From assembly GCA_017893485.1 (NCBI GenBank), contig CM030366.1:100700953-100764952 (forward strand): 64,000 nt of DNA, given 5' to 3'. The notes under the pieces were generated by a model, which was given only the letters and a program-made list of their open reading frames with translations, was not told the origin of the DNA and searched no databases. The position numbers and the translations under genes are program-made. The DNA comes from Hemerocallis citrina (taxonomy: Eukaryota; Streptophyta; Magnoliopsida; Asparagales; Asphodelaceae). The first letter of the stretch is position 1. Each line of letters begins with the position of its first letter. Shown here one piece after another: positions 1-64,000 of the stretch.

Positions 1-124
1 GTTCAGTTTGGAAGAGAACAAGAAAACTGTTTGACATGAGTGGAGATAAAGCCCAGGCCCTGATGGTATTTCTATGTGCTTCTATTAGCATTTCTGGGAG
101 GTTATCCAAGCTGATATATTCTAT

Positions 125-1048
125 ATGTTGACTGGAATTCAAATTAGGGCCGCTGATATTGGAAGATTGAACTACTCAAACATCGTGCTAATTCCTAAGT
201 GTGACGGAGCTAATAATGTCGCTGAATATAAACCCATCAGTCTCCTTAACTGCGCAGTGAAAATCTTCACCAAAATTCTGGCCAACAGATTAAGTCCTCT
301 GCTTGATTCTCTTGTATCCTTATCTCAAAGTGCCTTTTTAAAAGGAAAATCCACCATTGAATGCTTTCTAGTTTCCCATGAAGTTATTAACCAGTCTTGG
401 AACAAGAAATCTGACACCTTAATGATGAAGATATACTTCCGCAAAGCCTTTGATACAGTCAGTTGGGACTTCATTGAGCAGATGCTTACTGCGAGAGATG
501 TACCATCCTTTGGTCCAAGATGGTGCATGTGGATCTATACCATCCTTCGATTTGCTAAATCCTCAGTACTTGTTAATGGGTTGGGGGGATAATTATAATT
601 CCAAGAGGGACTTAAGCAAGGAGACCCTCTCTTGCCTATGTTCTTTATCCTAACTGTAGATGTGCTTGCTCAAATGTTAAGCTGTGGATGGAGCAATGGA
701 ACTTTTTCTTAACTTCAGCTCAGGGGCTATCTCGCTTCATTATGTACTTTCCAATTTGCTGATGACACTCTCATCATCTGTAAAGGTGATGAACAAGAAG
801 TGCTTAATTTTAAATTACTCCTTCACTTGTTTGCTAACATTTTAGGCTTAGATGTCAACTTCTCAAAGTCTTCCGTTATTTACTTTGGTTCCTCCAAGGC
901 CAAATTTCATGCTTTCGCTAATATCCTGGGTTGCAAACAAGATTCCTTACACAACAAATGCCTAGGAATGCATTTGGATAAAGGAAAATTAAAGAAGAGA
1001 GATTGGAAACCTCTGCTTCTGAGGATTGAGAAGAGATTATCCACCTAG
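125..1048 (+). pseudogene. LINE reverse transcriptase fragment
   Basis: The first open block (125-592) carries the plant LINE RT signature NIVLIPK, then PISLLN and VKIFTKILANRL. The motif A position reads KIYFRKAFDTV. Plant LINEs usually have an aspartate where this copy has tyrosine, so the catalytic metal site looks mutated. After frame breaks near 590-720, motif C (QFADD) is intact at 752-766. A further open block at 800-1048 matches the region after the palm, with NVNFSKS-like and CLGMHL-like text. With at least two frame breaks and a changed motif A, it cannot encode an active enzyme. Confidence 0.8.
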
Positions 1049-1672
1049 AAGGGGAATATGCTTTCTGAAGGAGGCAGAATGGTCACCATCAACTCAGTGC
1101 TCAATGCTTTGCCTACTTATTATGCCTTCTTTAAACTGCCAAACTAGGTTATTGCAAGAATCGACTAGATAAGAGGTAAATTCTTCTAGGTTGGTGCTGA
1201 TACTAACACCTTTGGAACTGCATGCACAACTTGAAAGCATATATGTCAGCCTAAAGAGCAAAGTGGCTTGGCTGTCTTATATCTCAGTCAGTTTAATAAT
1301 GCCTTACGAATGAAGTGGTGGTGGAAGCTCTTGGCAGATAACTCACTTGGCAGCCAAATACTTCTGTCATTATATTTTAACAAAGCCTCAAATTCCTTCA
1401 CTTGCTCTACTCAGGCATCAGATTTCTAGAAGGGGATTCATAAGCTAAGTGAGAAATTCCAACAGGGGATTAATTGGCAACTTGGTGATGGGCAACTCAT
1501 CAAATTCTAGTCTTCTAAGTGGATCGGAGGCCATAGTATATCCACTTTATTCCCTGCCTTATTCGATGTAGCTTGGAACAAAGAAGCAACACTTTGCTCC
1601 CAGGGCTACTTACAATATGGTAAATGGATTTGGAGACCTAGTTTAAACACCATCTCCTCCTCTCGCCTTATC

Positions 1673-2155
1673 TTGGAGAAAGGTCAGCTATTGCACCTCA
1701 TCTTCAACTTGCAACCTTCTAACAATGTGGATATCCCCACTTGGAGGCACTCTGGCTCAGGGGTCTACATAGTCAAATTATCTTACTCCTTCAGTATTTC
1801 GGGTCTTCAGTCACCCTACTTTAGAGCTTGTTGGCAGAACTTCGCACCCCTCAAATGCAAGATTTTTATTTTGAAGTTGAGTTGGGAGATACTCAACTCC
1901 AAGGTTAGGCTTCACTCTAGAGGAAGGGATGGTGACCAGACTTGCACGGTTGAAACCAAGGATGGGATGGTGACTAGACTTGCACGGTTGAAACCACCTT
2001 CCATATATTTTTTGAATATCCGATGGCTATTAACACTTGGTGCTACTTCACCTAACACTTCAAAATTCCTCACTTTCCTGCATCCACTTCAGATTGTTTC
2101 ACACAGTGGTTTTTTGATTCTCATAATCACAAATACACCCACTCATGGCATCTGA
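1673..2155 (+). pseudogene. LINE C-terminal zf-RVT-like fragment with internal duplication
   Basis: This open block of the same LINE includes text like that before the zinc-binding reverse transcriptase tail of plant LINEs (WRHSGSGVYIVK, then FRACWQNFAPLKCKIFILKLSW). The zinc-binding cysteines cannot be followed because the frame is disturbed. A 33-35 bp segment is present twice in a row at 1927-1959 and 1963-1997, which puts a repeated TCTVETKDGMVTRL-type stretch into the translation. It is non-functional. Confidence 0.6.
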
Positions 2156-2790
2156 TTACAATTGCTACTTGTTGGAGTATATAGAATGCTAGGAATGATT
2201 GAACTTTCAATAACAAGCACATTACAATTGATAAGCTCATCACTAACGTTAAATTTTGGTTCTTCCATTGGCTAGATAGCAGCGAAAGCTTTAAGAAGTA
2301 AGCAAAGATCTTGAAGGACTTAGATGATGCAGGGGCTATAGATCTACTTGGGAGCGTTCGAGACTCTTCACTATGCATAGATGGAAGCAGTCAAGAATAG
2401 CCGAGCATGAGGTTCTTTTGTATTTTTTGGGACTCACATTGTCCCTTGTTTTGTATCTGTTATTGACTACCCTGGTTTATGTTGTATGCTTGTTTTGATG
2501 GGGGGTTGATTTTGTAACTGATTCTAGTATGTGTTTAGTGTGTGGGGGATGAGATCATAATTATGTCTCTGGTAGAGGAGTACGACAATAGTCATTTGCC
2601 CTCTCTACGATTCAATGTTGTCATCTTGAACTGGCGCACTCGCAAGACTTAGTTCTTTCTACAACCCCGCCATTAGTAATTTGTAATAGCTTTCTTTTTC
2701 TCATCTAATATATACATTCGAATGTGGGGTAGGGTTTCCCCTACCTTTTGCCAGTCAAAAAAAAAACTCCTCTTGTACTCCAATGGTTTG

Positions 2791-3172
2791 ACCAAAAAGA
2801 GGGGGGTGTGGTATAAAATGAGGGGGGTGAAGGTGAAAGTTATGAAGTGAAGGTGGTGGTTATAATTGAATTACGACTTATGAATTTTAAACTTATCCGT
2901 ACCAGGTACTCCCTTTCTAAATTATGTATTTCTATGTCCCCATGTTACTGTAGCTACAGTAATTTTTTTATTTTTTTAATATTTTTTTAAGATATATCAC
3001 GGTGAGGTAGGCCTCCTGTTTAACTTTTCAGCTAAACCCAATTTCCCCTTATGGCATACTCACAGCCTTTCGTCTAAAGTCGACTTTCTTTGCCTACAGG
3101 GTCACTCCTAGTTATAAGACCTACCTATGCGATTATGATATACCCTGAATAAAGGATAAGAGGAGTTTATGT
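2791..3172 (-). repeat. Viral terminal repeat, distal copy (leader up to primer site)
   Basis: This segment is nearly identical to 14379-14784 except for an ATTTT-type expansion in the other copy. On the minus strand it ends exactly where the primer-binding site would begin (TTTTTGGT). The integrated molecule therefore ends at the point where viral minus-strand DNA synthesis starts. The other boundary (3172) is internal to the leader. It is best read as terminal redundancy of a circular genome, not as a classical LTR, because no polypurine tract sits next to it. Confidence 0.8.
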
Positions 3173-3210
3173 GCAAAACAAAACTAAAAACTAAGTATAT
3201 AATACAGAAT

Positions 3211-3222
3211 TTTTATTTATTT
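3211..3222 (-). promoter_or_regulatory. Viral polyadenylation signal
   Basis: On the minus strand the sequence reads AATAAATAAAA. It lies about 200 bp downstream of the TATA box at 3421-3434. That is the spacing used by caulimoviruses to make a terminally redundant genomic RNA that passes the signal once and stops at it the second time. Assignment rests on position and motif only. Confidence 0.55.
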
Positions 3223-3420
3223 GGGGAACATAGTGGATACATAGTAAAGATGTTTCCCTTTCGGTACATGCAAGCTTACAATGAGTTCAAGCTTGAGGAG
3301 CTTGTTCCTTACGGTACATGCAATATTTTACAAAGCTTTGGTGAGGGAGAACATTGGAGTACAAGAGGAGTTTTTGAAGCAGGGTAAGGGATTGGATGAC
3401 TTTTAGAAGAGCAGAGGGGT

Positions 3421-3434
3421 GGTATTTATAGAGG
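3421..3434 (-). promoter_or_regulatory. Viral genomic-RNA promoter TATA box
   Basis: The minus strand reads CCTCTATAAATACC. It lies downstream of the viroplasmin-like ORF and about 600 nt upstream of the primer-site end at 2791, matching the long-leader layout of caulimovirus 35S-type promoters. The start site would be near 3390. Whether it is still active cannot be judged from sequence. Confidence 0.6.
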
Positions 3435-3740
3435 TTTTTCTGAGAGGAGCACTTGAAGGAGAATCTGCACTCTTCTAGCTTTTCTGAGTGGACATTTCTT
3501 TACATGTTGCAGTCTGGAGTCCATTCCTTTCTGAATGGAGGGATAAGTGGAGGTTGCTTTACACGTGGCTTCTTGTAGACCAAGCCTTTCTGAGTGGAGA
3601 GATGCTTTTCTGAGTGGAGGTGACAATTCTATCTACGCCTTTCTAAGTGGAGGGGACATTTGTGCAGGAATATCTAGGTGTCCAAAATGCCTTTCTGAGT
3701 GGAGGTGACATCTGTGCAGGAAAATTCTAAGTGGAGTCTA
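3430..3740 (-). repeat. Degenerate tandem repeat upstream of the viral promoter
   Basis: About eight copies of a core reading TTTCTGAGTGGAG on the plus strand (minus CTCCACTCAGAAA) occur between 3439 and 3737. Spacing is irregular, and some copies continue into GTGACATCTGTGCAGG. They lie directly upstream of the minus-strand TATA box, where the enhancer of caulimovirus promoters sits, so they are candidate enhancer elements. Confidence 0.6.
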
Positions 3741-3893
3741 GGTGTCCAAATTATGTAGAGCCACCAAATCTAAGGACATTGGGGTCATGGGATTGTTGTC
3801 GCCACTATCTCCTGTGTTTGAAAAGTTGTCTATTTGGGATAGAGGTGGTTTATCTTCAGGAATTTCCTTCTCACTTTCTGTCACCGTCTCCTT

Positions 3894-4820
3894 TTATTTT
3901 GAGACAGCTGTCTTGACTGCTTCTGCTACCGGTGTTGCAATCATAGCTCGAATTGATTTTTTTCGTTTGCTTTTCTTATGTCTTGGTTGGATCCTTTTTG
4001 GTTGCTTCTGGAAGCCTTCAATATGTAGGAGGAGCTGCAGAATTTGGTCATACTTGTTTGGGTCTGTAATATCTTGGTTTTCCATAGGGGCTTTGCCCTT
4101 GATTTGACTTTTTGGCAAAGTCACAGCCATCAACGGATTTGCTGTGTCTTTACCGGTAGCCGTTTGCTCCGGACTAGCCATTGGTATTGTAGACCCAATG
4201 ATATCTCTGTCATGGTTTTTTGGCAAAACCTTAGCCATAAACGGACTTGATGTGTCTTTATTGGTTGTCGTTTGAACCAGGCTAGCTATTAAATTTGTAG
4301 GCTCAATAGTACCTCTATCTGCATTTAGAGAGAAATGCAAACCCTTCTCATCCCACTTATTATAGACCGGGGGAGCAGTCTGTGGTGGATTTTTAGGTGG
4401 AAATCTGGTCTGGAATATTTGTTTCTCCAAGCTGGCTATCTTTTCCTGTAATTTCTGTTTTTCAAAAATCAGACAATTTTTATTTTCATTTAATGTTCTT
4501 ACCGTTCGTGACATTGCTTCGCAATGATCACAAAATAGGATTTTTCCCTGCATATCCTTTGTGATAGAGTATTCCAGGGGAGTTTCCTGCATGGATCTTA
4601 GGGAAGGAGAAACAAAATAGTTAGGTCCTAAGTAGCTTCTAGCTACATCTAGTGCTTCTGACAAATTATAGAAACCTTTATAAACTGGATTTTTGAAGTT
4701 CTTAATACTGTCTGCTACTTTTATCCAAGTATGAAAAACACCTACTAAATTACCTTGGAGATATGCATAAAACTTGTACCCTCTCTGGTTCTGACTAAAT
4801 ACTTTTGATAAAGAATTCAT
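3894..4820 (-). pseudogene. Viroplasmin / translational transactivator-like ORF (caulimovirus gene VI type)
   Basis: This 308-residue ORF begins with a region typical of the viroplasmin / RNase H N-terminal domain family: KFYAYLQGNLVGVFHTW near residues 16-32, then YKGFYNLSEALDVA. In caulimoviruses this protein forms inclusion bodies and lets ribosomes reinitiate on the polycistronic RNA. A charged, probably coiled-coil stretch follows at about residues 105-138, then a low-complexity part with a twice-repeated DT-SPFMAKVLPK / DTANPLMAVTLPK segment, and a Lys/Arg-rich tail. Family proteins are usually longer, so the end may be altered. It is the longest intact ORF left in the viral insertion and is assigned by domain and position. 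Confidence 0.75.
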
Positions 4821-5334
4821 GGCTGCTAAGAAATATTTCTGGTCCTTTCTATTAAATACAATCCATAAATTGTCTAAGATGCATTGTTGTTCTTTTGATG
4901 TAGAAATATGAGAATATGTTCTGAAAGGAGGATTGCCATTTGAAAAAACAAAATCTTCTTGGTTTCCGAATCACAATCATTCTTGGGGGGTTCCCTGGCT
5001 ACTGGCTGTTCTGTGGTGGAAATATGTCATCTGGACGGATCCCTGGTTGTGGTGGTGGCCTTGCCATCTGAATATTTTCCTAAAAATTATTCATTAGATC
5101 ATAATCGTGTGGTGTTTGCAAGAGATAAGAAATTCGTGTATTAATTAATTGTTTTCTGATTAGGTTTTCATAACCATCCTCATAAGGATCAAATTGTTCA
5201 GCAAGGGTGTATAAAAAATGTTTGTCATAGATGCAGTTAATACTGATAGAAAAAGCTTCAACAGAACATAATTGCAAAAAGTGGAATAGAGTAAAGTTTA
5301 TATCTGTATATTCTAGGAATGGATTTGGAAAGTC
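4821..5334 (-). pseudogene. C-terminal part of the viral polyprotein region, distal to the solo LTR
   Basis: Minus-strand open text (main block 5080-5277) continues the reading region seen at 8196-8591 on the other side of the inserted LTR. A proline-rich stretch containing RPPPQPG follows before the viroplasmin-like ORF. Stops occur at several points. The two halves were contiguous before the 5340-8195 insertion, as shown by the 5-bp duplication GCTAA on both sides. Function of this spacer region in the virus is not known to me. Confidence 0.55.
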
Positions 5335-5339
5335 GCTAA
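5335..5339. repeat. Target site duplication GCTAA (left) of solo LTR
   Basis: GCTAA here is repeated at 8196-8200 directly after the LTR. A 5-bp duplication is standard for LTR-retrotransposon integrase. Confidence 0.85.
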
Positions 5340-5814
5340 TGTAGAACCCCGTATTTTCAGATATTATTTTAAATATTTGAAAATGAATTTAAATTGATTT
5401 TTGGAGATTTAATAAATATTTTCAGAAAAATTTATCTTTTTACACGTGCAAAACACGTGCAAATACTTTTGAGGAATTTGAAAAGTTAAGTTTTCTTTAT
5501 GAAAAATCATCATTTATTATTTGGGATTTATTTAGTATTTTTCCATATTTTTCTGAAATTAATTGGAACTATTTGCAATTTTTGAGAAAAGAAGGACCTT
5601 TTTTGCAAATTTGACATTTTTAAGGGTTAAAATGTAAAAATGTATACCCTGGACGTTTTGAACAGTATTGGTTGAGATTTAGAATTATATTTTACTTTTA
5701 AATCCAAATTTAAATGAATTTTATTGAATTTCCAAGACTAGATCTATGTATGTAAAGTTGTATTTTGAAGGGGATCATTTTGCAAAAGTGTGGGTGAAAC
5801 CCTAAACCTAATCC

Positions 5815-5828
5815 CGGGTATTTAAAAG
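5815..5828 (+). promoter_or_regulatory. TATA-like promoter of the solo LTR
   Basis: GGGTATTTAAAAGG lies about 480 bp from the LTR start, a normal U3 position. It is followed by an AAG/GA-rich leader and a GT-containing donor-like site near 5946. This sets the orientation. Activity is unknown. Confidence 0.45.
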
Positions 5829-6482
5829 GATTTTCCCAGTAGTCATTACTGAAAATACAGAATTTTGGTGATTTGTTTTGGTGGAGGAAGAGGAAGTTTT
5901 GATCTAGCAAAAGGAAGGCTTTTTCGTTGAATCTTCTCAATTCAAAGGTGAGTGACATTGTGTGTTTTGTTTTGTTTTGTGAATGATATAAATTTGTCTT
6001 TTTATTGATCCATGCATGCGAGTGGCAATGTTGTTTGATTTGATGTTGTGAATGATATAGATCTTGTATTGTGGTATGATTCATGTGAATAATGATCGTT
6101 GTTTGTACCACGTTGTGAAATCTACGAATGATTAGTAGATCTTTGTTTATAAAATTGTATTGCTAAAGGCATGATTAAGATTTGAGTATGGTTATGATCG
6201 GATGATGAACATCTAGATCTTATATATTGTAAATCAAATTTTTAGTGAGAGTTGTGAAAGAGATTTAGTATTGAGAAACCCTAATGAAAGAATTAGTAAT
6301 CTAGAACATGAGAACTTGAGTTTTGACATATTTGATATTTCGAGTAATATATCCATAATGAGGATTAGTTGAGATTTGTCATTTTTTCTGAATACGAACT
6401 ATTATCATAAACAATGAATCTTTAGAAAACACCAGCTTTGATTTTGTATTCAGATCTAAATTATGAAAAACTGTAGGCCGAC

Positions 6483-6830
6483 AGCCGACTGGTCTAATTA
6501 TCAGTCGACTGGTATGACCCTACTGATGTATCATTAGCCTTTTGAAAATCCGATCTGGACAGCCGACTGAGACCCTTGTCAGTCGACTGGTGTACTTAAA
6601 ACTTACTTTGTAAAATTATGTCAGTTTCTTGTCTGGACAGTCGACCTATAACTCCTTTAAGTCGACTCATATACTTAGAATATTTTCTTGAGAATTATTG
6701 GAATTTGTCTCGGGTAAGTCGACCGATGACTTCTTAAGTCGACTTATATGACTTAGTTTATTTTTGTAAAATTTTGGATATTGGTCCTCTGGACAGTCGA
6801 CTTACTACAGTATAAGTCGACTGGTACTGA
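6483..6830. repeat. 78-bp tandem repeat with paired AGTCGACT palindromes
   Basis: Paired palindromes start at 6483/6503, 6561/6581, 6639/6660, 6717/6737 and 6795/6815. First members are exactly 78 bp apart each time and partners are 20-21 bp apart. The octamer varies only slightly (AGCCGACT, AGTCGACC) while the intervening sequence is strongly diverged. The palindromes are therefore the best preserved part of the unit. Confidence 0.85.
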
Positions 6831-7189
6831 TGGATTTTGTAATTTGAGTGTTCTTTCGAATAATTGGCTTTTAGATAATTCAGTCTATACCTTATCTGCA
6901 GTTAAGCATTTGATTTGTGATATTCAGTTGAGCTAATTTTGTTTAGTGGAAAGTTGATTAGGACTTTTGAGTTTGAGTCTCTAGAGGTGAGTGACCCTAG
7001 TATGCCGGTGTTGAGTTATTTTATTGAGGCCCGTAGAGGCATTTCAGTTATTCAGTTTTAATTTTAGTTCGGTAGGGTACACTACTCTAGGAGATTCGTT
7101 GAGTAATTAAATAACCCACAAATAATAAGGACAGGCACTAGTGGTGATATGATGAACGAGAACATGGGTTATGCACCTCAGTATGGCTT

Positions 7190-7475
7190 TAGATGTGGAA
7201 TTTAATCTCCGGAATTATCCAAGTAACTTACTTGAGATGTGGGATTTATCTCCGGAATTATCCAGGTAAATTACCTGCGATGTGAGATATATCTCTGGAA
7301 TTATCCAAGTGATTTGCTTGCGGTGTGGGATTGATCTCCAGAATTATCAAAGTCGAGGCGACGCACATGTGGTATTCATGTGATGATGTGTCAATGCTTA
7401 GATGTGGGATGATCTCCGAAATTATCCAGGTAAAATACCTGAGATGTGGGATCTATCTTCGGAATTATCAACCAT
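7190..7475. repeat. 43-bp tandem repeat with a hairpin per unit
   Basis: The core CTCCGGAATTATCC recurs at about 7207, 7250, 7293, 7336, 7414 and 7457, giving a 43-bp period with one longer step. Most units then carry a 13-bp inverted repeat such as AAGTAACTTACTT or AGGTAAATTACCT. Confidence 0.8.
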
Positions 7476-8195
7476 GGGCTAATTCCCACAGTTTATCTTT
7501 ATCTCGTAGTAGTCATCGTGATAGGATTAGTTGCATAGTGGGGGATTGAACCCTATGAAGTGAAGACGTTAAGGGCTTGCACCGAACCTATGTAGAATGA
7601 GATGCATAGACTTCGACAAGTACGCATTAGAGAGTCTGCATTAGAATTTGTGTTTCTTGACTTGGTTTTATGCACGTGGTTTTCCGGTTTTCTACACCTG
7701 ACACTTAGTTTAGTCCCACTTGATGTTTTCATGTTTCCTGTCATTTCTTACTTTCCATATTCTTATTTAGTATATGTTGTTTAAGAATTTATGAGGTATG
7801 TTCATTTATGTTGTTTGTTTGTTTTTATGTCATTCACACCATTTATGGCTGACCCCTTTAGTTTTGGGGGTTAGGGATCATCTCTAGCCTCATATATTGC
7901 AGGTTGTTGCTTAGAGTTGGAGGTTGGATGCTTGAGTTGGTTTTTGAGAAAAAGTGATTTAATAAGAGTTTTGTGTAAAATTTGTAATAGCAGTTTTGAG
8001 ATAAATTTGTGTTGTAAAGAAAAGAAAATTATGAGTTGAGATGTTTTGAATTCCGCTGTGCTATGCAAGTGATTGTTGTATTAAAAGTTGAAAAAATTAG
8101 TGGTGTTGGTTGTGTTTAATATTATATTGAAGTGGATTGCTGGGATTGTGCCACTTATTTTCTAAGATATTTTATTAGAAATTCGGGGCGCTACA

Positions 8196-8720
8196 GCTAA
8201 TGTTAAGATGGACCATATCATTATCTAGTCCTTTATTCTGTCTTATGTCCATTGTGAGAAACACTTCTGATGTGGATAATGCCCCAAGTTTTTCAAGGTT
8301 GTTTGCCTTTTGTTTAATAATTTGAGCATATCGTTGTTCTCGAATTTCCTTTACCCTGTTGGATATAATTGTAGCATGTGGTTCTTTAACCCACCAATAT
8401 TCTAATAGCTCATGAAGAGTTGTTACATTGTTCGTTTTAGTAATTACAGAAATGAATTCATTTTCTATGCAATGTCCTAAGAAGGCAATGAATTCTGTCA
8501 ATACTAGGTCTTCTTGGGTTACATTATAAGTTTGTGGATGCTCATCTACATTAAGTAAGTCAAAATATGTACCTATATCTCCTATGTCCACTAGAGCATG
8601 CTGATGGAGCAGGTGGCTAAGAGTATCGGGTAAGATATTAGTACTGCCTTTGATGTGTTCAAAAGTGATATGGGTGCCAAGGTGAAGGCACCGATCTAAA
8701 CAATTAAGCCAACGACGTCT
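8196..8720 (-). pseudogene. Viral polyprotein region after RNase H
   Basis: Open minus-strand text runs 8591 to the LTR boundary at 8196. The segment just upstream (8592-8720) looks like the end of a retroviral RNase H/connection domain (HIKGSTN then LPDTLSH) in another frame. The block after it is acidic and leucine-rich (LHELLEYWWVKEP) with no domain I recognise. It is separated from the preceding RNase H block by a frameshift at a T-run near 8729-8736 and from its downstream half by the solo LTR. Confidence 0.6.
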
Positions 8721-8724
8721 AGAG

Positions 8725-9054
8725 CTACGTTTTTTTTAAAGCCATCTTTGAATGAAAAGAAACTATGGCTTCACAGTTTGTTCGAATAGTTATTTCTTTT
8801 TTAGAAATAATAAACAGTTCAAAACTATCTAAAGCATAAGAGATGGCTAATAATTCGGCATCAATACTGCTAATGTTATCTTTTTCTTTATATTTACCAC
8901 TAGCATAGCGGCAAATTCTTTCTAAAGTTTTGTCAGAATACTTATTTGGTTTAGCAATCAAAGTTGCGCCCCAGCCTGTATTGCAACCGTCTGATTCTAT
9001 AATTAGATACTCTGAATCTAATGGTAATGCTAATTCTAGAAGTTCTTTAATCAA
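8725..9054 (-). pseudogene. Viral RNase H domain
   Basis: This block encodes LIIESDGCNTGWGATL, the first strand of a retroelement RNase H with its catalytic aspartate. It continues with SSIDAELLAISYALDSF (second acidic residue) and TIRTNCEAIVSF, where an aspartate is expected and asparagine is read (IRTN). The enzyme would degrade the RNA strand after reverse transcription. It follows the RT blocks on the same strand, as in caulimovirus ORF V. It ends early by a frameshift in the homopolymer near 8730. Confidence 0.75.
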
Positions 9055-9126
9055 GTTCTTAATTTGTTGGAGTAATTTAACATCTTTGTTAAAGTATCTT
9101 TGTCCATTTTGGGAAGTTTTTGCATA

Positions 9127-9447
9127 TTAGGGTCCTGCAATTTTGACCAACCCTAAAAATTGCAGGAGTTGTTTTAATTCTTCTAATTTGTCTGAAAAGT
9201 CTAAAGCTTTTTGGGCAATATGGGGTTGTAGTTTAATTTTTCCCTGCCCAATAATGGCTCCTGAAAATTCGATTTGTGGTTTATACAGCTGCATCTTTGT
9301 TTTCTTAATTATGATACCATGATTAATAAATTCTGAAATAATAATCTGCAAATGTCCTCTGTGTTCTTGCCTTGTTTTACTAAAAACTAGGATATCATCT
9401 ATATAAACAACAGAAAATTTTTTGTGCATTAGAAAAATGTCGTCCAT
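9127..9447 (-). pseudogene. Viral reverse transcriptase, C-terminal half (YIDD motif)
   Basis: The block begins in the RT palm with VVYIDDILVFSKT, the motif C catalytic pair preserved. It continues with HRGHLQIIISEFINHGIII, KTKMQLYKPQIEFSGAII and a thumb-like region. It lies in a different frame from the N-terminal RT block, with about 120 bp between (9448-9566) containing stops. The order matches caulimovirus ORF V. Confidence 0.8.
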
Positions 9448-9566
9448 TTTTCTTTGAAAACAGATGGTGCATTTTTAAGGCCCAAAGGCATGACGAGCTA
9501 TTCAAAATGTCCTTCGAGACATGTAAATGCTGTCCATTCTATACTTTCAGGATGCATTTTAATTTG

Positions 9567-10178
9567 TCAAAATCCGGATTTTAAATCAAACTTACTAAAT
9601 ATGTTACATCCTTGTATTTGATTTATTAATCTGGTTTTGTCTGGAATATCATATGCATCATCTCTGGTATCGTCATTTAACCTTTTGTAATTAATTACCA
9701 TTCGATTTTTTCCTTTAGCTATTTCACTATGTTTTCTAACAATAAAAGCAGCAGATTTGTAGGGACTTTCAGATCTTCTGATAACCCCTAATTTTAGAAG
9801 ATCTGTAATATGCATTTTAAAATCATCTATGTCTTGGTTTGTGGCATTTATTTTTGCTGTTCTAACCTTATATTCAGGGTTTATAATATCTAGCTTACAC
9901 ATGACCTTATCTTTATCCCAATACTTTAGTACTTCTTCACCCATTATTCCTAATTTCTCTATTTTTGATATTAGTTGTTCAACATCTTGTTCACTTATGA
10001 GGGTATAATAAAGATATTCTAGATTCATAAAGTCTGTATGGACTTCTATCTCATACTCTTGATTTATGTCATGAGCACTGTAATCGTCATTAGGAATTAC
10101 GTTATGTAACTCGCAATGCCTTTCATGGGGACAATTGCATTCTTTTTCTTCTTTGAGATTTTCTAGTTCTCTTATCAT
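9567..10178 (-). pseudogene. Viral reverse transcriptase, N-terminal half
   Basis: This 203-residue block ends with the RT fingers/palm sequence NRMVINYKRLNDDT, then DKTRLINQIQGCNIFSKFDLKSGF. It includes the motif A aspartate (SKFDLKSGF), as in caulimovirus and Ty3-gypsy enzymes. The N-terminal 80 residues are the protease-RT linker. The HCELHN and CNCPHERHCEL text near residues 12-27 is cysteine/histidine-rich and could be a small metal-binding knob. A frame break follows after motif A. Confidence 0.8.
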
Positions 10179-10349
10179 GATTGGTTCATCGTGTGTAAAA
10201 ACTGGTGTAAAAATTGTATGTTTCTATAACTGCAAGTAATCTTTACTTATTAGCATACTGCCTTTATCCTTTAATAAGAAGCTTAATCCCAAAATTAAAT
10301 CATTGCTTAGATCAAGTTGTCTAACCCATGTGGATTCTTTGGATAATGT

Positions 10350-10934
10350 CTATTCTATACTTTCTCCACAGTTGGTTTCAAATCTAATTTTACTATTTGG
10401 GATTAACAGATCATCATACGTAAAAACTTTTCCATCCATTTGTTGGGCTACTGCAGGTTTCGAGGCTTTTACTATGTATTGTTTTGGGATTATATCTTTA
10501 TTCATAATACAGTTTGTACACCCTGTATCGATTAATGCTAGACACTTTACTTCGTAGGCCATCATTCTTACCACATATCTAACTTTGAGTGCCCTTAGTC
10601 TATCTTTATTGCATATTTGAATTAGATCAATTTGATATGGATCTATTGTTGGCTCATTCTGGTCTACTACCATTTTTCCTTTTTCTAACCTTTCTTCTAT
10701 TGTTTCTACCTTTGTATAAAGGAGTTTCTGTGTATCTTCTAAATTTTCTATTCTTTTTCTTAGGATTTTTACTTCATCAGTATTTATTGTTGGTTTGGGT
10801 ATTGAATAACTAAGTGTAATATTGTAGTTCTTTTCTATGCATTTTATACAACCTTCTTGGTAACACTTGGAACATTTTGTTCTGTTCATCTTACTAGGGT
10901 ATCCTTTATAAAATAAACAGGGCATGCTATCCAT
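10350..10934 (-). pseudogene. Viral aspartic protease region
   Basis: ALIDTGCTNCIMN near residues 130-142 is a retroviral-type aspartic protease active site (DTG), preceded by a predicted beta strand. The N-terminus has paired cysteines (KCSKCYQEGCIKC, about residues 22-34) that may bind zinc, and a coiled-coil-like stretch follows. In the family the protease cleaves the coat/pol polyprotein. It sits between the CCHC block and RT. An in-frame stop separates it from the RT block, and the usual flap region is only partly covered. Confidence 0.75.
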
Positions 10935-11003
10935 ACCTGTTCGGGCCTGCCAGTTGTGTTTTTAGATTTCAAATAGGCTTGAGGTCGATAATGAAGGAGT
11001 TTT

Positions 11004-11330
11004 TTATCCCTTATTAGTGGATTCTATGTTCATCATATCTAAATCAGAGAAGTCTAATTCTGGTATACTGGGAAATGGTGCAAAATCTTCAATTAATTCA
11101 TTTGGTTGTTTATTGTCTTGCGTTTCATTTTCTTCATCAAAGTCTTCTATGGTGACGATCGAATTAATTGATTCAGAATCAGATACTATGTCGTCAATAT
11201 TTATTAAATCCTCATTTGTGCATTCTTTAAGTATGTTACTTTTATCATGTCTATTTATTCTTTTAGGACAAGTTCTACTCAAATGTTTTGGGCTACCACA
11301 TGTATAACATTCGAGTTTATTTTTATACAA
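11004..11330 (-). pseudogene. Viral coat protein C-terminus with CCHC zinc finger
   Basis: The ORF opens with a CX2CX4HX4C knuckle (CYTCGSPKHLSRTC) followed by a long acidic tail rich in Asp, Glu and Ser (DIVSDSESINSIVTIEDFDEENE). That pairing is typical of caulimovirid coat proteins, where the finger binds viral RNA and the acidic end is processed. It is followed on the minus strand by the protease block. Confidence 0.75.
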
Positions 11331-11349
11331 TCTATTTGGCTTAAATTTT

Positions 11350-12214
11350 CTAACATGTTTCTGAGGGTCTAAATATGGTTTTTGTCTGTTTGATTTTCTT
11401 AAAAAATATTTTTTTCTTCCTATATTTTGTGTTTTGTTTCGTGCGTCTGCTGTGTTCGTTATAAGTTCTAGTTCTCCTTTCTTCTATACTATATGTCTGA
11501 GGAGTGTATATTTCTTCACAAAACCCATAATCTGAGTTTTTTAATTGTTTCTGAATTTGTATTTCTGTACATTTGTCTTTTAATACATTAATAACATGTT
11601 GTATTCTTTGTTCTATTGACCATGGGTGACCTGGACCTGCTGTCATTACTTCTTGCCAATTTTTTCATTTTTCTGCTATTTCTATTCCTAGGGCTCCAGG
11701 AAGTTTTCTAAATAATTTGTCTCCTAAATCTTGGTTAAAAGCATTTCCTGAAATACAGGTATAATAAAAATAGTCATTAAGAAATTTCTTTATATACTTT
11801 CATTTGTATAAACTTAATTGTTCTAAAGTTCTGATAGCATCTTTTTTGTAATCCTAGTGCTCCCGTATTCGGGTCTTCTCCCGTGAATAAAGCTTGTATT
11901 TTGTTTACAAAATTATAGGGATTGGGGCCTAGCATTAGCAGTGTATTATAATCTTCTACATACGAAACTTTGTAGGCTTCCCATAATGCCCTAACGCTTT
12001 ATCCTAAAAATGTTTCTAAATACTTGTACATTTCTTCTGTTTCTAGATTTAAAGAGGTTCTATAATAATCTCCTATCAGTGTATATTTTCATACATCTAA
12101 AATGTTTGACCAAGCTTGTGGATCATGGGCGGCTAGGTTTAGAATATGAGCTTCTCCTTTAGTCTGAAATTTAATTGGTTGCTCTAAAGGTTGTCTCCTT
12201 CCTTTGGTTTTATA
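11350..12214 (-). pseudogene. Viral coat protein core, heavily interrupted
   Basis: Minus-strand text here reads as coat-protein core in pieces, with stops and frame changes every 30-100 codons. The block 11350-11646 is basic (RTRTYNEHSRRTKQNTKYRKKK), matching the basic segment just before the CCHC finger in caulimovirid coat proteins. The identification rests on position between the acidic N-terminal blocks and the CCHC finger and on this basic segment. Confidence 0.55.
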
Positions 12215-12776
12215 TTAGTTTTCTGGTTCTTTGTAGTCGTCTACTCTTGTCCTGGGGGTATTGCCACTTCTATAACCACTATAGCTGATTACAACTCCTG
12301 ATGTGTTATGTATTGGTGTTCCTCGATAGGGGGAAGTAACTTCAGATTCTTCTACTAGATCCTTTTGGTATGATACCTCTGAGATTTGTGTTTCATTATC
12401 TATTTCTTCTTGTATTATTTCGTCCTGTAGGATTCCGATTCTGATATTTTGTTCTATATCATAGTATAAATATTCATGTTCTTTTATAGAACCATTCATA
12501 TAATGCATATATATCTTCTAGTTCTAACAATTCTTTAGGTGATAACCTTCCGAGACTTAATTCTGTAGGATAGAGAATCCTATCAATTTCTGATACTAAT
12601 GTTTCAAGGCAATCGATATGCACTAGATCAGATTCTATGTCCATTTCAAATTCTTGTATGTTCCTGTGGACTTGTGGAACATAATCGGTAAAACGTATGC
12701 TAGTTTTGCTTTTCTCTTGATAAACTAATGCCTCTTGAGGTACAAGAGTTTTTACTGGGTTTATGAAGTTATCCAA
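12215..12776 (-). pseudogene. Viral movement/coat junction region, two overlapping acidic blocks
   Basis: Two minus-strand open blocks (12474-12776 and 12215-12508) in different frames overlap by 35 bp. Both are acidic, with leucine-rich and glutamate-rich parts (LSPKELLELEDIYALYEW; ILQDEIIQEEIDNETQ). This fits the acidic N-terminal coat-protein region of caulimovirids, but I do not recognise a specific domain. They probably formed one frame before a single-base indel near 12490. Confidence 0.45.
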
Positions 12777-12779
12777 ATT

Positions 12780-13569
12780 CCATTCTAATCCTGCTAGCCT
12801 TTGAGAATCATACGTTAATGGTTTTACTATTTTTATTCCTTTGCTGCTTAATAAATCAACTATTTCTTTTACGTTTACTCAATATTTTACCTTCGAATTG
12901 GTTGTAGTTCGTCCTAAGAATTCTATGTGTACTAAAAAGTTATTTTCATTGTGGACTTCTTCATATCCTTTTGTCTGAATTCCAATATGGATATATCTTG
13001 TAAAATCTTGAAGAGTCATCATAAAGTCTAGGTTACATTAAAATTCCTGAATTGCTATTCATATAAACTTCTATACTGGCTATCATACCTCTAGCAATAT
13101 CATTCCATCTATTATCATATAAGGTGATTAAAGTTTTGCAGCCTATGTTTTTTCTCATAAGTCCTTTAATACCTATGACTATTAAACCTAAATGCATTAA
13201 TTTATATCGTGAGGTTCTGAGCTCATGTCCTGCTTCCTGGCTTACTAAAGGTAGACTACATGTTTGGTTTCCTAGACAACTTAGTGCTTGTTCTCGGTTA
13301 TGTCTGAAAAATTCTGGTCTGAATTCAAAACGTTCGGTCTGGTAAAGAATTTTTGGGTTTAGGATATTGAGTTCTTCCTTTTGGAATCTTTCATAGTCTT
13401 GTTCAAGATCTATAAGTTCTCCGAGTTGGATATCATGATTACTTGACCTTCTGGAAAGTAGTCTATTGATAAGTGGTCTTGTCCTACTTGTAGATCCTTG
13501 GTCTGGCCTGATTGTTTTAGAGGATCCTGCGTATGATTGAATTTCTGTCAATGGCCTACTCGTACTCAT
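12780..13569 (-). pseudogene. Viral movement protein (30K-type)
   Basis: The main open block is 13033-13569 (178 residues). It carries YKLMHLGLIVIGIKGLMRKNIGCKTLITLYDNRW, read here in overlapping short pieces (LGLIVIGIKGLMRKN; GCKTLITLYDNRW). This resembles the core of pararetrovirus movement proteins that line plasmodesmata. More core-like text follows at 12980-13030 in another frame, so the gene has at least one frame break. Its ATG overlaps the stop of the preceding ORF as ATGA (13566-13569), a translational coupling arrangement. Confidence 0.65.
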
Positions 13570-13943
13570 GGTTTTGGTAGTTGTTTCTTTTCTAATGGTC
13601 TAGTTGGGAAAGTAAATATTACCGGTTTCCTTGTAACTTGTTCTTTTCCTGTTGGTTCTAGCTTTACTGATCCTAGTTTGTCAGTTATCTTGCTAAAATT
13701 ATCCTGGAAATTTGATATTTCTAATTTCTGTAATTTTTTCTCAACTTCTTCTATCTGGTTTGCTAGTTTTTGTTCTGTTTCTTCAATTCTTTCGTGGATT
13801 TTAAGGATAAGTCTAATAATAGTATTATTTTGTTTAATAATAGTTTTGTCTGAGATTGATTCTGCGTTATAAACACTATAACCTTCAGGGCCAATTTGAA
13901 AAGTCTTCGTATAATCTGAAGCTTCTAAATAGGCCTTTTGCAT
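13566..13943 (-). pseudogene. Viral small coiled-coil ORF
   Basis: This 125-residue ORF starts MQKAYLEASDYTK and contains a long heptad-like stretch, KIHERIEETEQKLANQIEEV, near residues 50-69. It ends in a Pro/Lys tail. Small coiled-coil proteins precede the movement protein in several caulimovirid genera (virion-associated or insect-transmission types). It is intact in length, but function is assigned only by position and coiled coil. Confidence 0.55.
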
Positions 13944-14007
13944 TAATTAAGAACAATCCTTTTTATTTCTTTTAATTCTAATTTATTATTTATGACAACG
14001 TCGTGTA

Positions 14008-14368
14008 CTAGTTTATTGTCTCTATGATTCTGGGATTCTCTTCACTTCGTGTAGAATGATGAAACCTTGAATTGTTCTGATCTTTTATGAAATCTAGTTT
14101 ACTAGAAATATCTTTTAAAATCTGGTTTTTCTCCCTTAGGGTCGAAAGTAGGCTATCTCTAAATTTTAGTTCTTCGCTTTCTCTGGCGTCTAGGTTTCGT
14201 TTTAAATTTATAACTAAATCTAATAGTGTATTCTGAATTGGATCTTTGTTATGGAATAAATGCTTTACTTCGTCTGGTTTTTCAAAATTACAACTAAGTA
14301 TCTGTTTTTCTGAAGTAGTAACTAACCTAGGGTGGAAACAAGAGTCTAATTCTAAGGAATCTATGATA
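14008..14368 (-). pseudogene. Open frame without ATG next to the viral primer site
   Basis: Reading the minus strand directly after the primer-binding site gives about 120 codons without a stop, ending TAG at 14008-14010. The translation is Leu/Lys/Glu-rich and looks helical. There is no ATG near the start. Some pararetroviruses start their first ORF at a non-AUG codon after ribosome shunting, so this may be such an ORF, or the ATG may have been lost. The call rests on the length and the position immediately 3' of the leader. Confidence 0.45.
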
Positions 14369-14370
14369 TG

Positions 14371-14382
14371 GCTGTGATACCA
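14371..14382 (-). promoter_or_regulatory. Viral tRNA-Met primer-binding site
   Basis: The minus strand reads TGGTATCACAGC, one mismatch from the standard TGGTATCAGAGC complementary to the 3' end of initiator tRNA-Met. It abuts the end of the terminal repeat, where minus-strand synthesis begins. Confidence 0.8.
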
Positions 14383-14784
14383 AAAAGAGGGGGGTGTGGT
14401 ATAAAATGAGGGGGGTGAAGGTGAAAGTTATGAAGTGAAGGTGGTGGTTATAATTGAATTACGACTTATGAATTTTAAACTTATCCCTACCGGGTACTCC
14501 CTCTCTAAATTATGTATTTCTATGTCCCCGTGTTACTGTAGCTACAGTAAAAAATTTTATTTTATTTTATTTTATTTTATTTTACTTTATTTTATTTTTT
14601 AAGATATATCACGGCAAGGTAGACCTCCTGTTTAACTTTTCAGCTAAACCCAATTTTCCCTTATGGCATACTCACAGCCTTTCGTCTAGAGGTGGCTTTC
14701 TTTGCCTGCAGGGTCACTCCTGGTTATAAGACCTACCTATGCGATTATGATATACCCAGAATAAAGGATAAGAGAAGTTTATGT
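14379..14784 (-). repeat. Viral terminal repeat, proximal copy
   Basis: This matches 2791-3172 with an ATTTT-repeat expansion at about 14553-14600. On the minus strand it is the leader end preceding the primer site. The difference in expansion and scattered substitutions indicate independent decay since insertion. Confidence 0.8.
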
Positions 14785-15354
14785 AGGAAAAAAAAAAAAA
14801 AAAGAGGAGGAAGAAATAATGAAATAATATGCATGAAAGTCTATGATTCTGATAAGTATTTTGTTTGAAAGCTAACAAACTACATGGTCATTACCTAAGA
14901 ACAGTTGTGATGATGTCTGATTATCAATGGATTGTTATTATTTAAGATTAAGAAGCATATGATGAGGTTTATTTCCAACAAATTAAATGTTTGTGTGAAA
15001 AATACACATATTGCATATTTAAGTCAGTTTATATGACCGACTTCAAACCTATTTGAATGATCTCTAATGCTATAATGTGAGAATTGGAGTTGTGTAATTT
15101 ATAGACAAACTGTAATTTGTAGACAACCAACTATTTAATCTCAACTATTCATTTTTGAGTGAGTTATTTTAACCATTCATTTACTAAATTGTTTTTAGTT
15201 AGCATAATACCCTCAAATTCAATTTTATTTATGACATAATTATTTACAAATTGTCACTCATATAAAATAAAAGTTAGTGTCACTAGAGGTAATTTATATA
15301 AGAGTTTGAGATGGATAAAGAAATATCTTAGAGGGTAGACCAGATCGTAGTCTA
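14785..15354. other. AT-rich spacer, no gene seen
   Basis: An A-run at 14787-14804 is followed by AT-rich sequence with no ORF of note. A segment at 15080-15260 contains a repeated GTAATTTATAGACAAACT-like phrase. I see no terminal repeats that define an element. Confidence 0.6.
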
Positions 15355-15960
15355 TCTATATAATAATAAATTACAAAGAAAGCCATCAAGTGGCTCTCAT
15401 TCAATCTTCCCTAAAACCAATGGCCTAGATTGATTCTTACAAAACATATTTTTCTGCCCAAAATTTCAAACCACAAAATTAAATTCCCCCCCCCCCCCCC
15501 CCCCCCAAAACTAAAAAACTCATTACTTTATTACTATCTCTCTCTTCTCTCTTCAATTTTTCATGTATTTCTCTCTCTCTCTCTCTCCCCCTCTCTCCCA
15601 TTCTTTCTTTATTTACTTAAAAACTTACAGATATAGATTTTAAGATTTCAGGTTTGTAAAATTTTAAGAATTTTTATGTTTTTTTATTGCACATGTTATA
15701 TTGAAAATAGCATATATCTCTTCAACAGTTAAATTTCATCATTTTCCATCCTTAAAATTCTAAGAAGTTGGATTTTACACCCCAATTTGTACTTATTTTC
15801 AACATATACTAATAGAAACATAGACTTTTATTTACAACTAATTATTGTCATACTATTCAAACTTGAACTACATAATTGTTGTTTCACTGTTTACAGGGTT
15901 TTTCGAGTATTGTATTGTTTCGAAAACGTTCCGTAGGTATGTGCCCACGGACAAATCTAG
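15355..15960 (+). mobile_element. Non-autonomous Helitron, 606 bp
   Basis: The element begins TCTATATAATAATAAATTA after a host A and ends in CTAG (15957-15960) before a host T, the A|T insertion rule of Helitrons. Near the 3' end is a stem-loop (ACGTTCCGTAGGTATGT, imperfect here). The paralogous end at 23937-23964 has the perfect stem ACGTGCCGTAGGCACGT followed by CTAG. There is no coding capacity. A C-run of 21 bases (15486-15506) and CT-microsatellites lie inside. Confidence 0.75.
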
Positions 15961-16156
15961 TATTTTAAAAAATTAGAAAGTGCTTCACATATGCAAATTT
16001 TAAGTAAATATAAATATGAATGTCCGCACTTTCCTTTTCATATAACTTTTTTAAAATATAATTAAAAAATACTATAAAAATAAGTTGAACTCACGAAATG
16101 ATGGGTTGCAGCATCAAGCAAAATCCTCAAGGTCAAAAGAAAGTGCAAACTTGGTA
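15961..16156. other. AT-rich sequence, first unit of the 350-390 bp repeat
   Basis: This contains the CGAAATGATGGGTTGCAGC landmark at about 16096, the first of four occurrences in the tandem repeat that resumes at 19983. Confidence 0.6.
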
Positions 16157-16164
16157 TTTTTAAC
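16157..16164. repeat. Target site duplication TTTTTAAC (left) of hAT element
   Basis: The same octamer is at 19975-19982. The unoccupied site with one octamer is present in the second duplication copy near 24165. Eight bp is the hAT target size. Confidence 0.9.
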
Positions 16165-16370
16165 TAGGGGTGGCGAACGGATCGACCGGGCTGGTCCGGG
16201 CCCAACCCGTGCGGGTTGGCACGCTTGAATAGGCGGACCGGGCCGGGTTGGCGTCTTATACGAGCCGGGCCGGGCCGGGTCAACTCCTTATTTAGGTGGC
16301 CCGCCCAACCGGTGAACCCTTTAGGGCTCAACCCGGGTTGGGCCAGGTCGACCCGCGGGTTGGCCCGTTT

Positions 16371-16425
<55 letters not shown>

Positions 16426-16527
16426 TAGCTTAAATTGAACTAATAATAATAATAATTTTACAAATGATGTATACAATTATACAAACAACCATATTTTTGT
16501 TTGATGAATATTACATTTCTTAAAAAA

Positions 16528-16730
16528 TTATAATACTAAGTAAGTAATACTACTAATAAGTAATAATACTACAATTCTTCAAATATCCCCAAATGATGTT
16601 TAATTATAATACTAAGTACGTAATTCAGTAATAATACTAATAAGTAATAATACTACAATTCTTCAAATTGAATCAAATATCCCCAAATGATGTTTAATTA
16701 TAATACTAAGTAAGTAATAATACTAATAAA
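16528..16730. repeat. About 100-bp AT-rich tandem repeat in hAT element
   Basis: The phrase ATCCCCAAATGATGTTTAAT occurs at about 16585 and 16677, each with TAATACTAAGTA-type flanks. It lies in the 3' flank of the transposase gene. Confidence 0.6.
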
Positions 16731-16942
16731 CAAAAAAAAATCGTAATAATAATAATAAGATTGAAAGAGTGAAATTGACAACAAATTTTGAAATTTTATT
16801 CATATGAATTTAAGTTATACAATTTGAACAATTTATAACGAAATGAAGAATTTAATTCACAAATAAGTTTTATACAATAACATATTTTTTATGTACAATT
16901 TTAATTGACTACAATTTTTTTAATTTAACATAAGAAGAAAAG

Positions 16943-19087
16943 CTATTGTTGTTGTTGTTGTTGTTGTTGTTCTTCGGGCGAGTTGCTCCCACTTGTGGAA
17001 CTAGATAGTGCTTTCCCTTGCGTCCTATCTTCAGCCTTCAGCCAGTCTTCTGTGCAAACGAGCATCTCCAACACCTCGGGCTTCAACCGATTTCTGTAAT
17101 CAGATAGAACCCTACCACTTGTAGAAAATGCACTCTCAGAAGTAACTGTAGAGACAGGAGGAGTTAGCAAATCTTTAGCCATAATAGACAGAATACTAAA
17201 AGTGTGTTCATATTCTTTCCACCATTGTAAAATATCTAGTGGGGAAAGAGTAGGCTCGGTATCCTGTTAGTTATACCAATTTAATTCATTTGGTTGATTA
17301 GTCTTAGGTTTTGTAGATTGAATTTGTTCAAGTAGACTAAATGTTCTATCACCAATTCTACTTTTACCCTTACCTTTAGAACTACCAGAAGAAGAACCAA
17401 CTACAGAAGTTGTACTACTAGAAGCAAAACGTCTATCATAATAATCATACAAGTTATTTAACGTAGATTCAAACTGAACTAAAAAAGTACTGCAATCAGT
17501 TGTTAATTCTACATTGTTCTCTAAATATCCAAAAAACATTTCTATCAAATTCTTCGTACCTTCTAATTTGATACGAGGATGCATAACAGTAGCAACACAA
17601 ATCAACATAGGAGGAGGAAAATAATATTTCAAAAATTTTTGAAATGCAGGTAGTACAATGTCCTTAATATAGGGATCATTTAACATTTCGTTAAATATTT
17701 GCACCATACTAACTAATTCAATGAAAATGCTACTAGAAGTAGATTCATATGTTTTTGAAAACTTTAAAGTTGTGGTTTTAAAAGGTTCTAAAAATTTCAA
17801 TAAAGATTCGGCAAAAAACCAATCGGTGGGAGTCATTTCAAAATTGTGCATATTTTTTGCGATACAAAAATCATTTACAACTGCTTTATATTCGGTGACA
17901 ACATTTAGTAAATCAAATGTAGAATTCCATCGGTGTCTAACATCCTTTGGAAATTTTCTAAAAGGAACATTTCTAACCCTACACCAAGCTTTCCATTCTT
18001 GTAAAATGCTTGGACTTAATGCAATGAAATGTACACAATTTCTAATTTTATGTATGTATGGATCAGCTATTTTTAATGCATCTTGAACACATAAATTTAT
18101 AATATGACATGCACATCTAACATGAAAAATATTATCAGATGGAGGGTTTAATACAGATTTTAAAGTAGTAATTGCTACATTGTTGTTAGATGCATTATCG
18201 AAACTAATAGCCATAATTTTATCACGAATATGAAAAACATCACAAATTTCTACAATACGGTTTGCTATTTCAGCGCCACTATGGGGATACGGCAACGACG
18301 CAAGTGATATGATTCTTTTATGAAGAATCCAATCATTGTCGATCCAATGACAGGTTATTCCCATCGTTGGAATATTGTTGACACCCGTCCAACAATCCGA
18401 AGTTAAACTAACCTTACAAGTTAAACTCCATAAAATTGCAATCAAAGCGTCCTTCATTTTTATGTACACTTTAAAACAATCCGATTTGTAAGTATTTCTC
18501 GGAATTCTTTTAAAATGAGGGTTTAAGGCCGTTTGATTAAAATTTTCCAAGTTCCTATTCTCGGGATAGGAAAATGGCAACTCTTCCTTAATGACTAATC
18601 GGGCAATTTCCCGACGAACAAGTTCGGGATCATAAGGGTGGCTATCTACTTGACCGGTCCTAGGGTTAATTTTTTGTTGGCCTTGTATTTGATCAAAAAA
18701 TTCTTTATGATTATGTTGTATGTGCCTACTAATTGTACCGGTGCCGTCACCCCTCTTGAATTTGTATGTTTTACTACATGTTTTACACACTTTCAAACCT
18801 ACATCCGAAATATGTTCGTCCGGGATATACTTATAAAACTTGTGCCAATCGCTAGTTTCTCCTCTACTTTTCCTACTACTACGGGGTTGTGTGGTTTCGG
18901 GTTGTTGTTGTTGTTCTTCTTCTTCTAATTGAATGACACCTACAACATCCATGTCGTGTGTACCCCATTGTTCCATAGTAGGATCAATGTAATCTTGGGC
19001 GGGCTCACTAATTGGGACAATTGGTGGCCTACGTGAAGAGGAGGAGGAATCTTGTCCGCTACGACCGCTACCGCGTGATCTAGACAT
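16943..19087 (-). pseudogene. hAT transposase, one in-frame stop
   Basis: The gene runs from ATG at 19087 to a stop at 16943 in one frame, about 714 codons, broken only by TAA at 17267-17269. Residues 80-130 form a BED-type zinc finger (CKTCSKTYKF, then SRHIQHNH). The catalytic region includes SLTSDCWTGVNN and ISFDNASNNN, hAT acidic motifs, and RCACHIINLCVQ. After the stop comes the dimerisation domain (TSESAFSTSGRVLSDYRNR, then EDWLK). The N-terminus has a Ser/Arg and Gln-rich low-complexity part, and the C-terminus ends in a poly-Gln run. Length and domain order fit autonomous plant hAT transposases. The stop makes this copy probably inactive unless read through. Confidence 0.88.
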
Positions 19088-19974
19088 AATGTGGTAATGC
19101 GCTCAAATATGTAAAAAAAAGTCTACAATGCAGGAGCGGACCGAGCGGTGAATTATACAAAAAAATCTAAAAAACAAGAGGGTTGAGATAGAGAAGTTCA
19201 AAAAACAAACAATAATTTTAACTACAACGCAAAAAAAAATTTAACAAGAGAGGTAGAGAAATTTTGATACCGTTCACCGAAGAATACGCGTATGTAAAAA
19301 AAACCGTGAAAATAAGAATATAATAGAAAAGATGGAGGAGCGCTTTGCCGATTCCGCAATTGAAGAGTTGAGAAGAGGTTGAAGTAAATTTGACGAGGGT
19401 TGAAGAGAGTTAAAGACGTTGAATTTTGTTTCTGATACGACTGAAATTTGATCGTGTATATGCCTCCTTGTACAATTATTTGATAAATACTACAATTGTT
19501 CAAAAATTTCTTTAAAATGATGTATAATAGTAGAGAGAGTAAGAGAGTGAGGTGTAATTTTTTTTGAGATTTTTAGGGGATATTTATAGGTTAATAAGGG
19601 GGGAAAAAAATAGACGTTCGGTTGTGTGCAACGGTTCTAAGAGCCGTTTGTTCACTTGTTGCCAACGGCCAGCGAAAGCCCGGATTCGAACTGCGGGTTT
19701 CGACCCGTTCGACCCGCGGGTCGAACGGTCGGCCCGTCACGGGTCGAACGGATCGAAACCCGCGAGTCGACCCGCAGGTTAACGGGTCCAATTCGCGGTT
19801 TAAACGGGTTCGTGGGCCGGGTTTCGCGAATTCGATTCGCGTAAATTGCGATCCGGGTCGACCTGGTAATGTTCAACGGGTTCGACCCGAACCCGTGAAG
19901 CTCTTAAGCGGACCGGGTTCGTGGGCCGGGTCGCGGGTGGGTCGCCGGTTGACCCGGCCCAGTTGCCACCCCTA

Positions 19975-19982
19975 TTTTTAAC
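19975..19982. repeat. Target site duplication TTTTTAAC (right) of hAT element
   Basis: This is the partner of 16157-16164. Confidence 0.9.
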
Positions 19983-21240
19983 TCTTTTTTAAAATTTTCC
20001 TTAAAATGTTACAAGTGATAGGAACTTCTCTTTATCTATTATTCCAACATTTTTAGTGTATGAGGTACACCTTAGTGGTGATCTTTTTATATTTTTTTGA
20101 TGAAAAGAAGGTCAAAAAAATATTTTTGATGAGTTGGTGATTTTTTATTCCAACATTTTTAGTATATGAGGTACACCTTAGTGGTGATCTTTTTAATATA
20201 TTTTTGATTGAAAGCAAGGACAAAAAATATTTTTGATGAAAAGCAAGGTGAAAAAATATTTTTTCAAATGTAATTAAAAAATAATATAAAAATAAGTTGA
20301 ACTCACGAAATGATGCCTTGCAACATCAAGCCAAATCCTCAAGGTCAAAAGGAAGTGCTAACTTAGTATTTTTAACTCTTTTTTTTTTTTAAATTTTCCT
20401 TAAAATGTTACATGTGATAGAAACTTCTCTTTATCTATTATTCTAACATTTTTAGTGTATGAGGTACACCTTTGTGGTGATTTTTTAAAATTATTTTTGA
20501 TGAAAAGCAAGGTCAAAAAATATTTTTGATGAGATGGTGATTCTTTTATTCCAACATTTTTAGTATATGAGGTACACCTTAGTGGTGATCTGTTTAAAAT
20601 ATTTTTGATAAAAAGCAAGGTCAAAAAATATTTTTTAAAATATAATTAAAAGATAATATAAAAATAAGTTGATCTCACGAAATGATGGTTGCAGCATCAA
20701 GCCAAATCCTCAAGGTCAAAAGGAAGTGCAAACTTGGTATTTTTAACTCTTTTTTTAAAGTTTTCCTTAAAATGTTACGTGCCATTGAAACTTCTCTTTA
20801 TCTGTTATTCCAACATTTTTAGTATATGAGGTACACTGATCATTTAAAATTATTTTTGATGAAAAGCAAGGTCCAAAAGTATTTTTGATGAGTTGGTGAT
20901 CTTTTTATTCCAACATTTTTAGTATATGCACCTGAGTGGGTAATCTTTTTAAAATATTTTTGATGAAAAGCAAGGTCAAAAAATATTTTTTTAAATATAA
21001 TTAAAAAATCATATAAAAGTAAGTTGACGAAATGATGGGTTGCAGCATCAAGCCAATTCCTCAAGGTCAAAAGGAAGAGCAAACTTGGTATATTTAATTC
21101 TTTATTTAAATTTTTCCGTAAAATGTTACATGTGATAGAAACTACTCTTTAGCTATTATTCCAACATTTTAGTATATGAGGTACACTTAGTGGTGATCTT
21201 TTGAATTATTTTTGATGAAAAGCAAGGTCAATTTTTTTTT
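19983..21240. repeat. 350-390 bp tandem repeats
   Basis: The landmark CGAAATGATG(G/C) recurs at about 20308, 20677 and 21029, after one at 16096 before the hAT element. Inside each unit, shorter phrases recur two or three times: ATTCCAACATTTTTAGT, GAGGTACACCTTAGTGGTG and GATGAAAAGCAAGGTCAAA. Small ORFs here are accidental translations. The same arrangement is at 24040-25430. Confidence 0.8.
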
Positions 21241-21490
21241 GGATGAAACAGAGATTCGCGCTTGCTCTTCGACTCTTCGTGACATAGTACAGGGGGAAGA
21301 AAAGATATCCTTTAGGTCAATTTCCTTTAATTTAGAGTTTCTTTCTGCTAGAGGTACGTCTTGTGACATTTAGAGATATGAAGATGAAAAAAGAGAACAA
21401 AAGAGTGAAGGACTACCATTTGAGTTATACTCAACTTTAATTTTTTACTATTGTAGATTCATTTATATGAATGTTGTGAAATTATTGACA

Positions 21491-21725
21491 CTAGTATAAT
21501 GTATGTGCGATGCACGTGTAAAAAAGTAAAGTCAGCAAATTAAATCAATATATATCGAATAAGAAAAAAATAGTTTATATTTGAATATTTTGATTTGGGC
21601 TACACGTGCACTACACACTTATATTTGTTGAATATAGTTTGGACATATATTATATGTGTTTATATAGTTACAAAGTTAGAGATTGTTTGTTACAAATCCC
21701 AACTCTCCCATTAAAATAGTAGAGA
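21491..21725 (-). mobile_element. Non-autonomous Helitron, 235 bp (copy 1)
   Basis: On the minus strand it starts TCTCTACTATTTTAATGG and ends with a stem-loop (ACGTGCATCGCACAT-type) then CTAG at 21491-21494, with host A before and T after. The related sequence at 34290-34320 lacks it and reads straight across the A|T junction, confirming the boundaries. Confidence 0.85.
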
Positions 21726-21794
21726 TTTATTGAAGGCATCATCACCCATGAGGTTGTTCAGCAAAAAACATTATACATACTTGGTAATCTTACT

Positions 21795-21850
21795 CATATT
21801 TTATTTTATTTTATTTTATTTTATTTTATTTTATTTTATTTTATTTTATT
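21795..21850. repeat. (ATTTT)n microsatellite
   Basis: About eleven ATTTT units occur here. The duplicate at 25978-26002 has only about five, so this tract changes length quickly. Confidence 0.85.
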
Positions 21851-21994
21851 TTTGGGCTACAGCAGCGGCGACAGGTCCAAGAGGAAGAATCGCCAGAGCG
21901 TTCAAGGTGTAGGAGTACGAAGATGAGGAGGTGATGATTGGACCCACTGTGGACTGATACGGAGAGTCTGTAGCTCATTCTTTAGGACATTGTT

Positions 21995-23447
21995 TTTTTT
22001 TTTTGAGGGAAAAGGTGGAATAAAGCCACCCTGTTTTATTAATAAGCTGTTAATAAAACAAGCCCGGTGTACCGGGAAGGATACAACAGTACAAATCATG
22101 AAAGGCAAAACAGTGCAGGAAATAAAAACTTAAACCCCCAACAAAACCCCGGGGGGGTGGGTCGAATCCTCCATACAAAAACCAAAAGTACAGTAGGTCA
22201 AGACCAAGCTAGCATAGGGCGCAGCTACTGAGACGGCTCTGGGCCTCAGTCCAGTGTCAGCCCAAATTCTATCTCCTTATCATCAAAGTCCTCCACCTGG
22301 AAGACTCTGGCAATCCTCCCTCGCGCTCCTGCGGCGGCAGCTATAGCCCAAAAAGAAATAAGATGCATGATATGAGTAAGATTACCAGAAATACTATTAC
22401 ATGAAGCACGAAAATAAAAGTTATTTCTGTCTAGCCATAACACCCATGTAGTTGCCGCAATGGCAATGTACCACGCATCCTTCATTTCATGGCGAACCTT
22501 TGCGAATTTGGGGCCAACCCACAAATCCTCATATTCGCCGAGATAGTCACTTGTTCCTAGGGCTCGTAAAACCTCAACCATAATCGCCTTACTCCTTGGA
22601 CAGTGGATAAAAAGGTGGTTCAAGTTCTCCGTGTGCATGTTGCAGAATCCACAGTCGGTCGCAATCTGGGGTTGTCTTCTGGCCAGGTTTTCTCTGGTGA
22701 GAATCGCGTTATTGAGCAATAGCCAAAGGAAGACTCTGACTTTAAGAGGTTTTTTTGCATTCCATAATACCTGTGCCCAACTGGGTCTGCATCCCCGATA
22801 GTGAATTCGATGGTACAGGGACCTGTCCGTGAAGGCTCCCTTGGGATCGAGTCCCCATCTCATCTGATCTGGGCCTTGGCCGCATCTCGTCCCGGTCCAT
22901 GTGATGTGTGCTTGTAATTCGATCAGTTGCTGATGTAACGTTGGAGTAAGAGCTCCTCGGAACGACGGCTTCCAACTTCCCCTCTTCCAAGCCTCGGCTA
23001 CAGATATATTGGGCCGATTCGTATAGTCATACAACTCGGAGAAAGCTTCCTTCAAGTTATGTGCACCACACCATTTATCCCACCAAAATCTGGTGGATCG
23101 CCCATTACCGATAGTTGATGTAACTGCTGAATTGAACGACCCGCTAGCTTTGGTAATTTCTTTCTAGAATCGCGACACTCTGGACCCTACTCGGAAGCCC
23201 AGGTTTTTCGTGCCTTTTCCTCGAAGGAACGGCTGAATGAAGTCCTGCCATCCTTCCCCGCTGTGGTGAAAACCTTCCACCACCATTTTCCCGACAAGGC
23301 AAGATTCATGTCTCTAAGGTCGAAGATGTCGAGCCCTCCATGCGTCTTCTTCATGTAAGCGATATTCCATTTGATCAGGTGATAATCTCCCCTGTTCGAG
23401 TCTGCCCCTTTCTAAAGGAATCATTTTCAGATTCGGTCAATCCGTTG
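21995..23447 (-). mobile_element. LINE 3' part in first duplication copy, truncated
   Basis: The minus-strand LINE tail shows as a T-run at 21995-22004 after the target sequence TTCTTTAGGACATTGTT. The sequence matches the complete LINE at 26146-33760 up to 23447, where the duplication junction cuts it. It encodes the zf-RVT end only. Confidence 0.85.
22246..23055 (-). pseudogene. LINE ORF2 C-terminus (zf-RVT), copy 1
   Basis: This block holds the zinc-binding end of a plant LINE reverse transcriptase polyprotein: WNAKKPLKVRVFLWLLLNN, then CGFCNMHTENLNHLFIHC (CX2C...HX4C). It differs from the copy at 26396-27205 at about 14 of 269 residues. The upstream part at 23056-23440 also belongs to ORF2 but is frameshifted. 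Confidence 0.8.
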
Positions 23448-23964
23448 GCCTAGATTGATTCTTACAAAACATATTTTTCCGCCCAAAATTTCAAACCCCA
23501 AAATTAAATTTTCCCCCCCAAAACTAAAATACTCATTACTTTATTACTATCTCTCTCTTCTCTCTTCAAATTTTTCATGTATTTCTCTCTCTCTCCCCCT
23601 CTTTCCCATTCTTTCTTTATTTACTTAAAAACTTACAGATATAGATTTTAAGATTTCAGGTTTGTAAAATTTTAAGTATTTTTATGTTTTTTTATTGCAC
23701 ATGTTATATTGAAAATAACAAATATCTCTTCAACAGTTAAATTTCATCATTTTCCATCCTTAAAATTCTAAGAAGTTGGATTTTACACCCCCATTTATAA
23801 TTATTTTCAACATATACTAATAGAAACATAGACTTTTATTTACAACTAATTATTGTCATACTATTCAAACTTGAACTACATAATTGTTGTTTCACTGTTT
23901 ACAAGATTTTTCGTGTGTTGTATCGTTTCGAAGACGTGCCGTAGGCACGTGCCCACGTGGAAAT
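23448..23964 (+). mobile_element. Helitron 3' part in second duplication copy
   Basis: This corresponds to 15422-15960 and ends in a perfect stem ACGTGCCGTAGGCACGT near 23932-23948, then CTAG and T. The first 66 bp of the element are missing because the duplication breakpoint lies inside it. Confidence 0.75.
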
Positions 23965-25440
23965 CTAGTATTTTAAAAAATTAGAAAGTGCTTCACATAT
24001 GCAAATTTTAAGTAAATATAAATATGAATGTCCTCACTTTCCTTTTCATATAACTTTTTTAAAATATAATTAAAAAATACTATAAAAATAAGTTGAACTC
24101 ACGAAATGATGGGTTGCAGCATCAAGCAAAATCCTCAAGGTCAAAAGAAAATGCAAACTTGGTATTTTTAACTCTTTTTTAAAATTTTCCTTAAAATGTT
24201 ACAAGTGATAGGAACTTCTCTTTATCTATTATTCCAACATTTTTAGTGTATGAGGTACACCTTAGTGGTGATATTTTTATATTTTTTTTTGATGAAAAGA
24301 AGGTCAAAAAAATATTTTTGATGAGTTGGTGATCTTTTTATTCCAACATTTTTAGTATATGAGGTACACCTTAGTGGTGATCTTTTTAATATATTTTTGA
24401 TGAAAAGCAAGGTCAAAAAATATTTTTGATGAAAAGCAAGCTGAAAAAATATTTTTTCAAATGTAATTGAAAAATAATATAAAAATAAGTTGAACTCACG
24501 AAATGATGCCTTGCAACATCAAGCCAAATTCTCAAGGTCAAAAGGAAGTGCTAACTTGGTATTTTTAACTCTTTTTTAAAAAAAATTTCCTTAAAATGTT
24601 ACATGTGATAGAAACTTCTCTTTATCTATTATTCCAACATTTTTAGTGTATGAGGTACACCTTTGTGGTGATTTTTTAAAATTATTTTTGATGAAAAGCA
24701 AGGTCAAAAAATATTTTTGATTAGATGGTGATTCTTTTATTCCAACATTTTTAGTATATGAGGTACACCTTAGTGGTGATTTGTTTAAAATATTTTTGAT
24801 GAAAAACAAGGTCAAAAAATATTTTTTAAAATATAATTAAAAGATAATATAAAAATAAGTTGATCTCACGAAATGATGGTTGCAGCATCAAGCCAAATCC
24901 TCAAGGTCAAAAGGAAGTGCAAACTTGGTATTTTTAACTTTTTTTTAAAGTTTTCCTTAAAATTTTACGTGCCATAGAAACTTCTCTTTATCTATTATTC
25001 CAACATTTTTAGTATATGAGGTACACTGATCGTTTAAAATTATTTTTGATGAAAAGCAAGGTCAAAAAATATTTTTGATGAGTTGGTGATCTTTTTATTC
25101 CAACATTTTTAGTATATGCACCTGAGTGGGTAATCTTTTTAAAATATTTTTGATGAAATGCAAGGTCAAAAAATATTTTTTTAAACATAATTAAAAAATC
25201 ATATAAAAGTAAGTTGACGAAATGATGGGTTGCAGCATCAAGCCAATTCCTCAAGGTCAAAAGGAAGAGCAAACTTGGTATATTTAATTCTTTATTTAAA
25301 TTTTTCCGTAAAATGTTACATGTGATAAAAACTACTCTTTAGCTATTATTCCAACATTTTAGTATATGAGGTACACTTAGTGGTGATCTTTTAAATTATT
25401 TTTGATGAAAAGCAAGGTCATTTTTTTTTTGATGAAACAG
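23965..25440. repeat. 350-390 bp tandem repeats, second duplication copy
   Basis: Four units are marked by CGAAATGATG at about 24101, 24499, 24877 and 25217. At 24158-24175 the reading GGTATTTTTAACTCTTTT is the uninterrupted target of the hAT element found in the first copy. Confidence 0.8.
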
Positions 25441-25671
25441 AGATTCGCACTTGCTCTTCGTCACATAGTACAGGGGGAAGAAAAGATATCCTTTAGGTCA
25501 ATTTCCTTTAATTGAGAGTTTCTTTCAGCTAGAGCTACGTCTTGTGACATTTAGAGATATGAAGGTAAAAAAAGAGGACAAAAGAGTGAAGGACTACCAT
25601 TTCAATTATACTCAACTTTAATTTTTTACTATTGTAGATTCATTTATATGAATGCTGTGAAATTATTGACA

Positions 25672-25906
25672 CTAGTATAATGTACGTGTGATGCACGTGT
25701 AAAAAATTAAAGTCAGCAAATTAAATCAATATATATCGAATAAGAAAAAAATAGTTTATATTTGAATATTTTGATTTGGGCTACACGTGCACTACACACT
25801 TATATTTGTTGAATATAGTTTGGACATATATTATACGTGTTTATATAGTTACAAAGTTAGAGATTGTTTGTTACAAATCCCAACTCTCCCATTAAAATAG
25901 AAGAGA
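25672..25906 (-). mobile_element. Non-autonomous Helitron, 235 bp (copy 2)
   Basis: This is the duplicate of 21491-21725 with a better 3' stem (ACGTGCATCACACGT on the minus strand) before the CTAG end. It is the same length, in line with duplication after insertion. Confidence 0.85.
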
Positions 25907-26128
25907 TTTATTGAAGGCATCATCACCCATGAGGTTGTTTAGCAAAAAACATTATACATACTTGGTAATCTTACTCATATTTTATTTTATTTTATTTTAT
26001 TTTTGGGCTACAGCGGCGGCGACAGGTCCAAGAGGAAGAATCGCCAGAGCGTTCAAGGTGTAGGAGTACGAAGATGAGGAGGTGATGATTAGACCCACTG
26101 TGGACTGATATGGAGAGTCTATAGCTCA

Positions 26129-26145
26129 TTCTTTAGGACATTGTT
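26129..26145. repeat. 17-bp target duplication (left) of full-length LINE
   Basis: TTCTTTAGGACATTGTT here is repeated at 33761-33777. Variable 10-20 bp duplications are typical of LINE insertion. Confidence 0.9.
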
Positions 26146-26395
26146 TTTTTTTTTTTAGGGAAAAGGTGGAATAAAGCCACCCTGTTTCATTAATAAGCTG
26201 TTAATAAAACAACCCCGGTGTACCGAGAAGGATACAACAGTACAAATCATGAAAGACAAAACAGTGCAAGAAATAAAAATATAAACCCCCAACAAAACCC
26301 TGGGGGGTGGGTCGAATCCTCCATACAAAAACCAAAAGTACAGTAGGTCAAGACCAAGCTAGCATAGGGCGCAGCTACTGAGACGGTTCCGGGCC

Positions 26396-27205
26396 TCAGT
26401 CCAGTGTCGGCCCAAATTCTATCTCCTCATCATCAAAGTCCTCCACCTGGAAGACTCTGGCAATCCTCTCTCGCGCTCCTGTGGCGGCAGCTGTAGCCCA
26501 AAAAGAAATAAGATGCATGATATGAGTAAGATTACCAGAAATACTATTACATGAAGCACAAAAATAAAAATTATTTCTGTCTAGCCATAACACCCATGTA
26601 GTTGCCGCAATGGCAATGTACCACGCATCCTTCATTTCATGGCGAACCTTTGCGAATTTGGGGCCAACCCACAAATCCTCATATTCGCCGGGATAGTCAC
26701 TTGTTCCTAGGGGTCGTAAAACCTCAACCATAATCGCCTTACTCCTTGGACAGTGGATAAAAAGGTGGTTCAAGTTCTCCGTGTGCATGTTGCAGAATCC
26801 ACAGTCGGTCGCAATCTGGGGTTGTCTTCTGGCCAGGTTTTCTCTGGTGAGAATCGCGTTATTGAGCAATAGCCAAAGGAAGACTCTGACTTTAAGAGGT
26901 TTTTTTGCCTTCCATAATACCTGTGCCCAACTGGGTCTGCATCCCCGATAGTGAATTCGATGGTACAGGGACCTGTCCGTGAAGGCTCCCTTGGGATCGA
27001 GTCCCCATCTCATCTGATCTGGACCTTGGTCACATCTCGTCCCGGTCCGTGTGATGTGTGCTTGTAATTCGAGCAGTTGCTGATGTAACCTTGGAGTAAG
27101 AGCTCCTCGGAACGACGGCTTCCAACTTCCCCTCTTCCAAGCCTCGGCTACAGATATGTTGGGCCGATTCGTATAGTCATACAACTCGGGGAAAGCTTCC
27201 TTCAA
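26396..27205 (-). pseudogene. LINE ORF2 C-terminus (zf-RVT), copy 2
   Basis: This 269-residue block has CGFCNMHTENLNHLFIHC preceded by the conserved LWKAKKPLKVRVFLWLL. It shares a frame with 27230-27505 and 27578-28408, so the C-terminal half of ORF2 is in one frame interrupted by stops near 27206-27229 and 27506-27577. Confidence 0.8.
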
Positions 27206-27229
27206 GTTATGTGCACCACACCATTTATC

Positions 27230-27505
27230 TCACCAAAATCTGGTGGATCGCCCATTACCGATAGTTGATGTAACTGCTGAATTGAACGACCTGCTAGCTT
27301 TGGTAATTCCTTTCCAGAATCGCGACACTCTGGACCCTACTCGGAAGCCCAGGTTTCTCGTGACTTTTCCTTGAAGGTACGGATGAATGAAGTCCTGCCA
27401 TCCTTCCTCGCTGTGGTGAAAAACCTTCCACCACCATTTCCCCAACAGGGCAAGATTCGTGTCTCTAAGGTCGATGATGCCGAGCCCTCCATGCTTCTTC
27501 TTCAT
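27230..27505 (-). pseudogene. LINE ORF2 segment between RT and zf-RVT
   Basis: The block reads KKHGGLGIIDLRDTNLALLG and WWWKVF, a very common signature downstream of plant LINE RT domains. It is part of the same ORF2 as the flanking blocks. Confidence 0.75.
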
Positions 27506-27577
27506 GTAAGCGATATTCCATTTGATCAGGTGATAATCTCCCCTGTTCGAGTCTGCCCCTTTCCAAAGGAATCATTT

Positions 27578-28408
27578 TCAGATTTGGTCAATCCGTTGGA
27601 TAACCCACTTAGGGAGCTCAAAAAAAGACATGTAGTAGATGGGCAGATTGGAAAGTACTGAATTGATGAGTACAACTCTTCCTCTTAGCGAAAGCAATTT
27701 TTCTTTCCAGCCAGTGAGTCTGTCCTCCACCCTGTCAATAATAGGCAGCCAATCTGACTTAGTAAGTTTCCCTGGCCTGAGTGGAAGCCCTAAGTATTTG
27801 ATTGGAAACTCATTCCTCACACAGTTTAATATGGTGGCATGTTCCCGCGCTTCTTCATCGGAGAGTGTAATGGGAATCAGTGCACTCTTGTGGAAATTTA
27901 TCCGGAGTCCTGACCAGACTTCAAAACAGTAGATGGCTCCTTTAAAGCAGACTGTTTCTGATCTGGTCCCATTTCCAAATAGTAGGGTGACATCAGCGTA
28001 TTGGAGAATCGTGCACCCTTTATTGGAACTGCTGCTGGCTACGGGCTTAATCCAACCCTTTTTCTGGCAATTTTCTAACATTCCCCTCAGTACATCTGCT
28101 ACAATCGTGAATAAGAGCGGGGATAAAGGGTCCCCTTGCCGGAGACCTTTCTTGCACGGAAATGGCGGTCCTGACCTCCCATTCACCGATATTGCCGTTT
28201 TATTTGTAATTAAACACTGTTTGATCCATCTAACCCACTTGTCCCCGAATCCTCTCCCTCTGAGAGCTTCCAGCAAGCACTCCCAATCGAAAGATTCGTA
28301 TGCCTTCTCAAAATTCAATTTAAGGAGGAAGTTCTTAGAGTTGCTCTTATAGCAGTGGTGGATAACTTGTTCAGCCGTGGTCACACAATCTAGGATACAC
28401 CTGCCCAT
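27578..28408 (-). pseudogene. LINE ORF2 reverse transcriptase palm
   Basis: The block has LKLNFEKAYESFDW (motif A region), GLRQGDPLSPLLFT (motif B) and CTILQYADVTLLF (motif C). Motif A has asparagine and motif C has valine where catalytic aspartates are expected. The second change (GAC to GTC at 27989-27991) alone would abolish catalysis. The frame differs from the upstream RT block 28371-29297. Confidence 0.85.
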
Positions 28409-29297
28409 GATGAAGCCTGTCTGGGTTTTTGCTGATTATACTATCCATTACGCTCCCCAGGAGGATGGTCAGGACCTTTGTGATGATCTTCACCGAGCAG
28501 TTGATGAGGCTAATTGGTCTAAAATCCCCCACTCGCTTAGACTCCTCCTGTTTGGGTATGAGGACCACTTCCGCAAAATTGAACATGCCCAACCTGAGAT
28601 TGTTATGAAAAAACTCCTCCATCAGTGGCATTATGTCCCATTTAATTTCTTCCCAGAACACCTGGAAGAACATCATTGGAAAGCCGTCTGGCCCAGGGGA
28701 CTTGTCCGCTCCCATTTGGTTGATGGCCTTTTTCACTTCTAATTTCGAAAAAGGTGCCTCCAAAGAGGAGAAAATTTGCGTAGAGTCGTTCTGGTATTCC
28801 TGCCAATATTCCTCCCGCAATGGGATCCTGAATTCATTCTTTCTTCCAAAGAGGCTCTTGTAGTAGTTTTGAAAGGTTGCGGAGATCGCATTTTCATCTT
28901 GCAGTGTTCCTGTATCCGTCTGAAGTGAGAGGACGATATTGGATCTACGTCTTGCACTTGCCACTCGGTGAAAGTAGGCCGTATTCGCATCTCCCTCTTT
29001 GAGCCACGAAATCCTAGATCTTTGTCGCCACTTGATCTCTTCCAATTTGTACAGGTTGGCGACATTTTCCCGAAGCTCTAGCAGCTTGCTTCTTTCTTCA
29101 TGTGACAGAACTCTCGTCTCTTCCACCCTTTCAAGCTCATCAATTCCTTCCAGAAAGGAGTCTTTTACACGCCAGATGGTCGAGAATCTAGATCGATTCC
29201 CTCTGCACAGCCACTTTCTTAATCTGTGAATTTTTTCACACCAACGGGAAGCTGTATCCCTGCCAGCAGTTGGGAGCGCCCAATTCTCCATTACCAT
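28371..29297 (-). pseudogene. LINE ORF2 N-terminal RT region
   Basis: This carries KSPGPDGFPMMFFQ and FAEVVLIPKQEE, then DFRPISLINCSVKIITKVL, standard plant LINE RT fingers. The upstream part (RISWLKEGDANTAYFHRVA) is the conserved pre-RT segment. The end is scrambled by a frameshift near 28400. Confidence 0.85.
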
Positions 29298-29331
29298 GTG
29301 ATGAAATCCCTGAATTTACAGCCAAGCCTTC

Positions 29332-30060
29332 TCAAATCTGAATTTCTGTGGCCTGTGGTGTCCACGGATCCCCACATCGAGTAGGATCAGGGTGATCTGA
29401 TGTGGGTCTAGGGACCGATCTAGCTGTAGCTAGTGGAAATTTAGCTTCCCATTCCAATGATACTAAAATCCTGTCCAACTTGGTCATAACCGGAGTCGCT
29501 TGCATATTAGACCAAGTGAATAGTCTGTCATTGATTGGGATATCGATCAGCTCTAGTTTCGTAATCACTCTATTGAACTCCTCTCTATGTCTGTCGCTAT
29601 AGCCTATTTCCTTGTGCTCAAAAGAAAATCTAGTGATGTTGAAGTCCCCCCCAACAATCCAAGCTCCCGACCACCACTGTCGAATGTCAGAAAGTTCCTG
29701 CCATAAAGCATCTCGGTCTGTGGCCACATTCGGCCCGTAGACAACCGTCACCGTCCGTACCCAATCATCAGACTTTCGCTGAAGTCGGCTAGTCAGGGAG
29801 AACGTTCCACTGTACACCTCAATGCAAGAGAGGGTATCCGAATTGAACCCTATAGCAATCCCACCTGAGGCTCTAGCTGACGGTCATAACACCCATTCCT
29901 TAATTCTATTACCCCTGATTCTTTTGAGTTTGAGCCCGAGCTGAAGTTTGGTCTCCTGTAACCCTACCACTTTTGCCTTGGATTTGCTAATGACATCCCT
30001 TACCATATCTCTCTTCCCCCTATCCCCCAACCCCCTAACATTCTAGAATAATGTATTCAT
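29332..30060 (-). pseudogene. LINE ORF2 endonuclease domain
   Basis: From an ATG at 30060 the frame encodes an exo/endo/phosphatase-fold nuclease: NVRGLGDRGKR and VVGLQETK near the start, then WIVGGDFNITR, RLFTWSN, KLDRILVS and SDHPD. These are the Mg-binding and catalytic motifs used to nick target DNA. Stops interrupt it at codon 6 (TAG) and near 29881 (TGA). Downstream the frame shifts before RT. Confidence 0.85.
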
Positions 30061-30256
30061 TGGGGGACAGAGTCATCAGAGATCGTTGGTGTGGGCGTGG
30101 GGCTGTTTACAATGTCGGGGGTGTCTGCCGTCCCAGCGCTTTTTCCTAGGGCATTCTCATAACTTGTCTTAACCCTTTCAATTTACCAACCCCTCATTTT
30201 ATTGAGTAATAGAGCATTACGCTCTGTGTCACACACTTCTAACCCACATGTCTTGG

Positions 30257-31400
30257 CTAGGAAAAAACTTCTGAATCTGACATGAAATTTAATATAGAAG
30301 CTAAAAAATAAGTCGTACCTCCATTGTCGAATTTCGCAGCTTTGGCTGCCACCGCGACCTCGAGATAGTCATCCAAGGACTCCACATGAGCCATCTTGGG
30401 TGATCTCTGCACTCTGAACCCAACCATCCTACGTGACAATCCAGAGCTATCTGCGGGTGACGATTCTGGGTAGGTGGACAAAACCATCTCTGACGACATC
30501 TGCGTGTTGGCAATGAACTCGAGATCATCTGACTCCTCATCTGTGAGAATAAATTCTTAGTCTAGATTCATCCGCTCTTCCAGGTCCTCATCACTATCTG
30601 ATTGCTGAGCTTCCCGTTGTAGAATCGGCACTCTTGTTACGGCTCCTCATTAGGCTCGTAGACTTGCGACTCAATAATGATAGCGTGCTATCCGCTGCGA
30701 ACCCCTCAATGGGCCCATTACCCGTCTGAAGATTAATCTGATTGTGAGACAATAAAGAAGTACAAGTACCAGAACCAGTAGATTGCGTTTTGGGCCCCTC
30801 TTTGGGCCCATAAGTGCCAATAAGAGGCGTACATGTAGACTTCTCCGCACTAACATAAAAACCCTTTGAGACTGAAGTTGCTTCGCGTTCCACCACAACG
30901 CACGCCTCGAATAAATCGCAGTCAACTTTTTCATAAGGGGCAGTGAACTCACCCCCTCTCCCAGCTGTCAATGCTGGGTTGGTGGATAAAGCGACAGCTT
31001 CAGAGGGCGTCACCATCGAGGGACTCTTTGTTAAAAGCGAAGCGTGGGTATATGCAGGGTCTTTGTTACCCACTCCCTCATCTTCCTTATCTTTTGCTAC
31101 CAAACCAGACTTTTCTTCATCCCCACTGTCTTCTTTCCCAAAATCGCCTATCGCCAAAAGCCTATCTTTGATACCCACTCCCTCAGCGTTGAACTCGCTC
31201 TCCTTTGGGTTCTTTTTGCTGAGTTTGAGTAGACCATCGCTTGTCTCTTTCCTCAGAGATGTTTCTGACTCCTGTTGTGCCTGCTTCAAAGTCATTTCTT
31301 TTTTCTTTTCTGGTGCAAACCAGCACTTTGTGACCCACTCTCTGATCGAAAGTGTACCTACGCCTGTCGCCTTCCCCAAACTGGTGGTCTCTTCCACCAA
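30257..31400 (-). pseudogene. LINE ORF1 C-terminal low-complexity part
   Basis: Open blocks 30594-31400 and 30257-30499 are Ser/Thr/Lys/Glu-rich without a recognised domain. This is the usual character of the ORF1 tail in plant L1-type elements. Several overlapping plus-strand ORFs here are shadows. A frameshift separates it from the zinc-knuckle part. Confidence 0.6.
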
Positions 31401-31551
31401 CCTCTGTCTCTGAGCCTACATGTTACTGCAAAGTGGAGTTTTGCCCATTTTAGGGTCTGCAAGCTCTGTCTCTCCCCTCTGTGCCAATGCGTGATCCTCC
31501 AAAATAGGGTCGTTCGCCAGGTCCACCGTTGGATCCAATGAGTTGAAGGTT

Positions 31552-32898
31552 CTAGATGATTTTTGACCGTTGGATCTGACGGGCGGAGCCTGCCACGACC
31601 TTCTTTGTACGTTGGATCTTGTTTTGGCCGTTGCCACTCTGTCGAAGAGTCTTTACGCTGCTCAACCCCTTTGCCGCCTTGATGATCTCCCGGTGATCCC
31701 TCTCCACCTCGTGGGAGCCATCTATGGTGAGGCACTTTGTGGGCGAAAGCACTTGCTTGTAGGATTTGTTGTCTCTGAGGGAAGCTGATCGGTTAGGGGA
31801 TGTGACGGTCGTCTGTTCCTTTGGAGCTTCTTCTCTCTTGTCTAGCACAAATCTGACAAGGTACGACTCTTCGAAGGAAAACACTTTGGCAAATCGCGGC
31901 ATCAAGGCGATATCAGTGCTTCTGATAAGTACCCTTGCCGATAATAGCTCTAAGTTGCGCACCGTCTTCTCATCTAGCACCTCCACAGTCCCAAAGTCCG
32001 CTACAATCTCCTGGATAGCTTCCCTCTTCCAAAAGTGCAAGGGGATGTTATGAATCCAAATCCAAAATTTCTCACCTTGAGGTAGCTCTGCTCCGAAGGT
32101 TGGAGTCCAAGCACTGAAATCGACTTGGAAATGTCCAAAGTCGATAGTCCCCATGCTTACCACCTCAGTGACTTTCTCTGGCGAGGGGAAAGAGACGAGA
32201 AATTGCAAGTGGCATAGCTTCTTAGCAACCCAATCTCTATGGGCTTGCATCGACCACTTCTCCGTCAGCGCTTGAATGAGGTGAGCCTCCGAAGGCCTTC
32301 CTGCTCTGACTTTGGCAATCGCGCACCATTGCCGCAGCCATTGTTCTTCGTTTTTGATAATATCCAGGCTCTTAGCCAATCTGACGATTGTGGGGTTGTC
32401 TGGTGACCTTCCCCGGCTCACAGGACGCTCTTCATCACTTTGGGTTTCCACCACATTGGTGCAAACATACGATAGATGTCCCCACTTCATGCATTTGAGG
32501 CACCGTACTTCTTTAGTGCATTCACTCCTGAAGTGGCCAAAGTCCCCGCAATTGAAACACGGTGCCGGCTTTCTCTTGCCCTTTCTCTGCTTCTTTTTAT
32601 GTTCAGGCTGCTTGGCTTGAAGGTAAGTGGAAAAGCCCTGCCTTTTGTTTTTCTTGCTCCTAACCTAATGCCATTGCCCCTCCCTCTCCTCGTCGCCGGG
32701 GTTACCATCCTCTATAAACCCGTCTTGCGCAACCCCTTGATGGCTACGCTTAGCGCTGGCTTTAGGAGCATGGTTCTCTAGCGGGGTTGGAGGTGCGAGA
32801 TGAAAGGTGGTGGGATTAGGGTGGGTGGTGGGATTGGGGTGGGTGGTCATGGCAGTATGTTTTGAATCATGGGATTTGTGGTGGTGAGGGGGGGGCAT
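31552..32898 (-). pseudogene. LINE ORF1 (nucleic-acid-binding protein) with two CCHC knuckles
   Basis: The frame starts at ATG 32898 with a His/Pro-rich N-terminus, is interrupted by TAG at about 32665, then gives a Lys-rich stretch and two zinc knuckles, CFNCGDFGHFRSEC and CLKCMKWGHLSYVC (32480-32575). After these comes a DUF4283/RRM-like domain (LVSFPSPEKVTEVV, then WIWIHNIPLHFWKREAIQEI). Plant LINE ORF1 proteins bind element RNA. Having the knuckles before the DUF4283-like part is the reverse of the order I know for many plant LINEs. Confidence 0.75.
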
Positions 32899-33760
32899 AG
32901 TGGTTATGTTTGTGGTGCATTAATGGTTGCTGAGGTTGAATTGGTTGATGCGTTGGTTTGGTGATTGGTATGGTGTTGGTTTTTGTGGGGGGTTAATGTT
33001 GCCTGCGATTGCCGTAATCGATATCTTTCTCATAGTGGTCCCTGGGGCTTTGGTGATGGTGCTGTAATGGTGGGGTCTTCTTACGCCAATACTGGCCGGT
33101 AGGGGGACCCCATCGTTGGGCCCTTCCCCCGTAAGACTCCTCATATCGGCGTAGCTGTTCGTAGCGATGATGATCGTAGTTACTCCCCTTGCGACGATGC
33201 TGTGCACGTTGGTGTACACGCGTCGGGGATCGAACACGTCTGAGCTCACGACCTCCGCCCTTATAGGACTGTGGGACCACCTGTTGAGGGGGCAACGCTG
33301 GGGCAGCAGTGACGTTCACTTCACTGGGTAGTTTGGGTGGAAGTTGCAGTTGCAGAGGTGCTGAAGGGGTAGTAGTTGACTCCGAAAGTGGTGTCGTTGC
33401 AGTAGCCGGAGGGGTCGATGGGTGTCGGACCCTCTCATTGGGCCAGCACCCACTGAGCTCAAGTATCGACAAGGTGGTGGGCGGCATTAGATGATTACAG
33501 AGTAGGGAGAGCTTGTTGGGTATTGCCAAGGTTGGGTGAAGGAAAGTTTGATTGTAGAGGAAGGGTAAGGTTAAGTAGAAGAAGACTGTTGGTGAGGAAG
33601 ATTTTGGGGTTCTTTCAAGCAAAAGAGAGTGGGGGGCTAGAAAGGAAAAGAGGGAGGGCCGGGGAGAGTACCGGAGAAGAAGACTGGTGGTGAGGAAGGG
33701 GGGGGGATGGTAGTTGGTAGGAGCTTCATACTATTCATAGTGTTGTTTTTTGTTGCCTAC
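32899..33760 (-). other. LINE 5' untranslated leader
   Basis: This GC-richer region precedes ORF1 on the minus strand. The open text (such as 32993-33622) is low-complexity and overlaps on both strands, so I treat it as non-coding. LINE internal promoters lie in this area, but no motif is clear. Confidence 0.5.
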
Positions 33761-33777
33761 TTCTTTAGGACATTGTT
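33761..33777. repeat. 17-bp target duplication (right) of full-length LINE
   Basis: This is the partner of 26129-26145. Confidence 0.9.
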
Positions 33778-34370
33778 GGAGGGAGCTCCTTTATCTTGTT
33801 GTTCTCGTTTTATTGCTCTCATATGTTTGAATTTTGTTGTATCTGTCTCACCCTCCTATGCAATTTGAAGATACTATGTTTTATTTACTTTATTGTAGTT
33901 TTTTTATTTGAGTCCAGTATTCTGCATTTGTTTTATTTACTCATTATTAATGAACATGGTGGTTATATTTCACATTTTGATTGGAAAAAACACACACTAT
34001 TCTCTTCAGCCTTTTTAAATATTTTTATGAAAAGCAAGGTCAAAAAATATTTTTGATGAGAAAAAGATTCGCACTTGCTCCTCGTCACATTGTATAGGGG
34101 GAGAAGAGGTATCCTTTAGGTCAATTTCCTTTAATTTAGAGAGTTTCGTTCAGCTAGACCTGTCTTTTGACATTTAGAGATAAGAAGGTAAAAAACGGAT
34201 AAAAGGCTGAAGGGGATAAGGACTACCATTTCAATTATACTTCAAATTTTTACTATTATTATATTGTAGATTCATTTATATGAATGCTGTGAAATTATTG
34301 ACATTCATTGAAGGCATCATCACGCATGAGGCTGTATCTTCTCATGTTTTGTTATGGTTAAATTTACTTG
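33778..34370. other. AT-rich repeat-unit remnant containing the Helitron empty site
   Basis: Segments match the duplicated unit: GATGAAAAGCAAGGTCAAA-type text near 34024 and GAAATTATTGACA at about 34291. Between 34303 and 34304 the 235-bp Helitron found in both duplication copies is absent. No gene is seen. Confidence 0.7.
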
Positions 34371-34636
34371 TTTTTTTCTCTTTTTTTTAGAAAATGTGGA
34401 GTATGGCCACCCTGTTTCATTAATAGGAAATTAATAAAACAAACTCAGAGTACTGAGCCTAATACAAGGGCCTATAATCATAACAAAAACATATAAACAC
34501 CACCCCAAACATGGGGGTGGGACAAAAGAAGACCAGAATAGCCGCAATATATATGCGTCTAAACCAAATACATCATATCCCCTAACAAACCCTGGGGCAG
34601 TGAATATCTATGAGCAGTAGAAGGTGAAGCTGGCTA

Positions 34637-35242
34637 TCAATTGATCGTCGGACCGATCTTGACTTCATCATCATCAAAATCCTCAACCTGGAATACGCTC
34701 ACTATCCTCCCTCTGGGACCTGCTACAGCCACATTAGGCCAAAATAAAATAAAATGCATAATGTTAGTCAAATTATTAGAAATATTATTACAAGTTCTGC
34801 GAAAGTAAAAACTATTCCTGTCTACCCAAAGAACCCAGGTCGTTGCAGCGATAGCGATATACCACGCTTCTCTCATAGTTCCTCTCTCAGATGCAAATTT
34901 TGAACCCACCCACAAGTCCTCGTATACACTAGGGTACTGATTCGTCCCCAAGGTGCTAAGTACCTCAACGAGTACCGCTTTGCTCCTAGAACATTGTAGA
35001 AAAAGGTGGTCCCTAGTCTCTAGGGTAACGTGGCAGAACTCACAACGAGAGTCCACATTCGGTTGGCATTTAGTGAGGTTTTCCCTAGTCAAAATCGCAT
35101 CGTTCAGCACCAGCCATAAGAAAAATTTGATTTTTAGCAAGGCTTTCGTCCTCCAAATGGCACCTGACCACTTTGGTGTACATCCCCTAAAGTGAATGCG
35201 GTTATACAGTGAGTGGACAGTGAACTTGCCGTTCTTCTCCAA
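34637..35242 (-). pseudogene. LINE ORF2 zf-RVT domain
   Basis: This has IWRTKALLKIKFFLWLVLND then CEFCHVTLETRDHLFLQC, the CX2C...HX4C zinc-binding tail. The same domain occurs in the two other LINE copies. Confidence 0.8.
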
Positions 35243-35708
35243 TTCCCAAGATTTCTTATCTGGACCCTGATAGCAACTAATCTAGCTTTGGTGATGTAGG
35301 TCTAAAGTTCCATGAGTCTAAGCTGAGAGCTCAGGTCGAGCGATTGTTTAAAAGGTGGGTTGGGTTCCAGGCAACTCTTTTCCTGGCCACGGCCACCGTG
35401 CAGTGTAGTTGTGAAGCATGGTTATATAGATCGGGCAACAGGGATATAAGTGTGCGATCACCACACCATTTATCCCGCCAGAATCTGGTGAGTCTGCCGT
35501 TATCGATAACTGATGTCACACAGCTAATGAAGGGTTCATAGGCCTTAGCAATGCCTTTCTAGAACCAGGAGAAACGTGGGCCTACCCTGAAGCCCAAATT
35601 TCTCGTTCCATTCCTATGCAGATATCCCTGAACAAATTCTTGCCACCCTTCTCCATTAGGGTGGAAAACTTTCCCCCACCATTTACCCAGTAGAGTAAGA
35701 TTCATATC

Positions 35709-37075
35709 TCAAAGATCAATAATACATAGTCCTCCATGTATCTTTTTCATGCATGCCTTCTCCCATCTGATAGGGTGATAGCCGCATCGATCCGGGTCTA
35801 CCCCTTTCCATATAAAGAGTTTTCGAGTCCGGTCAATTCTCTGAATTACCCATCGCGACATTTCAAAGAAGGACAAATAATAGGTTGAAAGATTTGAGAG
35901 AACTGCATTAATAAGCATGACTCTCCCTCTCAATAATAGGGCTTTGACTTTCCAACCTACTAGACGGTTCTGAACCCGGTCAATAATTGGTAGCCAATCG
36001 GCCATTTTGAGTTTCTCGGGTCTTAGTGAAAATTCCAGGTACTGAATAGGGAAACTCTCGGTGGAGCAATTGAGAATTGTGGCATGTTCAAGTGACTCCT
36101 CCGGTGTCACTTGACTCCTCCGGTGTTCAAGTGACTTCTCTGAATTACCCATCGCGACATTTCAAAGAAGGACAAATAATAGGTTGAAAGATTTGAGAGA
36201 ACTGCATTAATAAGCATGACTCTCCCTCTCAATAATAGGGCTTTGACTTTCCAACCTACTAGACGGTTCTGAACCCGGTCAATAATTGGTAGCCAATCGG
36301 CCATTTTGAGTTTCTCGGGTCTTAGTGAAAATTCCAGGTACTGAATAGGGAAACTCTCGGTGGAGCAATTGAGAATTATGGCATGTTCAAGTGACTCCTC
36401 CGGTGTCAGGGCAATGGGGGTGAGAGCAATTTTGTGGAAGTTAACCCTGAGGCCAGACCAAGCTTCAAAACTATATAGTATTCCTTTAAAGGCGGTTGTT
36501 TCCCCAAGGTTGCCATTATCAAATAGGAGATTATCATCTGCATATTGGATGATTGAGCACCCTTGATGATTGATTCCCTTGGCCACCGGTACGATCCAAC
36601 CTGCTCTACTGCAGTTGGCCATCATGGTTCGAAGTACGTTTGCCATAATGGTGAAGAGAAGGGGTGAGAGCGGATTTCCTTGTCTGAGGCCCCGTTTGAA
36701 CGAAAATGGGTGACCTGACACCCTATTTACCAAAATTGCAGTTCTACTGGTGGTAAGACATGTGTGGATCCATCTGATCCATCTATCCCCAAAACCCCTT
36801 CCAGCAAGCGCTTCCAGAAGACAGTCACATTCAACCGAATCATAAGCTTTCTCGAAATACAACTTCAGGAGGTAGCTCTTAGTATTCGATGTGTGGCATT
36901 GGTGGATAGTTTCTTCAGCCGTTGCTATATTGTCCTGAATACATCGTCTTTTAAGGAACCCCATCTGGTCGTGACTAATGAGACCATCCATCACCTTTCC
37001 TAGTCTGTTAGCGAGAGTCTTGGTAATGATCTTGACAGAGCAGTTAAGGAGACTAATAGGGCGGAAGTCTTCCAC
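35709..37075 (-). pseudogene. LINE ORF2 reverse transcriptase with internal duplication
   Basis: DFRPISLLNCSVKIITKTLANRL, read in two pieces, opens the block. GLRQGNPLSPLLFTIMAN (motif B) and CSIIQYADDNLLF (motif C, intact) follow. Motif A reads LKLYFEKAYDSVEC, with tyrosine at the usual aspartate. The 3' half of the palm-thumb region is present twice because of the 273-bp duplication, so the text TPEESLEHATILNCSTESF appears twice. The copy is inactive. Confidence 0.85.
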
Positions 37076-38205
37076 TCGCCAGTAGTCTTCTTTCTTAGGA
37101 ATCAGGACAACCTCCGCGTAATTAAATCACCCTAATTTGAGTTTATGGTAGTAGAAACCTGTGAACACCTTTAGCAAATCGCCTTTGATTTCCTCCCAGA
37201 ATGTCTGATAGAATAGTTGTAACACCCCGTAAAATTGAAAATTTCAATTTTGCCCTCGTGTGTTACGCATGTGTATTTTGTAACGTGTTTTCACCACGTA
37301 TTTTGATTTCCGACTATTTATGCATTTTCCGTATTGATTTTTATCCTACATATTTCAATCTGATATTTTACGTGCTTTTTACGTGTTTTCAATGTACGTA
37401 TTAATTACATATCTTTCCGCCGCTACGGGTGATATTTTCTTGGTTTCAATTATTTATTTTATGTTTTTAGTTCTATTTTATAAAATAGAAATTCATTTCC
37501 CCTATTTTGATTAAAATAATTTTGTACGTATAATGCACATGTTTTCTACGTGTAGTGATTTCATCATGAAATACACAAAATTAGTAGATATAATTTTTCT
37601 TATGTTTTTTACAATTATATTTTAATAATTTTTCGTTGATAGAATCGATTTTGCATTTTAATATTTTACGTGCAACGCACGTATTTTCGGCGAACATATT
37701 TGAGTGTATTTATTTTCAGAATAAAATTCGGAGTATGTGTAACACCCTATAGTTTTAAACATATATATGATATATATACTATATGTTGGTATTAAAAGTG
37801 GCTGTTTATAAAACTTTGTTAAAAATGATGATGGTTGAAATAATGGCATGGATTAAATGGAAATGATTTGGTTTTAGGTGGGGGGCCCACCTAAGGAATA
37901 TAATGTGTATGGTAATTGGATGGGGGGGGGCACCTACAAATGTTGTATTGTATATGCATATGTGCATGTGTGCATACACACACACTCACACACACACACA
38001 CAATGTTGACCGGATAGTACCATGGTGTAGGCCTGTTTGTACATGTGGGGGAGGGCGAAAAGTTGTAGGTTATGGGAGTTGCAAATATGAAGAGTTGGAA
38101 AGGTGAAAGGGTGCAGGTTTTAGGAGTTTAGGCGGTGAAGAGTTGTAGGAATTAAATTGAAGAGTTATTAGGGTGTAAATTTTGCATAATAAACCATAGC
38201 TTTAT

Positions 38206-38218
38206 CCTATAAATAGAA
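38206..38218 (+). promoter_or_regulatory. TATA box in LTR copy A
   Basis: ATCCTATAAATAG lies about 470 bp after the LTR-like start at 37738 and before a GA-rich leader. The same motif is in copy B near 57601-57613. Confidence 0.5.
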
Positions 38219-39104
38219 TCCCAAATTCCTACATTCTCTTGCACCAAAACATAAGAAAGAGAAAGAAGAGAAAGAAAAGAGAGAGATAAAAGAAAGAGAG
38301 TAAGGAAAGAAGTGTTCTTGTGCTTGGAGGCCATTGCTAGGAGAGAGGAAGCTATTGAAGCTAGGAATCTTTGGAGCTAGGAGTGGTGACCACTTCTTTC
38401 ATTTGTTCAACCTTCAACTTGCGGTGGGTGGTTTCTTACTTTCTAGTTGTAGAAATACCATACTAGAAATTATAAATTAGTTTTATTAGATGATATTGAT
38501 ATGTAGGTAATTTTCATGCTAATATACATTCTATGAATAATATGGGTGTGGTTAAATAATAGAAGATTTTGATGTAAGAGTTGATACCATGATTCATGTT
38601 AAAACTTCATCTTTGGCGAATGTATATTTTGAATAAGATATGAAAAGTAGATTTAATTTAAACTTTTGTATGTGATGAAAAATGAGTAGTAAATCATAAA
38701 AGTGTGGAATAAGAAAAAGTAAGAGTTGATTATTTTTGCCATGCATGAACAAAAGAAAAGAATAGATAGTATGAAAAAGGTTAGAAATACTTCTCTTGAT
38801 AGCAAATATAATATTTTTGATTAGTTCACTAATGAACTCATTCTTTTGGTTATAAAAGAAACAAATTTATTTCCAATAATCAATAGATGCAAATATTGTT
38901 TTCTAATAAGAAGAAATCTTAAAAGTTAGACCAATCATCTAAAATATGAAATAGAAAAATATGAATTGTTGTTAGAGATTTTATATAAGTTTTTATCAGT
39001 TATTTCAGTCTAATAAGAGTTTAGATCAATGGGAATCGAATACACTCTTTGGGAAAGAAATTGAATAACAGAGAACTCTAATAAAAATCTAGGGAGAACC
39101 TTTG

Positions 39105-39175
39105 TATCGATGAGCGCGCTCGGCCTAGCGGTCTGGGTTTGCGCTGGCTTTCTGTTTGGCACGGGTTCGACTCAT
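39105..39175 (+). other. tRNA-like pol III box pair in LTR copy A
   Basis: CGGCCTAGCGGTCTGG resembles an A box. About 36 bp later, GGGTTCGACTC resembles a B box. The pair is repeated in copy B (62535-62600). A second B-box-like GGGTTCGAAGTCC is at about 39329. No cloverleaf can be drawn, so it is not a tRNA gene. It may be a SINE-derived fragment. Confidence 0.4.
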
Positions 39176-39989
39176 GTGAAGCCCAATTTCTTTTCTGTTT
39201 TATTTTTTAAAATCACTCGGAACCCGAAATTGAGAATAAGTGATTTCGAAGAAGAAACTCAACAACAAGTCCACATGGACTTCTTGGTTGGTGCGGTGAA
39301 GGTTGGGTGTTGCCTGGGACTGGCTTCACGGGTTCGAAGTCCGGGGTTGGGCTTTTTTTATTTTTGGGTTTTAATAGATTTAAATGACTTCTAATACATT
39401 TGAAAAATTTGAGAAAAATCCTAGTACTTATAAAACATGATGGGGAATTTATAGAAAATAGTTTAAAAAGTTTTCTTGTTTATTGAAAAGCAAAAATAAA
39501 TATCTTGAGAGAAATATTTTTTTAGACATTGATTTATGCTACATTGTGCAAAATAAGAAATGAAAAATGAGTTTTTACAATTATTAATGAAATTTATTAG
39601 TAGAATGAGAATAGATTTTCCATGTGAATAAACTTCCCCTGATGAGATGATTTTCTCATGTGAAGTTAGAGTACTTGATATATGTTGAATTGTGAATTGG
39701 TTATTGGCACTAAGTTATTCAAGAGATTATTGTTGAATAAAGTTTGTTCATGAAAAAGATTCGTTATTGTGAAAGAATCATGAATAGTGCTAAAATAAGA
39801 CATTATTTAAGTTGTGAAATGAGTTAAAATGATGAAATGATCTAGGTTTAAGATATGATTATTAAAGGGTATGTGTACCCATGTTTCTTGGACATGAAAG
39901 ATTATGATTAAGAATTAGTAAGACCTCAGTTACCGACAATATTGAAAGAAAGATTTTTGAGATATGATTTCGAGATATTGCCGCCGAGT

Positions 39990-40044
39990 GATCTTGAGAC
40001 CTGTGGGTTATGGGCCCACCACGCTTCCGCTGCGCTACTCTGAT
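39990..40044 (-). tRNA. Truncated initiator tRNA-Met pseudogene
   Basis: The minus strand begins ATCAGAGTAGCGCAGC and continues through the anticodon loop GGGCCCATAACCC to AGGTCTCAAGATC. From memory of plant initiator tRNA-Met, this covers about 55 of 72 nt with three mismatches. The T arm and acceptor 3' strand are missing, replaced by unrelated sequence. It is not functional. A primer-site-like TGGTATCA on the same strand lies about 40 bp upstream (near 40092). Confidence 0.75.
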
Positions 40045-40590
40045 GGTGACGTTCCAAGCTGCAGACATGTCGTTGTAGACCACGTGATACCAGATGACGA
40101 ACTGAGCAGGAAGATAAGACCGATACACTAGGATCGAGGGGAGTATGGGCTCCAAATAGAGATAGAAAATAATGGAAAATGGATATAAGGCTTGAGCTTC
40201 AATTTTCATAATTAAAGATAGGATACATATCAAAACTAATGGTTTTTAACAGAAATAATAACACAACAAATATCAATAATAATAACAATAACAATAATAG
40301 AATTAAATATAACAATTATAATAATGAAATTAGTAATAATAGTAACAAAATAATAATAATAACAATAATAATAACAGAAATCAAAAATCATTATAATTAT
40401 ACAGGTAATGATAACATAATAAAAATATCAACAATACTAATAATAACGATAACACATACATGACATAATAGAATTCAACACACTCATAAAATTAATGCAA
40501 TGATAACAATCATATAGTATTAAAAATAGTGACAATAATAATAATAGTAACAATAGTAACAATAATCATCATATGAATAATAATAAGGTA

Positions 40591-40626
<36 letters not shown>

Positions 40627-40916
40627 CAGCAATAAAGCTAATAAAAACAATATTAATAATAGCAACATAATAATAATACCAATAATAATAACAAAGACAA
40701 TAGCAATAACAGAATAGCATTGTGAAACAAAATTAAGAATTTGGCTTATTAATTCTATAAATAAATTAACTGTACTAGTTCAAATTTTTATGAAACATAA
40801 AGTTTAATTGGATAAAGAAAATGTCATGAGGAAAATATTTCTTTACCATCAGTTTATTTATATAAGTAACGAGTCTTGAAATATAAATTAGTAATAGGTA
40901 GAAAATCTTGTCTCCT

Positions 40917-41090
40917 TAACATCAAGTTACATATTTGCCTTCACGACATCAGGTTTCAAATTGCCATCCAAATATTCGGCTGCACATTTTGCCTCGCCGA
41001 TATCCAGTTGCAATTTGCCTCCATTGACATCGAGTTACATATTTGTCATCTCGATATTAGGTTGCACCGAAGTGGTGAAATGTATATAAA
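40917..41090 (+). repeat. About 27-bp degenerate tandem repeat
   Basis: Five to six units share the pattern GACATC-AGTT-CA-ATTTGCC with 26-28 bp steps. Related units lie on the minus strand at 55385-55480. Confidence 0.6.
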
Positions 41091-41854
41091 ATTGGGCATG
41101 CTCCGGCTCAAAACAAATTAATAATAATAATAGTAATGATAAAAGTAATAGTATCAATAACAATAATAATAATAAAATATCAATACTAATAATAATAAGA
41201 ATAACAATGATAATAACAATGATCATAAGAGTAATAATAACAGTAATCGCAAAAAGAATGATAATAATAATAATAATAATGATAGCAATAATTTTAAAAT
41301 ATCAACAACACTAGTAAAAATAATAATGCAAGACAAGATATAGTTTGGATCCAACATTTTTGTTGAAGTAATTTGATATTAACAATAATAATAAAATAAT
41401 GAAAGCAACGATAAGAATATCAATAGTAGTAACAATAATAATAATACTAGTAATGATAATGGAAACAATATCAATAACAATAATAGTAGTAATAACAGCA
41501 TTGTACAACAAAATAAGAATTTGTCTTACTAAAATAATTCAGTAAAAACATATAGTCGATCAAAAATGAAAAGTGAAGTTGAAATACACCATTGTTCGAA
41601 ATAACAAAATCTTTGTTGAGAAACATTTTTATTGAAGATCGACAATAAATATAACAATTAATAATCGAAATATAGAAAGTATTCGGGAAAAATAATTATA
41701 AAGAGAAAATAGATAGGAGAAAAACGAAGCTAGACCCAATAAGGATGAGGATGACTAGAAGGGACAAAAGAAATTTAAGGAATTGAATATGAAGGAAGAA
41801 GGACGAGGGGCAAAATTGGAATTGAAGAGAATATAGCAGGGAAGAAATAATCAA

Positions 41855-43234
41855 TGTTGATTCTTGATTTTGATGATCACAACATAGTGCAACATGTGTC
41901 TATGTTATACAGCTAATATTGCAGTGCACAGACCAAAGAAAATTCTAGCTGAACAAATGAACAAGCTCAAAAGAATAACAGATGAAGACTTCAAGACAAG
42001 GATCAAGACTCAATTCAAGACTCAAGACTTCAAGCTCAAATGTGTTATATTGTTGTGTCTTGTAAACATTGTATTTTACATTTGTTGAGTCTTAGTCTGT
42101 TGTAAAGCCTTGTCACACACACACACACTCAAAATTTCATAATGTGTGTCTCTTAAAAACCCCCAAAAAGAGTCAAAACAGTTTGAAGAATTTTAACTCT
42201 TGAGTACCAGTCGACTTAAGCGTCTGCCAGTCGACTGATAGTACAAAACTGTTTAAAATTATTCAAACTCTGATCAGTCGACTCATATGGCAACCCAGTC
42301 GACTGTTCGAGAGCTTTTGACCGTTTTCTGTTTTTCAAAATCGAATTTTTTCAAACTCAAAAGCTCAGATCCGTTGGTTGACAGTTGAGTAACTGTTTTT
42401 CCCAACATTCAGGAGATCAAACTCTTTAAATAGAGTTTCAGATCTCACTGAAAAGATCTCTACACATTTTCATACATTCGAGCATTCTTGTGAAAAACAT
42501 TCTAAGTAATTTTCTGTGAGAAACAAAGCTTTCAAGTTCATACACTTTGGTTCTCTACATTCAGTCCAGTATAGCATTGAATTCGCTCTGGACTGAGTAT
42601 AGAAGTCGACCTATTTTGTTAGCCACGTGCATCAACACATACACCAACAAGGCTATAGGTTGACTGTAAAGTATTCTTGTACTCTTGCTCTCGGTTGGAG
42701 AGTGTTTTTGACTCTTGGTTGTAGAGTCGGTGTCTTTTCACTCTTGGTTGTAGAGTGGGTCTGCTTTCTCTGGTTGAGAGAAAGGACTACGGGTTAGACA
42801 AGGTTGTTGTCGTAACGCCGTAGGGTATTCTTGTAATTTTTCAAGAATAGTGGAAATCTCAAGTGGGTTGCTTGGGGACTGGATGTAGGTCGGGAGGATC
42901 AAACCAGGATATATCTTGTGTACTCTGTGATTGATTATCTTGTGTTTGCATTTACTTCTGTTTATTTTAATTTTGCAAAAAGTTTCTGGACAGTCGACTT
43001 CTTGAACCATCAGTCGACTGGTCATTGCCGTTTGTAGTTGTAATTTCATTATGCCTTCAGTCGTCTGTCTCATTCAGCAGTCGACTGCACAGAGTTGTTA
43101 TTTTCAATTATTTTGAACATATCAGTCGACTGGTCCTTATCTCAGTCGACCGCACCGAGAAAATTTTCGCAGTTTTTAATAAACACTATTCACCCCCCCT
43201 CTAGTGTTTGTTGTCTTGCCTACAGGATCCAACA
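41855..43234 (+). repeat. 5' LTR of Copia element
   Basis: This is 1380 bp, TGTTG...CAACA. It carries a CA-microsatellite near 42115 and paired AGTCGACT palindromes at 42209/42229, 42276/42297, 42992/43012, 43059/43079 and 43124/43144. A TATA-like CTTTAAATAGAG lies near 42422, followed by a leader-like region. Confidence 0.93.
42422..42433 (+). promoter_or_regulatory. TATA-like box in Copia 5' LTR
   Basis: CTTTAAATAGAG is followed after about 30 bp by CACTGAAAAGATCTC, a plausible transcription start area. The paired palindromes at 42209-42304 lie 120-210 bp upstream, in the position of U3 regulatory elements. Confidence 0.5.
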
Positions 43235-43236
43235 CT

Positions 43237-43248
43237 TGGTATCAGAGC
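43237..43248 (+). promoter_or_regulatory. Primer-binding site, initiator tRNA-Met
   Basis: TGGTATCAGAGC lies two bases after the 5' LTR, a perfect match to the standard plant primer site. Confidence 0.95.
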
Positions 43249-43261
43249 AAGGTTACATGCT

Positions 43262-44830
43262 ATGGCAACTACTTCAAATACAAATCAGTACCATGAAGGC
43301 CAATCTACACAACGGCCACCACTATTTGATGGAACGAACTACAACTATTGGAAGTGCCGAATGCGAATCTATCTCCAATCAATCAACTATGAGATATGGC
43401 AAATGACAGAGACGGAATACACTGCACCTACCATTCCATATGCACAATGGAATGATGATCAAAAGAATCAGACTATGAACAATGCCAAAGCAATGAATGC
43501 CTTATTTTGTGCACTTACAAAGGAAGAATTCAACCATGTATCAAATGCTACAACCGCACATCAAATTTGGCATACACTCGAGGTAACACATGAAGGAACG
43601 AATAAAGTAAAAGAGTCTAAAATTTCTGTTCTTGTCCACAGGTTTGAGATGTTCAGAATGAAGGACAATGAGACTGTGTCTGAGATGATTACCAGATTCA
43701 CAGACATCACAAACTCTCTAGTGGCGCTTGGAAAGACTTATACTCAAGCAGAGATGGTTAGAAAAGTTCTACGTGCACTCACCCCAGAATGGGAGAAGAA
43801 AACCACAGCAATAGAGGAAGCGAATGACCTATTAATACTTACTCTCGAGAATCTTGTTGGCAATCTCATGGCATATGAGGTCCAACTTGAAGATCGAAAG
43901 AAAGATACAGAATCACACCAAGCAAAGAAGAAATCATTGGATTTTAAAGCCATGACAGACTCAGAAGATGAGGAAGAAGATGAAGAAGAAATAGCAATGT
44001 TCACTCGGAGATTCAAGAAGTTCTTAAAGAAGGGTAAGTTTTATTCTAAAGTTAAAGATTCTAATGACCCTCCTACATGTTTCAGGTGCAATAAAATTGG
44101 TCACATGAAGAAGGATTGTCCCTTAGAGAATGCAAAGAACAAGGGAAAATCATCCAACTTCAAGAAGGACAAATTTCCTAAGAACAAGTTTGCCAAGAAC
44201 AAGAAGGCTTATCAAGCTACATGGGATGATAGTGATTCATCTTCCGAAGAAGAAACGGATGAAAATAACGAAGTGGCAAATGTGTGTTTCATGGCTGCAC
44301 AAGAACATGTAAGTAATGATTATGATTACGAAGATCTTCTTGATGCTTTTAATGAAATATTCCAAGAGCTAAAGAAAGAAAAGATTAGAGTTAAGAATCT
44401 TGAGAAAGTGAATCAATCACTTAATCAAGAAAATTTTAACCTTGATAAGGAAGTCAAATCCTTAAATTCTCGCCTTGCAAGTCTAGATACTGATCTTGAA
44501 ATTCTCAACAAGAATTATGAAGAGATTTCAAAGAACGTATCTAAGTTCAACAAAGGCAAAGAGAATTTAAATGATATGCTTCATCATCAAGTTACATCTA
44601 GTCAAAAATATGGACTTGGTTTTAAAAAATCTTCAGTAAAAGAATCTCCTGTTTTAAACACTAGTAAGAATAAATCAGCATCTATTTCTAGTGTTACACA
44701 CAAGTTGTATGATTTCTTTGCAAAGCCAAAGGTTGTTAATTTCAGTGATAAAAGCAAAACTAACATTCGGTTAAGTCGACTGAACCATACAACAGTCGTC
44801 TGTCCAGAGAAAGTGGATCTTATTCGATGA
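43262..44830 (+). CDS. gag: Copia gag polyprotein
   Basis: The frame opens at ATG 43262 (MATTSNTNQYHEGQ), just after the primer site, giving about 522 residues. The N-terminus has PPLFDGTNYNYWKCRM, the gag signature of plant Copia elements, and the UBN2-type region follows. A CCHC knuckle (CFRCNKIGHMKKDC) lies near residues 278-291 after an acidic run (DSEDEEEDEEE). The second half is coiled-coil and Lys-rich, making gag longer than in Tork or Ale lineages and typical of Sireviruses. The last codons contain the AGTCGACT palindromes. The stop overlaps a downstream ATG as ATGA at 44827-44830. The frame is intact. Gag would form the particle and bind RNA. Confidence 0.9.
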   Translation: MATTSNTNQYHEGQSTQRPPLFDGTNYNYWKCRMRIYLQSINYEIWQMTETEYTAPTIPYAQWNDDQKNQTMNNAKAMNALFCALTKEEFNHVSNATTAHQIWHTLEVTHEGTNKVKESKISVLVHRFEMFRMKDNETVSEMITRFTDITNSLVALGKTYTQAEMVRKVLRALTPEWEKKTTAIEEANDLLILTLENLVGNLMAYEVQLEDRKKDTESHQAKKKSLDFKAMTDSEDEEEDEEEIAMFTRRFKKFLKKGKFYSKVKDSNDPPTCFRCNKIGHMKKDCPLENAKNKGKSSNFKKDKFPKNKFAKNKKAYQATWDDSDSSSEEETDENNEVANVCFMAAQEHVSNDYDYEDLLDAFNEIFQELKKEKIRVKNLEKVNQSLNQENFNLDKEVKSLNSRLASLDTDLEILNKNYEEISKNVSKFNKGKENLNDMLHHQVTSSQKYGLGFKKSSVKESPVLNTSKNKSASISSVTHKLYDFFAKPKVVNFSDKSKTNIRLSRLNHTTVVCPEKVDLIR

Positions 44831-45057
44831 GATCAAAACCTCTTATAAGTCGACCTAGTGTATCTACCAGTCGACTGATGTACACCAACAGTCGACTGAA
44901 GGACACTAATAAGATGACTGGACAGAACAAATTAGTATGGGTTCCAGTCAGTCTGAATCAGAATGATAGAATTGCTTATATTAACTCATATATATTGAAT
45001 GTATGTAATTCTACTTATTATATTCCTGCTTATGGAGGAAGATCAAACTCTTCATAG
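44827..45057 (+). pseudogene. Copia gag-pol linker frame
   Basis: This short frame starts at the ATG overlapping the gag stop and encodes SRPSVSTSRLMYTNSRLKDT, made from the palindrome repeats, then NKLVWVPVSL, resembling the WVP motif just before Copia protease. It ends at TAG 45055, and the protease lies in another frame. It may be a remnant of the gag-pol join or a short reinitiation ORF. Confidence 0.5.
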
Positions 45058-45131
45058 GTTTGGTTTCCCCCAAACTAATGTGTTTTGGACCCAATAAAAA
45101 GGGTACCATATTTACCTTAAACTTTTTATAG

Positions 45132-45488
45132 GTACCCAAGAAAGAACGCTGGATATTAGACAGCGGATGTTCAAAACACATGACAGGACATGCCAACCTA
45201 CTATCCACCATTCAAAGTTTAGATGGAGGAACCGTCACCTTTGGAGATAACAACAAAGGCAAAGTCATCGGTATTGGCATGGTCGGTAAAATATCTAACC
45301 CAATTATAGAAAATGTGCTATTAGTTAATGGTTTAAAGCATAATCTTTTAAGCATTAGTCAATTATGTGATAAAGGGTATAAAATAGTTTTTGAAAAAGA
45401 TGCGTGCTTGATTTATGATTCTACTATGCAAAATGTTGTTTTTCAAGGTTTTCGTAAAAATAATATTATTGTGTTTGAATGCAATTGA
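45132..45488 (+). pseudogene. Copia aspartic protease and start of integrase region
   Basis: After a TAG at 45129 the frame reads VPKKERWILDSGCSKHMTG, with DSG the protease active site. It continues with VTFGDNNKGKVIGIG and LLSISQLCDKGY, the normal Copia protease to GAG-pre-integrase transition. It stops at 45486-45488. The next domain is in another frame, so a one-base indel lies near 45475-45488. Cleavage of gag-pol would be its role if expressed. Confidence 0.8.
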
Positions 45489-48213
45489 TTTTTCAAATGA
45501 TTTTTGTTTAATAGCCTCTAACAATGAATCTTGGTTATGGCATAGAAGATTTGGACATGTGAACATGAAAAATCTCTCAAAATTATCTAAATATAACCTA
45601 GTTAAAGGACTGCCAAAACTATCTTTTAAAAAGGATAAGTTATGTGATGCATGTCAACTAGAAAAACAAATCAAATCCACTTTTAAAACAAAAGACGTAA
45701 TCTCTACTAGTAGGCCACTTGAATTAATTCATATGGATTTATTTGGTCCTACTAGAGTTGCTTCTTTAAATAAAAGTAGATATGTATTTGTTTTAGTAGA
45801 TGATTTTTCAAGATTCACTTGGACATTCTTTTTAAAACATAAAAATGATGCTTTTGAGGAATTTGCACATTTTTGTAAACGTGTTCAAAATCAAAGATCT
45901 CTAACCATAGTCACTATTAGAAGTGATCATGGTGGAGAATTTGAAAATGAAACATTTACAGAATATTGCAACAAGAATGGTATAACACATTCATTTGCAT
46001 TTCCTAGAGCTTCACCACAAAATGGAGTGGTTGAAAGGAAAAATAGGACTTTGCAAGAATGCGCACGTACTATGCTTGTTGAAAGCAATCTACCAAAGCA
46101 TTTTTGGGCTGAAGCTGTTGCTACAGCTTGTTATGTTTTAAATAGAATTCTTCTAAGACCTAAACTAAAGAAGACTTGTTACGAGTTATTTTTTAATAAA
46201 ATTCCTAAAGTCTCTTACTTTAAGACATTTGGTTGCAAGTGTTTTATTCTAAACACAAAAGATAATTTAGACAAATTTGATCCTAGATCTAATGGGGGTA
46301 TCTTTTTAGGATACTCAAATAGGAGTAAAGCATATAGAATTTTCAATAAGTCTACAATGACTATTGAAGAATCAATGCATGTTACATTCAATGAATCCTT
46401 ACCTTCATCAACCTTAAATAAAGATGATGAAACTGATTTATCACCTTTAGATAATGTGATTAAATCCTTAAAGCAAACTAATCTATCTGATAAGTCGACT
46501 GATAAGGTCTCCCAGTCGACTGAAGAACAAGTCAAGTCGACTGATCCGATTGTGATATCTTCAACTTTACCAAAGTCATTTGTTGAAGTTAAAGATCATC
46601 CTCATGACTTAATAATTGGTGACATCTCCCATGGTATTCAGACACGTTCACATGTTAATATGATCTCTCATACAGCATTCTTGTCGGGTTTTGAACCCAA
46701 AAATATACAAGAAGCTTGTGAGAATGAATATTGGATAAATGCCATGCAAGATGAACTAAACCAGTTTATAAGGAATGATGTATGGGATTTAGTTCCTAGA
46801 CCTCCTGATCAGACTATCATTGGTACCAAATGGGTATTCAAAAATAAGTTAGATGAATCAGGACAAGTTGTAAGGAACAAAGCTAGATTAGTTGCTCAAG
46901 GATATAATCAAGAAGAAGGTATAGATTTTGATGAAACATATGCTCCTGTTGCTAGGCTAGAATCTATTCGTATTTTATTATCTTTTGCTTGTTTTATGAA
47001 TTTTATACTTTATCAAATGTATGTGAAAAGTGCTTTTCTTAATGGGTTTATTAAGGAAAATGTTTATGTTAAACAACCACCAGGTTTTGAACATGAACAA
47101 TTTCCAGATCATGTTTATAAATTGAAAAAGGCTTTATACGGTCTTAAACAATCACCTCGTGCTTGGTATGATCGTTTAAAAACTTTTCTTTTAGAAACAG
47201 GATTTGAAATAGGTAAAGTAGACACTACTTTGTTTATCAAAAGAGTTAAGAATGATATCTTAATCATACAAATATATGTTGATGATATAATTTTTGGTTC
47301 TACTAATAATGATCTATGTCAAGAATTTGCTAATACCATGAAAAATCACATGGGTGAACTCAATTATTTCCTTGGACTTCAAATTAAACAGTCCTCAAAT
47401 GGCATATTTATCAATCAAGGCAAATATGCAAAGGAATTACTCAAACGTTTTAACATGGATAGTACTAGTAGTAAATCCACACCTATGGCTACTACTACTA
47501 CTCTTGACAAAGATTTATTAGGTAAGAGTGTTGATCAAAAACTCTATCGAGGTATGATTGGTTCACTCTTATATATTACTTCAAGTAGACCAGATATTAT
47601 GTTCAGCGTATGTTTATGTGCTAGATATCAATCTAGTCCTAAAGAGTCTCATTTAAAAGTAGTGAAACGAATTCTAAGATATATTAAAGGCACATCTGAA
47701 TATGGTTTATTTTATCCACGCACCGATAATTTTCAACTTTTGTCTTATAGCGATGCCGATTTTGCTGAAAGTAAAACTGATCGCAAGAGTACTAGTGGTA
47801 CATGTCACTTTTTGGGACATTCTCTAGTATCTTGGTGCAGTAAAAAGCAAAACTCCGTATCCCTATCAACTACAGAAGCTGAGTATATCGCTGCAAGTTT
47901 GGCATGTGCACAAATTTTATGGATGAAACAAACCTTATTAGATTATGGTATTTCATTTGAGAAACCCTCAATTATGTGTGATAATACCAGTGCAATTAAT
48001 TTATCTAAAAATCCGATTCAACATTCACGTACGAAACATATTGATATTCGACATCATTTTCTACGTGATCATGTTTTAAAAGGAGATATATCTTTAGACT
48101 TTATCTCTACTGATAAACAAGTAGCAGATATATTTAACAAACCCCTTAAAGAAGATACTTTCATTAATTTAAGAAGAGAACTTGGAATTTGTGATTTTAC
48201 TGATATTTGCTGA
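45488..48213 (+). pseudogene. pol: Copia integrase, reverse transcriptase and RNase H
   Basis: One long frame carries the integrase zinc region ([21 protein letters not shown]) and the catalytic core with [16 protein letters not shown] and [13 protein letters not shown] supplying D, D and E. RT follows ([36 protein letters not shown]), then RNase H ([28 protein letters not shown]). RT motif A reads [11 protein letters not shown], with tyrosine (codon 47020-47022) where Copia enzymes have the catalytic aspartate, so polymerase activity should be lost. A 7-residue repeat ([18 protein letters not shown]) at 46490-46545 is encoded by palindromes. Length is otherwise normal. Confidence 0.88.
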
Positions 48214-48715
48214 AAATTGTTTCTGTTAAGTCGACTGTATACTCAAGTAAGTCGACTGTACCGTACTTTCAACTATATCTATTTTTATCTGACCAGTCGC
48301 CTGGTTCCTATACCAGTCGACTGAGTAGTAGTCACAAAATGCTTATTTTCTTCTCGACTCAGTCGACTGATCTCCCTACCAGTCGACTGATCTCCCTACC
48401 AGTCGACTGTCGCGAGCTAAATCATCTTCAGCGACTATTCATCACGTCTTTTGAGATGGAAATCTCTTATCTTTTCACCCGTGATCTTTAATCCTCACCA
48501 TCGATTTCACCTCTCCTTGATCTCAGCCGTTCCCTCACAGTTAAAACCCCCTTTCACCAGCCGTTTTCACTCCTTACCGTTCTCAAGTTTTTACCCCCAA
48601 TTTCAAAACCCTAGCTTTTGGAGAAGAAGATGAACTGCTCTCTCAGTGCTGCTTGTGCTTGCTCCTGCTCGACTCTCTCTCTTTTCTTAGGTATAATCCT
48701 TCCACTTTCTTTTTC
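48214..48715 (+). other. Pol-env intergenic region with palindrome clusters
   Basis: Paired palindromes lie at 48229/48250, 48295/48315 and a triple at 48361/48381/48401. The rest is CT-rich leader-like sequence before the third ORF. No ORF is convincing. Confidence 0.75.
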
Positions 48716-49812
48716 ATGGCACCCAAACGCACTAAACGTTCTCATGAGGGTACTTCCTCTTCCCAAGAATACACCCAATATCTCTTGAGTCCCGATCTTC
48801 TTGATCGTTGGTATGTCTTTTGTACCATTCAAATCTTCCCTGGAAGATTTGTAAATTTTGATGACCTAGACCGTTTTAATCTCATCCACTATTTCAAAAT
48901 AGCAGTCTTTATGACTTTCTCTCATTATCAAACCAACCTAATTACTATCCCCAACTCATTTATTTGTTTTACACAAATATGAGAATTGTGCAAAAACCAA
49001 ATGGGGATGTCTTAATCCGGTCGTCTGTGAAAAATATGAAAATGACACTCACACCGACTAGGATTAATGAAATGTTAGGTATAGATGATGGTGGAATTCC
49101 TCTTGATGAAGTTATTTTAGATGATGCCTCTATATTATCTAAAATTTTCTTACCAAATTCTGGCCCTCCTATGACAAGCAAAAATATCAAACCAATTGCT
49201 AAGCTTGTAGGTAGAATATTAGCCTATAACATCCTTCCTAAAAATGGTAGTTATGACCAATATTCTATTGAGTTACAAAAAGCTATATATGCAATTTTTG
49301 GTAAAATTGCTGTTAATTAGGGTCAAGTTATTTTTTCTAAACTTAATCAAGACCACACTCATTTTCTACCTTTTGGAGGTTTTCTTACTAGAGTCTTTAT
49401 CGCTTTTGGTGTTGATCTCGATTCGGAGATAAATGTTGTTACTCGTTATGAGTGTTTCGATCGTACTAGTTTGGCACGTATGAAACTCCTTGATGCTCCT
49501 ACTCGATCACCCCCTAGGTCTCCTCCTCTCTCCCAAGCTCCCTTAGGTTCTACTTCTAGACCTAGAGCCTCTCAACCTTCTACATCTGATGATCCACCTA
49601 TTCTTCAAGCCAATTATGATGATCCTCGTACCATGTATGACTGTGTTTCCTATCTAATGAAGCATTCAGTCACTGTCGATACCCATCTTTTTAACCTTGG
49701 TTCCAAGCTAGACCATATTAATTCTGAGATAGCCAATCTCACTCATCTCTTCACCTCTCAATTTCATCCTCCTTCTCAAGATGATGATGAAGACTCCGAT
49801 GAAGAAGATTGA
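48716..49812 (+). pseudogene. Sirevirus third ORF (envelope-like)
   Basis: From ATG 48716 the text MAPKRTKRSHEGTSSS begins a basic N-terminus. It is followed by a helical core (LLSPDLLDRWYVFCTIQIF) and, after a frame change near 48965-48980, MTLTPTRINEMLGI and KLVGRILAYNILPKNG. A TAG at 49319 interrupts the same frame, which continues FLPFGGFLTRVFIAFGVDL and an acidic C-terminus (DDDEDSDEED). This resembles the plant-transposon-protein region found downstream of pol in Sireviruses and some Ty3 elements, called envelope-like although function is unproven. About 365 codons with two breaks. Confidence 0.65.
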
Positions 49813-50282
49813 AGATTTTTATTTCTTTTTATTATGTAATCTTCTTTTTAATGCATTTGTTTTTATGTTTTAGACTTTATCATTGTTTTTTTCTTTAATG
49901 CAAACGCTTGTTACTTTGTGCCTTTTTGATGATTCCAAAGGGGGAGAAAAATATCTGAAGTTACATTTTGTTATCCGAGTTACATTTTGTTATCTGTGTT
50001 ATGCGTTATTTTTGTTTTGAATTGTTAACATTGTAACATTGTTCTGGTTATTGAAATTTCTCTGGTCAGTCGACTTCCCCAAGGGATACAGTCGACTGCT
50101 GATAACTACTGCATCTGTTATATTTTTTGTTTGTTCAGTTGCCTGATCTATTGTTAAGTCGACTGATACATTCCTTATAATAACATCTATTTTATGTATG
50201 CATATTGTGTTTTTATAAGGGGGAGCATTTCATCTCTATGCTTGTATATTATCTGTTTATCAGCTATTATGTTGTCATCATC
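49813..50282 (+). other. Copia 3' untranslated region
   Basis: Palindrome pairs occur at 50068/50090 and 50137/50157. Short purine runs (AAAGGGGGAGAAAA at about 49939 and AAGGGGGAGC near 50218) look like extra polypurine tracts, a Sirevirus trait I recall. No gene is seen. Confidence 0.65.
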
Positions 50283-50296
50283 AAAAAGGGGGAGAA
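50283..50296 (+). promoter_or_regulatory. Polypurine tract of Copia element
   Basis: AAAAAGGGGGAGAA ends one base before the 3' LTR and would prime plus-strand DNA synthesis. Confidence 0.9.
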
Positions 50297-51676
50297 TGTT
50301 GATTCTTGATTTTGATGATCACAACATAGTGCAACATGTGTCTATGTTATACAGCTAACATTGCAGTGCACAGACCAAAGACAATTCTAGCTGAACAAAT
50401 GAACAAGCTCAAAAGAATAACAGATGAAGACTTCAAGACAAGGATCAAGACTCAATTCAAGACTCAAGACTTCAAGCTCAAATGTGTTATATTGTTGTGT
50501 CTTGTAAACATTGTATTTTACATTTGTTGAGTCTTAGTCTGTTGTAAAGCCTTGTCACACACACACACACTCAAAATTTCATAATGTGTGTCTCTTAAAA
50601 ACCCCCAAAAAGAGTCAAAACAGTTTGAAGAATTTTAACTCTTGAGTACCAGTCGACTTAAGCGTCTGCCAGTCGACTGATAGTACAAAACTGTTTAAAA
50701 TTATTCAAACTCTGATCAGTCGACTCATATGGCAACCCAGTCGACTGTTCGAGAGCTTTTGACCGTTTTCTGTTTTTCAAAATCGAATTTTTTCAAACTC
50801 AAAAGCTCAGATCCGTTGGTTGACAGTTGAGTAACTGTTTTTCCCAACGTTCAGGAGATCAAACTCTTTAAATAGAGTTTCAGATCTCACTGAAAAGATC
50901 TCTACACATTTTCATACATTCGAGCATTCTTATGAAAAACATTCTAAGTAATTTTCTGTGAGAAACAAAGCTTTCAAGTTCATACACTTTGGTTCTCTAC
51001 ATTCAGTCCAGTATAGCATTGAATTCGCTCTGGACTGAGTATAGAAGTCGACCTATTTTGTTAGCCACGTGCATCAACACATACACCAACAAGGCTATAG
51101 GTTGACTGTAAAGTATTCTTGTACTCTTGCTCTCGGTTGGAGAGTGTTTTTGACTCTTGGTTGTAGAGTCGGTGTCTTTTCACTCTTGGTTGTAGAGTGG
51201 GTCTGCTTTCTCTGGTTGAGAGAAAGGACTACGGGTTAGACAAGGTTGTTGTCGTAACGCCGTAGGGTATTCTTGTAGTTTTTCAAGAATAGTGGAAATC
51301 TCAAGTGGGTTGCTTGGGGACTGGATGTAGGTCGGGAGGACCGAACCAGGATATATCTTGTGTACTCTGTGATTGATTATCTTGTGTTTGCATTTACTTC
51401 TGTTTATTTTAATTTTGCAAAAAGTTTCTGGACAGTCGACTTCTTGAACCATCAGTCGACTGGTCATTTCCGTTTGTAGTTGTAATTTCATTGTGCCTTC
51501 AGTCGTCTGTCTCATTCAGCAGTCGACTGCACAGAGTTGTTATTTTCAATTATTTTGAACATATCAGTCGACTAGTCCTTATCTCAGTCGACTGCACCGA
51601 GAAAATTTCCGCAGTTTTTAATAAACACTATTCACCCCCCCTCTAGTGTTTGTTGTCTTGCCTACAGGATCCAACA
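50297..51676 (+). repeat. 3' LTR of Copia element
   Basis: Same length as the 5' LTR (1380 bp) with about 12 substitutions and no indels that I noted, roughly 0.9 percent divergence. All palindrome pairs are retained; one diverged CGACC half-site has become CGACT. Confidence 0.93.
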
Positions 51677-52073
51677 ATAATCAGCATGATACTCAAAATG
51701 AATCAACAAATAAAAGTGAATGCAAGGCAGGGAAAGCAATAAATGACACATTAGTTGAAATAAGAAGTAATTAACGGAGCAAACAGAAAATAAGAGGTCG
51801 CTTGCACCGGAATCAAAAGAATATGGATACGATAGAATAAATTGTACCCAATAAGGAGTTAACAAATCAGGACGACTGCAAGAGATGGAAGGAACCAAGG
51901 AATCAAAGAATTGAATATGAAGGGATCAAATGGATGGGATAAGACTTGTGTCCAGATCAAGTTGATTATCAAATTATTCATGTGGTTGCATGGCCTGTTT
52001 AATGTTGAGTTAATCCTGACTGAGTCAAGCCGGTTTAATGTATTAGTCAAACTAACACATTAACCAAACCTGA
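51677..52073 (-). other. Internal leader of a minus-strand LTR element
   Basis: Non-coding sequence lying downstream (minus strand) of the primer site at 52074-52085. It contains an ATTGAATATGAAGG segment also seen near 41788, on the other side of the Copia insertion. The Copia element split this region. Confidence 0.55.
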
Positions 52074-52085
52074 GCTCTGATACCA
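52074..52085 (-). promoter_or_regulatory. Primer-binding site of minus-strand gypsy-type element
   Basis: The minus strand reads TGGTATCAGAGC, perfect, ten bases after an LTR end (GGGGCGTGACA). This defines an LTR at higher coordinates transcribed on the minus strand. Confidence 0.85.
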
Positions 52086-52095
52086 CTAAAAACCT

Positions 52096-55000
52096 TGTCA
52101 CGCCCCGCTTCCCAACATACGAAATACAAGCGCATGACGAAGCCCAGTGAATGATCTTAACATCATTCATAAGCTGTAGGATCGACTCAGCATCACAACA
52201 AGTATATAACAAGAGAGATATATAAAACCAAGCATGCATGAATACTTTATTAGCAACAGAAAACAGTTTGAAAACAAATAATAATGTCCACATAGTTTTC
52301 AAGTCTGGATCAAGTGCAAAGCTCGGAAACAAGTCTTAAACAGCAGAAGAAATAAATACCTTATGGAAGGCAATTATTTAAACAATTCCGTGCTCCAAGC
52401 GAAGCCTAAAATGTCTGCTCGCCAATCCCAGCAGATAGCTCGTCTCCCAAGGTCTGCTTAATAAATATAAAAAGAGAAACCAGGGGAAAACAAGAGAAAA
52501 TGCCCTTAGTGCAAGCTAGGACCACAAATAGTGAAAACAAGTACAAGTAAGGGGAACAAGAATTGGAATCAAGAATATAACAGAGTTATAAGAAGTAGTG
52601 GACAAAATAAGGACTAGATAGCAAGAGGGAACATCTAAATAACTAGGTTGAATAACAACTGCTAGTGGTGAAACACATGTCAGGTGTACCTATAGGGGTA
52701 TTTAATATCAAGCGACAAATCTCAAGTCTAGTGTCATATGTTAATTCAAATGTCAGATCTCAAATATCAAGTTGTCAAGTTCAAGTATCAAGTTGTCTAG
52801 TTCAACTTATCAAGTTCAAGTCTAGTTCAAGTTATCAAGTTCAAGTCTAGTTCAAGTTATCAAGTTCAAGTTTTATGGTGATTACTATCTAGGTAGCACG
52901 ACATGCATCCATACTTTTACTACATGGTTGCTACAATAAAATCAGTTACGTTTAGACCTAGTAATGGAGTCTATAGGGCGGCGTACTCAGGTATCAAGTA
53001 TCAAGCAAGCCATGGTTTATGAATCGGAAAATAAATAACAAGTTCACGAAGCAAGTTCGTGAATTCACTAGCAAGTTCAAGAACCGCACAATGGGTTCAT
53101 GAATCAAACAAGTTCATGAGCCAAGTAACCGACTCCATGAATCGAACAAGATACAACAAGTTCATGAACCAAGTATTTGGGAAACACAGGCCCCCTTCCG
53201 AGTACACTTACCTATATTGTCCACTCTATAGTCTTTCCCAAAACCCCGGCTTGTTTCTTTTATTAATTCTTATCAAGCAAGCATACATGTGTAAAATATT
53301 GTGATTTAATTCTAGGAAAAATTGGGGATGTCCTATGTGGTGTCCAGCAGCTACATATAAAATTTGGGGTCAAACGCTCGCTGTTTACACAGCTAAATTA
53401 ATTTGCGAAGTAAATGTACACAGCAGTTTTGCAAAACTGCGTCTACTGACACAGCTGCAGTATAACTGCCATAACTCCTAGACCGTAACTCCAAATTCGA
53501 AAATTTCGGAGTCTATCGATATCTACACATCCAGATCTACAATTACTATTCAGGGCTCGGGCCCATATTCAAATGATAAAAGGGTCGAAGCCGCAAAAGA
53601 ATATTCAGACAGCAACACGTAGAATTAACTTGCTAGTGTAGATTTCATGGAAAAATGTCATTTGGCATCTAAGTTATTATGTGGCATCAATACATGATAA
53701 TGGAGGTCAAAACAGCAAATAATAGATGTTTTTCAAGTTATAGGGTCGCAAGTTCGTCCAAAAATTAAATGTGACATGTATCTACAAATTTAGGGCTCCT
53801 TAATTCATATGTCTGTGTTCATGTGTTCAAGGGTAAAAGAGTCCAATAATTATAAATTAAATACAAGGAAATTTTGTGACTCTTAGAATTATCAATTTGG
53901 AGGTTCAATATTGATCTACAACGATATTTCAAAGAGGAGTCACAATCTAACTATTTGTAGTATTTCAAGGATGCTTGTACTAGAACAATAAAATGTACAA
54001 GGATACTTGCCTTAGCTGACGACGATTAGATCCACTTGTTGTAGAAAAAGGGATCGAGAATTCCCGACGAAGTCCTCAAAAAGCGCGTGCAAAGATTGAC
54101 CAAAGAGTGAATTTTTCCCACACACGATCAGCCAAAACAGCAAACGGCGAGAGTGGATCTGGCGCGCCAAAACACGGAATAGCGATTCCAGCGAATAAGA
54201 TCGCTCTAATGCAGCGGATCTGCGCCAGAACACGGGACAGCGTTTCCGGATTTTCTGTGGCAAAACAGCGAACACAGATCAGGGGGCACGGATCTTGGTG
54301 CGATCTGATGGCCGAGATCAAATCCTGCCAATCCGCTGCCTTCTTCTTCTTCGTTCTCTTCTTCGTCGAAACACAAAGTGCGAGAGAGCAGCGCCGGTGG
54401 GGTCTTCGAAGGCAGCGATTGTGGTGCAACTGCGTGGCGGCGCAAGACGGCGTCGACAGCGAGAAGTACGGCAGCGCAACTGGTCGGGAAGCGACTGTCG
54501 CGGCAATTGAAAATGGTGCTCTGTTCGGAATCGAAACAGGGGAGGGGAGAAAAGATAATGGGTTCGAGGTGTTGGCAGTTGATGATGGTGGAGGTCGTGG
54601 GATGGGGACGACGACGGGAGTGTCCAGAAGTGGTCGGAGGGCAAGGTGACGGTGGAGAGTCGATGGGTTACGGTGGTTGGGAAATGGCGAATTGGGTTTC
54701 GAGTGTTGGGGACGATGAAGGCGATGGATTTGCGGTGGTGTTGGGGTACAGTGGAGGCCAGGGCGATAGCGAGTAGGTGGCGAGGCGATGATCGAAGGAG
54801 GCAAAATGGGTATGGTTGGGTCAGGGCGATGGGCGGCGAGAGCTTGGTTAATGGCGATGGGAGTTTGGGTCGATGGTGGAGACGTCAATGGATAGTGGAA
54901 GATGGAGGTGGTAGTTCTGAGGGTGATGATGGTGGAGAGGAGAAGGATCGAGCGGCGATCGGAGCAGGGGATTGGGTTGGCAAGGAAGAAACGACCGAAG

Positions 55001-55510
55001 AAGAAGATGCGGAAGGAAGAAGGAGAGCGGTGGAAGTTATTAGGGTTAAAACAGTAGATTAGGGTTAGAGGTTAGGGTTAGGGAGTTTAAATAGTATAGG
55101 GTTTGGGTTTGTGGGTTTTAGGATATCCATTTCGAATAGGAAACAACAGGAGAATTGGTCAAAATGTATCAAAATAGGGATTAACGAGATAAATGAGAAG
55201 AAATGGTCAATTCTTCATGAAGAACGACGCAAAGTGTACACAGATGAATTCGATAAAAGGACCAAAAATTGAGTCGAGACAAAAATAACGATTTCATTCA
55301 ATCTAAAACAAAATACAAGATCTCAATATAGATGAAGGAATACAATGAGGCGAAATACAGTATAAAATACAAATACGGAGAAATAGGAGTTACAACTGCA
55401 ATCCGATGTCAGGGAGGCAATTCTGCAACTTGAAATCGTAGAAGCAAGTCTGCAGTTGGATATCAACGAGACGAACCTACACCAGAAGGAGATTGCCTAC
55501 TTCAATAAAC
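52096..55510 (-). mobile_element. Minus-strand gypsy-type LTR (right limit approximate)
   Basis: The LTR end at 52096 (minus GGGGCGTGACA) lies beside the primer site. A TATA-like CTATACTATTTAAAC on the minus strand near 55090 would be its promoter, with the GC-rich 54000-55060 as transcribed leader. CAAGTTC-rich repeats lie at 52740-52870 and 53040-53165. A roughly 27-bp repeat lies in the putative U3 at 55385-55480. The far end is not defined. Long overlapping ORFs at 54076-55062 on both strands are low-complexity and not credited as genes. Confidence 0.6.
52740..53165. repeat. CAAGTTC-type degenerate tandem repeats
   Basis: TATCAAGTTCAAGTCTAGT recurs between 52790 and 52870 with a roughly 32-bp step. 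CAAGTTCATGAA-type units recur between 53040 and 53165. Confidence 0.7.
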
Positions 55511-56578
55511 CCTATTTTGTTTTCTATAATATTTACTTACCCTTATTCTATTTTCGTACTAGCTTTTAATATTTTGCAATCTGGCATTATATTATTTAAA
55601 CTGAATTCTATCCTACTTGTGTAATTACTATTTAATATCAACTATCTCCTTCCTAATATTTCAAATCTTTTCATACCGCTTTATCGTAATTTATTTTGCC
55701 ACGAACTTATCATAGATTTTGGTGTCTACTCACCTAACAAAAATAAAATTGGCATTTATACTTTTCTTTAATTTATAAGTTATTTCTATATGATTAGTTT
55801 CCGCACTATTTCAATAATAAATTACTACTTTTACTACTATGATGTTTGCTTTACTCCGACAAACTATTTATAATTTTCATGTCATACTATTGGTTGTCTC
55901 ACTCTAAAATTTTTACGCCTATAAAATTTTGTATGTTGGTCTACTTGACAATTCAAAAGTATTTCAATGTATGCCTTCTATTTTAAAATTTCAAATTGTA
56001 TGTATAATTATTATAGTTACCTTACAAACTATTTTATTAATTGATATACAAAATCATTTTATGTTATCTATACTTTCAACTAAGTCTCATTCCCATTTAT
56101 TTTTCCAAACTCTTAATCAATGGTCTTGTTTTAAATTGCTAATTCGATTTTGTTATACATTTTGCAAATTTTCTACTGTTTATTACATTGATAAATTTTT
56201 ACAAATTACCTACTGACTATGTTTTCTTCGCCACATTGTTTTCCGAACTATTTCAAAATTAACGACTTAATTGACTTTTCCCTTTTTATCTAATAGCTTA
56301 CATAATATTATTTTTGTACAAAAATTTCTCTCAAACTATTATATCTTTTGTCACATTTCATTTCTTATGTCATTTTCCTAGTTTTCTTGTTCCATCTTGT
56401 AACATCTTAATATTCATAGTTTTCCTATATAGAGTTGTCTTATTTTCCTCGTTGCATATTTTTATACCCTTAAAGTTTGCAGTTTTCTAAATACAAGAAT
56501 GATATTTTCTTTGGCGTGTACAAATACAATATTTACCCTAGCGAGTTCCGGGGACGGAACTACTCTAAGGGGGGAGAG
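55511..56578 (+). other. AT-rich 3' internal region of a plus-strand LTR element
   Basis: No coding domain is seen. The end, GTTCCGGGGACGGAAC then a polypurine tract at 56567-56578, is the standard 3' end of plant Ty3-gypsy internal regions. Confidence 0.6.
56567..56578 (+). promoter_or_regulatory. Polypurine tract before LTR copy B
   Basis: AAGGGGGGAGAG directly precedes TGTAACACCCCG at 56579, marking a plus-strand 3' LTR. Confidence 0.85.
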
Positions 56579-57317
56579 TGTAACACCCCGCAAAATTGAA
56601 AATTTCAATTTTGCCATCGTGTGTTACGCACGTGTATTTTGTAACGTGTTTTCACCACGTATTTTGATTTTCGACTATTTATGCATTTCCCGTATTTTTT
56701 TTATCCTACTTATTTCAATCTTGATATTTTATGTGCTTTTTACGTATTTTCAATGCACGTATTAATTACATATCTTTCCGCCGCTACGGGTGATATTTTC
56801 TGGGTTTCAATTATTTATTTTATGTTTTCAATTCTATTTTATAAAACAGAAATTTATTTCTCCTATTTTGATGAAAATAATGTTGTACGTATAATGCACG
56901 TGTTTTCTACGTGTAGTGATTTCATCATGAAATACACAAAATTAGTAGATATAATTTTTCTTATGTTGTTTCCGATTATATTTTAATAATTTTCCGTTGA
57001 TAGAATCGATTTCGAATTTTAATATTTTACTTGCAACGCACGTGTTTTCGGCGAACATATTTGAGTGTATTTATTTTCAGAATAAAATTCGGAGTGTGTG
57101 TAACACCCCGTAGTTTTCAAAAATATATATGATATATATACTATATGTTGATATTAAAAGTGGCTTATATATACTTTATGTTGCTATTGAAAGTGGTTGT
57201 TTATAAAACTTTGGTAAAAATGATGATGGTTGAAATAATGGCATTGATTAGAAATGATTTGGTTTTAGGTGGGGGGCCCACCTAAGGAATATAATGTGTA
57301 TGGTAATTGGATGGGGC

Positions 57318-57348
<31 letters not shown>

Positions 57349-57896
57349 CTACAAATGTTGTATTGTATATGCATATGTGCATGTGTGCATACACACACAC
57401 AATGTTGACCAGATGGTACCATGGTGTAGGCCGGTTTGTACATGTGGGGGAAGGGAAAAGTTGTAGGTTATGGGAGTTGCAAATATGAAGAGTTGGAAAG
57501 GTGAAAGGGTGTAGGTTTTAGGAGTTTAGGAGGTGAAGAGTTGTAGGATTTAAATTGAAGAGTTATTAGGGTGTAAATTTTGCATAATAAACTTTAGCTT
57601 TATCCTATAAATAGAACCCCAAATTCCTACATTCTCTTGCACCAAAATTTAAGAAAGAGAAAGAAGAGAAAGAAAAAAGAGATAAAAGAAAGAGAGTATG
57701 AAAAGAAGTGTTCTTGTGCTTGGAGGCCTTTGCTAGGAGAGAGAAAGCTACTGAAGCTAGGAATCTTTGGAACTAGGAGTGGTGACCACTTCTTTCATTT
57801 GTTCAACCTTCAACTTGAGGTGGATGGTTTCTTACTTTCTAGTTGTAGAAATACCACGCTAAAAATTATAAATTAGTTTTATGAGATGATATTGAT

Positions 57897-57901
57897 ATGT
57901 A
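57897..57901. repeat. Target site duplication ATGTA (left) of 4-kb solo LTR
   Basis: Repeated at 61926-61930. The undisturbed single copy is at 38501-38505 in copy A. Confidence 0.9.
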
Positions 57902-58301
57902 TGTAGCGCCCCGTTTTCCATATACTGGGAAACCGAGACACGAGCCAGGACCTTTCATTCAACTAGTCACAATACACAGAAACAGGAAAATTTAAAACTT
58001 TTTATTAACATAATATTACAGGCCGAGTGTTTCTACTAATACAATAAGTTACATCAGAGTGTACATGAATAAAAGATAATCATTGCTTTTCCACTTGTAG
58101 ATATGCCTCGGCTAGAGTCCTTCTGGTTCGCGGTCTTGTGTCCACAACCTATTGAAGTGGGGATGTCAGTATTCACTGACGCTTAAGGGCTGATCATATA
58201 GCAGCGGATCTCCAAAACAAACAATATATATACATAGGGTGAAGTATGTCGGTGTAGTTTAAGTGTTCGTGAGTGCAGTGATTAGAATCTAATAAATGTC
58301 A

Positions 58302-58530
58302 ATCCAACTGGAATACCAATGCACTGTCAACTAAACTGGAACACTAATACACTGTCAACTGAGCTAGGATACTCTTATTCTAATGCCATGTCAACTAAAC
58401 CAGGATGCTCATATCCTAATGCCATGTCAACTAAACCAGGATGCTCATACTCTAATGCCATGTCAACTAAACCAGGATGCTCATACTCTAATGCCATGTC
58501 AACTAAACCAGGATGATCATACTCTAATGC
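58302..58530. repeat. 36-bp tandem repeat in solo LTR
   Basis: Four good and two degenerate units of TAATGCCATGTCAACTAAAC and following bases (36-bp step) are present. They make repetitive short ORFs in two frames that should not be read as proteins. Confidence 0.85.
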
Positions 58531-59929
58531 CAGCAAGTCTCCGAAAGCAACATGCAGCCCATACTACATGCGACCCCATCTCAAGCCGTTTCTCCATATG
58601 TAGGGATTGAACCCGCGTTATGAATTCTAATTGTACACAACCTGTTCCTGACAATACTCCATGACTCTGTGAGGTTGCAGAAGGGGTCAAGTCCCCCTAT
58701 GCAGTCTGCTTATGGTGTCTCCGTTTTCCACTACTACCCGGCATGCCGGACCTCACTCGATCCCAGTATATCGGGCATCGTTCCAAAATCAAACCATAGG
58801 GTTTCGCAAGTGAAGGGTTGCACGAAGCCTACCCTGTGGCACCCTCTGGGGTATCGCAAGCGCAGGACTGCCCAAATGCATCCTGTGGCACCCCAGCCAC
58901 GGTATTTTAGGAATTAACAGAGCGAGATAGGCAACCTGTGTCCTCAACCTGTGAGACGGCACCGTACGTATCCCTTTGACGGGAAGGTACAACCCGATAA
59001 CACCACCTAAGATCGGCCCTAAAGAAAGGTTTGGTCGTACGGTGCACCCTACTACCAACTCCCCTTCTTTCGGGCAAAAGGTTAAGTAATGATTTTATAA
59101 GTCACTATCCTAATGAGGTTATTATTCCTATGCGATCTTGCATAGTTTCCAATCATGGTCCAACTCGTGGTCCCTCGATCCAAGACTCTGGTAATAATAT
59201 CTCTCTCACTCATTCCTACCCCTAACTCGGATTCTACCAACACTCTCGGCCCACGGTCAACCTACATTGGTTAAGATCCGTCGACGCCCGAGGTGAGATC
59301 TATCCATTTTACTCTAAGGGGGTAGGATGTGGTCTTGATGGTCGATGACCCTTAGGGTACTTGAAGACCCTAAACTAGCTTTTTCTCAAGCTACAACTAT
59401 TAGCACTTCTCAACCCTTATTGCTATGAATGAAGGGTGCTCATATGCTATGGTTCCATACTAACATTAACTACACCAAGGTAGTTACTCCTACAATTTCC
59501 ACATGGCTCTTTCTTATTACTCAACTTATGGCAATTCGATGTTATGCAATTGCAAGCATCAACCTACCACCACTAAAACATGGTATATGACATAACCATC
59601 AACTTATAACACTCTTGATTGTGAGTGTGTTTTAGCATGCACTTGTAGCGTTCCCAAGCGTGGATACATATATAACTAGTATGAACATATAACATTCCCA
59701 AGCATGCATACATATAGCTAGTATGAACATACAACATTCTCAAGCATGTGTATATACTTCTACATCATCCCTAAAATATGGTAAGTAATTTTACATCAAT
59801 CCTACAACATTCTAAACACAAATATCATTCCTACATGATAGATATTTTTAGAATGACTCCTACAACATTCTAAATACAAATAAATTAATCTAAGCATGGT
59901 AGGTATTTTTAGAATGAATCCTACAACAT

Positions 59930-60718
59930 TTAAAGCATGAATATGGCTTCAAAATATTTTTAGAAGTGATCCTACAACATTTGAAGCATGAATATGGCTT
60001 CTAAATATTTTTAGAAGTGATCCTACAACATTTGAAGCATGAATATGGCTTCTAAATATTTTTAGAAGTGATCCTACAACATGTAAAGCATGAATATGGC
60101 TTCTAACCATTTTTAGAAGTGATCCTACAACATGTAAAGCATGAATATGGCTTCTAAATATTTTTAGAAGTGATCCTACAACATGTAAAGCATGAATATG
60201 ACTTCTAATATTTTTAGAAGTGATCCTACAACATGTAAAGCATGAATATGGCTTCTAATGTTTTTAGAAGTGATCCTACAACATGTAAAGCATGGATATG
60301 GCTTCTAATATTTTTAGAAGTGATCCTACAACATGTAAAGCATGAATATGGCTTCTAATATTTTTAGAAGTGATCCTACAACATGTAAAGCATGAATATG
60401 GCTTCTAATATTTTTAGAAGTGATCCTACAACATGTAAAGCATGGATATGGCTTCTAAATATTTTTAGAAGTGATCCTACAACATGTAAAGCATGAATAT
60501 GGCTTCTAAATATTTTTAGAAGTGATCCTACAACATGTAAAGCATGGATATGGCTTCAAAATATTTTTATAAGTGATCCTACAACATCTAAAGCATGAAT
60601 ATGGCTTCTAAATATTTTTAGAAGTGATCCTACAACATGTAAAGCATGAATATGGCTTCTAATATTTTTAGAAGTGATCCTACAACATGTAAAGCATGGA
60701 TATGGCTTCTAAATATGA
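59930..60718. repeat. 50-51 bp tandem repeat, about 15 units, each with a hairpin
   Basis: Units read GGCTTCTAA(A)TATTTTTAG then AAGTGATCCTACAACATGTA and AAGCATGAATAT. The part CTTCTAAATATTTTTAGAAG is an inverted repeat with 8-bp arms, kept as a 7-bp arm version in the shorter units. More diverged units extend left to about 59800. Confidence 0.9.
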
Positions 60719-61592
60719 TATAATAAATTCCACATCTACTATTACTACTTTAGTGGAAACATACACATCTACTATTGCTATTTAAATTGAAGCATACATA
60801 TCTACTACTACTATAACTTTATTAGAACATATATATCTACTACTACTACTATGAGCATTAATTAAAATTTAGCATAAACCTCTACAACTAAATTACTATA
60901 AAAAGGAGATCTTTATTAGCATAGGTTTCTTACTAGTAGACATAAAAGAAATATTTTTAATCTTTTTACAACTAGTGTTTAGAAAAGAAAAGATCTTTTT
61001 ATTTATTTATTCTACAACTAGTGATTTAGTTAGTTTCTTTTTCATACTTTAAGATTAAAACTAAACAATAACACAACAAGTAAGAACACTTCATTTTTTG
61101 GGTTTAATCAACATGTGTTCTCTTTTAGTCCAAGATTCAACATAGGTCCTACAACCTTACATGGTTGTAAACAAATTCATATGCCTTATGTATGGTCTCA
61201 CATTCAAGTCCTACAACCTTGCATGGTTGTATGTACAAATTTATATGCATGTGTTATTTTAGTCCAAGTAGTTAACAACATTCAAATGAGAAAACTCATA
61301 CAACCATACCACTACAAAGTAACCACACCAAAAGAAAAATAAACAAGAGGGTAAGAAGAAGGAGGATCATCAAACACCATTCAAAGAACAACAACAAACA
61401 AACAAACAAACACATAAACAACAAACCTAGGAAGACCCCCCACCTTGTTTCTTTTCTTGATGGAAGCACTAGCTACTCTCCTTCTTTCTCCTAGAACTTC
61501 TAGCAAACCTACAAATAAAACTCTCAAGTTAGTCCACTCATTCTTTTCCTTTCTTTCTTTCCTTTTTTTTTGATCTTTCTAAAATGAAACTA

Positions 61593-61610
61593 AGGAGAAG
61601 GAAGGGGGTA
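61593..61610 (-). promoter_or_regulatory. TATA box of the 4-kb solo LTR
   Basis: The minus strand reads CCTATAAATACCCCC, with pyrimidine-rich CTTCC sequence downstream, a common plant start context. It gives the LTR a minus orientation. Confidence 0.6.
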
Positions 61611-62660
61611 TTTATAGGAGGAGAGAAGGGTGGAGATTTCAATTGTGCACCCACACAATTGTACAAAAGCCCCCCCATCTTTTGGGGGCCGGCCATACCT
61701 AGGAGAAGGGGGGAGGTGGGGGAGGTGTTATGTGAGGGAAGATTGATATGGAGGAGGAATTTTTCTAGAAGAAATCTTAATCTCTTATGTCTTTGTAACC
61801 CTAGGTTTAACTAACAATTAATTCCTAATTAAAAGATAACTCAATTGTGAAAGGAAAATATAAAAATAAACAAGTAGTCGGATGTTAATAAAATAATATT
61901 ATTAATAGTCGATCGGGATATTACAATGTAGGTAATTTTCATGCTAATATACGTGCTATGAATAATATGGGTGTGGTTAAATAATAGAAGATTTTGATGT
62001 AAGAATTGATACCATGATTCATGTTAAAACTTCATCTTTGGCGAATGTATACTTTGAATAAGATATTAAAAGTAGATTTAATTTACACTTTTGTATTTGA
62101 TGAAAAATGAGTAGTAAATCATAAAAGTGGGGACTAAGAAAAAGTAAGAGTTGATTATTTTTGCCATGCATGAACAAAAGAAAAGAATATATTGTATGAA
62201 AAAGGTTAGAAATACTTCTCTTGATAGCAAATATAACATTTTTGATTATTTCACTAATGAACTCATTCTTTTGGTTATAAAAGAAACAAATTTATTTCCA
62301 ATAATCAATAGATGCAAATATTGTTTTCTGATAAGAAGAAATATTGATAGTTAGATCAATCATCTAAAATATGAATTATAAAAATATGAGTTGCTGTTAG
62401 GGATTTTATCTCAGTTTTTATAAGTTATTTCAGTCTGATAAGAGTTTAGATCAATGGGAATCGAATACACTCTTTGGGAAAGAAATTGAAGAACAAAGAA
62501 CTCTAATAAAAATCTAGGGAGAACCTTTGTATCGATGAGCGCGCTCGGCCTGGCGGTCTGGGTTTGTGCTGGCTTTCTGTTTGGCTCGGGTTCGACTCCT
62601 ATGAAGCACAATTTCTTTTCTGTTTTATTTTTTAACATCACTCAGAACCCGAAATTGAGA

Positions 62661-63394
62661 TCCGTTTATAGGTGAAATTACCATTTTACCCCTGAGCTTT
62701 AAGATTCATGCCCGATTTGAACGGTTCCGATTTAACCATATTTTTAGCTATATCACGACCCCCCCACTCCCGAAGACTGAGTTTTGATCAGCCTTTGAGA
62801 AGTAGTTTTACTGGTTTAACGACTTACTGTGTTGTATCGGAGTCCAAGTGAGGTGTTTCGGATCTTAAACGGGGCATTATGGTGTTTTTCTAAGTTGGTA
62901 GCGAACTCAAGATCGTTCTTGAGTTCTGGATTTTTTGGGGATTTTTCTCAATTTTTAATTATTTTTCGGATCATTTATTCAATTTCGCAAAGCGGTATTT
63001 TATTTTCTCGAGGGTACTAATTAATCATTCCAAGCAATAATTATTTACTCAGTAGCTTAAAAATATTAACCTGAATTTATAATTATTTTTTAGAATTTTT
63101 AATTAATTATTCTGAATTTTAAACAATTTATCCGCAATTTTTAGATAAACAATTCGAATTAAATAAATAAAAAATAGATTTTTTAATTCTATTTATGATG
63201 TGGCGCAATCTGAGCTCTCCATCGGCTTTGGGCGTGAATTTTGGGGAGATCTAATGGCTGTGGTTGCGCATAAGTGGATTTTCTCCATATGTGAGGGTTG
63301 GTGGCAAGTAGCATCGGCAACGTTGCTGACCCCCACCAACCACTAACGCGTGTTAGGAAGGAGGCCGAAGTCAAAGGAGGTTCGGGATCCCTTG
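62661..63394. other. AT-rich sequence, no gene seen
   Basis: After copy B departs from copy A, this stretch has TTTAATTATTTTT-rich low-complexity sequence and no ORF with recognisable features. It may be LTR sequence continuing past the point where copy A is truncated. Confidence 0.5.
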
Positions 63395-64000
63395 CTGAGG
63401 TTCAGAAGTGCCTCAAGGTGGCGACGCGTGTCAAAAGTGGTTCGGCGAGGTTTTCCGAAGTCCGAGTGAGAGTTTTTTCTTCGCGTTTGAGCGTCGGTGC
63501 CAAGAATGCTCGGCAAGGCGTGCCGAAGTCCAAAGCGAGAGTTTTTTCTTACGTTTGAGCGTCGGTGCCAAGAACGCTCGGCAAGGCATGCTGAAGTCCA
63601 AAGTGAGAGTTTTTCTCACGTTTGAGCGTCGGTTCCAAGAACGCTCGGCAAGGCGTGCCGAAGTCAAAAGTGAGAGTTTTTTCTCACGTTTGAGCGTCGG
63701 TGCCAAGAACGCTCGGCAAGGCGTGCCGAAGTCCAAAGTGAGAGTTTTTTCTCACGTTTGAGCGTCGGTGCTAAGAATGCTTGGCGAGGTGTGCCGAAGT
63801 TCAAAGCAAGAGTTTTTTCTCACGTTTGAGCGTCGGTGCCAAGAAAGCTCGGCGAGGTGTGCCGAAGTCCAAAGCGAGAGTTTTTTCTCACGTTTGAGCA
63901 TCGGTGCAAAGAACGCTCGGCAAGGCGTGCCGAATTCTAAAGTGAGTTTTTTCTCACGTTTGAGCGTCGGTGCCAAGAATGCTCGGCAAGGCGTGTCGAA
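63395..64000. repeat. 68-bp GC-rich tandem array, continuing past the window
   Basis: Units start (GAGCGTCGGT) at 63489, 63557, 63624, 63692, 63760, 63828, 63896 and 63962, with a diverged unit before them. Each unit has three potential hairpins: GAGCGT/ACGCTC, TCGGCA/TGCCGA and GTGAGA/TCTCAC. ORFs on both strands follow the repeat and are not genes. Confidence 0.92.

What the first reader, a model, noticed from the sequence alone, without database searches (positions are those of the whole stretch)
42209..51640. Helically phased pairs of the palindrome AGTCGACT throughout a Copia element
In this element the octamer AGTCGACT (usually within CAGTCGACTG) occurs mostly in pairs or triples whose members are 20-22 bp apart. 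Positions include 42209/42229, 42276/42297, 42992/43012, 43059/43079, 43124/43144, 44774/44794, 44848/44869/44890, 46493/46514/46535, 48229/48250, 48295/48315, 48361/48381/48401, 50068/50090 and 50137/50157, plus the 3' LTR copies. Pairs themselves recur at 65-69 bp in non-coding parts. Twenty-one bp is two turns of B-DNA, so partners face the same side, as expected for cooperative binding of dimeric proteins. Each site has a central CpG. I recall palindrome clusters with another core in maize Sirevirus LTRs. This core, its phasing, and its presence in gag, pol and untranslated parts appear different. Function is inference.
Basis: partly seen in the sequence, partly recalled or inferred. Interest (0 to 1): 0.85.

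Follow-up and report, generated by a model that had tools for sequence, protein, structure and literature searches.

The report
Paired palindromes shared by unrelated retrotransposons
Unrelated families of jumping genes in this plant genome carry the same short mirror-image DNA word in pairs about two helix turns apart, kept while the DNA around it drifts, which points to one shared DNA-binding protein.

Summary
The 64-kb window holds 39 exact AGTCGACT against 0.4 expected; 32 lie in a Sirevirus-like Copia element. In the 3.78-Gb genome, exact pairs 16-28 bp apart number 219,501 (reversed-word control 40): 106,585 at 20 bp, 70,258 at 21, 27,293 at 22, against 19,329 over 23-40 bp. In 200 kb sampled on nine contigs, 30 of 31 octamers have a partner (at most one mismatch) at 19-22 bp.

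The same pairs occur in LTRs of two kinds of Ty3/gypsy element, and in one gag-pol frame. Octamers outlast their spacers (95% versus 59% identity between two Sirevirus LTRs) and occur in all three reading phases. A second dialect, GGTCGACC (13,428 pairs), is the centre of the palindrome published for a grape Sirevirus.

Best reading: operator-like paired sites for a shared trans-acting dimeric DNA-binding factor that favours element expression or escape from silencing. Site conservation and spacing are shown; factor and effect are inferred. A new variant of the known Sirevirus repeated motif.

The parts
41855..43234 (+). 5' LTR of the Sirevirus-like Copia element (1380 bp, TGTTG..CAACA)
   Evidence: self-BLAST 99.1% to the 3' LTR; 12 differences of 1380
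42209..42304 (.). two AGTCGACT pairs (42209/42229, 42276/42297), about 120-216 bp upstream of a TATA-like TTTAAATAGA at 42425
42992..43151 (.). [quoted passage not shown] 43059 and 43144 have one mismatch)
43237..43248 (+). primer binding site TGGTATCAGAGC, 2 bp after the LTR (tRNA-Met type, recalled)
43208..44830 (+). gag reading frame
   Evidence: Retrotran_gag_2 6.4e-33, zinc knuckle
44774..44897 (.). gag-end cluster: 44774/44794, 44848/44869/44890 (44794, 44848 one mismatch); all five places have a site (at most one mismatch) in a second Sirevirus family
45415..48213 (+). pol reading frame, integrase before reverse transcriptase (Copia order)
   Evidence: gag_pre-integrs, rve, SH3_retrovirus, RVT_2
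46493..46542 (.). triple 46493/46514/46535 inside pol, between integrase and reverse transcriptase
48229..48408 (.). six exact sites between pol and the env-like region (48229/48250, 48295/48315, 48361/48381/48401); the last three are a true 20-bp tandem duplication
48880..49317 (+). env-like region, piece with a sub-threshold Transposase_32 match; the region is broken into several frames
   Evidence: PF20167 8.4e-9, 36 bits against cut-off 45
50068..50164 (.). pair 50068/50090 (22 bp) and 50157 with a two-mismatch partner at 50137
50287..50294 (+). terminal polypurine tract AGGGGGAG; further copies at 49939 and 50218
50297..51676 (+). 3' LTR with the same sites (nine exact)
5340..8195 (.). 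solo LTR of a Ty3/gypsy family, flanked by the 5-bp repeat GCTAA
   Evidence: its positions 1300-2856 are 72.5% identical to L044, where gypsy frames with RVP_2, RVT_1 and SH3_Tf2-1 follow
6483..6822 (.). five pairs (6483/6503, 6561/6581, 6639/6660, 6717/6737, 6795/6815) at 78-bp period; four left members have one mismatch

Best explanation
The unit is a pair of palindromic sites, CAGTCGACTG-like, with centres 20-22 bp (about two helix turns) apart. It is an operator-like binding module for a trans-acting, dimeric, sequence-specific DNA-binding factor, and two dimers would sit on the same face of the helix. Several unrelated LTR-retrotransposon lineages in this genome depend on the same factor. 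The factor is most likely host-encoded, or encoded by one element and used by others. Modules sit in LTRs upstream of a TATA-like box, near the LTR ends, at the gag end, within pol and on both sides of the env-like region. The most likely effect is to keep the whole element transcribable, by activation and/or local escape from silencing. Shown: the sites, their spacing, their sharing across lineages, their conservation against diverging spacers, and their independence of reading frame. Inferred: a protein, dimers, cooperativity, and the direction of the effect.
For: Genome-wide, exact pairs number 106,585, 70,258 and 27,293 at 20, 21 and 22 bp (reversed-word controls 0, 3, 1). All 18 distances from 23 to 40 bp together give 19,329 (control 71). 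In the 20 sampled 10-kb stretches, 30 of 31 exact octamers have a partner with at most one mismatch at 19-22 bp. Of 256 palindromic octamers there, besides TA repeats, AGTCGACT (22 of 31) and GGTCGACC (4 of 17) have exact partners at 19-22 bp; AAAATTTT and TTTTAAAA have 2 of 50 and 2 of 41, the rest none. The same pairs occur in Copia elements, a Gypsy element with SH3_Tf2-1 and a chromodomain match and a Gypsy element with an Asp-type PBS. With octamers masked, the window Copia element has no similarity at E 0.01 to any Gypsy stretch compared. Octamer versus neighbouring identity is 95/59, 93/71 and 100/74% in three LTR comparisons (pooled Fisher 5e-17, columns taken as independent). Inside reading frames the sites encode ST, VD or SR, so DNA is what is kept. 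A second dialect, GGTCGACC, has 13,428 pairs; 49 of the 50 places listed (the first on C1) are at 20-22 bp. Mixed pairs number 2,214 against about 108,600 if the dialects paired freely.
Against: No factor, binding, methylation or expression data could be examined. The pair-to-pair distances are not helically phased. Aligners favour identical words, which inflates site conservation, and sites inside gaps were left out of the identities (1 of 6, 2 of 9 and 5 of 8 sites in three of the five comparisons). In two comparisons few sites survive intact (2 of 6, 2 of 8). The GGTCGACC dialect is less strictly paired: 8 of 17 copies have a partner at 19-22 bp, as many have one at 61-64 bp, and some lie 12-13 bp apart. 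Homotypic pairing could partly reflect descent within families. A conserved TE site could also serve an RNA step.
Confidence: 0.6

Rival explanations
1. Classical promoter/enhancer only: the pairs are ordinary host transcription-factor sites gathered by LTRs, like heat-shock elements in ONSEN-type Copia elements, and the internal copies are incidental.
For: An LTR cluster lies just upstream of a TATA-like box. The abstract of PMC5059998 reports heat-responsive elements in several Copia families, most of them species-specific gains. The Sirevirus motif paper proposes stress-factor sites.
Against: Clusters recur inside gag/pol in Copia and Gypsy elements. The gag-end cluster is kept at all five places between two families.
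Confidence: 0.2
2. TE-encoded anti-silencing system: one element codes for a VANC-like protein that binds these sites and strips silencing marks; other families have acquired the target sites.
For: Dense sites spread along whole elements resemble VANC targets. VANC6 motifs also occur in the unrelated AT9TSD1 (PMC5735166 passages). Mixed-dialect pairs are rare.
Against: No candidate protein was looked for beyond Pfam scans of frames, and none was found. VANC21 sites lie in non-coding parts, whereas here sites also lie in reading frames.
Confidence: 0.15
3. RNA function: pair members fold on each other as a stem-loop, or palindromes promote RNA dimerisation, packaging or small-RNA production.
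For: Two identical palindromes can pair. Maize Sirevirus palindrome regions are small-RNA hotspots (PMC5311732 passages).
Against: 37 distinct pairs carry changes in one member only, and the single pair changed in both is not compensatory. A narrow 20-22 bp optimum is expected for duplex DNA rather than for loop length.
Confidence: 0.08
4. Mutational by-product: tandem duplication or gene conversion spread the word without function.
For: One triple is a 20-bp tandem duplication, and the solo LTR array is a 78-bp repeat.
Against: 2 of 71 distinct pairs show duplicated spacers. Sites outlast spacers. The same spacing occurs in lineages with no similarity found outside the octamers.
Confidence: 0.03

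Closest known systems
Sirevirus repeated motif (RM), Bousios et al. 2010, PMC2829016 (sections 9 and 19 and passages read)
   Same: Multi-copy palindromes in the LTR upstream of a TATA-like box and upstream of env; the Vitis RM CGGTCGACCG shares the GTCGAC centre and contains the second dialect found here.
   Different: The sections and passages read report RMs in LTRs, linker and the start of env; none gives a pair spacing or copies in gag/pol (the words spacing and helical occur only in the reference list). RMs are called absent from the classic Ty1/copia elements compared. Here the sites are paired at 20-22 bp, occur in gag and pol and in Ty3/gypsy elements, and the AG dialect lacks CGG-CCG (one of 13 published RMs, Tnd-1, also lacks it).
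VANC target motifs of Arabidopsis VANDAL transposons (PMC5735166 passages; PMC10398659 abstract)
   Same: Short motif accumulated in many copies across a transposon; VANC6 motifs also found in an unrelated element (AT9TSD1).
   Different: VANDAL elements; motifs (YAGTATTAY, AGTTGTMC) not palindromic; in non-coding regions, as tandem repeats; binding protein known.
Heat-responsive elements of ONSEN and other Brassicaceae Copia LTRs (PMC5059998 abstract)
   Same: Host-factor sites gained by different LTR families.
   Different: The abstract speaks of COPIA families and of sites in LTRs; the factor class is known.
Palindromes of maize Sirevirus LTRs as small-RNA hotspots (Bousios 2016, not held; cited in PMC5311732 passages)
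   Same: Palindrome-rich cis-region of Sirevirus LTRs with high sequence variability.
   Different: Palindromes CACCGGACTGTCCGGTG in OPIE-2 and PREM-2; no pair phasing or Gypsy sharing in the passages seen.

Membership tests
Sirevirus (Copia) | Copia domain order, integrase before reverse transcriptase | tested here: met
   rve 99-198, RVT_2 454-692 in one frame
Sirevirus (Copia) | PPT AGGGGGAG 10 bp upstream of the 3' LTR, with further copies in the linker | tested here: met
   50287 for an LTR start at 50297; others at 49939 and 50218
Sirevirus (Copia) | AT/TG attachment site | tested here: not met
   AA/TG here; the paper gives AT for 20 elements
Sirevirus (Copia) | C-rich integrase signal near the LTR 3' end | tested here: inconclusive
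   C7 run at 43193-43199, LTR end 43234; not compared with the published consensus, which I did not see
Sirevirus (Copia) | env-like region between pol and 3' LTR (some members) | tested here: inconclusive
   broken frames; Transposase_32 8.4e-9 below the curated cut-off
Sirevirus (Copia) | place in a reverse-transcriptase tree | not tested
   no tree was built
Sirevirus RM | at least 8 palindromic copies, in LTR and upstream of env | tested here: met
   8 exact in the 5' LTR, 9 in the 3' LTR, 6 between pol and the env-like region
Sirevirus RM | CGG-CCG signature | tested here: not met
   CAG-CTG in this element; CGGTCGACCG seen in L055, L056 and L051
Sirevirus RM | clustered in the upper half of the LTR (92% in the paper) | tested here: not met
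   4 of 8 exact copies of the 5' LTR start at LTR positions 1138-1270
Sirevirus RM | absent from non-Sirevirus elements (paper compared classic Ty1/copia) | tested here: not met
   same pairs in Ty3/gypsy loci L044, L048, C1:175-186 kb and C1:221-230 kb
VANC-type anti-silencing target | target of a TE-encoded protein that causes hypomethylation | not testable with these tools
   no methylation or binding data
VANC-type anti-silencing target | motif clusters in non-coding parts | tested here: not met
   sites also inside gag and pol frames

The most novel reading that the evidence does not exclude
A genome-wide cis-code is shared across retrotransposon superfamilies. One DNA-binding system, reading two homotypic dialects (CAGTCGACTG and CGGTCGACCG), mostly as pairs two helix turns apart, is required by Copia Sireviruses and at least two Ty3/gypsy lineages, along their whole length including coding sequence. 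It gives about 220,000 exact operator pairs in one plant genome.
Probability: 0.4. Interest if true: 0.87.

Novelty: new variant of a known kind. Interest (0 to 1): 0.73.

Why it matters
Palindromic motifs in Sirevirus LTRs were described in 2010, and the papers I could see name no binder. A fixed pair geometry, a second dialect with much the same geometry, and sharing with Ty3/gypsy elements turn that puzzle into a directly testable search for one protein, with an exact probe. If the binder activates elements or protects them from silencing, it would be a common dependency of much of this genome's repeat load, and a case of unrelated parasites converging on one host handle.

Tried and rejected
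Regular placement every 1.7 kb: cluster midpoints in the window element look regular, but L048 has a 2.5-kb stretch without an exact site, so this was dropped. Extended dyad beyond the octamer: of eight mirror positions in the flanks one matches more often than permuted flanks (0.38 against 0.27) and one less (0.18 against 0.28), the rest as expected; dropped. RNA stem-loop: no compensatory change. Peptide repeat as the selected unit: frames differ. Among the 120 listed pol homologues, 7 have ST, SRL or VD repeated at 7 residues; only that of P0110 (residue 495, in a Ser-rich linker-like stretch) may be in the hinge, so the pol triple is not general. Relatives of pol in viral contigs: none; 10 stretches matched the pair pattern there and were not pursued. 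Never answered by the server: the control palindrome ACTCGAGT and the 19-bp count; the reversed word is thus the only genome-wide control. Paper searches for the motif or for palindromes in LTRs listed no paper that by title or abstract start reports this motif in retrotransposons; listings were capped, and of the papers they listed only PMC2829016, PMC5311732 and PMC11963269 were opened, in parts. PMC5735166, PMC10398659 and PMC5059998 came from two further searches.

Selection effects: of the 11 stretches, six are C1 loci brought in by the pair pattern, and L044, L048 and L051 were picked from the sample because they hold sites, so its 134 of 138 paired is biased. The 20-stretch sample (positions that I picked by hand on C1-C9) and the window are not chosen that way. 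The Fisher test pooled three of five LTR comparisons; the two left out gave 100 versus 97% and 96 versus 76%.
Full report
What is there. The window is G000:C9:100700953-100764952 of a 3.775-Gb assembly. The element is 41855-51676 with 1380-bp LTRs that differ at 12 positions. Its gag and pol match Retrotran_gag_2, rve and RVT_2 in Copia order. The best pol homologue is 71% identical over 97% of the query; the 120 listed range from 47 to 72%, and the names that sources give include Citrus sinensis, Cajanus cajan and Cuscuta epithymum. PPT copies and their place fit a Sirevirus, a C-rich run is present, and the attachment dinucleotide is AA, not AT. The 5' flank ends ATAATCAA and the 3' flank begins ATAATCAG, so a clean adjacent 5-bp target duplication is not seen.

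The sites. The window holds 39 exact octamers against 0.40 expected. All but one lie in two elements. The second is a solo LTR at 5340-8195 with the flanking repeat GCTAA. Its positions 1300-2856 are 72.5% identical to L044, where RVP_2, RVT_1 and SH3_Tf2-1 frames follow, hence Ty3/gypsy. It carries five pairs at 20-21 bp with a 78-bp period.

Genome scale. Pairs of exact octamers at 16-28 bp: 219,501, control 40, chance about 11 at even base use. By distance: 20 bp 106,585; 21 bp 70,258; 22 bp 27,293. The remaining distances of 16-28 bp hold 15,365 by subtraction; the 19-bp count alone was not obtained. Distances 23-40 bp together hold 19,329, about 1,070 per distance. The tool states that counts of repeats can be lower bounds. 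In 20 stretches of 10 kb, 4 contain the octamer, 31 copies in all; 30 of 31 have a partner with at most one mismatch at 19-22 bp.

Lineages. C1:102-113 kb is a second Sirevirus-like family (main pol alignments 86-91%, gag 70-79%). C1:175-186 kb has two copies of an array 8,011 bp apart, a Met-type PBS after the first, and SH3_Tf2-1 plus a chromodomain match (7.8e-5, 23 bits against cut-off 25.1) before the second: most likely a chromovirus. L048 has gag, protease, RT, RNase H, then integrase, LTRs 99.8% identical over the 1280 bp in the stretch and an Asp-type PBS (tRNA names and a Tat/Athila placement are recalled). It carries pairs in LTRs, outside them and in the frame. Exact sites fall in two phases in its frame and in two in gag and pol of the window element, together all three. 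With octamers masked, the window Copia element shows no similarity to any Gypsy stretch at E 0.01; the second Sirevirus stretch shares 190 bp with C1:221 kb, at the start of its block, outside its LTR by my reckoning.

Selection. Between the two Sirevirus LTRs, octamer columns are 95% identical (64 columns) and columns within 40 bp 59% (326). For two gypsy LTRs (window and L044) the figures are 93 and 71%, for C1:90 kb and C1:175 kb 100 and 74%, for L048 and C1:221 kb 100 and 97%, for L048 and C1:203 kb 96 and 76%. Intact sites: 5 of 8, 2 of 6, 7 of 9, 8 of 8, 2 of 8. Five of the changed sites differ at the central CpG (AGTCAACT or AGTTGACT), as expected of methylated copies (inference). In pol the second family has one more site and is 18 bp longer there, which keeps the frame. 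At the gag end all five places carry a site in both families.

Geometry. Among 71 distinct pairs (18-24 bp examined, at most one mismatch in all) the distances are 18 (1), 19 (5), 20 (29), 21 (29), 22 (7). Of 44 pair-to-pair distances up to 100 bp, 29 are 64-75 bp, in Copia and Gypsy stretches alike; 8 are 77-81 bp (solo LTR, L044, one in L051); 7 are 29-57 bp. Only the pair is helically phased.

Second dialect. GGTCGACC occurs 17 times in the 200 kb. 8 of 17 have a partner at 19-22 bp, as many have one at 61-64 bp, and a few lie 12-13 bp apart, so its order is looser. It occurs in a Copia stretch (L055) among others. Genome-wide 13,428 pairs at 16-28 bp. Mixed pairs 2,214 over both orders, about 2% of free mixing. 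CGGTCGACCG is the RM reported for a Vitis Sirevirus.

Reading. Sharp spacing, conservation of sites over spacers, frame independence and sharing across superfamilies fit duplex-DNA operator pairs for one trans-acting factor family with two specificities. No plant factor can be named from this evidence. That the effect is positive for the element is inferred from the sites being kept, and an effect along the whole element from the internal clusters.

Noticed in passing
window 3894-4820 (-): Frame with a Cauli_VI domain (3.5e-10), perhaps a pararetrovirus remnant; the solo gypsy LTR begins about 520 bp away.
   Followed up: partly
window 19973-27599: A 3.4-kb stretch repeated at 95.8% identity, with RVT_1 and zf-RVT frames on the minus strand in or near it: LINE-like copies duplicated.
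   Followed up: no
window 59904-60716 and 63455-64000: Minisatellite of 51 bp in 16 copies and an array of 68 bp reaching the window end.
   Followed up: no
window 17267-19087 (-): 606-aa frame with a hAT-like RNase-H domain.
   Followed up: no
window 7534-7630: About 100 bp of the solo gypsy LTR recurs at 74-84% identity in many other loci.
   Followed up: no
L055:6135-7352, L056:523-623, L051:3555-3690: Sites of the dialect CGGTCGACCG, often within TGCGGTCGACCG, partly paired at 20-21 bp and with more mismatched partners.
   Followed up: partly
L017:1480-1550 against window 46493-46542: A related Sirevirus has an extra AGTCGACT in pol where it is 18 bp longer.
   Followed up: partly
window 3078: One isolated octamer, AAAGTCGACTTT, without partner.
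   Followed up: no
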